Positions 1-64,000 of a DNA stretch of 64,000 nt are shown piece by piece. Below the pieces are notes generated by a model, which was not told where the DNA came from, did no database searches, and was given only the letters and a program-made list of their open reading frames with translations. Positions within the stretch are counted from its first letter, which is position 1; each line of letters starts with the position of its first letter. A program made the translations under genes and the position numbers. The stretch covers positions 1 through 64,000 of the IMG/VR virus record IMGVR_UViG_3300032011_003089, one strand, 5' to 3'. The DNA comes from a virus.

Positions 1-1
1 C

Positions 2-1699
2 AATAAAGGAGACAGTATCGAAGGGCTATTTGACACGGTTAAAGATGTGGCAAATATTTCAAAGTGGGCTGGTGGAATCGGGCTGCACGTTCACGACGTA
101 AGAGCTAGGGGCAGCTTCATCAAGGGCACAGGGGGTCAGTCTGACGGCCTAGTTCCAATGATGAGAACTTACAATGAAGTCGCTCGTTGGATTAACCAAG
201 GAGGAAAGCGCAAGGGGTCGTTCGCCATCTATCTTGAGCCTTGGCACGCTGATGTGTATGAGTTTATTGAACTTAGAAAGAATCACGGCAAAGAAGAGAT
301 GAGGGCGAGAGATTTATTTTTGGCCTTATGGGTTCCAGACCTGTTCATGAAGCGCGTAAAAGACGATGGTGAATGGAGTTTATTTTGCCCTAGTGATGCT
401 AAAGGCCTCTCGGATACTTATGGGGAAAGATTTGAGGAGTTATATCAAGAGTATGAAAAGAAAGGTTTAGCCCGTAAGACTGTTAGCGCCAGAGCCTTAT
501 GGACGGAGATTCTAAAGGCTCAAATAGAAACTGGCACGCCCTATATACTATACAAAGACGCCGCTAATAATAAGTCTAATCAAAAAAACGTAGGGACAAT
601 CAAGTCTAGCAATCTTTGCACAGAGATTATCGAATACTCAGACTCTAAAGAGCAAGCCGTTTGTAATTTAGCTAGTATAGCAGTTAATAAATTCGTGATT
701 ATACCTACGGGACAAGTACGCTCTCAGGATAAATCGAAAAGAGGGTACGATTTAGATGAGCTAGAAGAATGTGCTTATCAAGTAAGCCTCAATCTTAATA
801 AAGTAATTGATATAAATTTTTACCCAACAAAGGAAACGAAGAAGTCCAACTTCCGTCACCGCCCCATAGGCATTGGGGTGCAAGGGCTTGCTGACGCATT
901 CGCTTTGCTTGGGTATGCTTTTGACTCGCCTGAGGCGGCGAAACTAAACAAAGAGATATTCGCCGCCATCTATCACGGAGCCATGAGGGCTTCGGTAGGT
1001 TTAGCTAAAAAGGATGGAGCTTATGACTCGTTCAAAGGCTCACCTATTTCCGAGGGTAAGTTTCAATTTGATTTATGGGGCATAACGCCCACCGAGACTT
1101 GGGATTGGGAGCACCTAAGGAAAGGAATTGCGAAACATGGAGTTAGAAATTCACTCTTACTTGCTCCTATGCCAACGGCCTCAACAGCTCAAATTCTAGG
1201 TAACAACGAGTGCTTCGAGCCTTTTACTAGCAACTTATATAAAAGAAATACGCTAGGTGGAGAGTTCGTAGTCATTAATAAACACTTAATTCAAGATTTA
1301 ATTAATTTAAATATCTGGAATGAAAGTATGAAGCTTAAAATGTTTGAACACAACGGCTCAATCCAAGAGATAGAGGGCATACCTGAGGATATAAAAGCTC
1401 TTTACAAAACGGTTTGGGAAATTCCTCAAAGAGTCGTTATTGATATGGCGGCTGATAGAGGGGCTTACATTTGTCAGTCTCAGTCTATGAACTTATTTAT
1501 GCCAGATGTAAACGTAGGCAAATTAAACTCTGCGCATTTTTACGCTTGGACGAAAGGCCTTAAAACGGGCATGTATTACCTTAGAACGCAAAGCAAAGCC
1601 ACGGCTTTGAAAGGTTTAGGTGTAGATTTAAACAAACAAGAGAAAGAATTAGCGTGTTCCATAGATAATCCAGAAAATTGTGAGGCTTGCGGCTCCTAG
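2..1699 (+). CDS. nrdA: Ribonucleotide reductase class I, large (alpha) subunit, 5' end cut by window
   Basis: Reduces ribonucleoside diphosphates to deoxyribonucleotides for phage DNA synthesis. The frame is open back to base 2, and the upstream residues read like the conserved DSIEG...[13 protein letters not shown] stretch of class I alpha subunits, so the gene starts before the window and the GTG at 47 is not the real start. Visible landmarks are NLCTEI with the radical-site cysteine, the [19 protein letters not shown] substrate-binding segment, the YLRTQ radical-transfer tyrosine region, and a C-terminal CEAC thiol pair that re-reduces the active site. The extended C terminus resembles viral and eukaryote-like NrdA proteins. 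No beta subunit (NrdB) is in the window; I expect it to the left. The partial length (about 565 residues) is compatible with a full protein of about 750-800. Confidence 0.96.
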
Positions 1700-1719
1700 T
1701 ATGTGTAATTACATATGAG

Positions 1720-2004
1720 ATGGATTATCAAGTTATCTTTAATATTGCTTTGGGTGTGATTGGTACTGTGGCTGGTTGGTTTTTTAAGCTTGCTCACGAT
1801 AAAATTAAGGAATTAGAGATGGAAATCAATGATGTTGAAGAAAATCACGAAGATGACCACAGGGAAGTAGTTCAAAGAATCAACGACTTAGCCCTTTCTT
1901 TACCTGACAAATACGTTAATAAAAATGATTTTGAAAACTTAGTCAAGGTTGTTCATCACCGCTTCGATAGAATAGAAGAGAAGCTAGACTCTCTCAAAAA
2001 ATAA
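1720..2004 (+). CDS. Small membrane protein with a coiled coil, function unknown
   Basis: The protein has 94 residues. The N terminus holds one hydrophobic segment (about residues 4-22, VIFNIALGVIGTVAGWFF), followed by a charged, Glu/Lys/Asp/His-rich stretch (about 25-50) and a helical C terminus likely to form a coiled coil. I prefer the ATG at 1720 to the earlier in-frame start because it places the membrane segment at the very N terminus. The layout (one membrane helix, then a coiled coil) resembles small phage inner-membrane proteins such as the DUF2730 type. A holin or spanin-related role is possible, but nothing here proves it and no lysis genes are adjacent. It lies between nrdA and the glycan block. 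Confidence 0.6.
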   Translation: MDYQVIFNIALGVIGTVAGWFFKLAHDKIKELEMEINDVEENHEDDHREVVQRINDLALSLPDKYVNKNDFENLVKVVHHRFDRIEEKLDSLKK

Positions 2005-2005
2005 A

Positions 2006-2034
2006 TTTACTTTCAAATACTCTTGTGCTATAAT
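2006..2034 (+). promoter_or_regulatory. Sigma-70 type promoter, leaderless type
   Basis: TTTACT (2006-2011), a 17-nt spacer and a perfect TATAAT (2029-2034). Only five bases separate the -10 box from the GTG start at 2040, so the predicted transcription start falls on or next to the start codon. It would open the glycan operon. Confidence 0.75.
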
Positions 2035-2039
2035 TTAGT

Positions 2040-2726
2040 GTGGCGAAGACACTATTATTTTGCACTTCCTACTTCGAAACAGAGGAAATTTACTATCTTA
2101 GATACAAGAAGTGGATTTCTTATTACCTTTCTTTAGATTTTTCTAAAGATAAAGACGTCTTCATGTTGGATGATAATTCCGACCTGAATGTGGCTGACAA
2201 CCTCTACAACTTTATAGAAGGTGAGATAACAGAAAAAACCAAGATTGAGCGCATGAATTTCTTTCATTTTGACCAAAGATGGGGAGGCGCTCGCACAGCT
2301 AACCACGCTGGATGGTACAGGAGCTTTCTATTCTCTTTAGATATTGCAGACGTACTAGGATACGAAAAGATAATTCATATAGAATCAGATTTATACCTTC
2401 TTACCCCAAAGATTTGCGAGCACATAGATAACATTAATAGTGGATGGGTTTCATTTAAATGCCCAACCTACGGTTTCCCAGAGAGCTCGCTGCAAATTAT
2501 AAATAAAGATAATTTTGGAAAGTTCAGAAATTTTAAGAATGAACTGCAAGCCAAGGGTCTTGACAACCTAGGCTCTCAACAGGTAGAATGGTTACTGCCC
2601 TTATCAAAAATAGAAGATGAATTTACGGGCGATAGATACGGAGAAAAAGCCGTTAAGCAATCCAAGGATATGGATTATTACGCTCAGTCTAGACTCAACC
2701 AAAACTTTGTCTTTGACTTAAAATGA
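2040..2726 (+). CDS. Putative glycosyltransferase (GT-A-like), first gene of the glycan block
   Basis: A 228-residue protein with a GTG start placed directly downstream of a -10 box. The N terminus (TLLFCTSYFETEE) and the middle (GWYRSFLFSLDIADVLGYEKIIHIESDLYLLTP) resemble nucleotide-sugar-binding halves of GT-A enzymes, with the ESD in the position of a DxD-like metal motif. No single family is clear, so the enzyme assignment is inference from this pattern and from the neighbours. Its TGA overlaps the ATG of rmlA (ATGA), which indicates translational coupling. It could instead be a sugar-binding or otherwise non-catalytic relative. Confidence 0.5.
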   Translation: MAKTLLFCTSYFETEEIYYLRYKKWISYYLSLDFSKDKDVFMLDDNSDLNVADNLYNFIEGEITEKTKIERMNFFHFDQRWGGARTANHAGWYRSFLFSLDIADVLGYEKIIHIESDLYLLTPKICEHIDNINSGWVSFKCPTYGFPESSLQIINKDNFGKFRNFKNELQAKGLDNLGSQQVEWLLPLSKIEDEFTGDRYGEKAVKQSKDMDYYAQSRLNQNFVFDLK

Positions 2727-3574
2727 ATAAAGGCATCATACTTTCTGGTGGTACAGGGTCAAGGCTATACCCTCTAACTACAATTGTAAATAAACAATTG
2801 TTACATGTTTACGATAAGCCTATGGTTTACTACCCTCTCAGCACATTAATCAGAAAAGGAATTAGAGACATATGTATTATATCAAGCCCCTCTTATATTC
2901 AACACTATCTTAGATTATTTATAAACAGCTCCGAACTAGGATTAAACATAGAGTTTAGAGCGCAGATTGCCCCCAAAGGAATCCCTGAGGCTTTAACTAT
3001 ATCAGAAGACTTCATAGGTAAGGACTCATGCTGTCTTATACTTGGTGATAATATATTTCATGGAGCGCAGAGATATACCATCCCAGAAGAAGGCGCTATG
3101 ATATTTGGATACGCTGTCAAACATCCTTCAAGGTATGGAGTGGTGGAGTTTAACAGTAAAGGCAATGCGATATCTATAGAAGAGAAGCCAGAAAAACCCA
3201 AAAGTAAGTATGCTATACCTGGTATTTATTTCCTAGATAATAAGAGTATTAAATATGCAAAAGAGCTAAATCCATCCGAGCGAGGAGAGCTAGAGATAAC
3301 AGATTTAATCAAAAGATATCTAAAAGATGACGCTTTAAAAGTAACAAAATTAAACAGGGGATTTGTTTGGCTGGACGCTGGATTACCCTCAACGCTACAT
3401 CAAGCCTCAAGCTATATTCAGACCATTCAAGAGCGTCAAGACGTATCAATAGGGTGTATAGAAGAGGACTGCTACAGGGCGGGGTTCATAGATAAAAGAC
3501 AATTGAAAAAAATAGTTGAAACATACCCCGATTCAGAGTATAGGTTATACCTAGAGAGAGTCTTATCAGAATGA
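2723..3574 (+). CDS. rmlA: Glucose-1-phosphate thymidylyltransferase
   Basis: Makes dTDP-glucose from glucose-1-phosphate and dTTP, the entry step to dTDP-deoxysugars. The N terminus carries the nucleotidyltransferase signature (GGTGSRLYPLT, then NKQLLHVYDKPMVYYP). LGDNIFHG holds the metal-binding aspartate, and EEKPEKPKSKYAIPGIYF and the WLDAG segment follow. At 283 residues it is close to the usual ~290. It overlaps the preceding gene by ATGA, and its TGA overlaps the ATG of the next gene. Together with rmlB at 9479 and the RmlD-like reductase next door it could give a dTDP-6-deoxyhexose; no RmlC epimerase was recognised in the window. Confidence 0.93.
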   Translation: MNKGIILSGGTGSRLYPLTTIVNKQLLHVYDKPMVYYPLSTLIRKGIRDICIISSPSYIQHYLRLFINSSELGLNIEFRAQIAPKGIPEALTISEDFIGKDSCCLILGDNIFHGAQRYTIPEEGAMIFGYAVKHPSRYGVVEFNSKGNAISIEEKPEKPKSKYAIPGIYFLDNKSIKYAKELNPSERGELEITDLIKRYLKDDALKVTKLNRGFVWLDAGLPSTLHQASSYIQTIQERQDVSIGCIEEDCYRAGFIDKRQLKKIVETYPDSEYRLYLERVLSE

Positions 3575-4476
3575 GTCAAGCAGTATTATTAAATGATGAA
3601 ACCGCCAATGTAGTCTTATTCGGTGGCAGCGGTTATGTGGGTTCACTTTTCCAAGAAGTCCTAAAAGAAAGGGGCGTAACGTATTTCGCTCCAAGCAGTA
3701 GCATGTTAAACATGCTTCATCACGGTAGCGTAGAAGCGATTCTGGACGCCATGAAGCCAACGTTTGTCATAAACTGCGCTGGATATACAGGAAAGCCTAA
3801 TGTGGATGCGTGCGAATCATTCAAGGAAGAAACTAGGTCAGGCAACGTACTAGCACCCTTTAACTTAGCTCAAACATGCGATAAGCTTGGTATAGCTTGG
3901 GGTCATGTATCCTCTGGTTGCATCTATAACGGATATGATAAAGACTTCACGGAAGCAGACGAGCCTAATTTCTGTTTTGATAATCCACCTTGTAGCTATT
4001 ACAGCGGCACAAAAGCTGAAGCAGAAAAAATGCTTAAGGATATGGGCTGTTACATTTGGAGGCTTAGAATTCCTTTTGACGAATTTGACTCTCCGAGAAA
4101 CTATATATCCAAAGTGATGAATTACGATACTCTATTAGATGTGCCTAATTCTATATCTCATAGGAGAGATTTCGTAGAAGCGTGTTTAGACCTCTGGGGC
4201 AGCAACGCAGACCACGGCATATATAACGTAACTAACGGAGGCAGCGTTAAAGCTTCGGAGGTCCTTGACTTATTTACAAGCACGCACGGAGATACGTTTG
4301 AACACAAAAACTTTATGAATGACATAGAAGGTTTTTACAAAAAAGTAGGTTGTGCAACGCCTAGGTCTAACTGCGTACTCAGTAACGAGAAACTATTAAA
4401 CGCAGGAATAAAAATGAGGACAGCTAAAGAAGCTCTTCAGGACGCGGTTGAAAACTGGAAGCTTAATGAAGACTAA
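3571..4476 (+). CDS. NAD(P)-dependent sugar reductase/epimerase, RmlD-like (extended SDR)
   Basis: A 301-residue short-chain dehydrogenase. It has a Rossmann glycine motif near residues 18-25 (GGSGYVGS), an INCAGYTG segment, an SSGCIYNG strand with the catalytic serine region, and the YxxxK pair in YYSGTK. The overall pattern is that of dTDP-4-dehydrorhamnose reductase and related nucleotide-rhamnose synthase/reductases. It is coupled to rmlA upstream (ATGA) and overlaps neuB downstream by 11 nt. It probably completes a deoxysugar made from the RmlA/RmlB product, though the exact sugar cannot be read from sequence. Confidence 0.75.
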   Translation: MSQAVLLNDETANVVLFGGSGYVGSLFQEVLKERGVTYFAPSSSMLNMLHHGSVEAILDAMKPTFVINCAGYTGKPNVDACESFKEETRSGNVLAPFNLAQTCDKLGIAWGHVSSGCIYNGYDKDFTEADEPNFCFDNPPCSYYSGTKAEAEKMLKDMGCYIWRLRIPFDEFDSPRNYISKVMNYDTLLDVPNSISHRRDFVEACLDLWGSNADHGIYNVTNGGSVKASEVLDLFTSTHGDTFEHKNFMNDIEGFYKKVGCATPRSNCVLSNEKLLNAGIKMRTAKEALQDAVENWKLNED

Positions 4477-5284
4477 AGTTATAGCGGAGATTGGGATTAA
4501 CCATAACGGATGCGTTGAAACAGCGAAAAAGCTTATCGACGTAGCCGTTATCGCTGGCTGTCATTACGTTAAGTTTCAAAAGAGGAATCCAGACCTCTGT
4601 GTGCCCGAACATCAAAAAGACAAGCTCAAGAGTACGCCTTGGGGGGAGATGACCTATCTAGAGTACAAGCATAAAACAGAATTTAACTACGACCAGTACA
4701 ACGAAATCTTCGATTATTGTAATGATAAAAAAATCCATTGTTTTGCAAGCGTTTGGGATACAGACTCGGTTGATTTCATGTATAAATTTACAGACATAGC
4801 TAAAATTCCGTCAGCCTTAATTACAGATTTAGACCTGTGCAAATACGCAAGGGAAAATAACGCCAAACTTATGGTGTCTACGGGCATGTCAACAGAGAAT
4901 GAGGTTAAGGCGTGCGTCGAAGCTTGCGGTCCAGATGTAATTTTCCACACCAACTCAACATACCCCTCTCCTGTTTCAGAGCTTAACCTATCCTACCTTT
5001 ACTGGCTTCAAGGCAAGTATCGAAATGCTAAAATAGGCTATAGCGGGCATGAGTATGGGCTTGTACCCACATTTGCGGCTGTGGTCATGGGGGCCAAATA
5101 CGTTGAAAGACATATCACTTTAGATAGAACCATGTGGGGCTCAGACCAAATGGCTTCAGTGGAACCAGCGGGGCTGATTAAAATGGTGAAAGGGATAAGA
5201 GATGTTGAGTCCAGTATAGGAGTAGGTGGCCCAAGGCAGCTGCTAGAAAGCGAAAAAGCCAAAAGAGAAAGCTTAAGAAAATAA
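4466..5284 (+). CDS. neuB: Nonulosonic (sialic) acid synthase
   Basis: Condenses phosphoenolpyruvate with an N-acetylated hexosamine to give a nine-carbon sialic, legionaminic or pseudaminic-type acid. The N terminus IAEIGINHNG is the NeuB signature. KFQKRNPD, GMSTENEV, HTNSTYPSP, GYSGHEYGL and VERHITLDR match the TIM-barrel active site. I start at the ATG 4466, which puts the signature near residue 5, not at the upstream TTG. At 272 residues it ends after the barrel and lacks the C-terminal antifreeze-like (SAF) domain found in typical ~340-residue NeuB, so it may be a minimal form. The partner NeuA is at 8083. Confidence 0.9.
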   Translation: MKTKVIAEIGINHNGCVETAKKLIDVAVIAGCHYVKFQKRNPDLCVPEHQKDKLKSTPWGEMTYLEYKHKTEFNYDQYNEIFDYCNDKKIHCFASVWDTDSVDFMYKFTDIAKIPSALITDLDLCKYARENNAKLMVSTGMSTENEVKACVEACGPDVIFHTNSTYPSPVSELNLSYLYWLQGKYRNAKIGYSGHEYGLVPTFAAVVMGAKYVERHITLDRTMWGSDQMASVEPAGLIKMVKGIRDVESSIGVGGPRQLLESEKAKRESLRK

Positions 5285-5285
5285 A

Positions 5286-6125
5286 ATGATACCTAAAAAA
5301 ATACACCACATGCATCGCACGGGAGACTGGAGCAAAGACGTTAAAGGGCACGTTACGGAGAGGTGTCTCAAGTCTTTTGAGGAGCTTAATCCCGATTATG
5401 AAATAGTTCTATGGACTAATGATATGCTGTTCAAGTTCATGAAAGATGAGTGGCCAGAATATTACGACCAATGGATTAAAAATAATAAAGGCGGCATAGG
5501 CCACCTTAAGCCTTGGGATACAGCTAGACTTTGCGTGCTATATAAGTACGGCGGCTTTTATATGGACAATGATATTTCATGCATGAAACCCCTAGACGAC
5601 CTGTTAGACAACAGCTTCGTAGGTAGAAGGCCATTGTACAGATGGGATTTAAGAGGGCACTACTCTAGGAAAATATTTTGGAGCGATGAAGCAACAGCAG
5701 AAACATTTAATAATAAAGAATTAGATTTATATAACTTCGATAAAACCCCCCCGCATTCATGTAATGCGTTTTTCGCTTGTGCACCTAACGACCCAACCGT
5801 TAAACAGCTCATAGATGAAATTATCAAAAGGTCATCGATGCCAGAGCAAGCCGTATGCACCGCTACAGGCTGCGTGTTGTGGGGGCAAGTCTTAGAAAGA
5901 AAAATTAAAGAAAACGACCTAGAAGGAGTAAGATTCTTTGAGCATTACGAATTTGCAGAGGGCGCTGAGAAATTAGGGTGGATAGAGCCAGAGAAATTTG
6001 AGCAGCTATACGCTCTGCATAAAGCGTGGGAATGGAAGAAGGTCGCGGCTAGATGGAAGTGCTTCCCGTCAGAAAGAACGAAAGAACAAGCGGAATCTTT
6101 AGACCCAGAAAAAGGAATTATATGA
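5286..6125 (+). CDS. Glycosyltransferase of the DXD sugar-binding type (GT32-like)
   Basis: A 279-residue enzyme of the capsular-polysaccharide/Och1-like family. IPKKIHHMHRTG at the N terminus, the LKPWDTARLCVLYKYGGFYMDNDISC block with its DND (DXD) metal motif, and a later HSCNAFFACAPNDP segment are typical of this family. It transfers a sugar from a nucleotide donor; donor and acceptor are unknown. The gene starts one base after the neuB stop and its TGA overlaps the next ATG (ATGA), placing it inside the operon. Confidence 0.85.
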   Translation: MIPKKIHHMHRTGDWSKDVKGHVTERCLKSFEELNPDYEIVLWTNDMLFKFMKDEWPEYYDQWIKNNKGGIGHLKPWDTARLCVLYKYGGFYMDNDISCMKPLDDLLDNSFVGRRPLYRWDLRGHYSRKIFWSDEATAETFNNKELDLYNFDKTPPHSCNAFFACAPNDPTVKQLIDEIIKRSSMPEQAVCTATGCVLWGQVLERKIKENDLEGVRFFEHYEFAEGAEKLGWIEPEKFEQLYALHKAWEWKKVAARWKCFPSERTKEQAESLDPEKGII

Positions 6126-6817
6126 TACAAGAAATTAGAACGCTTTACGATAAGTACAAAGAAGAGCTTAGAGAGGTTAGAAACACCCAAAAAGAAAGAG
6201 CTTTAACACTAAGCCCTCATTTCGACGACATTGAAGCTGAGCTTCTTTACATGTTCGTAAGGGAATACCAGCCAAAGCATATGATAGAGTTCTCCCCGAT
6301 GGGAGGGTGGTCAACATCTTGGATTTTAGAAGCCTTAAATAGAAACGATAAAGGTAAATGTGTATCCTACGATTTAGTAGACAATAGCAAAGTAAACCTT
6401 TCAAAATTAGATTTAAACAAAGAGCGCTGGGAGTTGATACAAGGAGACGTTCAGCAACAATACTCTTCATTTGATTTTAACTCAATTGATTTTATATTTA
6501 TTGACTCTGACCACTCGACAGAATTCGCAGAAAGGTATATCCAAGAGGTGCTGGTACCAGCTAAAGAAAGTTACGAGTCACAGAATAAAAAAGTCCCCGT
6601 ATTCATTCATGATATATTTGGTAGGTTTGCCTCTTCAATCCAAGAGGGTGAAGTAGTAAAAAGATTTCTATCCGAAAACCAAATAGAACATATCACCCCC
6701 TCAATTTTTGGCCCGAACTCTGAAGACTTTGAAGAGATTAGGGGAGAGCTGGGTCTAAATCAAGACTTCGTTCACAACTCAACAGCCAACCCAGTGGTAG
6801 TATTTAAATTAGGATAA
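6122..6817 (+). CDS. Class I SAM-dependent methyltransferase (Methyltransf_24-like)
   Basis: The chosen start is the ATG at 6122 in the ATGA overlap with the previous gene, giving 231 residues; a longer upstream frame would run through the preceding coding region. The SAM-binding core is visible: MIEFSPMGGWSTSWIL (motif I region), CVSYDLVDN (acidic loop), WELIQGDVQQ, then IDFIFIDSDHS (motif IV). FIHDIFG follows. The family methylates sugars, small molecules or nonribosomal products. In this operon a sugar O-methylation is likely, but this is inferred from context. Confidence 0.75.
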   Translation: MIQEIRTLYDKYKEELREVRNTQKERALTLSPHFDDIEAELLYMFVREYQPKHMIEFSPMGGWSTSWILEALNRNDKGKCVSYDLVDNSKVNLSKLDLNKERWELIQGDVQQQYSSFDFNSIDFIFIDSDHSTEFAERYIQEVLVPAKESYESQNKKVPVFIHDIFGRFASSIQEGEVVKRFLSENQIEHITPSIFGPNSEDFEEIRGELGLNQDFVHNSTANPVVVFKLG

Positions 6818-6820
6818 ATT

Positions 6821-8086
6821 ATGCCAGCATCAGAAGGACTATTAACATCACTTAAAAACCAACACGGTATAAATACCTACTTTGAAACAGGGCTAGCCGA
6901 AGGCAACGGCGTAAGAAAAGCCCTTAACTGCGGGTTCGATAATATTTATAGCGTTGACATCTGCACAAGGTGGGTAGAAGAAGGTAAGGAAAACTTCAAA
7001 GACAACACGAACGTAAATCTTATTCAAGGCGACTCTCAAAACTTAGCGGAATACATCAAAGATATCGATGAAAAGATTTTAATTTTCTTAGACGCGCATA
7101 ATGACCACAGCAATATGGATTATGAGCAGTCTGATGTAGATTGCCCGATTCTCCAAGAGTTAGAGGCTATTAAATCACACCCAATCAAAGACCATGTTAT
7201 AATTATTGATGATGTTAGAGTTATAAGGAACGACCACGACGACACGCTTAGAGCTATAGGCGGAGAATTTAGGGGTAGAGACTGCGTGAACTGGGGTAAA
7301 AACATGAATCTACCTGAAATAGAAAAGAAGATTCTAGAGGTGAACCCAGACTACCAAGTCCAATACTCTGGAGACCAAATAGTGATAACTTTAGAGCCAA
7401 AGAAAACAAAGTATTCAGACAAACTAGAATCGTTCAATGAGTTTGGATTCTTTATTATAGAGGATTTTTTCAGTAACGAAGAAGTGTCTAGATACAGAGC
7501 CTTGTGTGATAACTATTTCGCTAATCACCCCAGCGTGGCCATTGATGGAGGAAAAGTAGTTCCAGGGTGGGCAGGTAATACTCCAGAAATGGAAGAGTTA
7601 AATAATCTCCATGAAGACGCGGCTATCCTAGAGGTAGCGAAAAGCGCTCTCGGGGAATCATTCGTATTCGCTGAGCACGCTGACCTACATCAAAACAAGG
7701 GGACTGGTTGGCATAGAGACGTTAAAGACTTTGAAAGGGGCGGGGGTCATTGGCCGAATTGGACTAACGATTTTCGAGTTATCAAAATTGCGTTCCTTCT
7801 CCAAGACCACACGGATAATGACTACGGCATGTGGATGGAAGTGGGCTCGCATAAAGAGGGCGTAAATGGGGAAAGAATCCCCATAAGAAGCGCAGCCACA
7901 GATTTGATAGTTTTTGACCAAAGGATTCACCATAAAGGCTGGCAAAACGGGAGCGCGTACAAAAACCAATTCGGAAAGGACAGATATTTAATCACTTACG
8001 GTTATGGAGTAGATAACGAATTAACTAAAACACATTCTGCTGGATGTAAGAAAAGACAAGACAGCCAAAGAGAGAAGATGAGATGA
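6821..8086 (+). CDS. Fusion of a methyltransferase-like domain and a phytanoyl-CoA dioxygenase (PhyH) domain
   Basis: A 421-residue two-domain protein. Residues about 1-195 form a Rossmann methyltransferase-like domain (YFETGLAEGNGVRKAL, IYSVDICTRW, VNLIQGDSQN, ILIFLDAHNDH, HVIIIDDVRV). Residues about 200-400 form a PhyH-type Fe(II)/2-oxoglutarate oxygenase: HxD in GWHRDVKD (H298, D300), the distal histidine in RIHHKG (about H370), and a following arginine for 2-oxoglutarate. PhyH relatives hydroxylate small molecules and lipids, and some modify sugars. The ATG is 4 nt after the previous stop, and the end overlaps neuA by ATGA. Substrate is unknown; a surface-glycan sugar is the contextual guess. 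Confidence 0.8.
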   Translation: MPASEGLLTSLKNQHGINTYFETGLAEGNGVRKALNCGFDNIYSVDICTRWVEEGKENFKDNTNVNLIQGDSQNLAEYIKDIDEKILIFLDAHNDHSNMDYEQSDVDCPILQELEAIKSHPIKDHVIIIDDVRVIRNDHDDTLRAIGGEFRGRDCVNWGKNMNLPEIEKKILEVNPDYQVQYSGDQIVITLEPKKTKYSDKLESFNEFGFFIIEDFFSNEEVSRYRALCDNYFANHPSVAIDGGKVVPGWAGNTPEMEELNNLHEDAAILEVAKSALGESFVFAEHADLHQNKGTGWHRDVKDFERGGGHWPNWTNDFRVIKIAFLLQDHTDNDYGMWMEVGSHKEGVNGERIPIRSAATDLIVFDQRIHHKGWQNGSAYKNQFGKDRYLITYGYGVDNELTKTHSAGCKKRQDSQREKMR

Positions 8087-8715
8087 AAACCGTCTCTTTA
8101 ATTTTAGCTAGAGGAGGAAGCAAAGGTATACCCGATAAAAATGTAACGCCCCTTAAGGGTAAACCTCTGTTGCAGTACGTTGTAGACGCGTCAAAAAAGT
8201 CCAACGCCGAAGAAACGTGGGTCAGCACCGACTGTAGGAATATAATGAATGCGGCGGACGACTTAGGGGCTTACGTCATTCGTAGGCCCGAGCACATTTC
8301 CCAAGACGACTCCAAAAGCGACGAGGCATTAATTCACTTTGCTAACAACATTAGCTTTGATAGGTTAGTATTTATCCAGCCAACGTCCCCGCTGCTTGAA
8401 GCGGAGGATATAAACGCTGGATTAATAAAAATGGATAATTATGATTCAGTATTCTCCGTTTATAAAGAGCACTGGATTCCAGAGTGGGATTTAGATGGTA
8501 CCCCACATGGGTGGGACTTGAATGACCGCCCAATGAGGCAGGACGTTCCTGAGACGTACGTTGAGAATGGGGCTTTTTATATTACAACTAAAGAAGCGCT
8601 GCTTAAAACTGGCTTGAGATATAGTGGTAGCATGGGCATGGTGGAAATGCCAAAGCAAAGAAGTTTTCAGGTGGACACCTACGATGATTTGACATTGATT
8701 GAAAAACTGCTATAA
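8083..8715 (+). CDS. neuA: CMP-nonulosonic acid (CMP-sialic acid type) cytidylyltransferase
   Basis: Activates a nonulosonic acid with CTP to give the CMP-sugar donor. The signature LARGGSKGIPDKNVTPLKGKP is at residues 8-28. WVSTDCRNI, RRPEHIS, IQPTSPLL and ENGAFYIT follow as in NeuA, LegF and PseF. The length of 210 residues fits a single-domain enzyme. It starts in an ATGA overlap with the oxygenase gene. Together with neuB it forms a synthesis-activation pair; the enzymes making the hexosamine precursor are not in the window. The 3' end contains the promoter of the next gene. Confidence 0.9.
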   Translation: MKTVSLILARGGSKGIPDKNVTPLKGKPLLQYVVDASKKSNAEETWVSTDCRNIMNAADDLGAYVIRRPEHISQDDSKSDEALIHFANNISFDRLVFIQPTSPLLEAEDINAGLIKMDNYDSVFSVYKEHWIPEWDLDGTPHGWDLNDRPMRQDVPETYVENGAFYITTKEALLKTGLRYSGSMGMVEMPKQRSFQVDTYDDLTLIEKLL

Positions 8716-8716
8716 T
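8689..8716 (+). promoter_or_regulatory. Consensus sigma-70 promoter, leaderless type
   Basis: TTGACA (8689-8694), a 16-nt spacer and TATAAT (8711-8716), both hexamers perfect, inside the 3' end of neuA. Seven bases separate the -10 box from the GTG start at 8724, so the transcript should begin at or next to the start codon. Confidence 0.8.
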
Positions 8717-8723
8717 TATATAG

Positions 8724-9482
8724 GTGAGAAGACCCCATACAGAACTTAAAAACGCACATAAAGACGAAGATATCTGGGTTATAGGCGCGGGTGCATCTTT
8801 GAATTATGTAGATAAGTCTTTCTTCGATAACAAACTAGTAATCGGCGTAAACAGAGTATGTAAATTCTTTAAATGTGATTATGTAATAAGTAAAGACGCT
8901 AGAGGCTTTGCGGAAGTAAGTGAAAATTTAAATGGTGCAAAGCTCGTGCTCTCCGAATGGGAAAGCGGAAACCCAAAGCTGTGGAGAGGCTCCCCCATGA
9001 ACAAGGGCGCAAAACTCAATACTGTTGATTACGAACATTACTACTTTACTCACCCTAGAAAACCAAACGAGCAACCCATGCTTGACCAAGTGGGTACAGA
9101 AAACATAGTCGTGAGCTTTTCTTCCATCACCAGCGCTATTCATTTAGCTGCTTATATGGGTGCCAAAAACATAATTTTATGTGGTCACGATTGTGGCATG
9201 ATAAACGGTCACGTTACCATTAAAGGTTACTATGATAAAGTTAAACCAGTACAAGGGGACCTAAGACGATACAACCACTGGCTCAAAACCTCCATAGAGA
9301 AACACACAATTAATTTAAAAGCTAAAATTAAAGAGGTTTACGGAGCGAACGTAGCCTCTTTAAATCCTTTCGTTAATTTTGGCCTAGAAGGAAACAAGTA
9401 CGAAAAAGAAGGAGTACCAACGCAAAAGCTTCTAGCTAAAAGTGAGTCTAAAGGCATCGAGATAATTAAAAAATCTTCATGA
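8724..9482 (+). CDS. Maf/DUF115-like protein, possible nonulosonic acid transferase
   Basis: A 252-residue protein with a GTG start directly behind a consensus promoter. IWVIGAGASLNYVD at residues 17-30 and SSITSAIHLAAYMGAKNIILCGHDCG near 130-155 are the two typical blocks of the DUF115/Maf family and its MptE-like and sialyltransferase-like relatives. Maf proteins transfer nonulosonic acids to flagellin. The position right after neuB and neuA suggests this protein uses the CMP-sugar made by that pair. The match is by pattern only, and a GT42-like sialyltransferase is an alternative. Its stop overlaps the rmlB start (ATGA). Confidence 0.55.
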   Translation: MRRPHTELKNAHKDEDIWVIGAGASLNYVDKSFFDNKLVIGVNRVCKFFKCDYVISKDARGFAEVSENLNGAKLVLSEWESGNPKLWRGSPMNKGAKLNTVDYEHYYFTHPRKPNEQPMLDQVGTENIVVSFSSITSAIHLAAYMGAKNIILCGHDCGMINGHVTIKGYYDKVKPVQGDLRRYNHWLKTSIEKHTINLKAKIKEVYGANVASLNPFVNFGLEGNKYEKEGVPTQKLLAKSESKGIEIIKKSS

Positions 9483-10435
9483 ACTTACTAGTAACAGGAG
9501 GGTATGGTTTTATAGGGTCAGCATTTATCAGAGAAGCCCTCAAGAAAAACAGGGTCAACAAGTTAGTAAATCTTGACTGCCTCACTTACGCCGCTAATCA
9601 CGACAGCCTAGCGGAAGTCGAAGGCGACACTAGGTACATTTTTCGCAAGGGAGACATACGAAAGTACGAAAATGTTTACGATGCATTCTACGCTCACGAC
9701 ATAACTCACGTAGCCCACTTTGCGGCAGAAACCCACGTAGATAACTCCATAGAGGGACCCAGAGCCTTTGTGGAGACAAATATAATTGGCACGTTTAATC
9801 TTTTAGAGTGTGCCAAAAAGTTTAAGACAAAAAGGTTTCATCACATTTCAACGGACGAAGTATATGGACAGCTCGGTAAGACGGGAAAATTCTCACCTTC
9901 ATCTCCGTACGACCCACAGAATCCATATTCGGCAACGAAAGCTTCGTCCGACTTTTTAGTTAGGTCATACGGTCATACTTTTAGTGTAAACTATACTATA
10001 TCCAATTGTAGTAACAATTATGGACCATTTCAAAACGAAGAAAAATTCATACCTGTAGTTATCAAATCCTTGTTAAGCGGAGACAGGGTTCCCGTTTACG
10101 GTAAAGGAGATAACATTAGAGATTGGATATATGTAAATGACCATGCTCAAGCCGTATGGAAAATTTTAACGCGCGGAAAACGTGGAGAAACATATCTCGT
10201 AGGAGCGAACAACGAGAAAACAAATCTGCAAATAATAAAAGATATTTGCGGAATCCTAAACCTCAACCCAAAAGAGTCAATCGAATTTGTCAAGGACAGA
10301 GCGGGACACGATTTCCGCTACGCCATCGACGCTTCTAAAACTAAGAAGGAGTTAAAATGGGTCCCGAAGAAAAGTTTCGAGAATGGCTTAAAGGAGACTA
10401 TAGAATGGTATACAAAGAAACTGAAAGAAGAATAA
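9479..10435 (+). CDS. rmlB: dTDP-glucose 4,6-dehydratase
   Basis: Converts dTDP-glucose into dTDP-4-keto-6-deoxyglucose. Residues 4-13 carry the NAD-binding TGGYGFIGS. AAETHVDNSIEGP, the STDEVYG strand, the catalytic NPYSATKAS (YxxxK), NCSNNYGPFQ and RDWIYVNDH are all RmlB hallmarks. The length of 318 residues is typical. It acts after RmlA, whose gene is about 6 kb upstream, so the pathway is scattered through the block. The next gene starts inside its 3' end. Confidence 0.94.
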   Translation: MNLLVTGGYGFIGSAFIREALKKNRVNKLVNLDCLTYAANHDSLAEVEGDTRYIFRKGDIRKYENVYDAFYAHDITHVAHFAAETHVDNSIEGPRAFVETNIIGTFNLLECAKKFKTKRFHHISTDEVYGQLGKTGKFSPSSPYDPQNPYSATKASSDFLVRSYGHTFSVNYTISNCSNNYGPFQNEEKFIPVVIKSLLSGDRVPVYGKGDNIRDWIYVNDHAQAVWKILTRGKRGETYLVGANNEKTNLQIIKDICGILNLNPKESIEFVKDRAGHDFRYAIDASKTKKELKWVPKKSFENGLKETIEWYTKKLKEE

Positions 10436-11508
10436 TTGTTACGGGGGTCCTTGGTCAAGACGGCGCAAACATGGCTGAATACTTACTTAGAGACAAAAAC
10501 TACAAAGTATACGGCATGATGCGGCGCTCCGCTAACGCCAACACCGTAAACATAAACTCTTTCAAAGGCGCTTCCAATTTTGAATTAATTTATGGCGACC
10601 TTTCTGACGAGATAAGTATAGATAGGTTAGTAGAAAGAATAAAACCCCATTACTTTATTAATTTTGCAGCCAATAGCTTTGTAGGTTGTTCTTGGGATAT
10701 GCCTCTACAAGTCTTTGACACTAACGCTCTTGGTGTTCTAAGATGTTTGGAAGCTTTACGTAAATTTGCACCCGCTTGTAAGTTTTATAGTGCAGGAAGC
10801 AGCGAGGAGTTTGGAGATGTGGACTATTCCCCTCAAGACATGAAGCACCCAATTAAGCCGCGCAGCCCCTATGGAGCCTCTAAAGCAGCCGCTCGTCATT
10901 TAGTTAAAGTATACAGAGAGTCTTATGATATGTTTGCTATACATGGTACTCTATTTAACCATGAGGGGGTAAGAAGGGGGGAAGAGTTCGTAACGCGAAA
11001 GATTACTAAAGGCGTAGCTAGACTGTACTACGAATTGTATCACGCCGATAACTGGAGACGCAGAAGCGTACACACTCTCCCAAAAGTTGCACCTATAGAA
11101 TTAGGAAATCTCGACGCAAAAAGGGACTGGAGTGATAGTGAAGATTTTGTCAAAGGAATTTGGATGATGCTCAACCAACAGGAGCCAGCCGACTACTTAC
11201 TAGCAAGCGGAGAAATGCATTCCATAAGAGAATTTGTAGAGCGAGCATTCTATCACGCTGGTATGAAGCTGGGCAAATGGGAGGGTGAAGGCATCGAAGA
11301 AAAGTATATGTGCCATAGCGGAGAGCACGCCTTCCCCTTGGTAAAAGTCAACCCTGAATTTTACAGACCCGCCGAAGTAGAAGAGCTTAGGGGCGACCCC
11401 TCGGAAACGTTTGAAAAAATCGGCTGGAAACCTGAGAATTCATTTGACAATTTAGTAAGGAAGATGGTATACTGTGACTTAGAAGATGCCAAAAAACACC
11501 TTACATAA
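10405..11508 (+). CDS. GDP-mannose 4,6-dehydratase-like extended SDR
   Basis: A 367-residue nucleotide-sugar dehydratase. I choose the ATG at 10405 because AAGGAGA lies 7 nt upstream; an earlier in-frame ATG exists at 10357. Motifs are VTGVLGQDGANM (NAD-binding, Gmd-type), MMRRSANANT, NFAANSFVG, SAGSSEEFGDV and YGASKAAAR (YxxxK), then LFNHEGVRRGEEFVTRK as in Gmd. Gmd makes GDP-4-keto-6-deoxymannose, precursor of GDP-fucose, rhamnose and perosamine. The gene overlaps rmlB by 31 nt in another frame. Substrate is likely GDP-mannose but cannot be proven from sequence. Confidence 0.85.
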   Translation: MVYKETERRIIVTGVLGQDGANMAEYLLRDKNYKVYGMMRRSANANTVNINSFKGASNFELIYGDLSDEISIDRLVERIKPHYFINFAANSFVGCSWDMPLQVFDTNALGVLRCLEALRKFAPACKFYSAGSSEEFGDVDYSPQDMKHPIKPRSPYGASKAAARHLVKVYRESYDMFAIHGTLFNHEGVRRGEEFVTRKITKGVARLYYELYHADNWRRRSVHTLPKVAPIELGNLDAKRDWSDSEDFVKGIWMMLNQQEPADYLLASGEMHSIREFVERAFYHAGMKLGKWEGEGIEEKYMCHSGEHAFPLVKVNPEFYRPAEVEELRGDPSETFEKIGWKPENSFDNLVRKMVYCDLEDAKKHLT

Positions 11509-11845
11509 TAAGTGCAAATTATTAGTAAGCCACTTTTGTAGCCAAGCTAAATTCATAAGCTGGGGCAAAGAGATTAAGATAGCAAAAAAGCTTTTAGCTG
11601 AAAACTCTGACATTAAGTTTTGGCTGTCACTTCAAACCCCAAATCCAGTATTCTCTTTATCTTGGTTCTTAACTAAAGATGGTAAAGACTTCTTGCAAGT
11701 TTCTAAATTAAAGCAGAACTTAGTATTGCCCAAGGCCTCAGAACGTGCTATCTTAAAGGATAAGATTGGTGAAGATAAAGAAGTCGAAAAGAAACCAAAA
11801 ACAATATTTGAATTTTTAAATCATGGCAAAAAAGAAAATAGATGA
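11486..11845 (+). CDS. Hypothetical protein between the glycan block and recA
   Basis: A 119-residue protein without a recognised domain. The N-terminal half is mixed and basic (HNKCKLLVSHFCSQAKFISWGKEIKIAKKLL), followed by a Trp/Phe-rich strand region (IKFWLSLQTPNPVFSLSWFLTKDG) and a charged C terminus. It overlaps the Gmd-like gene upstream by 23 nt and recA downstream by 23 nt, which supports real translation and coupling with recA. A role in recombination or replication loading is possible from position only. Confidence 0.6.
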   Translation: MPKNTLHNKCKLLVSHFCSQAKFISWGKEIKIAKKLLAENSDIKFWLSLQTPNPVFSLSWFLTKDGKDFLQVSKLKQNLVLPKASERAILKDKIGEDKEVEKKPKTIFEFLNHGKKENR

Positions 11846-12911
11846 TGCAACGCCTCAGGGTCAGATTCAAGCTTACTTGAATGACCACAAAAACGACCAC
11901 TACAACTTCGAGGAAGAACATACTTACTCTGTATCCAGCGGCAGTCTACTGTTGGATATTGAAATGGGCGGGGGTATCCGCCCAGGCATTGTGAGAGCGA
12001 CAGGCGTATCAGAAGGGGGTAAAACCTCTTGCGCTTTAGCGTTTGCTCGCAACTTCCAAAAAGGGGACAAACACATGGCTATCTATATCAAAGCGGAGGG
12101 GAGACTTTCGCCAGATATGATAGAGCGCTCGGGCGTATCTACGGACGAGGGCAAATGGTTTGTTTATAAGAGTAATGTTTATGAATCAGTAGTAGACTTT
12201 ATGCGCCACATGGTTCAAAACAATCCAGAAGAATACAAATATATGTTTATAATTGATTCTATGGACGCTCTTATTCCTCGGGGAGATTTAGAGAAGGGGT
12301 CCGACGACGCCGTAAAGGTAGCTGGAGGCTCTTTGATTAGCTCGGCCTTCCTTAAGCGTATGGCTCTTGGGCTTGCTACTCGCGGCCACATCTGTTTCAT
12401 GATTTCTCAGGTGCGGAGCAAAGTAAGCATTAACCCATACGCTAAGGAGGACCCGAAGCTAACCAACGCTTCAGGCGGCAACGCGCTCCTCCACTATAGT
12501 GATTGGATTCTTGAATTTCAAGAAAGATTCAACAAGGACGCAATCAGCACTCAAGCCAACGCTAAAGGGGACATGCTAGGCCACTGGTGTAAAATCATTT
12601 TCAGAAAGACCCCTAACGAGAAAACTGGAACACTCGTAAAGTACCCAATCAGATATGGAGCCAAGACTGGCGAAAGCGTTTGGGTAGAATACGAAGTGGT
12701 AGACATGCTTCTCATGTGGGGTATGGCAACAGCCAAGGGCGCATGGGTCACAATCTCAGACGAACTAGCGGAAGAAGTAGAGAAAGAGCTTGGAGTTGAG
12801 TTTAAGAAGCAACATCAAGGCATGGATAATCTACGCAAGTATTTTACAGAGAATCAAGATATAGGAAAATATCTGTTTAATAAATTTCGTAATACATTAA
12901 AAAAAGCGTAA
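11823..12911 (+). CDS. recA: RecA-type recombinase
   Basis: Strand-exchange ATPase for homologous recombination and repair of phage DNA. The 362-residue protein has Walker A GVSEGGKTS at 61-69, a Walker B strand MFIIDSMDAL near 140, and a region corresponding to the DNA-binding loops (around SGGNALLHY). It lacks the long C-terminal acidic tail of bacterial RecA and is divergent, as UvsX and phage RecA proteins are. The ATG at 11823 lies inside the preceding gene. Nine bases after its stop the tmRNA begins. Confidence 0.88.
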   Translation: MAKKKIDDATPQGQIQAYLNDHKNDHYNFEEEHTYSVSSGSLLLDIEMGGGIRPGIVRATGVSEGGKTSCALAFARNFQKGDKHMAIYIKAEGRLSPDMIERSGVSTDEGKWFVYKSNVYESVVDFMRHMVQNNPEEYKYMFIIDSMDALIPRGDLEKGSDDAVKVAGGSLISSAFLKRMALGLATRGHICFMISQVRSKVSINPYAKEDPKLTNASGGNALLHYSDWILEFQERFNKDAISTQANAKGDMLGHWCKIIFRKTPNEKTGTLVKYPIRYGAKTGESVWVEYEVVDMLLMWGMATAKGAWVTISDELAEEVEKELGVEFKKQHQGMDNLRKYFTENQDIGKYLFNKFRNTLKKA

Positions 12912-12914
12912 TAT
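12886..12914 (+). promoter_or_regulatory. Candidate promoter of the tmRNA gene
   Basis: A good -10 box, TAATAT (12909-12914), lies five bases before the predicted tmRNA 5' end at 12920. The -35 region 17 nt upstream (TTCGTA) matches only half of the consensus. The site overlaps the last codons of recA. Confidence 0.45.
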
Positions 12915-12919
12915 ATTTA

Positions 12920-13335
12920 GGGGGCGTTTTGGATTCGATTTAGTGTCCTGATGCCGAGCCGCAAGCGGAGGATGATAGTAGGCCTCCTTAATAATCTATC
13001 TAAGCACTCAACTGCTAATAAAACTGTTGACATGGAGCTTGCTCCTTCTTTGGCTGAGGCTGACGCGATTCTCGCTCAGTTTGGTTATGTGGAGGAAGAG
13101 CTCCAGATGGCGGCATAGTCCCGCCCCGTCCTACCTCGGATGCTCGTTAAGAGGATAGGGCGACGATAGCGAGCAAAAAAAACTAGGAAGGGTGAGGAGT
13201 CTAGTATAAATAAAGTGCCTCCAACCTTGTGCGTAGTTGTCAGTGACGAAGTACAAAAAATAACACTGACTAAGCTTGTAGTGGTTTGAGCCGATGGTTC
13301 TGAAGACGCGGGTTCGACCCCCGCCGCCTCCACCA
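12920..13335 (+). ncRNA. ssrA: tmRNA (transfer-messenger RNA), one-piece, about 416 nt
   Basis: Rescues ribosomes stalled on broken mRNAs. The 5' end GGGGGCG pairs with CGCCTCC before the 3' ACCA to give a 7-bp acceptor stem with one G-U pair. The 5' side continues TTTTGGATTCGA as in bacterial tmRNA. The 3' end has the T-arm GGTTCGA with a flanking stem and an encoded CCA. The tag reading frame is best placed from GCT at 13014 to TAG at 13116-13118, giving 34 residues that start ANKTVDMEL and end EEELQMAA. A GC-rich inverted repeat surrounds the tag stop. No SmpB gene is in the window, so host SmpB is presumably used. Tag start placement is inference. Confidence 0.92.
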
Positions 13336-13342
13336 ATTTAAC

Positions 13343-13762
13343 ATGAAACTATTCGACATACATGGCAGACCACGAAGCAGAATGGTTTCTAAATACCTAG
13401 TCAACTGGGATAAGAAATCAAAATCTCAGCTACAGTTCAAAGTCAAGCAGTTCCTTAAGGGTTACTGGGAAAACCACATTGTTTACGAAGAGTTCCCCGT
13501 ATACGGAACCCGCATGAAAGTAGACTTTGTTAATGCAACAAAGAAAATGGCGGTAGAAGTTCATGGCCCACAGCATGAAAGCTTCAACAAATTCTTTCAC
13601 AATAATTCTAGAGCTGACTATCTAGCTTCGATTAAGCGTGACGCGCAAAAAGCTGAATGGTTAGAAAAGAACAACTTTATATTTATCGAAATTTATGATA
13701 AGGACGTAAAGGATTTAAGTCACGACTTCATCAAGAAGATATATGGAATATCTTTAGTGTAA
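13343..13762 (+). CDS. Small endonuclease-like protein (Vsr/DUF559/PD-(D/E)XK fold)
   Basis: A 139-residue protein starting 8 nt after the tmRNA 3' end. It contains KVDFVNATKKMAVEVHGPQHE, which looks like the D...ExK-type core (aspartate, then E-V-H-G-x-Q), followed by RDAQKAEWLEKNNFIFIEIYDKDV. That ending is typical of Vsr-like and DUF559 nucleases, where a basic helix precedes the last strand. Possible roles are a homing endonuclease, a Holliday-junction or mismatch nuclease, or a replication-linked nuclease. The position beside tmRNA and DnaB does not settle this. Confidence 0.6.
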   Translation: MKLFDIHGRPRSRMVSKYLVNWDKKSKSQLQFKVKQFLKGYWENHIVYEEFPVYGTRMKVDFVNATKKMAVEVHGPQHESFNKFFHNNSRADYLASIKRDAQKAEWLEKNNFIFIEIYDKDVKDLSHDFIKKIYGISLV

Positions 13763-13770
13763 ATAAAAAC

Positions 13771-14046
13771 ATGGCAAACAATAAAAAATACATGACGAAG
13801 CCGCTTCTCCGAGAGATAAACGAACACTCAGGTGGAGGTTTTGTTTTATTCTACTTCAATGAGGACGGTTTGCCTGAGGTTTCAAATAACTTCGAAACTA
13901 GCGCTGAAGCTCTAGCTCTTCAGTATTACGTCCAAAACTGGTCTAAAGCATTAGAAAAGATAAATATCGAAACTATGACCAATGCAATAGTGGAAGACTC
14001 TGGCATGTACGAGGACGATGAAGAAAATGGTCCAGAAGAAATTTAA
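13771..14046 (+). CDS. Small acidic hypothetical protein
   Basis: A 91-residue protein, ATG 8 nt after the nuclease stop. The middle (GGGFVLFYFNEDGLPEVSNNFETSAEALALQYYVQNW) predicts a small alpha/beta fold, and the C terminus is strongly acidic (EDSGMYEDDEENGPEEI). No domain was recognised. The sequence GTGTAAATA just upstream overlaps the previous stop codon. It sits between a nuclease and dnaB, so a replication accessory role is possible but unproven. Confidence 0.6.
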   Translation: MANNKKYMTKPLLREINEHSGGGFVLFYFNEDGLPEVSNNFETSAEALALQYYVQNWSKALEKINIETMTNAIVEDSGMYEDDEENGPEEI

Positions 14047-14049
14047 AGC

Positions 14050-14078
14050 TTGATTCAGCTCTAAGTAGGTGTTATTAT
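14050..14078 (+). promoter_or_regulatory. Sigma-70 type promoter of the replication operon, leaderless type
   Basis: TTGATT (14050-14055), 17-nt spacer, TATTAT (14073-14078). The -10 box ends seven bases before the dnaB ATG at 14086, so the mRNA should start at or next to the start codon. No Shine-Dalgarno sequence is visible. Confidence 0.65.
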
Positions 14079-14085
14079 TTAACAC

Positions 14086-15579
14086 ATGAATGGTTTATAT
14101 TCCCTACAAATAGAGCGACATGTGCTTGGGGGGTTAATCAGACATCAAGATGTTTTCGCAGAAATCGACGCTTTTGTAAGTGAAAAGGACTTTTTTAACG
14201 ACGTCCATTACACTATCTTCAGCGTTATAAAAAACTGCGTATACAATCAAAAGAAAATCGACAAAGTTCTTTTAGCAAATCAAATTAAAGAACTTGGAGT
14301 ATCTTTCAAAGATGATATTAATATCTATGATTATATTGAGAACCTCTCATTCACGCAAATAACAAAACACGCAACACTCGACGCCTGTAAAGAATTAGTA
14401 AAATACAGAGTGCGACGAGAGATAGCCGCGACGGCGGAAAAAATTAAAGACGAAGTAAAACAGTGCGGAGAAAAAGGTATTGACGAAATCGTATCCGCTT
14501 GCGATTCTATCTATAACGATAAAATCGAACAGTACGGCAACGAAGAAAAGCCTGAGAAACTTACCGACGGCTTAATGGAGCTTCTTGAAGAGACTGGCAA
14601 CGACCCCCAAGATGAATTTGGGTTTGCTAGTCCTTACCCAGAGTTCAATAGAATGTACGGCGGCTTTAGAGCTGGGCACGTTTACGCTATTGCTTCTAGA
14701 CCGGGTGAAGGTAAAAGTACATGGCTTAACGACGTGTGCTTTAAGGTAGCTGAACAGTCAGGGATTAAAGCCCTGCTTTTAGATACGGAAATGTTAACGA
14801 AAGAAATTAAATTTAGATTATTATCTTCACTAACTTCCGTACCAACTTGGTACTTAGAGACTGGCAACTGGAGAAAGAACCCAGACTATTATGACCAAGT
14901 AAGAAAGGCGGAAGATAGAATTAAACAAAACAGAGACTTCTATCATTACCATGCGGGAAACAAAAACGTAGACCAAATTTGCTCAATGATTAGAAGGTGG
15001 TACTATAACGAAGTTGGTCGCGGGAATAAATGCCTTATCGCTTATGACTATGTAAAGCTAACGGGTGAAAAAGTAGGCCAAAATTGGGCAGAGTACCAAG
15101 CTATTGGAGACAAAATCCAAAAACTTAAAGAGGTATCTGAGGAGGTAAACGCACCCCTGCTTACGGCAATGCAATTAAACAGGTCTGGTGAAAATAGAAA
15201 TAGAAATTCATCCAATCTTGTAGACGATAGCTCTGCAATATCTTTATCTGATAGGCTACAATGGTTTGCTGCGTTCGTGGGCATCTTCAGGCGCAAGACT
15301 CTAGACGAAGTAGCTCTTGACGGAGAAGACTTTGGAACTCACAAGCTTATCCCAGTTAAAACTAGGTTCCAAGGTAAAGACGCTATGGGCCATCAAGACT
15401 TCCTTCAGAGGGTGTTTCCAGACGGCTCCGAACGTTATCAGATGAACTATCTTAACTTTGATATTCACAACTTTAACATTGAAGAGAAAGGTTCGTTGAG
15501 ACACATTTGCGAAAGAGCCAGAGAGACATACGAGCTAGAAGGAGGTAGCTCCGAAAATCCAACTGACGCAGTATTGTGA
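14086..15579 (+). CDS. dnaB: Replicative DNA helicase, DnaB-like
   Basis: Hexameric 5'-3' helicase of the phage replisome. The 497-residue protein has an N-terminal helical domain (QIERHVLGGLIRHQDVFAEI, DnaB_N-like) and a RecA-fold ATPase domain with Walker A RPGEGKST near residues 205-212. ALLLDTEM, LIAYDYVKL (Walker B-like), LTAMQLNRSGENR (H3-type) and a DSSAISLSDRLQ segment follow. The GTGA overlap at its end couples it to the primase gene, consistent with their joint action at the fork. Confidence 0.9.
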   Translation: MNGLYSLQIERHVLGGLIRHQDVFAEIDAFVSEKDFFNDVHYTIFSVIKNCVYNQKKIDKVLLANQIKELGVSFKDDINIYDYIENLSFTQITKHATLDACKELVKYRVRREIAATAEKIKDEVKQCGEKGIDEIVSACDSIYNDKIEQYGNEEKPEKLTDGLMELLEETGNDPQDEFGFASPYPEFNRMYGGFRAGHVYAIASRPGEGKSTWLNDVCFKVAEQSGIKALLLDTEMLTKEIKFRLLSSLTSVPTWYLETGNWRKNPDYYDQVRKAEDRIKQNRDFYHYHAGNKNVDQICSMIRRWYYNEVGRGNKCLIAYDYVKLTGEKVGQNWAEYQAIGDKIQKLKEVSEEVNAPLLTAMQLNRSGENRNRNSSNLVDDSSAISLSDRLQWFAAFVGIFRRKTLDEVALDGEDFGTHKLIPVKTRFQGKDAMGHQDFLQRVFPDGSERYQMNYLNFDIHNFNIEEKGSLRHICERARETYELEGGSSENPTDAVL

Positions 15580-16508
15580 CGGACATAAAAGAAATGCTTT
15601 ACGAGCTTGGGTATTCTAACATATCTGAGTATCCGAAAGAGTACAGGACTCGCCCGATATATAGGGAGTCCGACAATAACACCGTGCTTAGAGTAGATAA
15701 AACCACGGGCAGATTCGTGGACTTTGCCGAAAACATTTCAGGTAGCTTCGAGGACTTGGTTAAACTCACATTGAAAATGACCTCTATAAACGACGCTCAG
15801 AAATGGGTATCCTCAAAAGGTCAATCCCAAGGCGAAGCCAAAGTAACAATTGTTAAGCCAGAAATTAAATCACCAAAAGTATTCAACAAGAGCTGCTTGA
15901 ACAAACTGGTTAGCAATCACATTTACTGGCAAAACCGAGGCGTATCCGAAGAGACCATGAGTCAGTTCAAAGGAGGAATCATAGGGGAAGGTAAAATGAA
16001 AAACCGCTATGTCTTCCCCATCTTTGATGCAAAGAATAGACTAGTGGGCGTTTCAGGAAGATACACAAAAGAAATTAAATACGATAGCATTCCGAAGTGG
16101 AAACATATAGGAGATAAATACGCTTGGAAATATCCACTATTTTTGAATCACGAAATCATTAGAAAACAAGGTAGCGTATTCTTGGTAGAAAGCATCGGGG
16201 ACATGCTTGCTCTTTGGGAGGTTGGGGTCAAAAACTCCATAGTAACATTCGGTTTAGATATAAGCTCTGCTATTATGGGCACTCTGTTAAGGTTTGACTT
16301 AAGTAAGGTTTATATATCGTTTAACAATGACTCCCAAAAAAACAGCAGAGGCAACATGGCCGCTGAAAAAGCTCAAAAGAAATTATTAAATCATTTTGAC
16401 CCAAACCAAATAGAAGTCAAGCTTCCAACTAAGAATGACTTCGGGGACATGACTAAAGAGGAAATCAAAACATGGCTAAAACAAAATACATCTCAGCGTC
16501 TAGGATGA
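15576..16508 (+). CDS. DNA primase with Toprim domain, degenerate zinc-binding region
   Basis: A 310-residue primase-like protein, GTG start overlapping the dnaB stop. The N terminus (TGRFVDFAENISGSFEDLVKL) matches the end of a CHC2-type zinc domain, but no zinc-binding cysteines are present. The catalytic core includes NRYVFPIFDAKNRLVGVSGR and a Toprim domain: VESIGDMLAL has the catalytic glutamate, while the usual DxD block reads FNNDSQKNSRGN, with Asn where the first Asp is expected. Smaller than bacterial DnaG (~600) and more like phage-type primases. It may work with the DnaB upstream. Confidence 0.8.
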   Translation: MTDIKEMLYELGYSNISEYPKEYRTRPIYRESDNNTVLRVDKTTGRFVDFAENISGSFEDLVKLTLKMTSINDAQKWVSSKGQSQGEAKVTIVKPEIKSPKVFNKSCLNKLVSNHIYWQNRGVSEETMSQFKGGIIGEGKMKNRYVFPIFDAKNRLVGVSGRYTKEIKYDSIPKWKHIGDKYAWKYPLFLNHEIIRKQGSVFLVESIGDMLALWEVGVKNSIVTFGLDISSAIMGTLLRFDLSKVYISFNNDSQKNSRGNMAAEKAQKKLLNHFDPNQIEVKLPTKNDFGDMTKEEIKTWLKQNTSQRLG

Positions 16509-17458
16509 AGACTTTGGAGACTTGCTCGTGGTTATACTACGGCAAGTACCACCTAAATCTCCCAGACAAAACTAATGACGGAGCTATCCGAGGCACTATC
16601 TGCCACCTAGTCTTCGAGCTGCTTCTTGAAGAGAAGCATCGCAAGCATTACGATAAGATTATGGACGGCAAGTGTACAGAAGCGTCTGAGGCCGTCACTC
16701 GTTTGGTTGTTAAGCATCTCAAAAAACAAGAAGCTTTCAACGAAGAAAACTTCGAGTTATGCATGGACATGATTGTTGTGGGTCTTAAGTTCGACTTTTT
16801 CTGTGAAGGTTCAGAGCTTGGAGAGTCAGAGCTTAGGTTCGAAGTTTATAATGAGGAGCCCGAATACAAAATCATGGGCTTCATCGACAAGCACGCTATA
16901 TACGACGATGAAGAAAAGACTATTAAAATCGTAGATTACAAGTCTAGCAAAGCTAAATTCAGAGGCGACGATTTAACATCGAACGTGCAGGGCATGATGT
17001 ACTCCTTGGCTGCTCGCCATAAGTGGCCAGAAGCTAAACGTAGACTAGTTCAATTCTTATTTATAAGATTTCCTCGCCAGCCCCTTCAAGAGTTAGAGTT
17101 TTCAGATGCCGAACTTAACGGATTCGAACAGCATCTTGCATCAGTATACCAAGTTATAAATAACTTTAATTATGAATACGCGAAAACAAATTTCGCCAAA
17201 GACAACCCAAAGAATAACTGGCTTTGCGGAAGAGGTAAATGGGTTTGCCCTCATAAAAACCCATATGATTACTATGTTGTACTTGACAAAAACGAAAGAG
17301 TAGTGCATACTAGTTATAACGATGATTTTGAGAACCTCAAAGAAGGACAGACAGTCGAGGAAAGGCACTACGAAGGTTGCCCTCGATTTTACTCAGCGGC
17401 AAACAAGAAAGAAGACCCGTTTGAGATAGACTCAACAGAAGACCCATTTGATTTTTAA
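16472..17458 (+). CDS. Cas4/RecB-like PD-(D/E)XK nuclease with predicted Fe-S cluster
   Basis: A 328-residue nuclease overlapping the primase by 37 nt. The fold signature is clear: GTICH with H45, GFIDK with D139, VDYKSS with D155 and K157, and Q173 in the QxxxY-type helix. Four cysteines, C18 near the N terminus and C252, C259 and C303 near the C terminus, are spaced like the 4Fe-4S ligands of Cas4 and AddB. Family members are 5'-3' or 3'-5' DNA exonucleases in recombination. Here it likely processes ends for RecA-mediated recombination or trims replication intermediates. There is no CRISPR-cas context. Confidence 0.85.
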   Translation: MAKTKYISASRMKTLETCSWLYYGKYHLNLPDKTNDGAIRGTICHLVFELLLEEKHRKHYDKIMDGKCTEASEAVTRLVVKHLKKQEAFNEENFELCMDMIVVGLKFDFFCEGSELGESELRFEVYNEEPEYKIMGFIDKHAIYDDEEKTIKIVDYKSSKAKFRGDDLTSNVQGMMYSLAARHKWPEAKRRLVQFLFIRFPRQPLQELEFSDAELNGFEQHLASVYQVINNFNYEYAKTNFAKDNPKNNWLCGRGKWVCPHKNPYDYYVVLDKNERVVHTSYNDDFENLKEGQTVEERHYEGCPRFYSAANKKEDPFEIDSTEDPFDF

Positions 17459-18207
17459 TGATACCCTTGTTCAAATCTCATTATTCGATTGGAAAGTCAA
17501 TCCTCACTCTTAAAGAGAAAGGCTCCTCCATCAAGAACGGCCCACAATCAGTCATTGATTTATGCGTTGCTAGTGATATCAAAGATATGTATTTAGTTGA
17601 CGATTCAATGTCGGGCTTCTTGGAGGGATACTTAAATTCTAAGAGCGCAGGGTTAAATTTTAGATTCGGACTAAGAATCAGCGTATGCGATGACCTAGAA
17701 GAGAAGTCCGAAGGAGCTTTACACAAGACCTCTAAAGTGGTTATTTTCGCAAACTCTCAAGAGGGCTACAAATCCTTAATTAAAATGTATACCTTGGCCG
17801 CGCAAAAAGGTTTTTACTACGAACCCCGCCTTGACTACAAAACCCTAGCTAGGCTTTGGGATAACGATAACCTTACATTAATGATTCCATTTTACGATTC
17901 ATTTCTTTATAAGAACGCTATGTGCGCTGGGGTATGCGTGCCTGACTTCAAATTTACCAAGCCCGTTTTCTCAGTGGAAGAAAACGATGTCCCGTTCAAC
18001 TTTCTCCTAGAAGAAGATATTAAAAAATACACAGGAGGTAAGTATGAAACGGTAAAAACAAAAAGTATTTATTACAATAAGAAAGAAGACTTTAAGGCTT
18101 ATTTAACTTTTCGCTGTATCAATAATAGAACAACCTTAGACAAACCAAACCTAGACCACATGACTAGTGACGAGTTCTGCTTGGAGGCTTACAATGGTTC
18201 CGTTTAA
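17458..18207 (+). CDS. PHP-domain fragment of DNA polymerase III alpha, metal site degenerate
   Basis: A 249-residue free-standing PHP domain, TAATG-coupled to the nuclease gene. The order of blocks follows the N terminus of bacterial PolC/DnaE: LFKSHYSIGKSI, DMYLVDDSMSGFLEGYLNSKSAGLNFRFGLRI, VVIFANSQEGYKSLIKMYTLA, YYEPRLDYKTL. In the canonical enzyme these hold HxHTxYS, TDHG and GxE metal ligands. Here only the histidine of SHYS remains, TDHG reads VDDS and the GxE reads GxR. Nuclease activity is therefore unlikely and a structural role with the polymerase core at 19199 is inferred. Confidence 0.8.
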   Translation: MIPLFKSHYSIGKSILTLKEKGSSIKNGPQSVIDLCVASDIKDMYLVDDSMSGFLEGYLNSKSAGLNFRFGLRISVCDDLEEKSEGALHKTSKVVIFANSQEGYKSLIKMYTLAAQKGFYYEPRLDYKTLARLWDNDNLTLMIPFYDSFLYKNAMCAGVCVPDFKFTKPVFSVEENDVPFNFLLEEDIKKYTGGKYETVKTKSIYYNKKEDFKAYLTFRCINNRTTLDKPNLDHMTSDEFCLEAYNGSV

Positions 18208-18559
18208 TCCAAAAAAAGTAAATAAAGATTGGGGGCACGAAACATGGTTAGCCAATAACGAGGGGGAAGATTACTGCGGTAAAATCCTCTTCATCAGAAA
18301 GGGCCGCTCAACCTCTATGCATTACCACATAGACAAGCACGAAACGTTTTACGTGGTAGAAGGAACTCTTAGAGTAGACATGCTGAAGGATAAAGAGAAT
18401 CCCGACGCGCACCCATTTACTATGACAGCTAAACAGGGCGAAAGCATGGAGATGGAAAGAGGGCAAGCTCACAAGCTTATGGCGACAGATAGAGACGTTA
18501 CGCTGATTGAAATTAGCAAGTTCCACAGAGACGAAGACAGCCACAGACTTTACAAATAA
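18194..18559 (+). CDS. Cupin-fold protein, nucleotide-sugar/mannose-6-phosphate isomerase-like
   Basis: A 121-residue cupin. The ATG at 18194 is preceded by GGAGG six bases upstream, and it overlaps the PHP gene by 14 nt. WGHETWLANNEG, then SMHYHIDKHETFYVVEGTLRV (two His, one Glu cupin motif 1) and a second-motif region ERGQAHKLMA with its histidine. It resembles the C-terminal domain of mannose-1-phosphate guanylyltransferase/phosphomannose isomerase and small sugar-binding cupins. Its place inside the polymerase gene group is odd. A role in sugar metabolism is the family guess. Confidence 0.75.
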   Translation: MVPFNPKKVNKDWGHETWLANNEGEDYCGKILFIRKGRSTSMHYHIDKHETFYVVEGTLRVDMLKDKENPDAHPFTMTAKQGESMEMERGQAHKLMATDRDVTLIEISKFHRDEDSHRLYK

Positions 18560-18560
18560 T

Positions 18561-19199
18561 ATGGACGAGCACTTACTTAGATTCGATAAAGAGAAAGAAT
18601 ACGTTTTCATTGACTGTGAAACTTTAAATCTTTGCTTGCATTACTGCCACAACTTACCTTGGCAGATTGCGATGATTAAAGCTAAGGGTGACAATAAGAT
18701 AGAAGAGAAAGACTTCTTTATAAAATGGGATACCGAATTAAAGATTAGTGATGATGCGGCAAGGATTACTAGGTTTGACCCGAAGGTAATCGAAAGAAAG
18801 GGTGTTGCCCCAGAGGAGATTTTTCCAACTATGAAAGATTGGTTGGATAATGCAGACTATATCGTAGGTCACAATATCCTAGGCTTCGACATTTACTTAA
18901 TTAAGGAATATTATAAAAAGATGGGCGAAAGTTGCAGCCACCTTTACAGCAAAATTATTGACACGCATTCAGTTGCGAAAGGGTACAAGCTCGGGCTACC
19001 TTATAAGAGTGGCGATTCGTTTTTGAAGTATCAATACTCCGCAGCATACAAGAAAAAGAAGGGGGTCAAAACCAGCCTATTAGCATTGGGCAAGGAATTT
19101 AATATAGAGCACGATTACGGAAAGCTCCATAACGCGTTAGTGGACTTAGAGCTTAATTTGAAAATCTGGAATAAGTTGAAATGGAATGTGGAGGTATAA
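18561..19199 (+). CDS. DEDDh 3'-5' exonuclease (DnaQ-like proofreading subunit)
   Basis: A 212-residue exonuclease. All catalytic residues are visible: D18 and E20 in FIDCETLN, D110 in GHNILGFD, and H190-x4-D195 in HNALVDLE. DnaQ-type enzymes remove misincorporated bases. The gene is followed directly by the polymerase core (TAATG overlap) and preceded by the PHP fragment, so it is probably the proofreading partner of the split polymerase. I start at the ATG 18561, just after the cupin stop; a longer frame would overlap the cupin gene. Confidence 0.88.
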   Translation: MDEHLLRFDKEKEYVFIDCETLNLCLHYCHNLPWQIAMIKAKGDNKIEEKDFFIKWDTELKISDDAARITRFDPKVIERKGVAPEEIFPTMKDWLDNADYIVGHNILGFDIYLIKEYYKKMGESCSHLYSKIIDTHSVAKGYKLGLPYKSGDSFLKYQYSAAYKKKKGVKTSLLALGKEFNIEHDYGKLHNALVDLELNLKIWNKLKWNVEV

Positions 19200-21745
19200 T
19201 GTTTACAGATAAGTTTAATAATTATGATTTAGATATTCACGGAGTTCGGTTGCCGAAATTCGAAATTGATAAACGACACAAGCATGAAGCATTAGTTAGT
19301 GAGGACTGTAGTAACTACGACTTCCTAAGGCAGCTATCTTTGAACGGCTTCAAAGACCTAGGCATTAGAAAAGGCACAAAGCTCTATAACAAATACGTAG
19401 AAAGAGCCAGATACGAACTAGACACTCTCAAGGATTTAGGATTTATTGATTATACTTTATTAGTTTGGGATGTTATTAACTACTGTAAAGAAAACGATAT
19501 CCCCACGGGGCTTGGCCGAGGCTCCGCTGCTGGCAGCTTGATTCTATTCCTTATTGGAGTAACTGGAATAGACCCAGTTAAGCATGACTTATACTTCGAG
19601 AGATTCGTATCTAAGATTCGAGCTAAGAAAAAAGTGGTTGATGGAGTCACCTATCTAGACGGCTCACTAATGTGCGATGTAGACTTGGACATCTGCTATT
19701 ATCGGCGTGGAGATGTCATAAAGTATCTAGAAGAAAAGTTTACAGGCAGGACAGCTAAGATTATCACCTTAAACACTTTAAGTGGTAAGCTGCTAATGAA
19801 AGAGTGCGGCAAAATTGTAGCCGCAAAAAACGAAACTGAAATGAACCAAGTTTCAGGATTCATTCCCAAGGTCTTTGGGCAAGTAGCAGACATTGAGGAT
19901 GCGTATGAAGACGAGGAAAAATTTAAAGAATGGTGTGACGAAAACAGAGAGGCGTATGAGGTAGCCTTAAAGTTACGTGGACTAATCAAGAACAAGGGTG
20001 TCCACCCGTCCGCCATCTCTCTTTCTTATGAAGATATGCTGGATTCTTGCCCAGCAGAATTAACTTCAGCTAAAGACGCGGCGGTTGCCTCGTATGATAT
20101 GAATTGGATTTCTATATTCAATGTAAAGCTAGACCTCTTGGGGTTACGCAGCGTATCAGTGGTAGACGATGTATGTAAACAGGTGGGCATTAAAGTAACT
20201 GACATAGACTTAGAAGATAAAGCCATTTACAGAAGCCTTCAAGACTTCAAGACTCCTCATGGCTGCTTTCAAATTGAAGCAGACACGAATTATAAAGTTT
20301 GCCAAAAGGTTATGCCTAAGAGTCTTGATGAATTGAGTGCCGTGTTGGCACTGGCACGTCCGGGCGCGATGGCGTTCGTAGACCAATACGCAAGCTATGC
20401 GAACAATGACGTTTACGAACCCATCCATCCTTTCTTTGACGACATCCTAAAGGAAACGGGTGGCGTAGCTCTGTACCAAGAGCAGTTAATGAAAATGGCA
20501 AACAAAATCGGCTTCACACTTGATGAAGCGGAATTGCTAAGACGAATCGTAGGAAAGAAGAAGAGGACGGAAGTAACCAAATGGAAGAAAAAGATTAAAG
20601 ATAAAATCAAAGAGCAAGATTTAGACCCTGAAATAGGCGATATCCTCTGGCAGATTCTTGAGGACTCAGCCAACTATTCATTCAACAAGTCTCACAGCGT
20701 TAGTTATGCTGCGCTCGCGGCCTCAACAGTTTATCTTAAATTTAAACATCCCAAACAGTTCTTTTTATCCCTCTTAAAAATGACTCGGCATGAACCCGAC
20801 CCCATCGCTGAAATCTCCAAGATTCATCAAGAGATGGATTTGTTCAATATTAAATTGCTACCACCCCATCTCACAAAATCTGAAATGGATTTCACCATCG
20901 AAGGGGACAATATTCGGTTTGGGCTACTCTCGATTAAGGGTATCTCCGAAAAGTCGATTGAGAAAATTAACAACTTTAAAGATATATACGCAAACAAATT
21001 TGAAATCTTCAAAGCAGCAGAAGAAGCCAAGCTGAATATCGGTGTGCTTTCCGCGTTGATTCAAGCTGGAGCCTTACAGGAGGGGGTCGAACAGGGAAGA
21101 AGTAAGGTGGTTTTGGAAGCGCAGCTCTGGAACCTGCTGACATCCAGAGAGAAAAAGTACGTTCTTAACTTGGGTGAAAAGATGAAGTTCGATTTGGTGG
21201 AAATCTTAAAGTTCCTCATAAGATTCAAAGACGAAAAAAACAAAGTAGTAATCAAAGAATCTAGGTATGAGACTATTAAGAAAAAGTACAAGCCATATTT
21301 AAACATATATATGCTTAATTCTAAAGCTGAAAATTTCGCTAATTGGTACTACGAGAAAATGCTTCTGGGTTATACTTACAATAAAACGCTTATAGATATC
21401 TTCTCTGAAAAGCGTAAAGACTTACAGGGCATAAGAGAAATCATGGAACTGCCAGAACGCGTCAATACGGCCTTTATAGGGCGCGTAGAGGACGTTTGGA
21501 AGGGGAAGTCCCGTGCGGGTAACAAGTACCTTAAAATCGAAGTCTCGGACGAAACAGGCACCATACAGGCCCTCATATTCAACGATAATATAGATAAGTG
21601 CGAAAGCATGAATAGCGGCCTCCCAGAAAAGAAAAATATCGTAATAGTAAAGGGCCGCAAGACCGATGGTGATGCAGTATTCGCCAACATGATTGGCGTG
21701 CAAGACCAAAAAGTATACACAAAGTTATCAGAATTAAAATCTTGA
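19199..21745 (+). CDS. DNA polymerase III alpha, catalytic core without PHP domain (C family)
   Basis: Replicative polymerase of 848 residues. The start ATG 19199 lies in a TAATG overlap with GGAGGT just upstream. Active-site features are GLGRGSAAGS near 105-114, the Asp motif DVDLD at about 160-164 (PDIDLD in bacteria), and the third Asp in KLDLLGL near 312. FNKSHSVSYA and HPKQFFLSLL follow. GVLSALIQAGAL is a helix-hairpin-helix region, and residues about 740-835 form an OB fold (FIGRVEDVWKGKSRAGNKYLKIEVSDETG). The N-terminal PHP domain is absent and found as a separate gene at 17458. No beta-clamp or clamp loader was recognised in the window. Confidence 0.93.
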   Translation: MFTDKFNNYDLDIHGVRLPKFEIDKRHKHEALVSEDCSNYDFLRQLSLNGFKDLGIRKGTKLYNKYVERARYELDTLKDLGFIDYTLLVWDVINYCKENDIPTGLGRGSAAGSLILFLIGVTGIDPVKHDLYFERFVSKIRAKKKVVDGVTYLDGSLMCDVDLDICYYRRGDVIKYLEEKFTGRTAKIITLNTLSGKLLMKECGKIVAAKNETEMNQVSGFIPKVFGQVADIEDAYEDEEKFKEWCDENREAYEVALKLRGLIKNKGVHPSAISLSYEDMLDSCPAELTSAKDAAVASYDMNWISIFNVKLDLLGLRSVSVVDDVCKQVGIKVTDIDLEDKAIYRSLQDFKTPHGCFQIEADTNYKVCQKVMPKSLDELSAVLALARPGAMAFVDQYASYANNDVYEPIHPFFDDILKETGGVALYQEQLMKMANKIGFTLDEAELLRRIVGKKKRTEVTKWKKKIKDKIKEQDLDPEIGDILWQILEDSANYSFNKSHSVSYAALAASTVYLKFKHPKQFFLSLLKMTRHEPDPIAEISKIHQEMDLFNIKLLPPHLTKSEMDFTIEGDNIRFGLLSIKGISEKSIEKINNFKDIYANKFEIFKAAEEAKLNIGVLSALIQAGALQEGVEQGRSKVVLEAQLWNLLTSREKKYVLNLGEKMKFDLVEILKFLIRFKDEKNKVVIKESRYETIKKKYKPYLNIYMLNSKAENFANWYYEKMLLGYTYNKTLIDIFSEKRKDLQGIREIMELPERVNTAFIGRVEDVWKGKSRAGNKYLKIEVSDETGTIQALIFNDNIDKCESMNSGLPEKKNIVIVKGRKTDGDAVFANMIGVQDQKVYTKLSELKS

Positions 21746-21770
21746 CTTTAACCAAAGAAGGGAGTAATAT
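21742..21770 (+). promoter_or_regulatory. Sigma-70 type promoter, leaderless type
   Basis: TTGACT (21742-21747), 17-nt spacer, TAATAT (21765-21770). The -10 box ends six bases before the ATG at 21777. The purine-rich GAAGGGAG lies inside the spacer, too far upstream of the predicted transcript start to serve as ribosome-binding site. Confidence 0.75.
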
Positions 21771-21776
21771 TAGTAG

Positions 21777-22313
21777 ATGATTCAGTTTTATAAACCTAAC
21801 GCGAAGATGACGGGTTCTGCCTGTCAGTTTTATTTAAATAATAAAGATGGCTCGTTCTTCTCAACGCTCATCAAACAAGCGTCTTGGGATGCGGGTAAAA
21901 AAACGGGCTCGTTTCAAGCGAATAAAAAAGACCCAACGAAAAATGTCATCATTAAGTTCAGCCCAAAAGAAATCGCTGGAATTCTAGACGCTATGGAGCG
22001 TAACGTGGAGTACAAAGGATACCACAGAAGCGCACAGCAAACGGTGCAGTTTACATTCGGCCCGTACATGTGGAACGACGAACAGAAGGGCTTCTCTTAC
22101 TCCGTCTCAAAGCAGGGCAACGAAGACACAACGCAAAAAGCATCTTTCTTAATTGGGTTTTATTTTGATGAAGCTAAACTTCTAAAGATGCATTTAGAGT
22201 CTCTACTCAACAAGCACTTTGATATTGAAGAAGCCAAGTATGCTGAAAAGCAAGCGCAACAAGTCAGGTCTCCCCAACAAACTCAAACCCAAGTAGACGA
22301 TGAAGCTTGGTAG
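21777..22313 (+). CDS. Putative single-stranded DNA-binding protein
   Basis: A 178-residue protein. The N-terminal ~150 residues look like a beta-rich ssDNA-binding fold of the whirly/PUR type (SACQFYLNNKDGSFFSTLI, NVIIKFSPKEIAGILDAMER, QFTFGPYMWN). A Gln-rich linker leads to a short acidic tail ending DDEAW, similar in character to the protein-interaction tail of SSB. Placement between the polymerase and later genes, with its own strong promoter, fits a protein needed in quantity. The fold assignment is inference from pattern; a different DNA-binding role is possible. Confidence 0.5.
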   Translation: MIQFYKPNAKMTGSACQFYLNNKDGSFFSTLIKQASWDAGKKTGSFQANKKDPTKNVIIKFSPKEIAGILDAMERNVEYKGYHRSAQQTVQFTFGPYMWNDEQKGFSYSVSKQGNEDTTQKASFLIGFYFDEAKLLKMHLESLLNKHFDIEEAKYAEKQAQQVRSPQQTQTQVDDEAW

Positions 22314-24251
22314 ATGAAGAGGAAGGTCTTATTTCAAAGCGATTATTCGCTAGCAAAGACTGGCTTTGGCAGAAACGCCAGAGCCATACTTTCTTATCTA
22401 TACAAAACAGGTAAATACGAACTAGTCCATTACTGTTGTGGTGCGCCTCACACAGCTCCCTTCCTAGAGAAAACCCCTTGGAAATCTATAGGTACGCTCC
22501 CCGACAACGACGCGGAAAGAGAGAATGTAGAAAGAGACCCAAACCTAGCGAAGACAGCGGCTTATGGAGAGTATTATCTAGACAAGGTAATCAAAGAAGA
22601 AAAGCCAGATGTTTATATAGCTGCCCAAGATATTTGGGGCGTAGACTTCGCAGCAAAGAAGCCTTGGTTTGATAAGATTAACTCCGTACTTTGGACGACC
22701 CTAGACTCTTTGCCTATTTTACCCGTAGCGGTGGACGTTGCTAAGAAGGCGAAGAACTATTGGATTTGGAGTAACTTCGCCACAAAAGAAATGCACAAGA
22801 TGGGTCATGAGCATGTTAAAACTGTTCATGGGGCATTGGATACCAATGTCTTTAAAAGGCTGGGCAATAAAAAACGTAGAGAATTAAGAGAGTTCCACAA
22901 TATAGAAAAAGATGATTTTATCATTGGGTTTGTATTTAGAAATCAATTGAGGAAAAGCGTACCGAACCTACTTGAAGGGTTCAAAATATTTAAAGAAAAC
23001 AACCCCAAAGCCGCGAAAGCAAAACTGCTTCTGCATACCCACTTTAACGAGGGTTGGAATATACCTGACCTCATCACAGAGAAGGGCATAGACCCAAAGG
23101 ATATTCTAGCAACCTACGTTTGCAAAGATTGCCACAAATATAAAATAAACAACTTTGTTGGAGAAGCTTTAAACTGTGTTTTTTGTAAATCTAAAAATAG
23201 CGTTAACACGACCAATGTAATGGTTGGAGTAACAGAAGAAGAGCTTAATGAAATATACAACTTAATGAACGTCTATTGCCACCCGTTTACTTCCGGTGGG
23301 CAAGAGATTCCGATTCAAGAAGCTAAACTGGCTGGGCTTATAACCTTGGTTACTAGTTATAGCTGTGGAGCGGAAATGTGCGAAGAAGAAGCTGCCTCCC
23401 TTCCGTTGGATTGGGCTGAGTATAGAGAGCCTGGTACGCAATTCATCAAAGCTTCCACGAGCCCAGAATCAATAGCTGAACAATTAGCTGCTGTTTTTAA
23501 TATGCCCCCAAAGCGAAGAGCCAAAATGGTAAAGAAAGGCAGAGAGTGGGTAAAGGAAAATTTTTCAGTTGAGGCGGTGGGAGGATTTATTGAAGAGTTT
23601 ATCGACAACGCTCCAAAAGTAGACTTTGATTTCTCCAAGGTAGGAGAGAAAGCGGAAAGAGACCCGCACGCATTCGTGCCCCAGCTACAAAACAATAAAG
23701 ATTGGATTCTAGCTTTGTATAAAAACATACTTAAAATGTATGACGTAGACCCCGATAATGAAGGGTTTTTGTATTGGATGGAGCAAATCAAGAAAGGAGC
23801 CTCAAGAGAAGAGGTTGAAAAATACTTTAGGCAAGTAGCCCTTAAAGAGAACAGCGAAAACGAATGGGATAACTTAATTAAAAATAACTTAGAAAAACTA
23901 TTAGGAAAAGATGACGAAGGCAAAAGGATAGTATATGTTATGCCAGAGAGTATCGGGGATATATTTTTATCAACCAGTCTGTTTAGGTCGATAAATGAAA
24001 CGTATCCAGATTATAACTTATATGTATCCACAAAGCCCCAATTTCATTCGGTGTTGAATGGTAACCCATACGTTCATAAGGTAATTCCATACCTTCCAGA
24101 AATGGAAAATATTTTATTCCTAGAGGGTAAAGGCAACCACAAAGGGTTCTTTGAAATTGCATTCATGCCCTTCGCGGCGACACAGAGACAGATGACTTAT
24201 CCTCACAATGGTAAAGATAAAATAGCGTTTTCAGATTATAAATACGCTTAA
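22314..24251 (+). CDS. Multidomain glycosyltransferase: GT4, zinc-ribbon insert, DUF4214, N-terminal half of GT9
   Basis: A 645-residue protein starting directly after the previous stop. Residues about 1-430 are a GT4/GT-B glycosyltransferase (DYSLAKTGFGRNARAIL, FVFRNQLRKSVPNLLEGF, and the donor-site block HPFTSGGQEIPIQEAKLAG). Inside it, CKDC and CVFC around 270-291 form a zinc-ribbon-like insert. Residues about 475-530 resemble DUF4214 (LYKNILKMYDVDPDNEGFLYWMEQI). From about 540 the sequence is the N-terminal half of an ADP-heptose-type GT9 (VYVMPESIGDIFLSTSLFRSI). The frame ends at a TAA before the second half of GT9, which continues in the next gene. Confidence 0.82.
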   Translation: MKRKVLFQSDYSLAKTGFGRNARAILSYLYKTGKYELVHYCCGAPHTAPFLEKTPWKSIGTLPDNDAERENVERDPNLAKTAAYGEYYLDKVIKEEKPDVYIAAQDIWGVDFAAKKPWFDKINSVLWTTLDSLPILPVAVDVAKKAKNYWIWSNFATKEMHKMGHEHVKTVHGALDTNVFKRLGNKKRRELREFHNIEKDDFIIGFVFRNQLRKSVPNLLEGFKIFKENNPKAAKAKLLLHTHFNEGWNIPDLITEKGIDPKDILATYVCKDCHKYKINNFVGEALNCVFCKSKNSVNTTNVMVGVTEEELNEIYNLMNVYCHPFTSGGQEIPIQEAKLAGLITLVTSYSCGAEMCEEEAASLPLDWAEYREPGTQFIKASTSPESIAEQLAAVFNMPPKRRAKMVKKGREWVKENFSVEAVGGFIEEFIDNAPKVDFDFSKVGEKAERDPHAFVPQLQNNKDWILALYKNILKMYDVDPDNEGFLYWMEQIKKGASREEVEKYFRQVALKENSENEWDNLIKNNLEKLLGKDDEGKRIVYVMPESIGDIFLSTSLFRSINETYPDYNLYVSTKPQFHSVLNGNPYVHKVIPYLPEMENILFLEGKGNHKGFFEIAFMPFAATQRQMTYPHNGKDKIAFSDYKYA

Positions 24252-24260
24252 TTATAAATC

Positions 24261-25448
24261 ATGCACTTACTAGACACATACGCTTTGAACTGCGGTTTAA
24301 AAATTGATAAACCCTACATACACACTATGTTCTACCCGCTAGGGGAAGAGAAGTATATAACGATACAGCCTTTCAGTAATTACTCTGGGAAGCAGTACGA
24401 CTACTGGAATGAAGTTATAAGTTATATAACCCCAAAGCTTGAAGAGAACGGAATCAAGATAGTCCAAATCGGCAAAAAAGACGACTCTCCTATTGCTAGT
24501 TGTATATGGGCGCAAGGCACGACGACTATTGCTCAAGCGTCCTTTTTAATTAGAAACTCCATACTGCATTTAGGAGTGGACAGCTTCGGGGTTCACGTAG
24601 CGTCCGCTTTCGATAAAAAAATTGTAGCTTTATACTCAACCAATTGGGCTGAAAACTGTAAACCTTACTGGTCAAAACCGGAGGATTGCGCTATAATCGA
24701 ACCCGACAGAACCGAAAGAAAGCCTTCTTTTCAGTTTGAAGATGAGCCGCCAAAAACTATTAACGAAATTAAGCCAGAGTCCGTAGCTAACGCTGCCTTG
24801 GGGCTGTTAGGGTTAGAGTATAAAATAGAACATGAGACGCTGCATATTGGCCAATCTTACGCAAATTTTAACGTTCATGTCGTGCCTGAAGGTTTAGCTT
24901 CCGACTTGGAACCAAGCCTACCCCATATAGTAGTTAGAATGGACTTGAACTTTAATGAGGATATCCTTTACGACATACTCAATAAAATGAAAATCGTTTC
25001 AATTTTTACAGATAAAGCACTCGACACAGAAATTATCGAAGAGCACAAGGCTAAAGTTAAAGAGATTGTATACGTACTAGATAAAGATAACGATATAGAA
25101 TTTGTTAAGTACCTACATAATACAGGTTTAGAGTATATCCTTATTACAGACATGGATGGTCAAGAGCTCAGGGATTTAAAATTCAAATATTTAGATTACA
25201 ACTTTATCTTCAAAAGAGACACAAACCCAAAAGAAAGACTGAGGATTTTGGAAAACAGCATAGGCACTCTAGTTTATAAGACTAATAGGAAAATTATAAA
25301 AAACAAAAAAGCTTACGCAAGTGTTTCCGCCCTGAAGAGAGATGAGCCTTTAAAAGACTTTTCAGACCAAGGATTTTCCCCCGTTATAGATGAGCCAGAG
25401 TTCTGGCAAGACTTAGAGTACGTTTACATAGCTAAACAGCTTGACTAA
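24261..25448 (+). CDS. C-terminal half of a GT9 (heptosyltransferase-like) domain plus unknown C-terminal region
   Basis: A 395-residue protein. Residues about 25-190 carry the donor-binding half of GT9: YITIQPFSNYSGKQYDYW, IVQIGKKDD, then SFLIRNSILHLGVDSFGVHVASAFDKKIVALYSTNW. The matching N-terminal half ends the previous gene in the same reading frame. Two in-frame TAA codons (24249 and 24255) and nine bases separate the two. No Shine-Dalgarno is visible at the ATG 24261. Residues about 195-395 have no recognised domain but alternate beta strands and helices (IVSIFTDKALD, KEIVYVLDKDND, LEYILITDMDG). Most likely a split enzyme whose two products assemble. Confidence 0.75.
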   Translation: MHLLDTYALNCGLKIDKPYIHTMFYPLGEEKYITIQPFSNYSGKQYDYWNEVISYITPKLEENGIKIVQIGKKDDSPIASCIWAQGTTTIAQASFLIRNSILHLGVDSFGVHVASAFDKKIVALYSTNWAENCKPYWSKPEDCAIIEPDRTERKPSFQFEDEPPKTINEIKPESVANAALGLLGLEYKIEHETLHIGQSYANFNVHVVPEGLASDLEPSLPHIVVRMDLNFNEDILYDILNKMKIVSIFTDKALDTEIIEEHKAKVKEIVYVLDKDNDIEFVKYLHNTGLEYILITDMDGQELRDLKFKYLDYNFIFKRDTNPKERLRILENSIGTLVYKTNRKIIKNKKAYASVSALKRDEPLKDFSDQGFSPVIDEPEFWQDLEYVYIAKQLD

Positions 25449-25469
25449 AGCTCAAGTTCGTGGTATATT
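25441..25469 (+). promoter_or_regulatory. Sigma-70 type promoter, leaderless type
   Basis: TTGACT (25441-25446), 17-nt spacer, TATATT (25464-25469), ending six bases before the ATG at 25476. The -35 box overlaps the last codons of the GT9 gene. Confidence 0.72.
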
Positions 25470-25475
25470 TAATAT

Positions 25476-26225
25476 ATGCCAAAGAAAAAAACAGTGGGTT
25501 TTTCAGAAGTCGAAGTGTCTGTTACGTCAATCGAGAGAGATGAGAATGGGCTTATATCGCAACCGAAAGTTGATTACGTTTTCGACGACAAGGGATTCGT
25601 TAATTGGAGAAAGATGGTTAAGGCGGAGCACCTAGTCTCAAATAGACAGCGCACACAAGAAACAGACACTTCTCAACTAGAAGATAAAGACTTGCTAATC
25701 CTTCTAGGCGGCATCAAAGAGCTTGCTCAAATTAGGGGTTACGCTTCGGTAGAGTATGATGTAAAAACTCCTAGCGCAGACTATGTCGTTGCGACATGTA
25801 AGATTAAGTGGATACCAAACTTTGAAACAGAAGGTAGAGAGGTTGTATTTTCCGCCATCGCTGACGCTTCTCCGAGCAACACTCACAGTTTTGCCTCGGA
25901 TTACTTAGCTGCCATAGCTGAAAATAGGTCTTTCGTTAGATGTGTTAGAAACTTTTTGAGAATCAATATCGTGGGTCAAGATGAGCTTGGCGCAGGAGGC
26001 GGCTCCAAACAGGCTCAGTCCAACGCCAATCAAAATGTCAGCTTCGACCCTAAGGAGCACCTCTCAGCCCTTATGAAGCAGAGAGGAATTACTTTCGAGA
26101 AAATGAAAGCAAAATTGGTGCAAGAAGGCTACGATAAAGCGGACAAGTTTGAGACGGTTAAAGATATTCCTAATATTAAAATATTCGAACTTATAGACAG
26201 AATACAAACCGCTAAGAAGTCTTAG
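25476..26225 (+). CDS. Unknown protein, possible single-strand annealing/recombination protein
   Basis: A 249-residue protein with its own leaderless-type promoter. The core LLILLGGIKELAQIRGYASVEYDV, VATCKIKWIPNFETEGREVVFSAIADA and DYLAAIAENRSFVRCVRNFLRINIVGQDE has the strand-helix pattern and the basic 'A-E-x-R-x-x-x-R' helix seen in Rad52/Sak-type annealing proteins. A Gly/Gln/Asn-rich linker follows, then a helical C terminus (KEHLSALMKQRGITFEKMKAKLVQEGY). The assignment is by resemblance only. It is the last plus-strand gene before the first inversion, and its stop overlaps the convergent gene by 14 nt. Confidence 0.4.
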   Translation: MPKKKTVGFSEVEVSVTSIERDENGLISQPKVDYVFDDKGFVNWRKMVKAEHLVSNRQRTQETDTSQLEDKDLLILLGGIKELAQIRGYASVEYDVKTPSADYVVATCKIKWIPNFETEGREVVFSAIADASPSNTHSFASDYLAAIAENRSFVRCVRNFLRINIVGQDELGAGGGSKQAQSNANQNVSFDPKEHLSALMKQRGITFEKMKAKLVQEGYDKADKFETVKDIPNIKIFELIDRIQTAKKS

Positions 26226-26538
26226 GCGTGTCAGCCTTGGTTCGATTTATGAACTCCAATAATTGATTTAATTTCTCAGGTCTGTCCATATGGAACTCAG
26301 TGATAGCTTCAAATTGTTTCTCCATAGGCCATTCCGTGAGTATTTTCACTTGGCGTTCTTCATTAACTTGATTGTTCTCAATTGGGGCTCTATCATTATC
26401 CCATTTATCTTGCAGTTCTTCTAGCGTTGGCTTTGGTATGGGGTTGTTCTCGTCCCAGCTTAGTGATTCATAATCATCATTAACTAAATTCCAAGAATAG
26501 TCTCTATAAAAAGTCTCAAGTATTTTTAAAATATTCAT
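26212..26538 (-). CDS. Small tail-fibre-associated protein, XkdW-like
   Basis: A 108-residue protein when started at the ATG whose complement is 26536-26538, which avoids overlap with the upstream gene. The pattern DDYESLSWDENNPIPKPTLEELQDKWDN resembles the short XkdW-type domain found downstream of phage tail fibre genes (P-T-x-x-E-L-Q-x-x-W-D). The C terminus (EFHMDRPEKLNQLLEFINRTKAD) is helical. It probably is an accessory or chaperone of the fibre proteins encoded upstream on the same strand. It ends convergently into the gene at 25476. Confidence 0.5.
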   Translation of the reverse strand: MNILKILETFYRDYSWNLVNDDYESLSWDENNPIPKPTLEELQDKWDNDRAPIENNQVNEERQVKILTEWPMEKQFEAITEFHMDRPEKLNQLLEFINRTKADTPKTS

Positions 26539-26543
26539 AATTA

Positions 26544-27311
26544 TCAAGCATCTATTTCTGTTATAGACATCCAAGAGCTAGCGGCCCCGCCGTAAGGTAG
26601 GTTAGTGCTCGAATCTCTATTGACATAAATAATAGGAAAGGTTCCCGCCGCTCTACCAACTCTCACTTTCCATATCTGAGCGCTCGTTGATTCGGCTTCA
26701 GCGACGTAGCCGATTTTCGCAATCTGTCCGAAGTTCAAACCCAATAGCGAATAATTCCATACCTTTTTTGGGGTTGTTTCAGAGTCTTTAAATAAAGCAA
26801 CCACGGCAGAGCCCCAATAGTTAGATTGCAAGCTCAACTCGGCTTGGATTAAGAGTTTGTTGGTTGGACCAACGGGATTATAGCTTAAATTTAAAACTTC
26901 AAAGCCTTGCGCGTTAGTTGGCGACGCACTTATCTCAGAGTTTATAGATAGCCTATCGTTCGTTTGCTTTGTGTCATCTCCAGATATATGTCTTATCAAA
27001 GTTTGAGTCGAAACATAATGCTCGAAGCAGCAAAAGTCATCGAAGCCCAAGGAGTTTTCAGCTCTTACGATATATTTACCTAGAGTTCCGTCGAGCACAG
27101 GTATAGTTCCTGTAAGTATGGGCGTACCTTGAGCGGTAGTTGACTTATTAAAGCCCACTTCTTTTTTCTGCTCAAAGGCGTCAATAAAATATACACGCTC
27201 CGTATCCTCTAAATTTTCCCCATAGATTATAAAAGAGTTGCCCGTAAATCCAACAGTCGGCCCGAAGCTGGTGATTATAGGTTTCTTAATAAATGTGATT
27301 TGATTAGACAT
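26544..27311 (-). CDS. Tail/fibre protein with IPT/TIG domain
   Basis: A 255-residue protein. Residues about 7-85 form an IPT/TIG (immunoglobulin-like) domain: PIITSFGPTVGFTGNSFIIYGENLEDTERVYF, then TGTIPVLDGTLGKYIV. The rest is beta-rich (LSYNPVGPTNKLLIQAELSLQSN, GSAVVALFKDSETTPKKVWNYSLLG) and resembles a receptor-binding or fibre-tip jelly-roll domain. It is likely the distal end of a tail appendage. It belongs to a run of five minus-strand genes, several with TIG domains, separated by at most 4 nt. Confidence 0.7.
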   Translation of the reverse strand: MSNQITFIKKPIITSFGPTVGFTGNSFIIYGENLEDTERVYFIDAFEQKKEVGFNKSTTAQGTPILTGTIPVLDGTLGKYIVRAENSLGFDDFCCFEHYVSTQTLIRHISGDDTKQTNDRLSINSEISASPTNAQGFEVLNLSYNPVGPTNKLLIQAELSLQSNYWGSAVVALFKDSETTPKKVWNYSLLGLNFGQIAKIGYVAEAESTSAQIWKVRVGRAAGTFPIIYVNRDSSTNLPYGGAASSWMSITEIDA

Positions 27312-27315
27312 AGCT

Positions 27316-29064
27316 TTAAGGTTTTAATATTCTAAATTGTCCAACTTTTCCAGTGAAATTGAAATCTTCAATTTTGATAGATATATAGCTGGGGGATTCA
27401 TAAGTGTTTGCGTTTCCAGAAGGGATAACTCCAATTTTATAGGCTCCTATTGCCGACAAGGAGCTCCTCGGAATAACTCTAGACTCTGTGCTGTTGTAGA
27501 GCTCTACCCCCGTTAAGGGTAAGAAGTATCTCCCTGAAACGTTTACCTGCCCAGAAATCGCGCTAGTAGGCTTGCTCACGCCTAGTACGCTAGGCGTTTT
27601 GCCGCTTATATTAACTGGCGTTGAATACATTAATGTATCTAAATTTTTATAGGTATAAGAATTATTTAAATCCGAATCTAAATTCCCCATAACAGGGCGC
27701 TCAGGAGAATCAGCGGAAGCAAGCAGGAAGGCTCTACCTTCGCCAATCATCACCGAATTAGCTACAGCCGTTACCCTAGTGAAGCCGTGAACGTTTTGAG
27801 ATAGTTCAGAGTTATCTACCGTAACATAACCAAAGTAGTCTGGCCCTTCAACGGTAGACTCTGGATTTGACACGAAGAATTTACCTCGATAACCGTATCT
27901 TAAATTTTTTCCAGACACACCAACGGTCTTGACTATCTCAGAAGCGTTATAGGCTTTAATAGATACTGTTTCACCAACAACCCAATTGGCTGGCATATGA
28001 ACAATGGTTGGTATCGGAAAAAAGTTTTGAGAACTCAAGTGTTTCCCTGTATACCCCCCGCCTATGCCGCTAGCCATAACCGCTGCGGTTTTAATATTTT
28101 TTGGAACGCTAACTGTTTTATGAAATTCACCAGAGTTAACGAATGAGCCTTCTATATAACTGTCGTCGTATCCTTTAAATAGAATTTTACTTTGTTCTAA
28201 ATTCGTTCCGCTCAATCTTATATTCTGCTGATAAGCTCCTTTATTACTATCAAAGCTATCTATATATGGAGATTTAAGATTCAACCTAACACCCAAGCTG
28301 AGCTCCTCTTTAACTGAAGACTGATATTCTCCCCCAACAAAGCTGCCTGTTACGTTTTGAATTGCGATAGAGCTATCCTTTTTTACGCCTTGGGGCACGT
28401 TAAAGTACAATCCGGTGGTATTTATCTGGGATAGGTTGTTTCCTTCAACCAGTACAGATTTATTATTAATACCTTGAAGGCTAACCCTGTTTATTAAATC
28501 TAAAGACTCACCGTCTATTAAGCCAGACGAGTTATAATAACTAGGAGAATTAATTAACGTGCCGTTTATCGGGGGGCGCACACCTGTTAATTTACTTACT
28601 GACGTAGCAGATTCAACTTTAGTATAAATAGTAATTAAGCCCTCTTCTATTCCGTGAGGCACTTCAAAAACCAGCTTTCTTTTTGAAGGCCAATTGTGAT
28701 TTGCTACTCGAGTTTCACCAACAAATACCCCCGTTACATCTTCAAAATAGTTACCTTTAACCGTTACTTCGTCTCCCCACTCCTGCGATGTCGGAGAAAA
28801 TTCAGATATAACTGGAGCACCAACGTATCTGTAAGTTTGAGCTCCCGTATAGCAACCAACGGAGTTACATACTACAATTTTATTGTGGTCTGGCAAACAG
28901 CAAGGAACATGAAGTTTAACCTTGGATTCATTTTCAAAAGAGTTTGGTACGATTTCAGCTTGGTTAGCCTCAGATATAGAATTCCAATAAAACTTAGTGT
29001 CCGCATTATGGTAAATATTTTCACCACTTACAGTTAACTGTTCAAATTGTTTTATGACCTTCAT
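27316..29064 (-). CDS. Tail fibre-like protein with IPT/TIG repeats
   Basis: A 582-residue beta-rich protein. A clear IPT/TIG domain lies near residues 80-150 (APVISEFSPTSQEWGDEVTVKGNYFEDVTGVFVG). Weaker TIG-like units follow (SPYIDSFDSNKGAYQQNIRLSGTNLEQSKILFKGY; a last one near 490-530, GKTPSVLGVSKPTSAISGQVNVSGRYFLPLTGVELYN). Repeated Ig-like modules make elongated rods, so this is probably a fibre shaft. Its ATG overlaps the stop of the upstream gene by one base (TAATG). Confidence 0.72.
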   Translation of the reverse strand: MKVIKQFEQLTVSGENIYHNADTKFYWNSISEANQAEIVPNSFENESKVKLHVPCCLPDHNKIVVCNSVGCYTGAQTYRYVGAPVISEFSPTSQEWGDEVTVKGNYFEDVTGVFVGETRVANHNWPSKRKLVFEVPHGIEEGLITIYTKVESATSVSKLTGVRPPINGTLINSPSYYNSSGLIDGESLDLINRVSLQGINNKSVLVEGNNLSQINTTGLYFNVPQGVKKDSSIAIQNVTGSFVGGEYQSSVKEELSLGVRLNLKSPYIDSFDSNKGAYQQNIRLSGTNLEQSKILFKGYDDSYIEGSFVNSGEFHKTVSVPKNIKTAAVMASGIGGGYTGKHLSSQNFFPIPTIVHMPANWVVGETVSIKAYNASEIVKTVGVSGKNLRYGYRGKFFVSNPESTVEGPDYFGYVTVDNSELSQNVHGFTRVTAVANSVMIGEGRAFLLASADSPERPVMGNLDSDLNNSYTYKNLDTLMYSTPVNISGKTPSVLGVSKPTSAISGQVNVSGRYFLPLTGVELYNSTESRVIPRSSLSAIGAYKIGVIPSGNANTYESPSYISIKIEDFNFTGKVGQFRILKP

Positions 29065-30329
29065 TATATTATTTCACTTACATCTAAATGGCCCGTGCCA
29101 ATCATGAAGTTATTATTGTTAGTTTGATATGCTCCACTTATATATTTAATTTTATACTCGCCCTCTTCGAAGTCGTCTTCCCAGCATGCCGTTCCGCTGT
29201 TTGAAATGGTTTTGTTGCAGTATTGTTGAACTCCAGCTCTCACCTTCTCACACCCAGCAGTCAAGTTGGTTTCGTAGCCGCTACATGATGTGTTGAGAGT
29301 CACATTTAATTTCCTTACTACGTCATCGCCTTTCGCTGCGGTTCCTGTGCTTGACCACATTTGTCTATCTCTTTCTAGGGTTACATCAAAAGTCGTACTT
29401 GGACAATCAACATCAACCGTACCAACAGTTTTCTGCCCGCTAACGACTGGGTTGTAATTAACGTAATACCTACTTGAGAAAAATCCTGTCACGCTCGAAA
29501 ACCAAGTTCCGTTTGCTCCAGAAAATGCAGTGGGAGTATTAAAGCTTATAGGCGCATTAGATGTATTGGTTTGACTAATTAATGCGTTTTCACCCAGTCT
29601 ATCGTCGTAACATTTGCCGCTGTAATAAAATTCATTAGCGTACGTGGTTCTTCTGGAGTTTGCCTCCGCCTCAGTTGCACCCGTGGCAAATATAGCGCAC
29701 CCTTCGTACGGTCCAGCTTGAACACCCGTGGATATAGAATATGAACTTATATTATAATCAGAATATTCCCCAGAAAGAGATACATTAGTAGAGTGTATCA
29801 AGCCCGTCAAAATTCCAGTTAAATATGATTCTAAAGTGCATTCTCCGCTGCAAGGGTAGTCTCCAGAAACACATTCATCACCAGAGATGTTATTCGTTGT
29901 AAAATAAGACGTTCCTCCCATAGCGGAATGGTTTGGGCAGAAAGGGTAGATGTCGCTGTAAAAATTGCTGCTTTGCCACATCCTTGGCATGTTAACTTTC
30001 GTAGATGCTCCAGAATTTCCTGGAACCCCACAGTGGTATACCCCATCTTGAGAGCCTAATACGTCAGCCGCGTTCCCTCCACCATGCGTACCGTCTTGAT
30101 AGATGGATAAATAGAACGGATGATTAGCATTCGAAGGGTCGGATTGGTCAAATTTATATATCTTCATCCCCGTGACCCCAAAACCACAATCGTTATGGTA
30201 TTCTAAATAACGATTAAAGTCATTACTCCACGAGGTATCGCCCGAGCCGCTTATAAAAAACTCATTCTGCGAAACGCCGTCGCCGTTGTCGGCAACTTTT
30301 ATATAATATGTAACGTGTGGTTCTGGCAT
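29064..30329 (-). CDS. Cysteine-rich tail/fibre protein
   Basis: A 421-residue protein with about 13 cysteines, high for a phage structural protein, in short motifs such as DECVSGDYPCSGEC and GCEKVRAGVQQYC. Ser, Thr, Asn and Gly are abundant. The C terminus DFEEGEYKIKYISGAYQTNNNNFMIG reads like a compact beta domain. No signal peptide is visible. Cysteine richness suggests disulfides on an exposed appendage or metal sites, but neither is proven. It sits in the middle of the IPT/TIG cluster and is coupled to both neighbours. Confidence 0.6.
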   Translation of the reverse strand: MPEPHVTYYIKVADNGDGVSQNEFFISGSGDTSWSNDFNRYLEYHNDCGFGVTGMKIYKFDQSDPSNANHPFYLSIYQDGTHGGGNAADVLGSQDGVYHCGVPGNSGASTKVNMPRMWQSSNFYSDIYPFCPNHSAMGGTSYFTTNNISGDECVSGDYPCSGECTLESYLTGILTGLIHSTNVSLSGEYSDYNISSYSISTGVQAGPYEGCAIFATGATEAEANSRRTTYANEFYYSGKCYDDRLGENALISQTNTSNAPISFNTPTAFSGANGTWFSSVTGFFSSRYYVNYNPVVSGQKTVGTVDVDCPSTTFDVTLERDRQMWSSTGTAAKGDDVVRKLNVTLNTSCSGYETNLTAGCEKVRAGVQQYCNKTISNSGTACWEDDFEEGEYKIKYISGAYQTNNNNFMIGTGHLDVSEII

Positions 30330-30330
30330 T

Positions 30331-32583
30331 TTAACAGTATCCGTATGTTATTCCAGTTAAGTTCAGGGTTGTGTTTATAGTAGTGGAGGAAAGTACATAA
30401 TTTCCAGTTAAACATTGAGAATAGCTAATGTCTTTTTGAGATTCAATTTGCAGTTTGGCTTGAGCCTCAGTGCCAGCCACACCGCTAATCTTATTATTAA
30501 ATTGATAATTGCTAGAATTCGTGTGCGCGTAACTAGTGGTCAAATTATCTCCTCCCGGATATCCGTTAGGATACAAATCGTTCATTCCAGATAACTTTAT
30601 GTTTTCCCAAGCGGGTAAAGTATAGTCTGAAAACGAAGCGGTTGGATAAGGGTAATTTATGCCGCTCTTGTATACGCTCGCCTCTCTGGCGCTAACGTAA
30701 TCATGATTCCAATTGGTTATAATATAACCTGGATGCGAATTTAATTGTTGAATAACGCTTCCGGAGCTGGCGGCATTGCTATACCCTGTCCCGCTTAAGT
30801 ATATAGTTGGGAAGCTGGAAGAGTTAAGTATCTCAGTACTGTATAAGAATCCGCTTTGAGCGCATGATAGATATGGCCTTTCGTTTGCGTAAGCGTTGAA
30901 GTCGCTTATGCACAAATTTTTAATAGGAACTATAGACGGATGATTTCCTGTCTGGCCAGTTATAAGACCCGTCATCATGCCGCTTCTGTAAAAAGAAGAA
31001 GCGTTCGATATGTAGGTGTTGCCAGAATTAGTTATGTTGCATAAACAGGGTTGTAAAGCATAAGAGAAGGCGTCGTAAGAGTCTCCGTACTCATCTGTAG
31101 TATATATACCACTGTTAAACATGTTGGCGGCTAACTTTGCGCTCTTAACGATGGTCTGACCCGTTGATTTTATGTAGTAATAATCCGTGCTATTAAATGA
31201 ACTGTCATATTCATAGCCCAACTTAAACGTAGTGGAGCCGCTGGTTATCCCGCTATTCCTCATAGACAAGCAAATCTTGTCAGGTTTTTTAGCTGTAGTA
31301 AATGAATACTGAGAGTTATATTTAGCTACCTCTAAAGCGCCTTGCGTGTCGTAAGTAGTAGGCTCGTTAATCAGAACCGAGCTAGAGATGGGAACGTTAG
31401 ATTGGTTTATAACTGGGGAATCGATTATAGATATTATATCATTAGCGCTAGCGGAACCGTGCGTTCCTTGAATTGATAAATCATACAGCCCTTGATTCAG
31501 GCCACTGGCTGGAACATTAAGGGTTGTATTGGTGTGGCTAAAGCTGGGGTCGGATAAGAGATTGACAGAAGTCCCCTTCTGGTCTGTTAAAGTCGCGCTA
31601 GAAAGCCCAGTTATATTAGAGCCTATAACAGACATAGACTCAGTTGAGCCCTTTTTACGCACTAAAAACTGATTGGGTAAAATAGAAAGACTTAAACTCG
31701 CAGCGCTAGGAGCAGCGTTGGACAGGCTTTTATAGTTCTCTACAGACTCAGACGTTACTCCAGACGGGCCAAGGACTTTAACTTTATGATTAAAAACGCC
31801 AGCAGGAACAGAGCCAGACAAGCGCGTATTACTGACTCTTTGGAAAGTTACCCCAGAGTCGTTAATAGAAACGTTAGAAACGTCATGTAGAGCGTAACCG
31901 TAAATATTCAGAGGGTCGCCCTGCTCACCTTCCGCTGGTGAAAAAGACGTAATTAAAGGAATAGGTACAAATTTATAATTAGTGGCCTCGGACCTAGGCG
32001 TTAAGCAGGTTACAGCCACAGACGCCTTCTGGTTTATAAAGTTGCCCGTGTCTTCTATCGCGCCTATAGCCAACCAATCTCCAGAAGCATCCTCAAACGC
32101 AGCGTAATTAGAAACCCTAGTTGAAGCGGAAGTATAACCACTGTTGGTATAAGAGCCGTCGTCTCCACACAAACCGCTTGCGTATGCGTTATACAATCTT
32201 CCAGAGGCTAAGGCTTGGGTAGAGCCAGTAGCGTTCAAGTTACAAATAGTGACAGCAGAAAGAGCGTTTGAGTAAGAGGCGGCTCCAGATGTACATGAGT
32301 TACTGAAGCCGCTAGCTACGACCTCTGCGTTAAGATTCGAAAATGCCCCAGTTTGCTTATACCCCGTAGCGTCTACATTATGAGTCCGTGTTTCGGGGGT
32401 CTTTTTAAAAGTGACATAATCCCAATTAGCATCCTCTGGAACCTTTGCTAAAATCGTGGTGTTATTTGATTGAGCTTTTGCGTTTTGAGAAAGCCCGCTA
32501 CCAAAATAGACGCCAGTAATCGCGCCCGCTTGCGTTACGTTAAACGGTACTGTCTGCCCTATATTTCCACTGATTACTGACAT
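30331..32583 (-). CDS. Large tail fibre-like protein with IPT/TIG domain
   Basis: A 750-residue, Ser/Asn/Gly/Thr-rich protein. After an N-terminal beta region (VISGNIGQTVPFNVTQAGAITGVYFGSG, itself TIG-like) a TIG domain occurs near residues 205-275 (IPLITSFSPAEGEQGDPLNIYGYALHDVSNVSIND). Further Ig-like segments follow (SMSVIGSNITGLSSATLTDQKG). Several cysteines occur in the C-terminal half. The GTEAQAKLQIESQ segment near the C terminus resembles ATEAEANSRR in the next gene, hinting at a shared element. Probably a structural fibre or tail-tip appendage; its ATG overlaps the upstream stop by one base. Confidence 0.7.
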   Translation of the reverse strand: MSVISGNIGQTVPFNVTQAGAITGVYFGSGLSQNAKAQSNNTTILAKVPEDANWDYVTFKKTPETRTHNVDATGYKQTGAFSNLNAEVVASGFSNSCTSGAASYSNALSAVTICNLNATGSTQALASGRLYNAYASGLCGDDGSYTNSGYTSASTRVSNYAAFEDASGDWLAIGAIEDTGNFINQKASVAVTCLTPRSEATNYKFVPIPLITSFSPAEGEQGDPLNIYGYALHDVSNVSINDSGVTFQRVSNTRLSGSVPAGVFNHKVKVLGPSGVTSESVENYKSLSNAAPSAASLSLSILPNQFLVRKKGSTESMSVIGSNITGLSSATLTDQKGTSVNLLSDPSFSHTNTTLNVPASGLNQGLYDLSIQGTHGSASANDIISIIDSPVINQSNVPISSSVLINEPTTYDTQGALEVAKYNSQYSFTTAKKPDKICLSMRNSGITSGSTTFKLGYEYDSSFNSTDYYYIKSTGQTIVKSAKLAANMFNSGIYTTDEYGDSYDAFSYALQPCLCNITNSGNTYISNASSFYRSGMMTGLITGQTGNHPSIVPIKNLCISDFNAYANERPYLSCAQSGFLYSTEILNSSSFPTIYLSGTGYSNAASSGSVIQQLNSHPGYIITNWNHDYVSAREASVYKSGINYPYPTASFSDYTLPAWENIKLSGMNDLYPNGYPGGDNLTTSYAHTNSSNYQFNNKISGVAGTEAQAKLQIESQKDISYSQCLTGNYVLSSTTINTTLNLTGITYGYC

Positions 32584-33587
32584 TACGGTACAAAGATTGA
32601 GTCGATTGATATGGCTGGCCTAATGATTTCTCCTCCAGCGGTTATTACTTTATAAGGCCCGCTCCTAGCGAACCTTGGAATTTTTACTTTAATTTCTGTA
32701 TCTGATATGGATATAAATTCATTTACTCTAACGTTATTATTGAAATAAACTGCGGTTGTAGAGCCTAAGTTTGTTCCTGTAATAGTGAAGGTTTGTCCTA
32801 CGCTTAAAGACTGACCGCTTGGCGCGTCGTTTGTTATGGTGGGCGCTCCCCCATAAGAGCTAGACTCAACACTTAAAGCGGCCCTTATTTTTTGACCATG
32901 ACTTATGCTTACGTCTTTAGATGTTAATGTTCCAGCGACCTTATAGGTTTCTCCTCCTATATTAAAATCTATCGTCACAGATTTGCCAGTATACGCCAAA
33001 GCCTCTTGAAAGTTATACGTGTCTATATCGACGCTAGAGAGCCTTTTTCCAAACCGTATGTCTGACGGTATTAAATCACCATGTTTATAAACGGGCTCCA
33101 CATTTTGAGACAAGTTATAATTTAAACTTTGAATCTTCGAGTCAGCATCTATACCTTGGAGGGCAAGCTGCATATCAGAAAATTGAAGGTACTTATTGTC
33201 TTGGTCAGGTAACGTAGCGGGAGAAAACGTACCTCCAAAATCCTCAAAGAAGTCTATGTCAGCGTTTATCCTTACTGGCCCAAAAGGGTCGGCGTTAAAT
33301 GAGTATGAGGTCAGGTATCCTTTCTGTAGGGTCAGCCCAGCCACCTCAAATGGAATAGGAGCCTTAGCCTCCAAGAAGGGCTTTAAAGGGTCTGCTCCAG
33401 TTAGATAGTAGGATATACTAAGAGAGCTTTTAACCCCTGCTGAAGCGGGCCTATCAAATGCTCCAACCCTATCGGCCTGTTTGGTTTCAGAAAGCTCAGG
33501 GTTTACGCTAAAACTAGCAGAATCGACTAAAATAGCCTTTCCGTTAATTTTAAAATAGATGTTGTTATAATTGTAGTATAATGCCAT
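32583..33587 (-). CDS. Tail-tube-like protein with C-terminal IPT/TIG domain
   Basis: A 334-residue protein and first gene of the minus-strand fibre operon. Residues 1-235 resemble the tail tube protein at 59608 in two places: KGYLTSYSFNADPFGPVRINADIDF here against NGYITSYSTEGSVGNFPTVSVNVEA there, and LNYNLSQNVEP...FGKRLSSVDID against YNVSFDISRTP...FAFSREIDFP. Residues about 247-330 form an IPT/TIG domain (PTITNDAPSGQSLSVGQTFTITGTNLGSTTAVYFNNN). It could be a minor tube or tube-terminal protein that anchors the TIG fibres to the tail. This is inference from pattern comparison. Confidence 0.65.
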   Translation of the reverse strand: MALYYNYNNIYFKINGKAILVDSASFSVNPELSETKQADRVGAFDRPASAGVKSSLSISYYLTGADPLKPFLEAKAPIPFEVAGLTLQKGYLTSYSFNADPFGPVRINADIDFFEDFGGTFSPATLPDQDNKYLQFSDMQLALQGIDADSKIQSLNYNLSQNVEPVYKHGDLIPSDIRFGKRLSSVDIDTYNFQEALAYTGKSVTIDFNIGGETYKVAGTLTSKDVSISHGQKIRAALSVESSSYGGAPTITNDAPSGQSLSVGQTFTITGTNLGSTTAVYFNNNVRVNEFISISDTEIKVKIPRFARSGPYKVITAGGEIIRPAISIDSIFVP

Positions 33588-33596
33588 CCTTAAACC

Positions 33597-33621
33597 TTGT
33601 TCCTTATTTTACTATTTACAC
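33597..33621 (-). promoter_or_regulatory. Candidate late promoter for the minus-strand fibre operon
   Basis: On the minus strand GTGTAAATA (33621-33613) is followed by TAAAATAAGGAACAAGG, just upstream of the ATG at 33587. The AGGAACAAGG part is shared with the site before the tape measure gene, and GTGTAA with four other structural-gene leaders. AGGAA can also act as ribosome-binding sequence. Confidence 0.55.
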
Positions 33622-33660
33622 TGATAATCCGCAAGAATATTTTATTTTCTAGCTGTATAC

Positions 33661-33685
33661 GTGTAAAATAAAGTGAGGAAAAAGG
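33661..33685 (+). promoter_or_regulatory. Candidate late promoter and ribosome-binding cassette for the tail-tip operon
   Basis: The leader begins GTGTAAAATAAAGT and ends AGGAAAAAGG four bases before the ATG at 33689. A 24-of-25 copy lies on the minus strand at 59512-59536 before another structural gene. With the site at 33597-33621 it forms a divergent promoter pair in the 101-bp gap between the two operons. Confidence 0.6.
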
Positions 33686-33688
33686 AAT

Positions 33689-34237
33689 ATGGCATCTATA
33701 TATGAAATAGACAATTTCGTAGCAGGTTCAAGCAGCTACGTAAAAAATGACATAGTACTCTGTGGGCCCTGTGGGAACGCAGAACAAGATAGTGGTCGTT
33801 ATTTTTACTATACAGGACCAGATAGCACATATGCCCCCACGCCTGGCAACTCAGCCCAAACAGTATGGGGCGGTTACACCACCTACAACAACGCCGTAAT
33901 CCCCCATTTTTTCTGGGTGCCAGATTACGGGACAAGCGTCTCGTCAGAACCTAAAGTAGAAGTTATTCAATTTGGTGACGGATACGAACAAAGAGCCCCA
34001 CAAAACATCAGCGCAGACTTGTTAAAAGTAGACGTGACTTTTGACAATAGAGACGAAAAAGAGGTTACAGCTATGGCCCACTTCCTACATACCAGAGGAG
34101 CTAAAGACGCATTCGCTTTCACCCCGCCCTCCCCTTATGGTTCAATGAAAAAATTTGTATGTAGAAGTTGGGATATCAACATGAATTTTCATAATAACTT
34201 CAGCTTGAAAGCCTCGTTCGAAGAAGTAGTTAGCTAA
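33689..34237 (+). CDS. Minor tail protein M (lambda gpM family)
   Basis: A 182-residue tail-tip assembly protein. Residues about 75-182 form the Phage_min_tail domain: PKVEVIQFGDGYEQRAPQNIS, VTFDNRDEKEVTAMAHFLHTRGAKDAFAFTPP, KFVCRSWDI and the terminal SLKASFEEVV. The N-terminal 70 residues (STYAPTPGNSAQTVWGG and flanking) look like a small added beta module not found in lambda gpM (109 residues). It starts the M-L-K-I-J operon; the L gene follows after one base. Confidence 0.88.
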   Translation: MASIYEIDNFVAGSSSYVKNDIVLCGPCGNAEQDSGRYFYYTGPDSTYAPTPGNSAQTVWGGYTTYNNAVIPHFFWVPDYGTSVSSEPKVEVIQFGDGYEQRAPQNISADLLKVDVTFDNRDEKEVTAMAHFLHTRGAKDAFAFTPPSPYGSMKKFVCRSWDINMNFHNNFSLKASFEEVVS

Positions 34238-34238
34238 T

Positions 34239-35417
34239 ATGAATCCAAACACATCAAAGGTATCAACTAAGAAGGTCGCAGAGAGCGCAATGTCTCTGGA
34301 GCCTTCGGCTATCGTAACGCTTTTTGAAATTGATGTCAGCGACTTAATCGCTAGAGGGGAAAGACATGTATACTCTGACATCGGTGAGCCAATTAGAAGC
34401 CAGCTCAGGTTCCACAATAACTTAAAACTAATACAAAACAGCATAATTTGGAATGGCAGCGATTATTTCCCAGCTCCGATTAAGGCCGACGGGTTTGAAA
34501 CCTCAGCTAAGGGCTCTCCTCCAACGCCTAAGCTCACGCTAACCATCAACCCTAAGGGGTTAGATGAAGAAACCCAACATAGAATCAAGTACATTAAATA
34601 CGCTATCAGAGATTTAGATAGCTTAGTAGGAGCTAAAGTAACCCGCACAAGGACCTTCGCAAAGTATATTGACGGTTTAAACTTCTACGATAATTATGGA
34701 GTAGTCACAGGCCCAGTAGAGGGTCAGCAAAAGCTCAAATCAAATATCCTTCAGCCCCCAGAAGGTTTCGACCCAGACCCAAATGCTTACTTCCCTCAAG
34801 ACGTTTACTTTATAGATAGAAAGTCTGGAGAAAACAAAAACACAGTTGAATTTGAATTGGCTAGCCCGTTCGACTTACAAGGCTTAAAGTTGCCAGCAAG
34901 AGTCGTCACAGAACACAACTGCGTTTGGACTTACAGAGGGGAAGGGTGTTGCTACGAATACAATACAGTAAAGCAAACAGGGGTTACAGATATACACTAT
35001 AACGAAGATGGAAATTGCAAAGTCACAGCAGACGGAACCGCACCTCCCTTGGCTACGTTCAAAAATGAAAAGATAAGCAAAATTATAGGGACCTCTTTGA
35101 AACACACTTCATCGTCTGGGTATGTGCCGGGTGAGTTATGGGACCAAAGCAAAACCTATAGCGTGGGGCAATACGTTAGAGTCAACCTAAAGGGCGTAAA
35201 TTACTATTATGTTTCCAGAGGTCAGGTCAATGGCGTGAACAACCTAGGCAAGCCACCGCCCCATGAGACTTTTTGGGTTGCAGACGAATGCTCTAAAGAA
35301 CTCAAGGGCTGCGCATTGCGATGGAGAGAAAATCCAGAGCTTACAGCCCAACAAGCAACTACTGAGCCCCTGCCCATAGGCGCGTTCCCAACTTCTAGAA
35401 GAGGGGGTACTTCGTGA
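34239..35417 (+). CDS. Minor tail protein L (lambda gpL family), possible Fe-S protein
   Basis: A 392-residue tail-tip protein. LFEIDVSDLIARGERHVYSD and the strand block IIWNGSDYFPAPIKADGFETSAKGSPPTPKLTLTINP are typical of gpL, as is VEFELASPFDLQGLKLPARVV. Cysteines C228, C237, C238, C351 and C358 lie in HNCVWTYRGEGCCYEYN and DECSKELKGCALRW. Lambda gpL holds a 4Fe-4S cluster in its C-terminal domain, and the spacing here fits this. The insert between the cysteine groups (residues about 245-345) includes a short carbohydrate-binding-like segment (LWDQSKTYSVGQYVRVNLKGVNYYYVSRG). Longer than lambda gpL (232). Confidence 0.9.
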   Translation: MNPNTSKVSTKKVAESAMSLEPSAIVTLFEIDVSDLIARGERHVYSDIGEPIRSQLRFHNNLKLIQNSIIWNGSDYFPAPIKADGFETSAKGSPPTPKLTLTINPKGLDEETQHRIKYIKYAIRDLDSLVGAKVTRTRTFAKYIDGLNFYDNYGVVTGPVEGQQKLKSNILQPPEGFDPDPNAYFPQDVYFIDRKSGENKNTVEFELASPFDLQGLKLPARVVTEHNCVWTYRGEGCCYEYNTVKQTGVTDIHYNEDGNCKVTADGTAPPLATFKNEKISKIIGTSLKHTSSSGYVPGELWDQSKTYSVGQYVRVNLKGVNYYYVSRGQVNGVNNLGKPPPHETFWVADECSKELKGCALRWRENPELTAQQATTEPLPIGAFPTSRRGGTS

Positions 35418-36121
35418 CCCTATCTCAAGACATAAAATCTTTTATTAAGCTTCACGCAAAAAACGAAGCCCCAGAAGAATGCTGCGGATTTATACTAAAC
35501 GACTCCACGGCCCGTAAAGCTAATAACTCATCCCAAAATAAAAGTCAAAGATTTAGCATCTCAGCCGAAGACTATTTGCAAGCCGCACGTTCAGGTAGGA
35601 TAACCGCTATATATCACTCTCACCCTTCGACTGACGCAACTTTTTCTGAATACGATAAATTTAATAGCATCAATCATAATCTTATATATGTGTTATACTC
35701 TTTAAAAGACAACTCTTTTAGCCAGTTTGACCCGTCTCTTTCCTCGTTCAATGAATACGTCGGAAGAAACTTCGACATAGGAAAGACGGATTGTTTTGGC
35801 TTAATGAGAGACTTTTACAAAGCCGAGCTAAATATAAATTTGAATAATTATAAAAGAGACCGAGATTGGAAAACGTATCTAAGCGAGCTCTTTGATAAAT
35901 ACTTTAAGGTGGAGGGTTTCGAGGAGGTTTCGCAATTACAGAAATACGACTGCATACTTTTTAAAAGCAGAAAAAATGGCCCTTCGTCTCATATAGCCAT
36001 ATATTTAGGTCATGGTTTGATGCTTCACCAGCCGCAAAAGAGCTTCTCTAGAATAGAGGAATACTCAGAAAGACACAAAAAATTAACCAACAAAATCATA
36101 AGGCACAATGAACTTAACTAA
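35414..36121 (+). CDS. Tail assembly protein K (JAMM peptidase plus NlpC/P60)
   Basis: A 235-residue two-domain peptidase of the lambda gpK family. The N-terminal JAMM/Mov34 domain has E21/E22 before CCGFIL, H68 and H70 in HSHPS, then S78 and D81. The C-terminal NlpC/P60 domain has the catalytic C127 in KTDCFGLMRDFY and H193 in SHIAIYLG. Such proteins mature tail-tip components and may cleave cell-wall peptides on entry. It starts in a 4-base overlap with L and ends inside gene I by 14 nt. Confidence 0.9.
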   Translation: MTLSQDIKSFIKLHAKNEAPEECCGFILNDSTARKANNSSQNKSQRFSISAEDYLQAARSGRITAIYHSHPSTDATFSEYDKFNSINHNLIYVLYSLKDNSFSQFDPSLSSFNEYVGRNFDIGKTDCFGLMRDFYKAELNINLNNYKRDRDWKTYLSELFDKYFKVEGFEEVSQLQKYDCILFKSRKNGPSSHIAIYLGHGLMLHQPQKSFSRIEEYSERHKKLTNKIIRHNELN

Positions 36122-36776
36122 AGTAACATTTCATGGCAATCTAGCCGACAAGCTTGACCAAAGTCAATGGGAGCTTGAGGTGGAAAGCATTGCAGAAGCT
36201 ATGCATGCCGTAGACATCATGTCTGACAGGAAATTATCTTTTGCTATAATTGAAAACGAAAAGCAAAATGTTAAATACAAAGTTTTAGTTGATGGTAAAA
36301 ACTGTTTATCTAAACCCGTTAACTCCCCCGAAGAGGCGCTAACGTCAGAGCTTTGCATTAAAAACAAAATGGAAACTGTTGACATAGTTCCCGTTCTAGA
36401 AGGCGCGGGAGGCGGAGGAGACGGCGACAGCAAAGATATTATGATGGTGGTGGGTGGCGCACTTATGCTAGGCGCGGGATTTGCCATGAAGAGTCCAATG
36501 CTGACGCAGTTAGGCTTGTTTGCCGTACTAAGCGGAATGGCTAATCTACTTGCCGAACCCCCAGAGTTTGAAGACTTTAGAGAAATACAACAAGTAAACA
36601 AAAAAGAATCTTATTTATTCAATGGCCCAATAAACACCTACAATCCGGGTGGCCCAGTACCTCTTGGTTATGGTAGAATGCTAGTGGGCTCTTTAGCAAT
36701 AGGGTTCTCCCAATTTAGCGAAGACAAGAAAATTTATGTTCGACACTCGGACGGCACGGAGACTTGGTATCCTTAA
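36108..36776 (+). CDS. Tail assembly protein I (lambda gpI family)
   Basis: A 222-residue protein. The N-terminal ~95 residues are a ubiquitin-like beta-grasp (VTFHGNLADKLDQSQWELEVESIAEAMHAVDIM). A Gly-rich hinge and two hydrophobic segments follow (MMVVGGALMLGAGFAM and QLGLFAVLSGMANLL), and the C terminus contains YNPGGPVPLGYGRMLVGS. This is the standard gpI layout. gpI helps assemble the tip around J. It overlaps K by 14 nt and is followed by J after 12 nt. Confidence 0.9.
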   Translation: MNLTKVTFHGNLADKLDQSQWELEVESIAEAMHAVDIMSDRKLSFAIIENEKQNVKYKVLVDGKNCLSKPVNSPEEALTSELCIKNKMETVDIVPVLEGAGGGGDGDSKDIMMVVGGALMLGAGFAMKSPMLTQLGLFAVLSGMANLLAEPPEFEDFREIQQVNKKESYLFNGPINTYNPGGPVPLGYGRMLVGSLAIGFSQFSEDKKIYVRHSDGTETWYP

Positions 36777-36788
36777 GGAATTTTAAAT

Positions 36789-39700
36789 ATGGCCGCAAAA
36801 AAGACAGAAGCAATCAAAGGTGTTTATTTAGGTGATGTTGAAAACGAGCGTTACATCTCTAAAACTAAGGCTGAAGTTGTAGATTTAATTTCCGAAGATG
36901 GAATCGAAGGCTTGGTTCATCAAGAGTACGAGTTCTCAGGAACGGAAGGCTCTGTAGGCTACAGTAGTTATACAACAAAAGATTTAAACGCAGACCCAGA
37001 GAAAGGCAAGCTCTGCTCTATATACTGGAATGAAGTTCCCGTGCTAGATAAAGACAACGGAAACTTTAACTACACAGATATAAATGTAACCACAAACCAA
37101 AGCACCTTTAACGCCTCCGGCTTCGTAAACAAAAGAGTCAAATCAATTGGCGAGCCAATCAAGGGGTCGGAAGAAAACACAACTTCTCACTATAGGTATT
37201 ATAAAGTATATAACAAATACTGCTCCAAAATAGCCATAGCTTTAAAAGTCGGAGCTCTTGGAAAAGTAGATAGATACAAGGGCACACGCAAAGAGCCAAA
37301 TGAAAACTATGGAGAGTTACTGGACTCTTCTGTTACAGTATCATTTTTTACTAGACCCCTTTATTCCTCTAAGTCTACCGATTTTACGTTAGGTGAGAGA
37401 GTAACGGTTCAAGGTAATTTTACAAGCCCATACGTAAAAGACGTTGAGCTTTCCTTGGACCTAACCAAAGCAAGAAATCAAGCCGACGATGAGACACTGG
37501 GGTACGGGGACTTTCTGGGCTGGGAAGTTCAAGTAATTAGGGACACTGAAGAACCCAAGACGCCCGACGTTAAAAATGCCACCCTGTTAGATTCTATCAC
37601 GGAGGAAATCGAGTACCCTTTAACCGCCCCAAATAGCTATATAATCAAAAGCGATTTTTCAGCAGAGTTCTTTAGCCAAGTACCAGACAGGGCGTACGAC
37701 GCAAGACTACTTAAAGTAAGAATTCCAAGCAACTACGACCCCATAAAGAAGAGTTATGACGGGCCTTGGAACGGGACATGGAAGACGACTAAAGAGTGGA
37801 CAGATAACCCCGCTTGGTGTTTTCATGACCTAATAACGAATAAAAGGTATGGTTTAGGTAAATATATAACTGAAGCTTCATTTGATAAATGGACGCTTTA
37901 TAAAATAGCTCAATATTGTGATACGTTGGTGTCAGATGGAGCTGGGGGCCTAGAGCCCAGATTTACCTGCAACATTTTAATACAGAGCCGCGAAGATGCG
38001 TTTCAAGTTCTGAATGATATGGCCAGTGTTTTCAGAGCCATAGTTTACTATAGCTCGGGAACAGTATATGCAGTTCAAGACGCGCTAAAAGACTCTGTAT
38101 TTCAATTTACAAACGCAAACGTAGAAAATGGCGACTTTAACTACACAACCACAAGCGCCAAGGTTAGACATACTGTAGCGATAGTTAGATACAACGACAA
38201 AGAAAATTTTTACAAGCCCGCAGTAGAGTATGTAGACGACGTAGAAGGAATCAGAAGGCACGGAATTAAAGAGAAAGAAATCTCAGCGTTCGGCTGCACC
38301 AGTAGAGGTCAAGCAATCAGACTCGGCAGGTGGATATTAGCCACAGAAAGATTAGAGACAGAAACCGTGACCTTCACTGCTGGAACAGAGGGAGCGCTGG
38401 TCAGACCGGGAGACGTATTCACAGTTTCAGATTCTAATAGATTATTGAAAAGGCGCGGCGGCAGAGTTGAGCAGTTCACGCGCGTCAACAACAGTCAATT
38501 TACCATTCTTTTAGACAGCAAGCTAGAAGCTCTTGCCACCGGAAGAGATTATCAGCTCACTATATCTGCTCCATCTTTCTTTTTTGACCCATCTCAAACG
38601 AATATAGACAACACCTCTCAAGAGCAATACGTAAGAAATCATCACGTTCAAAAGTTTACCATAACTAATGCCTCTATAGATTATGATAGCGGAACTACAG
38701 GCAAGTCTTTAGTTACCGTAAATTGCACAAACTGTGTTAACACGGATGGAACAGAACTTAATTTAGGCTCAGTAATAGACAAAATGTCTTGGAGTATTTT
38801 GGGTAGCGGAGTTGACGACGACGCCTCTATTACTCAAGAAAAAGTAAACCAAGACATCAGATACAGGGCAATCAACATATCTGAAAAAGAGCTTAACAAA
38901 TTTGAAATAGCAGCCGTAGAATATAGAGAAGAAAAGTATCAAGAAATCGACAGCGCCCTGACCTACGAAAATCAAATTACATTCGACATTCCCTTGGGGC
39001 CGAGCAGACTTGAGATAACCAATCCCCAAGAACGGATTACAGAACACACTAGGGCAATCAATTACCTCGTGCACGCGAACACCAACACCGATGGTTTATC
39101 TTACTACGCGGTATTCGTCAAAAAAGGAAGCGACTTCACAGGAAGCGCTGTCCCAAGCGAAGAGTTCTTGGTAGACAAGATTTATTCTAGGTCTCTTTTG
39201 CTTGGTAAATACGTACCAGCTTCAGAGGATGATTATTACTTTAGAGTATATTCAGTAAACTCCTTAAATCAATATTCCACAACGGGCGGTGAGTCCAATG
39301 GTTTCGCTGCTGTGAACGCAAACCCAGGTTCAGTAGACCCAATTAAAGACGTTACAATCACTTCTCTCAGGCTTTCGGATGATACGGGAGCCAACGCTTC
39401 TGGAACAAGTGACCCAGTAGCGGGGCAAAATATCAGTGGCAGCTCAGAAAGGGTAGACTTTTTCAACGGTTCAGATTTGCAGATAGTTTGGAAAACTTCT
39501 ATACCTAGCCTTCAAGGCATTAATATTTCATTTGACTTTGATTTTAGAATTAGAATTTACAAAGGTTATCCACAAGGAGGCACGCTACTTAAAACAGTTC
39601 AAGCGTATAGACCCATAGACTGGGATTTATCTTTCACAACCTTTGAGCTTCCGCTAGAAGATATAGTGGATATGACCAAGGTCGAAAATAATGGCAGCAT

Positions 39701-41126
39701 AGACTTATACGATGCATACAGAGACTTAACTTTTGAGGTGGACGCGGTCAGCTCCACAACGGATTCTAATGGAAATATTACATACTCCTATTCTTCCACT
39801 GGAAACACCAATGGATACGATAGACTGTATGTTTCTAATCCGCCGCCCAGTAGAGCTTCGGGAATTCAAGGGTTCATCGATATTAATGGCAACATTAAAG
39901 TTTTCAATGTTAGTAGGCCAACAGATGCCCAAGCGGTATATATTATAGCCGCCAAGAAGGACTTTGGTTGGAGCGACTTTATAACGAAAAGAAACGATGC
40001 GTCCTACGCGTTCCATCCCATTAAGATTTCTCCTATTACCAGCGATGACCCAGTGTTCGAAATGGACCCCGCGTTCAAAACGGACGACATGGAAGAGGCT
40101 TATGTAGCGATAGCTTACTGTGATGATTTTGATGCAGACGTTTTAACGTACGCTACGGATAACGCGATAACCTCTTACGTTGAGGCTAACAAACTGGAAG
40201 CAAGAATGTCCGACCCCAAGAAGTTTTCTAAAGTAACCCCAGAGGTTATGGACCTAATCGGAGAGGGTTGGAAAGCGTGGATTAAAATTGACCTAGAAGG
40301 AAACTGGTATGGAAGAAACGTTGATTGCGTAGAAGACAGAACGCATGAGGCTGAAAACCAAACCTTCAAAGGGTACTTACCTTTCTACTGTGGAAGAAGG
40401 GTCCCATTAATACAATATGAATCTATAAACAGTGCAGTTAATCCATTGATTTATTTAAATAGAAATGTAGGCACCGCTCTTTACCAAGACTTTTTTAGCG
40501 CAAGCTGTTTGTATTATTTACCAACGCCCCTAGCTCATAGCGGGGCTGGATATGATTACCCAAATACATACACGAACGAAACCAAATTAATAGGAGGTTA
40601 CTTTGAGGATTCTCCCAGCAATCCAGAATTTTATGAAAACTCCACACCAAACCACCCATACAACGGAGAAAGGTTTGCGAAGAGCTTTAAAAGATTCAGG
40701 ATACATTTTAAAGACGGTAAAGGATTTCAAATAGAAAATGCCGCTGGAGGTTATTGGGTAGTGGGAATGAACGTGAATCATAAGCCTTATTTTGACCAAG
40801 AGATACTAGATGGAATAGGAAGGTTGCCGAATTTTGATTCGACTACGTTCGCTTATGAATCTCAAGTTGACGCAGGAGCACTGCAAGCCTTGGAGGCGGT
40901 TACGCCAAACGGAGAGGACGCTTACATTGGGGGAAGTGATGCTTTCTATAATTATCACCCCGCTGGCTTCGTGCAGGGGTGGGGAGGGTTAGCAAAGACT
41001 AATGATTATTTTGACATACATATAGGACACATGATAGATGGCTCATACTTAAAAGAAGCTATATTTTTTGTGATGGCGTCCACTCAAGACCGCAAAGACT
41101 TAACACATAACTCGCCCTGCACATGA
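36789..41126 (+). CDS. Tail tip / host-specificity protein J (lambda gpJ family)
   Basis: A 1445-residue central tip protein that contacts the host receptor. Residues about 290-370 contain the conserved J core (VPDRAYDARLLKVRIPSNYDP, WKTTKEWTDNPAWCFHDLITNKRYGLGKYI), then ILIQSREDAFQVLNDMASVFRAIVYYSSGTVYAVQD. Fibronectin-like segments follow from about 740. The C-terminal ~300 residues (from about 1150) are unlike lambda J and probably form the receptor-binding part. It is preceded by a weak AAGGAA sequence, and its TGA overlaps the next ATG. Confidence 0.92.
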   Translation: MAAKKTEAIKGVYLGDVENERYISKTKAEVVDLISEDGIEGLVHQEYEFSGTEGSVGYSSYTTKDLNADPEKGKLCSIYWNEVPVLDKDNGNFNYTDINVTTNQSTFNASGFVNKRVKSIGEPIKGSEENTTSHYRYYKVYNKYCSKIAIALKVGALGKVDRYKGTRKEPNENYGELLDSSVTVSFFTRPLYSSKSTDFTLGERVTVQGNFTSPYVKDVELSLDLTKARNQADDETLGYGDFLGWEVQVIRDTEEPKTPDVKNATLLDSITEEIEYPLTAPNSYIIKSDFSAEFFSQVPDRAYDARLLKVRIPSNYDPIKKSYDGPWNGTWKTTKEWTDNPAWCFHDLITNKRYGLGKYITEASFDKWTLYKIAQYCDTLVSDGAGGLEPRFTCNILIQSREDAFQVLNDMASVFRAIVYYSSGTVYAVQDALKDSVFQFTNANVENGDFNYTTTSAKVRHTVAIVRYNDKENFYKPAVEYVDDVEGIRRHGIKEKEISAFGCTSRGQAIRLGRWILATERLETETVTFTAGTEGALVRPGDVFTVSDSNRLLKRRGGRVEQFTRVNNSQFTILLDSKLEALATGRDYQLTISAPSFFFDPSQTNIDNTSQEQYVRNHHVQKFTITNASIDYDSGTTGKSLVTVNCTNCVNTDGTELNLGSVIDKMSWSILGSGVDDDASITQEKVNQDIRYRAINISEKELNKFEIAAVEYREEKYQEIDSALTYENQITFDIPLGPSRLEITNPQERITEHTRAINYLVHANTNTDGLSYYAVFVKKGSDFTGSAVPSEEFLVDKIYSRSLLLGKYVPASEDDYYFRVYSVNSLNQYSTTGGESNGFAAVNANPGSVDPIKDVTITSLRLSDDTGANASGTSDPVAGQNISGSSERVDFFNGSDLQIVWKTSIPSLQGINISFDFDFRIRIYKGYPQGGTLLKTVQAYRPIDWDLSFTTFELPLEDIVDMTKVENNGSIDLYDAYRDLTFEVDAVSSTTDSNGNITYSYSSTGNTNGYDRLYVSNPPPSRASGIQGFIDINGNIKVFNVSRPTDAQAVYIIAAKKDFGWSDFITKRNDASYAFHPIKISPITSDDPVFEMDPAFKTDDMEEAYVAIAYCDDFDADVLTYATDNAITSYVEANKLEARMSDPKKFSKVTPEVMDLIGEGWKAWIKIDLEGNWYGRNVDCVEDRTHEAENQTFKGYLPFYCGRRVPLIQYESINSAVNPLIYLNRNVGTALYQDFFSASCLYYLPTPLAHSGAGYDYPNTYTNETKLIGGYFEDSPSNPEFYENSTPNHPYNGERFAKSFKRFRIHFKDGKGFQIENAAGGYWVVGMNVNHKPYFDQEILDGIGRLPNFDSTTFAYESQVDAGALQALEAVTPNGEDAYIGGSDAFYNYHPAGFVQGWGGLAKTNDYFDIHIGHMIDGSYLKEAIFFVMASTQDRKDLTHNSPCT

Positions 41127-41872
41127 ACAATAACTTAATCATATTTTACAAAGACCAATCTAAAGATGTTTTTTCATTCGCTTTAGATACCGACGAGCAA
41201 TCAGCCTTATCTAAATTCGAGAAGATGAGGCCCAACGTCAATAAAGAAGATATAGTTAAATACTTTTACATCACCGAAGATAAAACGCCAGCGGACACAT
41301 ACGGTAAATACTGTGAGCTCACGGAAAATAAAAAGATGAAATTAAATTTCCGTAATTTACTCATCGATAAAAGGGTTGAAGAGATACGCAAAAAGAGAGA
41401 CTCTATCTTGACAGGACTAGATGTTCCATTCATGAAGTCTCTAGAGGAAGATAACGACCAAGTTAAAAAGCACATCGTTAAAATGAAAAACTTCTTGAGA
41501 GATTTACCAGATAATTTTAAATTCCATTTAATGGAAACTGAAGAGGATATAATTAAGTATAATCCCTTTGGTAATATTTTTGAAGTCATTGTGATAGATG
41601 GCGGCAAAGGATACACCAAGCCGCCAAAGGTAACCATTGACTCGCCAAGCAACGGCTTTCAAGCTGAAGCCATGGCCTTCATAAAAGACGGTAAAGTGTC
41701 AAGGATAGAGGTTACTGAGACTGGATGCGGTTACAACTTCGTTCCTAGCGTAACCATAAAAGATAAAAAAACAAAAAATAAATGTATAGCTATGTGCGGC
41801 GTACCGCAAAACTGCTTCTTAACCGAGGAGCAGCTTTTGAATAACACCAAGTCTCATTACTTGGTGTCGTAG
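41123..41872 (+). CDS. Tail-tip associated protein with GYxxPPxV-type repeats
   Basis: A 249-residue protein coupled to J by ATGA. The N-terminal 150 residues are charged and helical with no known domain. Residues about 153-215 hold two copies of a beta motif: VIDGGKGYTKPPKVTIDSPS then AMAFIKDGKVSRIEVTETGCGYNFVPSVTI. Such G-x-GY-x-x-P-x-V repeats occur in structural proteins of marine phages and often trimerise. Probable tip or fibre attachment protein. It ends convergently inside the tape measure gene with a hairpin at the overlap. Confidence 0.6.
   Translation: MNNNLIIFYKDQSKDVFSFALDTDEQSALSKFEKMRPNVNKEDIVKYFYITEDKTPADTYGKYCELTENKKMKLNFRNLLIDKRVEEIRKKRDSILTGLDVPFMKSLEEDNDQVKKHIVKMKNFLRDLPDNFKFHLMETEEDIIKYNPFGNIFEVIVIDGGKGYTKPPKVTIDSPSNGFQAEAMAFIKDGKVSRIEVTETGCGYNFVPSVTIKDKKTKNKCIAMCGVPQNCFLTEEQLLNNTKSHYLVS
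41844..41867. terminator. Perfect 9-bp inverted repeat at the convergent gene overlap, possible bidirectional terminator
   Basis: ACACCAAGT (41844-41852), a 6-base loop, and ACTTGGTGT (41859-41867). It lies across the stop codons of the plus-strand tail-tip operon and the minus-strand tape measure gene. There is no clear T-run on either side, so termination efficiency is uncertain. Confidence 0.5.
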
Positions 41873-44800
41873 AGCATTCCTCCCGGACGTTTCTGCTGGA
41901 TAATTACATCCATTACTGAGGTCTTAATTCTTGCCGCCAACTCCTTGCTCTCCTGCTCTGTGAGGTCTCCAGCGCCCGAGGCGTCTGTGGTGTCAGCTGT
42001 GACATTTCCGTTGGAGTCAACGTTGACCGCTATATTAATGTTATTTGTGGTGGTGGTAGAACCCCCGATTCCAGAGCCGTCATTTGAGCTTGCCCCTTTG
42101 CTTCCTGGCATAGCCGTAATCGTGTGAGGTTTGCGTACAAGGCCTCCTGCGGCAAATTTGGCAAGTTTACCCGTATTGAGCCTATCGAAGAACTCTGTGC
42201 CATATTCATCAACTGTATCCTTGTTGAGAACGTATTCTCCGCCCATCAACAGGGCTGGCACATTATCACTGTTCATGCCGCCCATAGCGAATTTTCTCGG
42301 AGCGTTGATTAAGCCTCCTTTAGCTTTTTGGGTTGGTGAAATAAATGCGCCCTTGCCACCCGTGAGAGCTCCTGACACGAGCATCGAAGCCGCCCCAAAC
42401 AGGAAGCCGTATCTACGCCCTTGTTTCTCGCGTTGATGCTTCTCCATCGCTTCGTCTTGAGTTTTAAGGAACTCTAACTTCTCCTTCTGGTAATTGAAGA
42501 AGGTGTCCATTTTCTCAAATTTGTATTTGTTTTGAGGATTGTTCTCGTTGGTCATGGCGTAGGCTGACAATTTGGAGTCCTGTATCAACTTGCCCATCTC
42601 AGGACGCTGAAGGTTATCCATTACATATTTGTTTTTGAGATGCACCTTGTAAGAACCCTCACCAATTTCAACGGAGGATTCGTCGAACAAATCTCTATCT
42701 AAATTCTTGCCGACTTCTGGATATTTTTCAGCTATGGTTTTGATTGCTTCAATTCTTTGCGGGGTTAATGAGTTGTTAAGGTTTACTCTGTAGCCTCTGT
42801 GCGTTTCGAGCTCCTTCTCGCCGGTCTTTCTACCCAACCAATCTTCCTTATCTTTTTCGCCAAATTGTTTGTAGTTAAACGATTGTATACCCGCTGTTCT
42901 TAAGTCTCTAGCTTTAGTAAGCTCTTGCCTTCTGATGTTTGCGAGTCTAGCGATAGCGCCACCCTTCTCGGCTGTGACCACGTTAGAGCTATTGAGGGCG
43001 TCGAAGAACTGTTGTCCGTAAGCGTTTACGGCGGACTTTCTGATAACGTACTCGCCCTTGGTTAAGTAAGCTGGTACGTCGTCTTTCGTTCCAGAGCCTC
43101 CGTTAACTACGCCTCCCGATGCGTAACCCTTAACTTCGCCGCCCTTTTTCATTTTGCCGCCGCGTCCAAGAACCGCATCAAAAATCGAATTGACACCCAT
43201 TTGAAGTGCGTTGTCCAGCATCTTATCAGCCATGTTTTTGAACATATCACCAAAAGCTTCCTTGAGAGTCTTGGTTCCCTTGATGGCTTCTCCGAATGCG
43301 GAGGCTGTACCCGTGCGGAAGTCCTGAGCGAATTCCGCGCCCATTCTATTGATGTCTTTGAAGTAGTCTTGCTGGCTGTAGCTAAAGCCCGCGCGAACTG
43401 TTTCTGCGAGGTTTTTAAATCCGTATTCGCCAGCTTCAATCGCCGCTTCATTTGCTTTTTCTAGGGCCTGTCTGTACTGGGCCGTGGGGATTACGCCAGC
43501 TTCGTAAAGTTTGATTGTGTTTTGAAGCTCATTGCTATAGCCTTTAGAAGCAAGTTCCAAGGTTTTCGTCCTTGCTGAAATGTGCGTTTCAAGTTCTGCG
43601 TCAGTTCTTATTCCTGGGGATTCAATAAATTGACTCGTTTGCTTTTGCGCTGCGGACGCAAAGGCGCTTGCTTTATATTCGTTGGCAGAAAATTGATTAA
43701 CGTTCTCAAGTTTTGTGGTCGAATCTGCAACTTCAGCTTTATTATATTCTATTATTCTTTGCCTTGTCGTTTTGCCATCCTTATCAGCGTCATCGAGTTT
43801 CCTTGTACCATCAAGTATACCCGCGACCAGCCCATTATACTGGGCCGTAACTTTTTCGAATTTGACGCCGCCTTCTTCAAACATCCTAGTCATGTTGTCA
43901 AAATTCTGTCCCACCAATTCAAAGTTTACCTGTCGGGTGAGTTTTCTAACTTCCCCTTCCTTTTCTGTTCCCCATTTCTCTATAATATCTTGCAAATGCC
44001 CTCTTAGTTGTTCAGATATTTCTGTATCTGCGATTATCTTTTGCATATCGTTGCCGTGTTTTATCATGGCGTCATCAAAATCTTTTTGTAAACCACCGTA
44101 GTCTCCCTTTGAGGTGAGGCTTTTTATCTCGCTCGTCCCGTAGTCTGCCATCTTAGCGCTAATGTCATCCTCAAAATCATCAATAGTTTGGCGAGCTTTA
44201 TTCTTAGCGCTTGTCCTTAGCACAAATGATTGAGCTATTTGCTCCGCGACTTGAGAAGCCTTTGCAACCACGTCTTCTGAGAAGCCCATGCCTACAGAGG
44301 CTTTGGCTAAATCAGTTTGAGCGGTGGCTCGTGCATTTTTAGCTACCAAGGTTTGGTAGTCAGCAAATAATCTTAATTGAGCCTCTAGCTGCGTGCTTTC
44401 ATCAGCGATTCCTGCATATATGGAAGTCATGCCTTTAGCTGAGTCCTTAAGCTTATTTAAAAATTTTTCATTCTCCTCCGCCTTCGCCATGTATTCTGTT
44501 TGTATCTTAGCGGCCGCTCTTACTCCTGCTATTTCTTTATCTTTTTCCTTTGCTTTATTGAGTAAAAGCTTGTACTCTTCTTCAGCTTTTTTTCTTTGCG
44601 CTTCGTAGTGTTTCGCCTTCTTCTCTGCGTCAAAATTAGCCCCCTTTCCGAACTCTCCCCGCTTCTCGGCTTCTTCCGTTTTTCTATGAGCTATATCCTT
44701 GACTCCGGATTCCAATTCGTCTTTGGTTACATTCCAATCAAAATCCGTATCGAAACGTAACAAGGTCTGCATAAGAGCTTGCTTTTTCTCTATAATCAGT

Positions 44801-47800
44801 GCTATATCCTTTTCTGCTTCGGCTGATACTTCATCCATAGTCTTGCCTTGTTTGGCCATGGCGCTATATCTTTCATAGGCTTTCGTAAAGCTTACCTGTG
44901 ATTCGAAAAAGTCCTTCCTGAGGGATTCGCTAGCTTTCAGTCCTTTTTCCATCTCTTTGACGGTTGCATTGACATCATCAACCGCCTCTTGGACTGTGCT
45001 TTTATTTTTATTGTTTATAGATTGGGTGGTTTCTCCTTTGGGTTTTGGGGCGGCAAGATTATTCTTCTTCAGTCTTTCTCGAGCCGCTAACACGCTCTGT
45101 TTTATAGTACCTAAGAAGGACCCTGGTTCGTTTAGTGCGGATTGGGTTAAATTTCTGCTCTCGGGGTGTCTATTTTGTAAGCCAGCGGAAGCGTCTTTCA
45201 CCTTTTGTTGAGCGGTCTTTATTTTCTCTTCTAAAGCTGGGTAATATCCCGGTTTCATTTCACCTCTATCCATGTAAGGCTTAGAGTTAGCTTCGATGTG
45301 CCCCTTGTTTTGGTCTATTATCTTTTGTTGTTGGGCTCTTTCTTTTTTTAGATTCTCAAGATGTTTCTTTTCAGCAGCTTCCGTTCTGGTGTCTCTTTCG
45401 TGGCTGTAAGAAGGTAAGGCGTTAAAGGTTGAGTCTGCCGCCATTTCTTTGCGAGCCATCAGCGCGGCTATTTTTTCTAAATGTAAATTCGTTTCATAGT
45501 TCTGCCTGTGGGCTATAACGTCTTCTTCTGTAACTGCTGCCGCGTTTGGACCTTCAAACCCTAGCCTCTTCATTTCTGTGTCGTGCTCTGCCTGTTCTTT
45601 TACTGACCTACCCCAATCAAAACTTCCCGCCTGAGGGGTTAATGGTTTTATTTTTTCTTCAGCGGCAGCTATGGCTGCTTTGCGCTCGTCAAGTTCTGCT
45701 TTGTTTTTTAACAGAATATCCAAGTCAAGCTTGGCCGAGTCTACATCAAATTGTTGAAAACCTTTAGATGTAAGAGAGCTTCCCTCGGCTTGTGACCTTT
45801 GGCCTGGTATGTAGCTCGAAGCCGAATCTACCAATTTCTGAGCTGCTTTAGCTATAACACCCTTGGCTTTATCCATGCCAGAGTGCTCTAATCCGTATTT
45901 ACCTTTATCAACAACTGCTTTTATAGATTCTAGCGCGAAAGATAACTTGGTCGAAGCCGGTATAACACTACCCGTAAACCAAGCTTGATTAAATTTACCG
46001 TAAGCAGTGCCTAATAAGCCGGTCATTTTGTCCATTGCGCCAGAAAGGTCCCCAGAAGAAGACGCCACCTGCTCGAGGTTCATTCCTTCAACCGCGCTTG
46101 TATCTATTGGTTTTACTGGGGATTTTGGGGCTTTGTAATCAAAGCCTTCGCTCTTTAGTTTGGTTTCTGGGACCAAATTTTTTCTTAAAAGTTTAATTGC
46201 CTCAACTAATTCTGGGGTAGCCTGTTGTTGCCTTTGAAAATGCTCCAATAACTCATCGAACACTAAGGCGCCTTCACCAGCGCCCCCTTCTTTCCCCGCC
46301 AAATCCGAGGCCATCGTATAAAGCATTCTCTTCACTTCGTTTTCATCCAAGCCGTCTGTCACCATGCCGTATCTTTGGCCTCCAGCTTTATCCAACACCC
46401 TAACTATAGACTCTAAACCAGTTAAGTTTGTTTTATCCATTTTGGCTATTTCCGAAGCCAACATATCCACGCCCCTTCTACTGTCTTGAACTGTCTTTTT
46501 TTGCTCAATTAGTACATCATCTAAATTAACTGGGATGCCTCTTTTGTCATCGAAAGTAAATTCACTCTCTGAGGTGGTAGCAGACAGGCGGTTCCTAGCT
46601 TCAAGTAAAGCATTCCCTTCTTTTATTAGGGCGTTTTGTAAGTCTAATCTTGCGGCTTCTTTTGCTCGGTTCCCTCCAGCATTCCTTTCCGTTTCTATAT
46701 CTAGTATTTGCCTGAATAAAGAGTTATGGTGCGCGCCCATGTTTGATACAGAAGCTTCTCTAGTGCTCATCCTCAGGGCCTCGGCGGCGCCCCCATCTTT
46801 GCCGAAGCCCGGAATGATGCCAAAAGCAGCGCGTTCCGAGTAGTCCGCTGTCCATCCCGGTCCTTGAGCCCTTACCTGTTTTGCTTGGGCTGTAAGTTGT
46901 TGCGCTAACTTTAGCTGCTCCTGAGTCATTCCCTCGGTTGTTCCAAGCCGCGCAAACGCAAGCATTTTGTCAAAAGTTTCCCCTTGAGCGTTATTGTCCT
47001 TAGCCATTTCTTTGGCGATGTTAGCTAAGTATTGCATTTGGGTATCGTTGCCGGTTTCGGCTGCTCTTAGATACGACATAGCGCCCAATATCCCGCCTAA
47101 ATCCATTTCTTCTTTATCCACTGCCCCTTGGCCAGACCTTATGTTGGGCGAGCCCGTAGCTATGCCGCCTATAAGAAATTCTGGGGTGTCAGTGGTCCAT
47201 GCTTCATCATACCCTCTAGCAGATAGCTTCTTCCTAGCCTCTTTACCCGTCCAAGTTCCTTTGAAGCCCCGTCTCTCTTCAGTTAAGTCTGCATCAGAAG
47301 CGGCGCTCGCAGCATTCATTGCCTCTCTAGCCCTTCGCGCTTCGCCAGAGGCAGCTCTATAGTTGGCCATAGCGCCTTTCCCCGCCTGAACTACTTCAAC
47401 TTCTTTTTGTTTTTGTCTTTGGTCGGTAAACGCATTTGTGATAGCTTCTTGGTATCTTTGAAGTTGGCCACTCAAATGCTCATCCATCAAGCCTATGTCG
47501 GTAGATACCTGCCCTATGCTGCTATCAACCTTTAGAAAACCAGCAGCGTCAACGTTAGCTACCCCATTAATTACTTTGCCAAGGTTAACTTGGCCCTTAG
47601 GTATTTCACTTACGCCATTAGCTTTCAGAGCGGCGTCAAAAGCCTTAACGTTTTGGCCATACAAGTCTTGAGATTGATTACCTACCAAGACGTTTAATAC
47701 TTTAGAGTTCTTATTCATCTCTGCAATATCTTCAGACATGGATTCGAGCTTAAGCTCAGAGGTGATTTGTTTCGCAGCTATATCATAAGGGTCTGGCATA

Positions 47801-50800
47801 CCACCTTCTTTAGAGAATGCTTTACGAGCCTCTGCGGCGTCACCCGTTCTAATCGCCATTTGCCTTTGAGCCATAAACATTTGGGCTTGAATATCTTGAG
47901 CCCTAGAGACCATTGCGCCTTCAGCAAGCCCCATAGCAGCCGAGTTATCCGACATGTCGAACATGGGCATGGACTGCCTAATAATCTTTAACAATTCAAA
48001 GTCTGCTCTGCCTTGGTCTACCTGAGCGCCAGAATAGGACGCTTTCAATTGGCTCCCAAGAGCAGTAGCGAGGTCATCAAAACCCTTAGAAAACATAGTT
48101 TGACCGCCCTTTTCAAAACCTCCAGCTCCTCCCATCATTTTCAATTCTTGGGTTTGTCTTATCATGCGCTTTTGGTTGTCGGCTTGAATAGCGCTCATTG
48201 TAAGCTCCTGAGCTTGCTGTTGAATCATTATTGAAAGTTTATCGGCAAGACTTTCTTCTTCTCTTTCTAGCTGTTTTAAAATGTTATCGGTCAGAGCTTG
48301 CGCTTCTAATTGGTTATACCCAGCGTCTAGTGAGGCTTGTTTTATTTCTCCGTTAATCTTTTTTAAATCTGCCAATTTATCCTTGGAGTTAGTTAGTATT
48401 TTAATACTCTTTTGGACAACCGGAAGTAGAGTCTCTTGAGAGTTGGCGACTCTTGTGAACGCTCCTATTTGTGCTTTGCCTTGAGCGTTCTGGTCTTTTC
48501 TAGCTAGTAACTCATTTGTTTTCTTTGAGGCTTCAGTAAATTTTCTTAAAGGAATCTCTAGAGAAGCAAACGCCGCCTTTGAAGTTTCGGCTTGCATTTG
48601 CTTTAAGAATTTGGCGTTGATACCTGTAGCTCTAGTTTGCGCTTGGGTCGCGGCTTTACTTCCTTCTGTTTGGTACGCTGCCGCTCTTTCGGAAGAGCCC
48701 TTCGTAATTTCTTGAGCTCTAGCGATATTAAACGCTTGCGCGTTCCTCGTCATTTCGTCAAATGTTTTGGCTTTATTTTTTATGATATCTACAGTAGAGC
48801 CAAGGGTGGCGGAAAAAGAGGCTAGCTCTTGATTTAAGGTTTGGAGGTGTGCGCTATACTGCTCTTCAAATTTTCTTCTATCTTCTAGTATTAGTTGGGC
48901 TTTCTTAGCTCCTTCTGCTCCCTTTTCTAATTCTTTAAAGTAATCTTTTATTCTCTTCGTGTACGCGCCCACGTCAGCAGTACCCAGAGTATTGACAAAA
49001 TCAGAAAAATCATTACCAAGATAACTTGTATCTATGTCAGAAAAACTACCTATACTGTTTACGTCTAATTTACCAGATTCTATAGCCTTAAGAACCTCAT
49101 CTTGATTCACTCCTCCGCTTCTGATTTGAGATTTAGCGACGTTCTCTATTCTCTTTCGGTCCGACAAGCTATCGGCGTCATTGAATATTTTCTTATCGCC
49201 CCATTCTCCTGCAAATTTTTCTTGCAAATCAAAACCCTTGGTTGCCGCTTCCAAATCGGACTTGTCTCTTTGAAGGTTTGTTGTAATCTCTGCAAATACT
49301 TCTTTAATTTTTTCTGCGTCACCCGAGGCCGCTATAAATTGAGACCTAAATTTATCAGGGATGTCAGTAATAGATTCAGCCATTTTTCTTTGAAGGGAGG
49401 CTAGGTCTTCTGGATTTGCTTCAACTGGCTTTTTGAACATTTGGTTCATCTTGTTAACGGATTCAAGGTATTTTTGCCCAGATTGCTGCACCTTGTTAAG
49501 AGCTTCCCCGACTTGCTCCAGTTCTTTTCTAACTTGAGCGCCTCTTTCTTGAATTTCAGCTTTTACGAGGCCGTCGGCTAAAGATTTAATTCCCATTGTA
49601 GCGCCAGCTATACCGCCGATTGCTGCGCCCCAAGGGCCAGCCATTGCGCCCATTTGCGCTCCGGTGGCGGCATAAGAAGCTGCCATTCCAGCGCCTTCGA
49701 CTGCCGCTTTACCTTTCAAATCATCTTGGTTCATGAACTGAGAAGCCTGACTAGCAAGCATAGGCGCGGTAGCGATTATATTTGAAGCGCCACCGCCCTC
49801 GATAAAGCGCATAGCTCTGCCGCCTTTGCCGAACATTTTGCCAGCTTTCTTTTTCTCTGCTGCGGCTTTATCTCTAGCTTCTCTTTCGGGTTTTGTGGCT
49901 TCTTCGATTGCTTCAAGTTTTTCTTTAAGTTTTGCTTCAGATTCTTTGACGCTCTTCTTGTTAACTCCTGCCGCCTCTTGGGCATTTTCATTACTCTTTT
50001 GAGCTTTCCTGACGGTCTCCTCTTGCGCATCCATAAGCTCTCTAGCTTTTTGTTCTCTTTCATTAGCTAGCCTCTCTTCTTCTTCTAGGCTTTCAATTTT
50101 CTTATCCCAAAGCTGTTTAGCTCTTTCTATTGCTTTTGATATACCCTCTTCGCCTGTTTTGCCTTTGCCTTCGGCGCTTTGCAGCCACATCTCAGCACCA
50201 CCAGCTTCTCCTTCATATCCAGCTTCTCTGGCCACCTGAGCCAAGCCTTGTTGTTTAAAGGCTTCTGGGCCATCTTGTATTGCGTACTGCGTTCTTGCCT
50301 CCGACGCACGAGCTTCATTACGGCTGCTGTCCCACAACCCAAAAAGGATTTCTCCTTTGTTCTCCTGTTGTGATAGATTTTTTTGTTGGTCTAATGCGTT
50401 TTCATTGTAAGACATTGAAGCTTCTTGTTTCTGTTTATGCTGCGCTTCCGCCTCAGTTTTCCCTAACTTTTTTTCTTTTTCTTCTAAGGCTTGCTGTGTT
50501 TTATCTAAAGCTGCATCAAATCCTTTTAAGCCCTCGCTTCCTAATTGTTTGAAATTATTTCCAAGGTCTTTGATTCCACTAGCTAAAAATCCCATTGAAG
50601 CCATCATCATGGCGCTATCCATTGCACCACCAGCAAAGTTGGGGACATGGCCTTGGCTTGCGCCTTGGGTTTGAACTTCACCTATGCTTTTACCGCCCTT
50701 CAAATGCATGTTAATAGCATTAGTAAGTGAGCCCTCTGTCGTATTGTAAACGCCTATGCCGCCGCTCTTTCCTAACCTTCTATCATATCCAACTCTAGGC

Positions 50801-53800
50801 TGTCCTTGACCAGCTGCTTTTTCGCGGCCAACAGCTTCTTTGAGAGCGTCTCGAGAAAAATTAGGGACAAGGCCTTCGGCGTATGTTCCAAGGGCTTGTA
50901 GCATAGCTTTGTGCGAAGCGCCCTGCATCTTATCAAACTCTTGCATTTTCTTTTGGTTTGCAACCATCGAAAAAGCCTTCGAACCAATAGACTGAATAAC
51001 CATATCCTCCAACTCTGTGGTATACTGTTTAATCATGTCTTGGTCTTTAGCGAGCAAGCTGAATTCTCCTTGGGTTGGTATTTTCCCCATGCCCACATGC
51101 TGATAACCCGACCCTGCGTCCCTTCCTCTTAGCGGGTTAAAATCAACAGACTCTAATTCGTGGAGCTCTGGGTTGCTGCTGGCCACTAACTCGTGGCTCA
51201 TGTTCGTGCCGTGTACGTCAGAGTTTACGACGTTGCCATGTATAGCTTTGTTTGCTAAACCTTTTTTCTTGACGAAATCTTTGGTTGAAGTAATTAGGAT
51301 TCTGTTGTAGTCTGGATGGTCTGTTTTAAAGAGCTGCTCTAACGTGCCATAGTACTCTTCTCCTACAGATGATTTCGGGAAAACCGCTCCCCATCTTCCA
51401 TACTGACTAGCTAAGCCACTCGCTGATTGATGTATCTCAGCTTTAATTTCTTCTTTAGTAACATTTCTTTCTTCGCGCAGCATCTCGGGAGAATCCTCAA
51501 AACGAGTATTTCGTCCTCCCTCTCTCGCTTCTTTACTTAGAGGGGCATTTAATTTACCGCCGTGCCGCATCATCTTGCCGTACTCGGCTGCTGATACGCC
51601 ATTTTTAATGGCCCATTTTCTTTTAGCGACGTTTTGTTTAGCGTCTTCTTCATTCCACACCGCGTTAAAGGTAGGTCTACTATCGCCTTTTATGCCGTGC
51701 TTTTCTTTTAACCTATTTCTTTGGCCCGCATCTTGGGCATTAAAAGAGACCGCCCCTGGAGGGGGGACTTTTATGCGTCCGGTTCCGTATTGAGATATAT
51801 ACTCGGGAACGCCCATAGCTCTTAATGCTTGGTTTTGGCTGGCAGCTACTCGCTCTGGATTGATTTCTGACTCGAGCTCTCTTCCTCCATATTTGTCTTT
51901 TGTTGCTTTTTGGTCATCCTTGAAGCGGAACATCTCCGCCGAGTTAAGACCCTTCGTTGCCACTCCTCGACCTTTCATCAAGCGCCCTTGTTCTTCATCG
52001 TATAGTCTCTTTTTCCTATTTGCTTGCCATTCTTGAAATTCTGGAGAGCTGGCGTCGACCCCTAAATGCCGCTGCATTGCCGAGATATCCATACTGGCGA
52101 AGTTTGGAACAAAGCCGCCAGACTTCATGCCCATCGGCCCAAACGACTTAATCCAGTCTTTTTTCACGGCTGGGTTTGCGTTAAGCACGCCCATGGCTTG
52201 TTGGAATCTGTCGGGCGTAGTCACACTAGACAAGCCATGAGTCTTAATGTTATGACCAAGTATGTCAACTAAATACTTACTAAAGCTAGAAGCAATATCA
52301 ACAACTTTGCTTGGGTCACGCTTACTACGCTCATGAAGAGCGAGTTTTAATTGTAAATTCTTTTGGGTTTTTAATTTCTTTGCGATTGATTCTCCCACTT
52401 GGAAGTCCGAGCCTTTTTTCGCTCCCGGCTTAGCCTCGCCTAATGCGCCAGCCATTTCGTTTTCGAACTTAATACCAGCCATTGCGCCGCTTGTTCCTTC
52501 TGGGTCCCAATCAGCACCAGCGACACCACCGACTAAATCATAAGCTAAACCATCGAATAAATGGGGCACCTCATTAAGCATGGTCCGCCAATGAGCTCCG
52601 CTCTTCTTAATTTTTCTAGCGGTAAGTCCAGAGGCAATCATTCTTCCAGAACGACCATTCATATCAGTACCGACTACAAGAGTTTCATCTTCTGGGCCGC
52701 GAATCATTCTCATGCCAGCGGTCATTTTCTTGACTTGAGCCTCAGACATATCTTTGCCCATAGCGCCCTTTCTGCCAATCATCGTTGTGCCGTAATCTTT
52801 TTCGTGCAAGCCCTTGTACGCGAGGTTAGGAACAAAGCCTTGCGAAGCTAGGTTTAAATTCAGCCCCAACTTACCCCAAGCCTTACCACCATAACCACTC
52901 AGCCTAGCTTTGAAGGCTTTTCTTTTTTCTTGGAACATGCCTCTAGCTTCAGAAATCTCGCTTAGTTCACCCTTCTTTTTATTCGCCCCGTGCTTAGCTT
53001 TAAATTTACTAAAGTCTTCCTCTAGAAGACCCAAGCCTTTATTAGCTTTATCTTTTCTATCTTGAATATAAGACGCGCGTTTTTGTAAAACTGGAATATT
53101 GTTTTTGATTACTCTGAATATTTCTGGCGGAAGATTACTTTTTAAAGTAGTTAAATCTCCATCAACAATCGCTTTTCTGATTTTAGTCCCACTAACGCCA
53201 TCAAGCCTACCCTTAACAGGAACAACTCCTTTATAGGTTTTAGAGAATCTATCAGTCAAGTCTTCTTTGCCGCCCGAAACTCTATCTGCACCCAAGGCAA
53301 TCTTGGTGTCTTTCTTTCTCATCCTGTAGGCTTTGCCATCGTGCTCAAAATGCTCTTGGACTCCAGCGTTGCTAGGTATAGCCATGAGGTTTGGATTAGA
53401 AAGTTCAATTAGCTTTGCTTTTTCTCTTGGTGATAAGCCTACATCGTACTCTCTGTTCGCGCCTTTACTAACAAAGGCTACATCAGCGCCAGCTTGCGTT
53501 GCCATGTCTGCGTGTCCCTTCGTAAAGGGCGCGAACGCACCTATTGTAGCCGTAGCTCCTTTTAACTCATTAAGCTTCTCAAACCCCTCCGCCTCCTTCA
53601 GTGACATATCGGCCTGTCTTTCAAATACTCCTAGTTTTGAAGCATACTTTTCAGCAAGCAAAGCCTCAGTAACTACACCAGAAGATGAACCAAATTTTTG
53701 TTTAGGACTTCTACCGAAGTTTGTATCAGATGTGCCAGCTCTAGCTTGGTCAGAACGCTTCTCACGCATGCCTTTAACTACATCTTTGGCCCCTTTTAAA

Positions 53801-56800
53801 AAAGTTATTTTACCAGACTTCGTAAACTCTGGGCTGTCAACAACGGTTTGCGCAGCTCTCACTACAACTAACTGGTCCGATGGGTCAAGGTCAACAGGGT
53901 CAGTTACAAAGTTTCTTCCACCAGCGCGCTTTATAGCTTCGGTTGTTTTGCCAATACCAGCCGTACCAACGATAGTCTCTGAAATCTGCCCTCTTTGCGC
54001 GGCTTGGTTCACTATTGATTCGAACACTTGCCTAACCTCTTTACTACTGAGAGGCATACCCATGGACTGAGCTAGTTGGTCTTTATCTAGAATTTTGGTT
54101 GCAAAATTAGGAACGAATCCGCCGAAAGATTTAAGGCCAGATTTTTTCTGTTTAGCTTTGAAGTCGGCGGCGATAGCCTTTTCCATTTCTTGCTCTTTAA
54201 CTGCCTTTCCACTTAAAACTTCTATGAGACGAGCCACCACGCTTTCGTCTTCACCTTTGTAGGCTTGCATTTGTTTTACAAGCTGTTTACTTCCTGTTTG
54301 TGTTCCTTCGATGTATTTTCTCGCCAAGCTAAGTTTGACGCCTGAATCATCAGTAGTTCTTTTGGCGTCGATTCTTTCGTAATTACCAGATAGCCCAATG
54401 AATTTAGCGAGGCCCCCCATAGTTACGGTATTGGATGGAGTAAAGTCCCACCTTCTTCCGTCCTCTTGAACGGGGTCTGCCATTTTATTAATGAAATGGA
54501 ATACGGCAGCTTCCATAGCTCTACCCTCTTTAACCTCTTGGGTTTGTTTGGTTTTGCCTATTTTTTTATGCGTCATGTAGTCGCGGAACACCTTATCAAA
54601 TTCTTTATTCTTAAATGATAATCTTGCCCCAGACGCTTTAAGGTCATCTCTATTGGGGTTATCTACTGGTATCGTAGAAGACTGAATAGAAAACTGTATA
54701 ACGTCATTAGGGCTAAATACTTTATCTAAACCCTTAGGGGTTTTCAATCCATAACCGTGCTCTCCTTTTCTTGAATCAAAAAAGTCATCCAAGCTAATAT
54801 TCGCTGACATGAGGCCTTTCTTACCGAAAGCCCCAAACGCAGCACTTTTGAGCGCATCCACTCTTAATTGAGTAGAACCAAATAAATCAATACCCTTAAA
54901 ATCAGTAGGCAAGTCAATAGGTTTGAAATCTTTAGAGCTTCCTTTATCAAATCTAAAACCTAATTTTGAGTCGCCTTGATAAATAGGCGCGCCCTGCTTC
55001 TTTAAGAAGTCTCTAAACCCAGCGTATTTTGAATCATCTGGAGCCCCAACCCACCCACTTTTCTCGCCGGTGCGGAAAACGTTTCTTATAGATTGAGTTG
55101 GTCCGCCTTGCAATCTTACGCCAGCCAATTTAGCTTCTTTTCTTTCTTCTTCAAATTGCTGTAAGGCTTGTGGCGGATAATATTCTTTAGCTATCTCTTC
55201 CGCAGTCTGCATCTTGTACATCTTTTCGAGTATGTCAGACTCGTTCCATTTTGGGCCAGCCTTAACTTTCTGAATCCACTCTTTTGTTGTTAGCTCAGCA
55301 AAGTTAGGAATAAACCCTTGTGCGGCGTAAGGGTTAAATCCGTGCTGTTCTGCAAATTTCTGCTTGTAAGCTTTACCTGCATCACTGCCGCTCGGAGGCA
55401 TGATTGCTGGCTGGGACATACCACCAAAGGTCTTTACTGTTTCGGCGGAGTTGTAGGTTACCCTACCAACGCCTTGCACATTCATTTCTTTTACGGTGCC
55501 CGGTTTATAACCGCCTTGTAAAGCCCCTATTGTTTCGGTAGTGGCTCTTTCTTTCTTTTTGTTGAAGTTAGGAACCAAACCTCCAGCAAACATATTTGTT
55601 GGTCTCCAAGCGCCTTCGGTTTGGCCTCCACCTTGCATAGCTAAATTTAAAGCACCAAGGTCTACGCTCGTCAAGTTCCTAGCCATGGCCGCTGATAGGT
55701 CAGCGGACTGAGCTAAAGCGAAATTTCTAGCCCTAATACTTTCTAGAATTTTATCCGATACCCTAACCAAGTTTTCTTCACTGCTTCTTGCGGCGTCGAT
55801 TAAATCTGGGTTTTTAAGTAGAATGTTTTGAATAAGCATTTGCATTTCGGCTTGCTTCTTCGCGCCCTCGTTCATTCCAGCGAAACTTCTAACTGCGTCT
55901 ATGCCAAACTTACTGAAGCTAAACAAAAGCTTACCAACAAGAGCGCCTAAGATAAGCATGCCCGGTCCCTTTAAGATGTTGCCTATGCCCTCCAGAATGC
56001 CCTTGCCCATCTTCATGCCAATTGAGCCCGCGTCAGACTGGTCATCCATACCCTCGAGCATTTCGTTAATCTCTTCCAAGCTGTTTCTAAGCGCTGGGCC
56101 TATCGTGATGTTGCCGATGCTTGCGCCAACTTTTAAAAGATTCTGCATACTCTCATTAACTAGGGTGTTAAGAGTTTTGTTTAACTCCGCGTTCCTAGCT
56201 ATAGCTTGGTCAGTAGAGTTTACAGAAGTTCCTAAGGCTCTATCGTAAATTGAAAATTGCTTGCCTAAATCACCAATAGCGGCTTTCAATACGTTTACTT
56301 GGAAAACACCACCAACCATTTCAGCGGAAACGGCCTGTTGAGATGGAGTCAGGCTATCGTAAGCGTTGGCAAAGTTCTGTAGCGTTTGAATGGCTGGTAA
56401 GGTCGCTCCTTGGGCGTCTCTAACTACAACCCCAAAAGCTTCTAAATCAGATATAACTTTTGGCCTCTGTAGTCTGGTAAAAATAGTCTTTAATGAGTTA
56501 CCAATCACAGAACCGCCACGAGCCGTTACTTGCTGTGCGGTTGTAACCATCGCAATCAATTGGTCCAAACTAACCCCAGCGTCCTGAGCGGAACTACCAA
56601 CACGACTCACGGCTTTAGCTAGGTCAGCAGAGCTCACGGCAAATGCGGCATCAACATTAGCAAGTTTATTGACTAACGCTGTAGAGGTGATAACGGTTTG
56701 GTTGAAGCTGTTTATAGTGGCGGTTACGGCCTCAACAGAAGATTGAACGTCCAACCCAGATAGGCGAGTTAGAATCATAGCGTCAGAAGTTCGCTTGAGC

Positions 56801-57267
56801 GTCTCTTCTACCGCTAAACCTTGACGAGCAAATTCTAAAGCCGAATCAGAAACAGCTTCAAATGTTTGCCCTGTATTTTTTGCTATTGAAAATAGCTCGT
56901 TCCCGAAAGTTTTAAGGCCTTGCGTGCTGGCCATTAAGATAACATTAATCTCCGCCAGCTTATGCTCAAGCTGAACAGCAGAACGAACCATGCCTTCAAT
57001 AGAGCGGGTTACGTTATATATGATGCCAGCCGACGCCCCGAACGCGATAACACGAGCGTTAGAAGCTTCTAAGGATTTTTCGAATTCGCCAACAGCACCA
57101 GTAATTTTACCTAATGGTTGGGTATAAGATTTAGAGAGTAGCCCACCCTTAGATGATAATTGCTCGACCTTTCTAAGCGCACCTGTGATATCCTTCTCCG
57201 CCTTTCGCAAAGAAGCTCTATCCGCAACCGTTTTTACTGTTACTTCCGCTGTGGGTATTATAGCCAT
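41857..57267 (-). CDS. Giant tape measure protein with embedded enzyme-like domains
   Basis: A 5136-residue tape measure that sets tail length and is injected with the DNA. Residues about 60-400 are a TP901-type tape measure domain (NVILMASTQGLKTFGNELFSIAKNTGQ; GSVIGNSLKTIFTRLQRP), and LILGALVGKLLFSF near 440 is hydrophobic. From 560 to 2210 seven [VI]PN[FL] motifs occur (prolines near 566, 654, 1053, 1480, 1721, 2135, 2209). Between them are a PD-(D/E)XK-like segment (D941, DAK 967-969), a P-loop (GTAGIGKTT at 1101), and a nucleotidylyltransferase (GAFAPFTKGH at 1243, GVSGTKIR at 1357). Residues 2210-4700 are mostly coiled coil, with a hydrophobic Gly/Ala stretch near the start. Two copies of a D[DN]VPAxL...GEYV motif lie at 4729 and 5001. 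The gene starts after a candidate late promoter. Confidence 0.95.
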   Translation of the reverse strand: MAIIPTAEVTVKTVADRASLRKAEKDITGALRKVEQLSSKGGLLSKSYTQPLGKITGAVGEFEKSLEASNARVIAFGASAGIIYNVTRSIEGMVRSAVQLEHKLAEINVILMASTQGLKTFGNELFSIAKNTGQTFEAVSDSALEFARQGLAVEETLKRTSDAMILTRLSGLDVQSSVEAVTATINSFNQTVITSTALVNKLANVDAAFAVSSADLAKAVSRVGSSAQDAGVSLDQLIAMVTTAQQVTARGGSVIGNSLKTIFTRLQRPKVISDLEAFGVVVRDAQGATLPAIQTLQNFANAYDSLTPSQQAVSAEMVGGVFQVNVLKAAIGDLGKQFSIYDRALGTSVNSTDQAIARNAELNKTLNTLVNESMQNLLKVGASIGNITIGPALRNSLEEINEMLEGMDDQSDAGSIGMKMGKGILEGIGNILKGPGMLILGALVGKLLFSFSKFGIDAVRSFAGMNEGAKKQAEMQMLIQNILLKNPDLIDAARSSEENLVRVSDKILESIRARNFALAQSADLSAAMARNLTSVDLGALNLAMQGGGQTEGAWRPTNMFAGGLVPNFNKKKERATTETIGALQGGYKPGTVKEMNVQGVGRVTYNSAETVKTFGGMSQPAIMPPSGSDAGKAYKQKFAEQHGFNPYAAQGFIPNFAELTTKEWIQKVKAGPKWNESDILEKMYKMQTAEEIAKEYYPPQALQQFEEERKEAKLAGVRLQGGPTQSIRNVFRTGEKSGWVGAPDDSKYAGFRDFLKKQGAPIYQGDSKLGFRFDKGSSKDFKPIDLPTDFKGIDLFGSTQLRVDALKSAAFGAFGKKGLMSANISLDDFFDSRKGEHGYGLKTPKGLDKVFSPNDVIQFSIQSSTIPVDNPNRDDLKASGARLSFKNKEFDKVFRDYMTHKKIGKTKQTQEVKEGRAMEAAVFHFINKMADPVQEDGRRWDFTPSNTVTMGGLAKFIGLSGNYERIDAKRTTDDSGVKLSLARKYIEGTQTGSKQLVKQMQAYKGEDESVVARLIEVLSGKAVKEQEMEKAIAADFKAKQKKSGLKSFGGFVPNFATKILDKDQLAQSMGMPLSSKEVRQVFESIVNQAAQRGQISETIVGTAGIGKTTEAIKRAGGRNFVTDPVDLDPSDQLVVVRAAQTVVDSPEFTKSGKITFLKGAKDVVKGMREKRSDQARAGTSDTNFGRSPKQKFGSSSGVVTEALLAEKYASKLGVFERQADMSLKEAEGFEKLNELKGATATIGAFAPFTKGHADMATQAGADVAFVSKGANREYDVGLSPREKAKLIELSNPNLMAIPSNAGVQEHFEHDGKAYRMRKKDTKIALGADRVSGGKEDLTDRFSKTYKGVVPVKGRLDGVSGTKIRKAIVDGDLTTLKSNLPPEIFRVIKNNIPVLQKRASYIQDRKDKANKGLGLLEEDFSKFKAKHGANKKKGELSEISEARGMFQEKRKAFKARLSGYGGKAWGKLGLNLNLASQGFVPNLAYKGLHEKDYGTTMIGRKGAMGKDMSEAQVKKMTAGMRMIRGPEDETLVVGTDMNGRSGRMIASGLTARKIKKSGAHWRTMLNEVPHLFDGLAYDLVGGVAGADWDPEGTSGAMAGIKFENEMAGALGEAKPGAKKGSDFQVGESIAKKLKTQKNLQLKLALHERSKRDPSKVVDIASSFSKYLVDILGHNIKTHGLSSVTTPDRFQQAMGVLNANPAVKKDWIKSFGPMGMKSGGFVPNFASMDISAMQRHLGVDASSPEFQEWQANRKKRLYDEEQGRLMKGRGVATKGLNSAEMFRFKDDQKATKDKYGGRELESEINPERVAASQNQALRAMGVPEYISQYGTGRIKVPPPGAVSFNAQDAGQRNRLKEKHGIKGDSRPTFNAVWNEEDAKQNVAKRKWAIKNGVSAAEYGKMMRHGGKLNAPLSKEAREGGRNTRFEDSPEMLREERNVTKEEIKAEIHQSASGLASQYGRWGAVFPKSSVGEEYYGTLEQLFKTDHPDYNRILITSTKDFVKKKGLANKAIHGNVVNSDVHGTNMSHELVASSNPELHELESVDFNPLRGRDAGSGYQHVGMGKIPTQGEFSLLAKDQDMIKQYTTELEDMVIQSIGSKAFSMVANQKKMQEFDKMQGASHKAMLQALGTYAEGLVPNFSRDALKEAVGREKAAGQGQPRVGYDRRLGKSGGIGVYNTTEGSLTNAINMHLKGGKSIGEVQTQGASQGHVPNFAGGAMDSAMMMASMGFLASGIKDLGNNFKQLGSEGLKGFDAALDKTQQALEEKEKKLGKTEAEAQHKQKQEASMSYNENALDQQKNLSQQENKGEILFGLWDSSRNEARASEARTQYAIQDGPEAFKQQGLAQVAREAGYEGEAGGAEMWLQSAEGKGKTGEEGISKAIERAKQLWDKKIESLEEEERLANEREQKARELMDAQEETVRKAQKSNENAQEAAGVNKKSVKESEAKLKEKLEAIEEATKPEREARDKAAAEKKKAGKMFGKGGRAMRFIEGGGASNIIATAPMLASQASQFMNQDDLKGKAAVEGAGMAASYAATGAQMGAMAGPWGAAIGGIAGATMGIKSLADGLVKAEIQERGAQVRKELEQVGEALNKVQQSGQKYLESVNKMNQMFKKPVEANPEDLASLQRKMAESITDIPDKFRSQFIAASGDAEKIKEVFAEITTNLQRDKSDLEAATKGFDLQEKFAGEWGDKKIFNDADSLSDRKRIENVAKSQIRSGGVNQDEVLKAIESGKLDVNSIGSFSDIDTSYLGNDFSDFVNTLGTADVGAYTKRIKDYFKELEKGAEGAKKAQLILEDRRKFEEQYSAHLQTLNQELASFSATLGSTVDIIKNKAKTFDEMTRNAQAFNIARAQEITKGSSERAAAYQTEGSKAATQAQTRATGINAKFLKQMQAETSKAAFASLEIPLRKFTEASKKTNELLARKDQNAQGKAQIGAFTRVANSQETLLPVVQKSIKILTNSKDKLADLKKINGEIKQASLDAGYNQLEAQALTDNILKQLEREEESLADKLSIMIQQQAQELTMSAIQADNQKRMIRQTQELKMMGGAGGFEKGGQTMFSKGFDDLATALGSQLKASYSGAQVDQGRADFELLKIIRQSMPMFDMSDNSAAMGLAEGAMVSRAQDIQAQMFMAQRQMAIRTGDAAEARKAFSKEGGMPDPYDIAAKQITSELKLESMSEDIAEMNKNSKVLNVLVGNQSQDLYGQNVKAFDAALKANGVSEIPKGQVNLGKVINGVANVDAAGFLKVDSSIGQVSTDIGLMDEHLSGQLQRYQEAITNAFTDQRQKQKEVEVVQAGKGAMANYRAASGEARRAREAMNAASAASDADLTEERRGFKGTWTGKEARKKLSARGYDEAWTTDTPEFLIGGIATGSPNIRSGQGAVDKEEMDLGGILGAMSYLRAAETGNDTQMQYLANIAKEMAKDNNAQGETFDKMLAFARLGTTEGMTQEQLKLAQQLTAQAKQVRAQGPGWTADYSERAAFGIIPGFGKDGGAAEALRMSTREASVSNMGAHHNSLFRQILDIETERNAGGNRAKEAARLDLQNALIKEGNALLEARNRLSATTSESEFTFDDKRGIPVNLDDVLIEQKKTVQDSRRGVDMLASEIAKMDKTNLTGLESIVRVLDKAGGQRYGMVTDGLDENEVKRMLYTMASDLAGKEGGAGEGALVFDELLEHFQRQQQATPELVEAIKLLRKNLVPETKLKSEGFDYKAPKSPVKPIDTSAVEGMNLEQVASSSGDLSGAMDKMTGLLGTAYGKFNQAWFTGSVIPASTKLSFALESIKAVVDKGKYGLEHSGMDKAKGVIAKAAQKLVDSASSYIPGQRSQAEGSSLTSKGFQQFDVDSAKLDLDILLKNKAELDERKAAIAAAEEKIKPLTPQAGSFDWGRSVKEQAEHDTEMKRLGFEGPNAAAVTEEDVIAHRQNYETNLHLEKIAALMARKEMAADSTFNALPSYSHERDTRTEAAEKKHLENLKKERAQQQKIIDQNKGHIEANSKPYMDRGEMKPGYYPALEEKIKTAQQKVKDASAGLQNRHPESRNLTQSALNEPGSFLGTIKQSVLAARERLKKNNLAAPKPKGETTQSINNKNKSTVQEAVDDVNATVKEMEKGLKASESLRKDFFESQVSFTKAYERYSAMAKQGKTMDEVSAEAEKDIALIIEKKQALMQTLLRFDTDFDWNVTKDELESGVKDIAHRKTEEAEKRGEFGKGANFDAEKKAKHYEAQRKKAEEEYKLLLNKAKEKDKEIAGVRAAAKIQTEYMAKAEENEKFLNKLKDSAKGMTSIYAGIADESTQLEAQLRLFADYQTLVAKNARATAQTDLAKASVGMGFSEDVVAKASQVAEQIAQSFVLRTSAKNKARQTIDDFEDDISAKMADYGTSEIKSLTSKGDYGGLQKDFDDAMIKHGNDMQKIIADTEISEQLRGHLQDIIEKWGTEKEGEVRKLTRQVNFELVGQNFDNMTRMFEEGGVKFEKVTAQYNGLVAGILDGTRKLDDADKDGKTTRQRIIEYNKAEVADSTTKLENVNQFSANEYKASAFASAAQKQTSQFIESPGIRTDAELETHISARTKTLELASKGYSNELQNTIKLYEAGVIPTAQYRQALEKANEAAIEAGEYGFKNLAETVRAGFSYSQQDYFKDINRMGAEFAQDFRTGTASAFGEAIKGTKTLKEAFGDMFKNMADKMLDNALQMGVNSIFDAVLGRGGKMKKGGEVKGYASGGVVNGGSGTKDDVPAYLTKGEYVIRKSAVNAYGQQFFDALNSSNVVTAEKGGAIARLANIRRQELTKARDLRTAGIQSFNYKQFGEKDKEDWLGRKTGEKELETHRGYRVNLNNSLTPQRIEAIKTIAEKYPEVGKNLDRDLFDESSVEIGEGSYKVHLKNKYVMDNLQRPEMGKLIQDSKLSAYAMTNENNPQNKYKFEKMDTFFNYQKEKLEFLKTQDEAMEKHQREKQGRRYGFLFGAASMLVSGALTGGKGAFISPTQKAKGGLINAPRKFAMGGMNSDNVPALLMGGEYVLNKDTVDEYGTEFFDRLNTGKLAKFAAGGLVRKPHTITAMPGSKGASSNDGSGIGGSTTTTNNINIAVNVDSNGNVTADTTDASGAGDLTEQESKELAARIKTSVMDVIIQQKRPGGMLYDTK

Positions 57268-57270
57268 ATA

Positions 57271-57294
57271 CCTTGTTCCTAAAGTAAATTACAC
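57271..57294 (-). promoter_or_regulatory. Candidate late promoter and ribosome-binding site of the tape measure gene
   Basis: On the minus strand the leader begins GTGTAATTTACTTT and ends AGGAACAAGG, four bases before the ATG at 57267. The AGGAACAAGG part is identical to the leader at 33597 and GTGTAA is shared with other structural leaders. Confidence 0.55.
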
Positions 57295-57303
57295 AGTTTT
57301 TAA

Positions 57304-58317
57304 TTATACTCCATGCAATTTTATCATGTCTTCCATACTTAATGTCCCACCTTTTTTGCGTATTTCTTCGTTTAAATCGACTGTACCTGCATCTAATGGG
57401 TCTTTAGTCATGCCTAGGGCTTCCATATCTTCCTTGGTTGCGCCAACCACCGTTGAGGCCACGCCCGTAGCTTCCTTGCCGCCGCCATTTTCTTCCTGTT
57501 TTTTCTCTATTTCGTATAGCTGCAATAGTTTATCTGGGTCTTGCATGACATCTTGTGAAGGGGGGTGTTTCATCTCGGAAAGCATGTGTTTATAATACCT
57601 TCCGTAAGCAAACAAATCGGCTTGATGATACGTTAGATTAACCACTGGCTTGCCAAAGAATATCATTGGGTTGTCTTTGCAAAGATGAAAATTATTAAGA
57701 AAGAAACTACTCAAAGCCAGCCGCTTCATATTTTTGTCTGAAAATTGCCCCGAAACTAAATTATATACAGTAACCAGCTTCGAAAGCTCTATATCATTCA
57801 ACTCATCAAACTCTTCCTCATTGAACAAGTTGTTTTCACACTTTCTATCAGAGTATAAAGTCAAGAAGATATAGTAATCATTAATTCTTTTGTCTGCGTA
57901 TATCTCGGAGGTTAAACCTATTAGGTGCGTTTTCTCAGTGATTATTTTATCCAGCTCTTCTTCGGCTTCTTCTATTTGTATTTGCAAGGCGTCTTTTTCG
58001 GACTTGAGAAGCATTTTACTCTTAGTCTCATTCATTCTGGATATGAATTCTATAAACTCTTTCTGTTTTCTTTCTTTCTCTTTTGTCCAAGTTCCTTCAT
58101 CCAAAAGAATTTGCAGCTTCTCTTCGTTGGATGGCAAGCCTTTTTGAGTAGCCTCTAAGAAGTGTTCTTCTCGTCTTTCATCTAGAACTTCTGTGTCCCA
58201 TATGGTGAGATGCTTGATAAAAATTTTTCCGTAAGTTTCATCTTCAAAGTCAGACCTACCCCTTAATATGTCGGCGTAAATCTGCCTAAGCTTCTCTTTT
58301 GGGACTAAATTACTCAT
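57304..58317 (-). CDS. Probable tail assembly protein upstream of the tape measure
   Basis: A 337-residue soluble protein. The middle (residues 85-130) is a strongly charged coiled coil (LKSEKDALQIQIEEAEEELDKIITEKT), followed by a helical region (LFNEEEFDELNDIELSKLVTVYNLVSGQFSDKNMKRLALSSFFLNNF) and a disordered, Gly/Thr-rich C terminus. No domain is certain. Genes in this place, between tube and tape measure, usually encode the second tail assembly chaperone (lambda gpT position). I see no -1 slippery sequence linking it to the gene at 58377, and a terminator-like hairpin lies between them. Confidence 0.55.
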   Translation of the reverse strand: MSNLVPKEKLRQIYADILRGRSDFEDETYGKIFIKHLTIWDTEVLDERREEHFLEATQKGLPSNEEKLQILLDEGTWTKEKERKQKEFIEFISRMNETKSKMLLKSEKDALQIQIEEAEEELDKIITEKTHLIGLTSEIYADKRINDYYIFLTLYSDRKCENNLFNEEEFDELNDIELSKLVTVYNLVSGQFSDKNMKRLALSSFFLNNFHLCKDNPMIFFGKPVVNLTYHQADLFAYGRYYKHMLSEMKHPPSQDVMQDPDKLLQLYEIEKKQEENGGGKEATGVASTVVGATKEDMEALGMTKDPLDAGTVDLNEEIRKKGGTLSMEDMIKLHGV

Positions 58318-58325
58318 GTCAATAT

Positions 58326-58352
58326 AAAAAAAGCCCCGTTTAAAGGGGGCTT
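58326..58352 (-). terminator. Intrinsic terminator hairpin (minus strand)
   Basis: Inverted repeat AAGCCCC (58331-58337) and GGGGCTT (58346-58352) with an 8-base loop. Read on the minus strand the 7-bp GC-rich stem is followed by seven T. It lies between the two putative tail assembly chaperone genes. Confidence 0.75.
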
Positions 58353-58376
58353 AGGCCATAGTTTAAGGGTTAAATT

Positions 58377-59276
58377 TTATTCCCCCTCCGAGCCTTTATT
58401 GGATTCAACAGTGGTTTCTGTGACTTTTTCAGATTTTTGTTTATTTGATTTTTTCTTTGACTCTTCTTTCTTTGGTTCTTCTTTCTTTGGTTCTTCTTTG
58501 GGTTCTTCTTTAGCTGGCGCAGACTCTTTAAATAACTCCTCACCAGAGTCTTTCAAAAGCTGTTCGAACTCTTCTTGACTTGTGACTCTTCCCACGTACC
58601 AGAAGCTAACATAGTAAACCAGTTTACGCAGAAGCTCATCATGGTATTCATCTTCAGATTCTTCAAGAGCATCATAGGAGCTGAGTCTATCATCAAAACT
58701 TTGCCCAGCGAATACAGCCTCTTCTGTGTCGTCCTCGTTAATTACGTGAGAAAGCTGAAGCGTCCACCAAAGGATAGTTTTGTTTCTAGCTCTATTTTCT
58801 GCCGTTTGCTCGAATAGAGAGGACTGTGCCATTTCAAAATCTGTCAACTGCTGTCTCAAGTCCGCCGAGGTTTCTAGGGCGTCATTTAGCTTAGACTCTT
58901 CATCTGTATTTCGTTTTTTAGCTGGCGTGGCAGACATGCGTTCGATGTCTATTTGCTGCTCGTAAAGCTTAATATAAAGGTCTGAATATCTATCTTTATC
59001 ATCTTCGCTTAACACGCCCCCATCGTTAGAGAATCTTTTAGCGAGCAGCGCTCTAGTAAGAAGCCCAGCCTTGATTCCTTCGGATAATTTAACTCCGTAA
59101 AACAGCTCGGCCTCATCAAATAGAGAGCGAGTAGGCTTCTTCAAAAATACCTTTTGTTTAGTGGGCCTAACAACTTCTTTTTCCGTAGTCACAGTTTCGC
59201 CCTTGTCATTTTTAGACTCTTCTTTTACGGTTTCCTTAATGTCCCTATCCAGCGTAAATGTAAATAGTTTTTTCAT
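58377..59276 (-). CDS. Putative tail assembly chaperone (gpG-like position)
   Basis: A 299-residue protein. The N terminus (KKLFTFTLDRDIKETVKEE) is a beta strand and charged segment, followed by helices (SLFDEAELFYGVKLSEGIKAGLLTRALLAKRFSNDGG, and DRYSDLYIKLYEQQIDIERM). Residues about 255-299 are a Lys/Glu/Pro low-complexity tail. Size, acidity and place between tail tube and tape measure match phage tail assembly chaperones. The start lies a few bases after the upstream gene. Identification rests on position and composition only. Confidence 0.55.
   Translation of the reverse strand: MKKLFTFTLDRDIKETVKEESKNDKGETVTTEKEVVRPTKQKVFLKKPTRSLFDEAELFYGVKLSEGIKAGLLTRALLAKRFSNDGGVLSEDDKDRYSDLYIKLYEQQIDIERMSATPAKKRNTDEESKLNDALETSADLRQQLTDFEMAQSSLFEQTAENRARNKTILWWTLQLSHVINEDDTEEAVFAGQSFDDRLSSYDALEESEDEYHDELLRKLVYYVSFWYVGRVTSQEEFEQLLKDSGEELFKESAPAKEEPKEEPKKEEPKKEESKKKSNKQKSEKVTETTVESNKGSEGE
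58463..58511. repeat. Short tandem repeat coding for a KEEPK-type Lys/Glu/Pro tail
   Basis: About three imperfect copies of a 15-bp unit like TTCTTTCTTTGGTTC. On the minus strand they encode repeated K-K-E-E-P residues in the C-terminal tail of the putative chaperone. The repeat is in frame, so copy-number change would only alter tail length. Confidence 0.7.
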
Positions 59277-59278
59277 AA

Positions 59279-59500
59279 TTACTTTAATTCTATATCTAAG
59301 CTATCCAATATCTCCTCGATTTCTCTAATCGTATCATTACCATAATCTAATATTCTTTTTCTATTACGTTGATATGCTTCCTGAGAATTGTATTGAGAGT
59401 TACTTGAATCTTCCAAAATAAAGAGAAAGTTTTTGTATAGATTTGTCACTTTGCGACGAACCTGAAACTTTAAGAAGTCTTTAGCCTTTTCTCCTTCCAT
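59279..59500 (-). CDS. Small helical hypothetical protein in the tail module
   Basis: A 73-residue, highly charged helical protein (FLKFQVRRKVTNLYKNFLFILEDSSNSQYN, then RILDYGNDTIREIEEILDSLDIELK). It has no recognised domain. The ATG lies downstream of a candidate late promoter at 59512-59536, and the next gene follows after two bases, so it leads an operon with the putative chaperone. A small assembly or scaffolding role is possible. Confidence 0.6.
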   Translation of the reverse strand: MEGEKAKDFLKFQVRRKVTNLYKNFLFILEDSSNSQYNSQEAYQRNRKRILDYGNDTIREIEEILDSLDIELK

Positions 59501-59511
59501 ACCTAGAGATA

Positions 59512-59536
59512 CCTTTTTCCTTACTTTATTTTACAC
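59512..59536 (-). promoter_or_regulatory. Candidate late promoter (best copy of the structural-gene leader motif)
   Basis: On the minus strand the leader begins GTGTAAAATAAAGT and ends AGGAAAAAGG. Over 25 bases it differs from the plus-strand copy at 33661-33685 in one base. It lies 11 bases upstream of the ATG at 59500 and just after the terminator of the tail tube gene. Confidence 0.65.
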
Positions 59537-59554
59537 TAAAAAAGCACTTTTCAC

Positions 59555-59582
59555 AAAAAAAAGGCTCCCAAAAATGGGAGCC
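59555..59582 (-). terminator. Intrinsic terminator of the tail tube gene (minus strand)
   Basis: Perfect 7-bp stem GGCTCCC (59563-59569) and GGGAGCC (59576-59582) with a 6-base loop, followed on the minus strand by eight T (59562-59555). It lies 25 bases beyond the stop of the tail tube gene. Confidence 0.85.
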
Positions 59583-59607
59583 CCTGAATCTTTGAATATA
59601 CCTACTC

Positions 59608-60882
59608 TTAGGAGGAGATACCTTCCATAAAGAAGCCAGAGTCGGTGTCGTTTGGTCCACCAATCTGAGAACTGAAGTTCAAGGTAACACTCTTGTTGTC
59701 ACCAATTCCGCTTGAGAACTCTTGGCTATCAAGCTTGGCACCAATCAAGTGGTAACTAGCAACTACAGTGGTTGTTCCCGGAGCATTCAAGTCCACGTTC
59801 AAGTGGAAGAATCCGTCGTCGGAAACAAGCTGGTCCAAACCACCGACGTTCATGTCAGCAACCATGGCTTCCATTGACATGCTAACCGTTACTGGGAAGT
59901 CAATTTCACGAGAGAACGCAAACTTGCTGCCCAATTTCTCCAGAGGAGTACGGCTAATATCGAAGCTCACGTTGTAGCTTTGAAGCTTAGCTGCTTTGGC
60001 GCTGTCGCCAGATGCTTGAGACAAGTTGGGGCCAGCGGCGTGCTCGCCGTCTTCCAAGCTGTCCGAACTACTATTGCTAGCTGCTGTAGGAGCAGTATCA
60101 CCCCAAGTGGTATACGTACCAGCAAGGCTGGCCTTGTGTTGGAACGAAAAGGTAATATCGCCCGGTCTTAGAACAGACAACTGCTTGTTCGTGCCAGCGG
60201 CCAAAGCGTGTTTGCCGTTTCCATCACCACCAGAAGGAAGCTGGAAGAAGTTTGTGGAGTTGGCTGCACCAGTAGACTGGGTAACAGCGGGAATCAAACC
60301 TGAAGAGGCGCTGTAAACCTTCATGTTTAGAGCTTCTACGTTTACGGAAACAGTCGGGAAGTTACCCACTGAACCCTCAGTGGAGTAAGAAGTGATGTAG
60401 CCGTTACCGAGACCGATAACGCTAGAACCAGCGGTACGGTCTTGGTCGCGCTCGTCTAAACCTTCACCAACGGTTTTAATGTAGTAGCACTTTTCATCGC
60501 CAGACTTATCAAGAATATTCTTAATAGCTGATACAAGGCTACCTGTAGCAGTTCCAACAGAATTAACCTCAAAGCCCATAGTGTTCTCGTTCGCCATGTT
60601 ACCAACCAAATATTGGAAGTCCAAGGAAACGGTGGGGGAACTCAAGATGATTCTGTCGATAGCAGCTAGGTTACCGAATTGGTTAACGTCCTGTCTCTCA
60701 ATCGAGAAACTGTAGTTTGCATTTTGAACACGTTGTATGTGCGTTGGTCTTTCGCCCGCAGTGATTGTGGCGCTACCAGCGAGGCTATCAGCCCCTTGGT
60801 TCACCTGACAACCCTGAGCGGCAGTTCCGGTACGACTCACATACAGTGCTTCACTTTGATAAATTACTCTATTTCTGGCCAT
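59608..60882 (-). CDS. Major tail tube protein
   Basis: A 424-residue virion protein, the tail tube candidate. It is rich in Ser, Thr, Gly and Val, beta-stranded, and contains two related halves with tube-like blocks: IGLGNGYITSYSTEGSVGNFPTVSVNVEALNM near 160-190 and LQSYNVSFDISRTPLEKLGSKFAFSREIDFPVTVSMSMEAM near 305-350. Such doubling makes one chain span two tube subunits. Codon choice differs from the neighbours (more C-ending codons), consistent with very high expression. A strong terminator follows and an independent leader motif precedes, giving a likely monocistronic unit. It carries a Gly/Ser/Asn-rich insert in the middle. Confidence 0.75.
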   Translation of the reverse strand: MARNRVIYQSEALYVSRTGTAAQGCQVNQGADSLAGSATITAGERPTHIQRVQNANYSFSIERQDVNQFGNLAAIDRIILSSPTVSLDFQYLVGNMANENTMGFEVNSVGTATGSLVSAIKNILDKSGDEKCYYIKTVGEGLDERDQDRTAGSSVIGLGNGYITSYSTEGSVGNFPTVSVNVEALNMKVYSASSGLIPAVTQSTGAANSTNFFQLPSGGDGNGKHALAAGTNKQLSVLRPGDITFSFQHKASLAGTYTTWGDTAPTAASNSSSDSLEDGEHAAGPNLSQASGDSAKAAKLQSYNVSFDISRTPLEKLGSKFAFSREIDFPVTVSMSMEAMVADMNVGGLDQLVSDDGFFHLNVDLNAPGTTTVVASYHLIGAKLDSQEFSSGIGDNKSVTLNFSSQIGGPNDTDSGFFMEGISS

Positions 60883-60890
60883 TGTTATAA

Positions 60891-60913
60891 TCCTTTATTT
60901 ACTTTAAATTACA
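60891..60913 (-). promoter_or_regulatory. Candidate late promoter and ribosome-binding site of the tail tube gene
   Basis: On the minus strand TGTAATTTAAAGTAA then ATAAAGGA lies upstream of the ATG at 60882. The TGTAAT start and AAAGTAA match the other structural leaders, but the copy is weaker. Confidence 0.5.
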
Positions 60914-60940
60914 TATTATTATTAGTTTTGGGAACTGGAT

Positions 60941-61810
60941 TCAGCTTCTAGGCCATCTCAGTTCATTAAGCTCAAAATCAATAAACATACTAAAAACATC
61001 GGGGTTTGCGTTAGCTTTCTGAGCGAACGATAATCCACCTATTTTACTAATATACACCTTATCTAAGAAGATACTCTTATTATTTTGGAGCGATGTCGAA
61101 GATAGGCTCTTATAATGATAGGGGTTTGCCACGTTGGTATAATCGCCCAAGCTGTTAAAGGGCATGTCGGTTTCATCTACGAGAGGAATCAAAGACTTGG
61201 CTTTATCCCTGAATATCGAGGCAACCGCGTCCATTTTGAACTGAGAATCCGATAAAACTATGGCTCTTACATCAATACTGGTCAAATCCCCGCCACCCAT
61301 CGTCATAGGCTCATTTTGCCCACCGTTATTCTTTAAGAAGACGGCTGGGTAAGTTTTGGTGCCGTGAGCTATGGCTTGCGCAGTGGCGTCAGTTTTATTC
61401 CTCAGCTTGTACTGAGTCTCAAAAAGTAGTTTTTCCTCTAAATCGTTGGTAATATGAACATTGAAATCTTTAACAGCATAATGCCCCCTTAGGCTGGTGC
61501 TAACATTAGCCACGGGATTAGAGAAATAAACGTGTCCTTTATCGTAATTTACAGCCGCAAAATTCTGCTGACCCCTGCTTATACTAGTGTTGTTTAGAAT
61601 AAGAGTGTTCAGTACGGTAGCTCCTGTGACAGATGTATCTGACACCAGCTGCTTGAACGGAGCTCCGTAAGCATTATAGCCTTGGTACATATCGTCTGCT
61701 TCGTAAAAAAACGAAGAGAAATTAGTAAAAGCCTCGCCTTTGGTCAGCAGGATATGGTCAAACCAAAGGTAGAAGCTAGACATTACTGTGTTGTCAAATT
61801 GTGCTTTCAT
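60941..61810 (-). CDS. Hypothetical structural protein upstream of the tail tube (neck or tail region)
   Basis: A 289-residue protein. The N terminus (SSFYLWFDHILLTKGEAFTNFSSFFYEADDMYQGYNAYGAPFKQLV) is rich in aromatic residues. The middle and end are beta-rich with KDFNVHITNDLEEKLLFE and SMFIDFELNELRWPRS. Similar large proteins sit between neck and tube genes in marine siphoviruses, but no named family is recognised. It overlaps the upstream gene by four bases (ATGA), so it belongs to the connector operon. Confidence 0.6.
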   Translation of the reverse strand: MKAQFDNTVMSSFYLWFDHILLTKGEAFTNFSSFFYEADDMYQGYNAYGAPFKQLVSDTSVTGATVLNTLILNNTSISRGQQNFAAVNYDKGHVYFSNPVANVSTSLRGHYAVKDFNVHITNDLEEKLLFETQYKLRNKTDATAQAIAHGTKTYPAVFLKNNGGQNEPMTMGGGDLTSIDVRAIVLSDSQFKMDAVASIFRDKAKSLIPLVDETDMPFNSLGDYTNVANPYHYKSLSSTSLQNNKSIFLDKVYISKIGGLSFAQKANANPDVFSMFIDFELNELRWPRS

Positions 61811-62406
61811 CCTAATTTACTATAAAATTTATCTAAAATGTCACTCATGTATTTCACGGGTTTATACGCTAAAGACCTAACCTTATTACTAACCTGAGCA
61901 GCTTTACCAGAGCGAGAGTCTGTTATTCCATCGTTGGAATACATATAAAAACCAAAACCGCTAATGCCTCTTTCAACTTCTCTAGTCCAACTTTTTCCAG
62001 ACCAAGGCGAGGGTGTTAGTGATTCTATATCCTCTTTCTTAGGTGTGTCTATGCTGAAAGTCATATCAACATGCCGCTGTTTCCTATCCACCCTTTTCGG
62101 TTGCCTAAACACTCTGGCAGTTCTTAGTAAATACTTTTTAATCTGCGACGTAGGATTACTGCCCGCCGAAAAGCCTATAAAAGTAAAAAGGTTTCCATAA
62201 CCACCCAAAGTCCCAGATAAATTGCTAGACTCTGTACCACCCTCAATCTCTCTAGTTACTGGGTGAGACTCAAAGTCGTTAATTAACTCTCGTCTAGCTT
62301 CATTAATCCTAGCTTGCACGGTAGAAAAAGCCTCTCTTTGCATTTGCTTCGAAGCCATTTGTTTAGCTACGTCTCGCTCAAATTGTCTGGTGTTAAATTT
62401 AGGCAT
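61807..62406 (-). CDS. Putative tail completion or neck protein (HK97 gp10-like position)
   Basis: A 199-residue basic protein. The N-terminal helix (FNTRQFERDVAKQMASKQMQREAFSTVQARINEARRELINDFESHPVTREIEGG) followed by short strands and a C-terminal basic helix resembles minor capsid/tail-completion proteins that join head to tail. The family assignment rests on this pattern and location. Start and stop are each coupled to the flanking genes by 1-4 base overlaps. Confidence 0.55.
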   Translation of the reverse strand: MPKFNTRQFERDVAKQMASKQMQREAFSTVQARINEARRELINDFESHPVTREIEGGTESSNLSGTLGGYGNLFTFIGFSAGSNPTSQIKKYLLRTARVFRQPKRVDRKQRHVDMTFSIDTPKKEDIESLTPSPWSGKSWTREVERGISGFGFYMYSNDGITDSRSGKAAQVSNKVRSLAYKPVKYMSDILDKFYSKLG

Positions 62407-62840
62407 TATGTTGTGGCTTGTAAATAGAAGACGTAGTATTTCGTGCCTAAAAAGTCCTGAACTTTATCGTCGGTAACTTTATTGAACGATTTTCCGTCCA
62501 CCTCTATTCTCTCTGTTTTACCTGTTTTAATATAGCTTGCTGCGTCTGCTTCTACTTTTATTCTAACAGTTCCTATTTCGTATGTACCGACCTGAGTTGA
62601 CACCTCCGTTTGCTGCGGGGAGTATGAAATTGTAGCGTCAAATTCTTTTTTCTGCGGCACGTAACTTACATTAGACTCTTCCGAGTCTTCGCCGTAGCCA
62701 GCCATAGGCTTATTAGCCACGCTAGCAACGACCTTAACAGGCTCTTTGTGTACGGTTATCTTCCTTTTGAACGTGTCGAAGATATCCTTAAAGACCAAGG
62801 CCAATTCTGCTTTTTCTACGTTTGATATTAAGCTCGGCAT
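62406..62840 (-). CDS. Putative head closure or head-tail connector protein
   Basis: A 144-residue beta-rich protein with an N-terminal helix (SNVEKAELALVFKDIFDTFKRKITVHKEPVKVV) and strands through to the end (TISYSPQQTEVSTQVGTYEIGTVRIKVEADAASYIK). The helix-then-SH3-like barrel look matches head closure proteins, which usually stand in this place. No clear homologue was recognised from sequence alone. Confidence 0.5.
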   Translation of the reverse strand: MPSLISNVEKAELALVFKDIFDTFKRKITVHKEPVKVVASVANKPMAGYGEDSEESNVSYVPQKKEFDATISYSPQQTEVSTQVGTYEIGTVRIKVEADAASYIKTGKTERIEVDGKSFNKVTDDKVQDFLGTKYYVFYLQATT

Positions 62841-62842
62841 TT

Positions 62843-63328
62843 TTACTTATTAGTTCTTAATTCGCTAGTCGTTGGGCTGTCAACTGGGGTGGCTGTATCA
62901 TCCCCTGCGACCTGAATCGGTGAAGCTTTACCTAATTTATAACTAGCAATTTCTCTGTTAAGCTCCAGTTGCTCTTGATTTTTAATTGAGGTATATACCT
63001 TGCTGGTCTCGTTTCTATTGGCCTTTTTAACGTAAGAGCCATCTGAGCCCACCTCAACGATAGTATCCAAAGCCACGGCACCAAGGGTGGCTCTAATCTT
63101 TAGGCTATAATAATGTATGCTATAAAGCCTCTTTAATATTGATTTCTCTTGAATTCCTGGGTCTGGGCTAATCTCCAAGGTTGTCGTGTCAATCGCGTAT
63201 TCCGTGTGAAGCAGGTTATTCAACGAGCCCACATTTACCCTAATCCAAAAAGCAATCTGCGGAATAGACACATCTTTCGGTTGGTCTAATTCGCGGAAAA
63301 TTTCATCAGCTATGTCTACAATCTTCAT
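62843..63328 (-). CDS. Putative head-tail adaptor protein
   Basis: A 161-residue, mainly helical protein (MKIVDIADEIFRELDQPKDVSIPQIAFWIRVNVGSLNNLL, then LYSIHYYSLKIRATL and VYTSIKNQEQLELNREIASYKLG). The helical head plus disordered Thr/Ser-rich tail fits adaptor proteins under the portal. Its ATG follows a GTGTAA leader motif by two bases. Assignment is by place and composition. Confidence 0.5.
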   Translation of the reverse strand: MKIVDIADEIFRELDQPKDVSIPQIAFWIRVNVGSLNNLLHTEYAIDTTTLEISPDPGIQEKSILKRLYSIHYYSLKIRATLGAVALDTIVEVGSDGSYVKKANRNETSKVYTSIKNQEQLELNREIASYKLGKASPIQVAGDDTATPVDSPTTSELRTNK

Positions 63329-63330
63329 AC

Positions 63331-63345
63331 CTATTTAATTTACAC
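63331..63345 (-). promoter_or_regulatory. Candidate late promoter, short version
   Basis: On the minus strand GTGTAAATTAAATAG (63345-63331) precedes the ATG at 63328. It shares the GTGTAA core but lacks the AGGAAnAAGG part of the stronger copies. Confidence 0.4.
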
Positions 63346-63350
63346 CTATT

Positions 63351-63893
63351 TCAATATTTTCTTTTATGCTTTTTATGGTCCGTAATCAGCATACTTACCC
63401 ATTTTTCTAGGTTTTCTTGGTCTATACTAAAGCCTTTATCCATGTATCTCAATAATCTTTTGGCCTTATTTACATAGAATTTATTGGGATGATTGCCAAT
63501 ATAATGTATTTCTTTCTCTTGTAGGTCCTTAAAGTAATTTGGGTGATGGACGAATTTCTCATTTTTATCCACCGCGATAGAACAAACAGTATAGTCAAAG
63601 TTGTCTATAGTCTCCTGCGCGGTTTCTCCTATAGAGCAGAGGTCGTAGGAGTTTCCCTTGTATTTCATGCAGAATCCAGACGGATATTCATAGGTCACTT
63701 TGCCGCCCAAATTGATTAGCTTGTTCTTACCTTTGACGGTTAGCTTTTCGGAGGGGAAGAATATATCTATATCCCTAATCTTTCTACCCAAGAAGAAATC
63801 CGTTATGGCTCCTCCAGCTATCCAACAATCAGAGTTGAATTCTGAAAGGATATCAAATTTAATCTTTTTAAGGTTTGTTTCTGTAAGGTTCAT
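63351..63893 (-). CDS. Nucleotidyltransferase (poly(A) polymerase/tRNA nucleotidyltransferase fold)
   Basis: A 180-residue protein. SDCWIAGGAITDFFLGRKIRDIDIFF near residues 19-44 is the pol-beta-type nucleotidyltransferase motif: a GG helix, then DxD. A third Asp probably lies in NSYDLCSIGETAQ. The C terminus is a helical basic tail (KLVSMLITDHKKHKRKY type). Short relatives occur in many phages among head and tail genes; substrate is unknown. Its start overlaps the stop of the next upstream gene (ATGA). Confidence 0.75.
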   Translation of the reverse strand: MNLTETNLKKIKFDILSEFNSDCWIAGGAITDFFLGRKIRDIDIFFPSEKLTVKGKNKLINLGGKVTYEYPSGFCMKYKGNSYDLCSIGETAQETIDNFDYTVCSIAVDKNEKFVHHPNYFKDLQEKEIHYIGNHPNKFYVNKAKRLLRYMDKGFSIDQENLEKWVSMLITDHKKHKRKY

Positions 63894-64000
63894 TTTTTAT
63901 TTATTTGGTGTCTGTATTTCTTAGAGATAAAATGTAGTGTGTCGTACAATTCTTCTTGCAGAATTTCTCTTCCTAAAAAATTCTGTAGCCTTGGAGTTTT
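63890..64000 (-). CDS. C-terminal end of a gene cut by the right edge of the window
   Basis: On the minus strand one frame is open from the window edge for 36 codons (LQNFLGREILQEELYDTLHF, then ISKKYRHQINKK) and ends in TGA overlapping the ATG of the nucleotidyltransferase gene. The ATGA overlap is the usual coupling in this genome, so the frame is likely real. Too short to identify. Confidence 0.65.
   Translation of the reverse strand, partial: KTPRLQNFLGREILQEELYDTLHFISKKYRHQINKK

Follow-up and report, generated by a model that had tools for sequence, protein, structure and literature searches.

Layout of the tape measure gene

The analysed stretch of DNA (the window) comprises positions 1 to 64,000 of the IMG/VR virus record IMGVR_UViG_3300032011_003089. 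Its minus strand carries, at 41857..57267, a giant ORF of 5136 aa, the N-terminus of which matches many PHROG tape measure families in profile searches as well as the Pfam family PhageMin_Tail (PF10145, E=1.2e-26, 94.2 bits vs a cutoff of 33.2). The N-terminal tape-measure domain was delimited to aa 1-562 (55582..57267), with PF10145 at aa 129-317 and phrog_4211 matching at E=3.7e-43. Other tail genes lie next to it at 34239-41126 and encode minor tail proteins and a central tail fibre J. All parts of the protein described below are encoded on the same minus strand.

The N-terminal domain is followed by a small domain at aa 563-650 (55318..55581), bookend 1, which starts with the motif GLVPNF (copy 1, nt 55564-55581) and belongs to a family of 64 sequences. 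A second such domain, bookend 2 (aa 2132-2205, 50653..50874), starts with GLVPNF as well (copy 6, nt 50857-50874), and its family comprises 74 sequences. Copy 7 of the motif, GHVPNF (50635..50652), marks the end of bookend 2 and the start of the rod, which together with the C-terminus makes up the rest of the tape measure (41860..50634). Elements of the ASGG..DDVPAYLTKGEYVI type are found near the C-terminus, at about aa 4707-4766 and 4979-5038.

When the two bookends were compared with the motif removed, hhalign gave a probability of 97.2 (E 3e-11), in comparison to 0.1 for the reversed control. This profile comparison shows that the two are homologous and represent a single small domain in two copies. 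Their derivation from the C-terminal DDVPA..GEYV tape-measure element was also considered and ruled out (hhalign probability <=0.2). Since two of the seven motif copies open homologous bookends, the cargo bay in the strict sense extends over aa 651-2131 and in the window holds four modules, A to D.

The repeated motif

The motif G-x-[VI]-P-N-[FL] occurs seven times in the tape measure, starting at aa 563, 651, 1050, 1477, 1718, 2132 and 2206. The residues listed in an earlier sequence-only reading of this DNA (566, 654, 1053, 1480, 1721, 2135 and 2209) are exactly the prolines of these copies, and the region that it delimited, nt 50641-55572, extends from the last motif proline to the first. 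In 2000 residue shuffles the mean number of copies was 0.001 and the maximum 1. Every [VIL]PN in the tape measure is part of one of the seven copies, and the motif was not found elsewhere in six frames of the 64-kb window. The same reading regarded the motif as punctuation between cargo units; each module does start with it, but two of the copies serve the bookends instead.

The possibility that the motif is a DNA recombination or homing site was rejected. Synonymous codon identity among the copies was only slightly above the codon-usage prediction (0.43 against an expected 0.37 in the window and 0.57 against 0.50 overall), and since the copies differ at synonymous positions the motif is better regarded as a protein-level element. 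In the structural model of the cassette of one relative (L014) the motifs fall inside stretches of pLDDT <50 or border on them, which supports their role as flexible linkers between folded domains. The invariance of the motif in the aligned cassettes is in part a matter of construction, as the rows were chosen by the motif.

A family of tape measures with a common plan

The N-terminal domain has at least 440 relatives in IMG/VR, of which about 80 tape measures were fetched and analysed. For this group, contigs assigned to MAGs suggest hosts such as Flavobacteriales or Halobacteriovorax. They follow a common plan: the N-terminal domain, a bookend of ~82 aa, variable cargo, a bookend of ~73 aa and the rod. 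Across the family each bookend begins with G-[FYLH]-[VI]-P-N-[FY], and one to several modules, each started by the motif, are placed between the two. Rod length is nearly constant despite the cargo: in L013, L014 and L016 the rods measure 1136, 1138 and 1130 aa with cargo of 251, 271 and 432 aa, respectively. The bookend domains were not detected in the searched collection of cultured and isolate phages, nor did modules B-D, used as one query, find a relative in cultured phages. No description of a tape measure architecture with a bay, bookends and the motif was found in the literature.

Trimming is known from some tape measures, and the modules might act at assembly rather than after injection, being cut from the tape measure precursor at the motifs and, once released, working in the cell that produces the phage. 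The position of the motifs in low-confidence linkers at every domain border, the motif at the start of each unit and a rod that hardly varies with the cargo would all suit such processing. However, no protease was recognised among the genes beside the tape measure, most of which have no matches, and some of the cuts would leave no more than a few tens of residues between them (L006, aa 1386-1405). We consider this explanation unlikely, though somewhat less so than the two other alternatives discussed below.

Cargo modules in the window and in relatives

Module A (aa 651-1049, 54121..55317) starts with motif copy 2, GFIPNF (nt 55300-55317), and bears a nuclease-like signature in its C-terminal part. 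A putative PD-(D/E)XK-like domain at aa 911-995 (54283..54537) was picked up with a profile of the domain found in the commonest cargo of the family (domain E=4e-4 and 12.9 bits in a search without filters, the hhalign probability being only 11.7).

Module B (aa 1050-1476, 52840..54120; motif copy 3, GFVPNF, nt 54103-54120) combines a P-loop with a nucleotidyltransferase. It matches PF16581 at 34.2 bits (cutoff 26.7), phrog_3041 at E=1.1e-5 and phrog_395 at E=3.1e-4, with cytidyltransferase among the PHROG annotations, and stays below the cutoff of the catalytic-domain model PF01467 (13.7 vs 21). The nucleotidyltransferase domain, the phrog_3041 stretch at aa 1228-1383 (53119..53586), contains GAFAPFTKGH and VSGTKIR, which read as [HT]xGH and ISxTxxR-like motifs. 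A Walker A-like GTAGIGKT is placed ahead of it at aa 1101-1108 (53944..53967). The counterpart in L003, 77 % identical, keeps the Walker A-like sequence and has equivalents of the other two motifs. These profiles and motifs show module B to be a predicted nucleotidyltransferase of the HIGH superfamily with an N-terminal P-loop signature.

Module C (aa 1477-1717, 52117..52839) starts with GFVPNL (copy 4, nt 52822-52839) and module D (aa 1718-2131, 50875..52116) with GFVPNF (copy 5, nt 52099-52116). Neither gave a match at a meaningful score in Pfam, NCBIfam, PADLOC or PHROG. Searches of solved structures with modules B, C, D and the cassette gave no significant match, and the AlphaFold model of modules C-D with bookend 2 had a pLDDT of 37.7, too low to be of use. 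The residues FE, SDF and QLKL of module C are reminiscent of PD-(D/E)XK. In IMG/VR, relatives were found at only five loci for module C and two for module D. The sequence-only reading expected at least two unrelated enzyme folds between the motifs. One is shown at the level of sequence, in module B; module A is linked less strongly, though significantly, to a nuclease-like family, and modules C and D are without a match.

The relatives carry further kinds of cargo. The staphylococcal nuclease (SNase) module of L006 matches PF00565 above the cutoff, and a GHKL match in L085, just below the cutoff, indicates a probable ATPase module. In the commonest cargo, an alignment of 45 sequences not selected by the residues in question showed a glutamate in 45/45, [D/E]-x-K in 45/45 (D in 37, E in 8) and a second lysine in 45/45, with the middle aspartate aligned in 30/45. 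These counts support a PD-(D/E)XK-like signature in this cargo. As no significant Foldseek/VIA match was obtained in PDB and BFVD searches of the cassette, the nuclease fold itself is not confirmed.

It could be argued that the modules serve as structural filler or represent enzymes in decay, kept only since insertions do a tape measure no harm, and that the motif is a neutral flexible joint, retained since recombinants joined elsewhere misfold. Tape measures tolerate large changes in length and several modules lack any family match, both of which this explanation would accommodate. It is nevertheless difficult to reconcile with the complete conservation of the catalytic-type residues E, D/E-x-K and second K in the commonest cargo, with nucleotidyltransferase motifs intact in both the window and L003, and with the long invariant blocks that module D retains at 52 % identity to L003, and we regard it as improbable.

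Exchange of modules between relatives

The sequence-only reading had set a comparison of related tape measures as the test of exchange, and in this comparison the order of segments was not fixed and motif-bounded exchange was present. The order is A-B-C-D in the window, SNase-C in L012, SNase-C-HESTH-83 aa in L006, and other module-B-C-55 aa-D in L010/L003, two contigs that probably come from one genome. Module A is thus missing in L006 and L012 and has an unrelated module in its place in L010/L003. Module C is kept in L003, L006, L012 and L093, preceded by different modules, and module D is kept only in L003 and missing in L006 and L012.

One such event separates L014 from L016. The two proteins are 97.6 % identical over aa 1-628, after which a 161-aa in-frame, motif-bounded module is present in L016 only; past it the homology picks up again motif to motif (783/622). 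In the DNA, where this motif starts at nt 11753, similarity continues for 20-21 nt of it and ends at nt 11773-11774. The 161-aa module recurs in L080 (70 % aa identity), where it stands behind, not ahead of, another cargo. In a survey of mosaic phage proteins such signals were reported to be frequent in tape measures, but coiled-coil repeats and split ORFs prevented the confirmation of a genuine recent case (PMC10684548). Judged from the two aligned sequences, L014 and L016 are such a case, with one in-frame module bounded by motifs in one of two proteins.

Among 17 independent close pairs the left breakpoint fell at the motif in 10, in comparison to about 9 % expected (one side); in such pairs most changes of cargo begin where a motif ends. 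About half of the right-hand breakpoints were off the motif, many of them at the start of the conserved nuclease-like domain. In the aligned relatives modules are gained, lost and replaced from the motif onwards. The earlier proposal of exchangeable modules bordered by the motif is borne out for whole segments gained or lost at the motif, but has to be modified for the right-hand border, which in the commonest cargo family often lies inside the segment.

Close relatives retain the nuclease-like part of the commonest cargo and have its N-terminal half replaced. This pattern, together with the nuclease-like signature, would fit diversification through conflict between phages, in which cargo delivered with the genome attacks and destroys a plasmid or phage, rival or resident, with its target chosen by the variable N-terminal half. 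The PDB and BFVD searches, however, provide no significant match for the nuclease fold, and we give this role little weight as a separate explanation; it is a special case of the delivery hypothesis set out below and not its opposite.

Proposed delivery of the modules

The bookends flank the bay directly after the N-terminal tape-measure domain, with the motif-started modules between them. By analogy with other tape measures, the protein may act as a delivery vehicle for proteins that reach the host cell. The modules would travel in the tail on the tape measure, unfolded or stretched, enter the host with it at genome ejection and refold there. A module of 150-400 aa would hardly fit the lumen of the tail tube in its folded state, which counts against injection unless it is unfolded. 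Once delivered, the modules would act as early effectors, enzymes of nucleic acids or nucleotides directed at host functions, host defence or rival genomes. The motif would be a conserved linker, used for docking to the tube or to a chaperone, or else a site of processing. New modules would arrive by ordinary recombination and be retained by selection if the joint sits in the motif linker. Taking all of this together, we think it probable, with moderate confidence, that the tape measure of the window belongs to a cargo-bay family with swappable, host-delivered, enzyme-like modules.

A broader proposal, to which we would give even chances, is that a large group of uncultured phages uses its tape measures as dedicated vehicles, the bookends and the universal linker allowing free exchange of injected enzymes with the length ruler undisturbed, much as polymorphic effector systems would look in phages. 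Should the modules be delivered, tape measures are a broad source of early phage effectors that is still unread, the bookends and the motif are a handle for finding such effectors in any phage genome, and they also let one ask how a tail carries protein cargo.

Comparison with known systems

The PhageMin_Tail tape measures of SPbeta (YomI) and of Lactococcus 949-type phages resemble the protein in the N-terminal domain, the position among tail genes and the great length. Isolate tape measures match it over the N-terminal domain only (about 23-30 % identity), and the bookends are in none of the phage collection. The tape measures of mycobacteriophage TM4, as cited in PMC13277306, share enzymatic activity within the tape measure; theirs is a wall-hydrolase (peptidoglycan) motif and is not known to be part of a bay of several modules with a punctuating motif and exchanged cargo.

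Sle1/Tme effectors of contractile injection systems also combine a carrier derived from a tape measure with an interchangeable functional domain (PMC13277306). That domain is C-terminal and rides on a contractile injection system, while the cargo in the window lies inside a phage tape measure, on the N-terminal side of the rod. DUF4157, the Sle1/Tme partner, gave no match in the profile scans, which covered part of the record. In polymorphic toxins the variable toxin is C-terminal and an immunity gene lies downstream; here the modules are internal and followed by 2931 aa.

Polyvalent proteins, known from phages and conjugative elements, likewise unite several enzymatic domains of unrelated kinds in a single polypeptide of the late region, and their entry into the host together with the DNA is predicted (PMC5512222). 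Tape measures are not mentioned in the text of that paper, and the proteins are described there without bookends or a repeated linker motif, unlike the protein of the window. Of enzymatic domains, the window provides one firm (module B) and one likely (module A), and L006 the SNase.

For the nucleotidyltransferase of module B a distant match was found in the cytidylyltransferases of cyanophages (T4-GC_190; 26 % identity, E=4e-3), which, unlike module B, are encoded by free-standing genes of ~385-430 aa outside the tape measure.

Motif and layout of the tape measure protein

The minus-strand ORF of 5136 aa within the window encodes the tape measure protein, and its residues 1-562 form a tape-measure domain (PF10145, E=1.2e-26, and many PHROG tape measure families). 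The motif G-x-[VI]-P-N-[FL] is present in this protein in seven copies, exactly at the positions noted by the sequence-only reading; a six-frame search found no further copy anywhere in the window, and the shuffled protein contained 0.001 copies on average. Between motif copies within a single gene, synonymous sites vary almost to the extent expected from codon usage, so selection on the motif acts at the protein level; the motif may serve as a linker, for docking or for processing. In the structure model of the cassette from L014, a related IMG/VR locus, the four motifs fall within or border on stretches of low confidence (1-13, 90-97, 347-366, 432-435 and 442-455) flanked by confident domains. 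A literature text search on the motif, with most subscription journals and all preprints outside its coverage, returned no relevant paper.

A search of IMG/VR with an alignment of four N-termini yielded 440 tape measure relatives, 80 of which were used for the comparisons of layout and cargo. Nearly all of them follow one plan: N-terminal domain, motif, approximately 82 aa, motif, cargo, motif, approximately 73 aa, motif and rod. Most carry a single cargo segment of 200-300 aa and the window has four (A, aa 651-1049; B, aa 1050-1476; C, aa 1477-1717; D, aa 1718-2131). Eight motif copies were found in a Halobacteriovorax MAG contig; L098 and L100, both contigs of one such MAG, share the same eight copies, and their modules are almost identical.

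The ~82-aa and ~73-aa segments flanking the cargo (bookends; aa 563-650 and 2132-2205 in the window) constitute two sequence families, mutually homologous after removal of the motif (hhalign probability 97.2, E 3e-11; reversed control 0.1). Both were modelled as helix, strands, helix in one relative. Even at E=1, a search of 50,697 phage records with either bookend consensus gave no match, and the likeness of isolate phages to the window protein was confined to the N-terminal domain. Two C-terminal ASGG..DDVPAxL..GEYVI elements (window 42970-43149 and 42154-42333; aa about 4707-4766 and 4979-5038), present in many relatives, superficially resemble the internal motif; by hhalign they are not homologous to the bookends.

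Identity of the cargo modules

The proposal that the segments between motifs are enzyme-like held for module B, which combines a P-loop with a nucleotidyltransferase domain (a PF16581 score above the cutoff and two PHROG cytidyltransferase families), the latter distantly resembling free-standing cyanophage enzymes. Module A may be related to the commonest, nuclease-like cargo, whose profile it matches at aa 911-995 (E=4e-4). Modules C and D gave no meaningful match to any Pfam, NCBIfam, PADLOC or PHROG family. In an alignment of 45 commonest-cargo sequences, not selected for the pattern E ... D ... [DE]-x-K ... K, its residues were E in 45/45, D in 37 and E in 8 at the [DE] position, and K in 45/45 at both lysine positions. 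PD-(D/E)XK nucleases typically have a D or E two positions ahead of an invariant K. The commonest cargo appears to bear such a PD-(D/E)XK-like signature; fold searches with the L014 cassette model did not confirm this fold.

The nuclease-like domain occurs in duplicate, in separate motif-bounded segments of one tape measure, in the relatives L037, L072, L080 and L081. A single motif-bounded module of L085 (aa 954-1529) combines a probable GHKL-type ATPase with a following HEAAH stretch. L006 has a module containing HESTH, and a weak GNAT match was found in the cargo of L097.

Exchange of modules at the motif

The tape measures of L014 and L016 are 97.6% identical through residue 628, past which L016 has an extra 161-aa motif-to-motif module, and homology to L014 restarts at the motif. 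The DNA similarity of L016 to L013 and L014 stops 20-21 nucleotides inside the motif. The 161-aa module recurs in L080, there behind another cargo. Modules A and B are missing from L012 and L006, where a staphylococcal-nuclease module takes their place (PF00565 in L006, E=2.8e-6, with the L012 module related); L012 also lacks module D. In L010 and L003, two contigs from one metagenome and probably one genome, module A is swapped for a different one and B, C and D are kept.

Breakpoints were mapped in close pairs with N-termini 80-99.5% identical. Of 17 independent pairs, 10 had the left breakpoint at the motif, versus about 9% expected (one side), and right breakpoints fell near a motif in 7 of 14, versus 15%, both expectations being computed for one sequence; independent pairs are given without a p-value because the pairs share ancestry. 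The remaining right breakpoints lay elsewhere, often 80-125 aa ahead of the next motif, at the beginning of the nuclease-like part; exchange therefore often concerns the N-terminal half of a cargo and not the whole. The suggested exchange at the motif is thus borne out by gain and loss of whole segments and by the left breakpoints, but only partly by the right ones.

According to a systematic survey of phage protein mosaicism (PMC10684548), recent mosaicism in tape measures could not be confirmed. Polyvalent proteins (PMC5512222) and tape-measure-like CIS effectors (PMC13277306) have a similar working principle, but a layout of the window type is absent from the descriptions in the accessible parts of both papers. 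During genome ejection, tape measures pass into or through the host envelope (PMC13277306). The cargo modules would be delivered to the host with the tape measure at this step. In L013, L014 and L016 the rod measures 1130-1138 aa and the cargo spans 251-432 aa; this near-constant rod length fits a cargo that is not part of the ruler.

The virus record

The record, of 68,929 bases and possibly a fragment, encodes a lambda-J-like tail fibre, DNA polymerase, helicase and ribonucleotide reductase. Two minus-strand blocks, 57304-63328 (-) adjoining the tape measure and 27316-33587 (-), gave almost no PHROG or Pfam match. In L005 (IMGVR_UViG_3300037427_002834), whose cargo region is identical to that of the window, the tape measure frame closes after residue 2786 and a second frame opens there (nt about 18295-18338); the window ORF is open at the same place, and a sequencing or assembly indel in L005 is likely. 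The locus L106 (G000:C1:63800-68929) reads as a fusion of collagen-like GAA/GPT repeats with a LamG/concanavalin-looking domain, adjoined by methyltransferase-like and glycosyltransferase-like ORFs.
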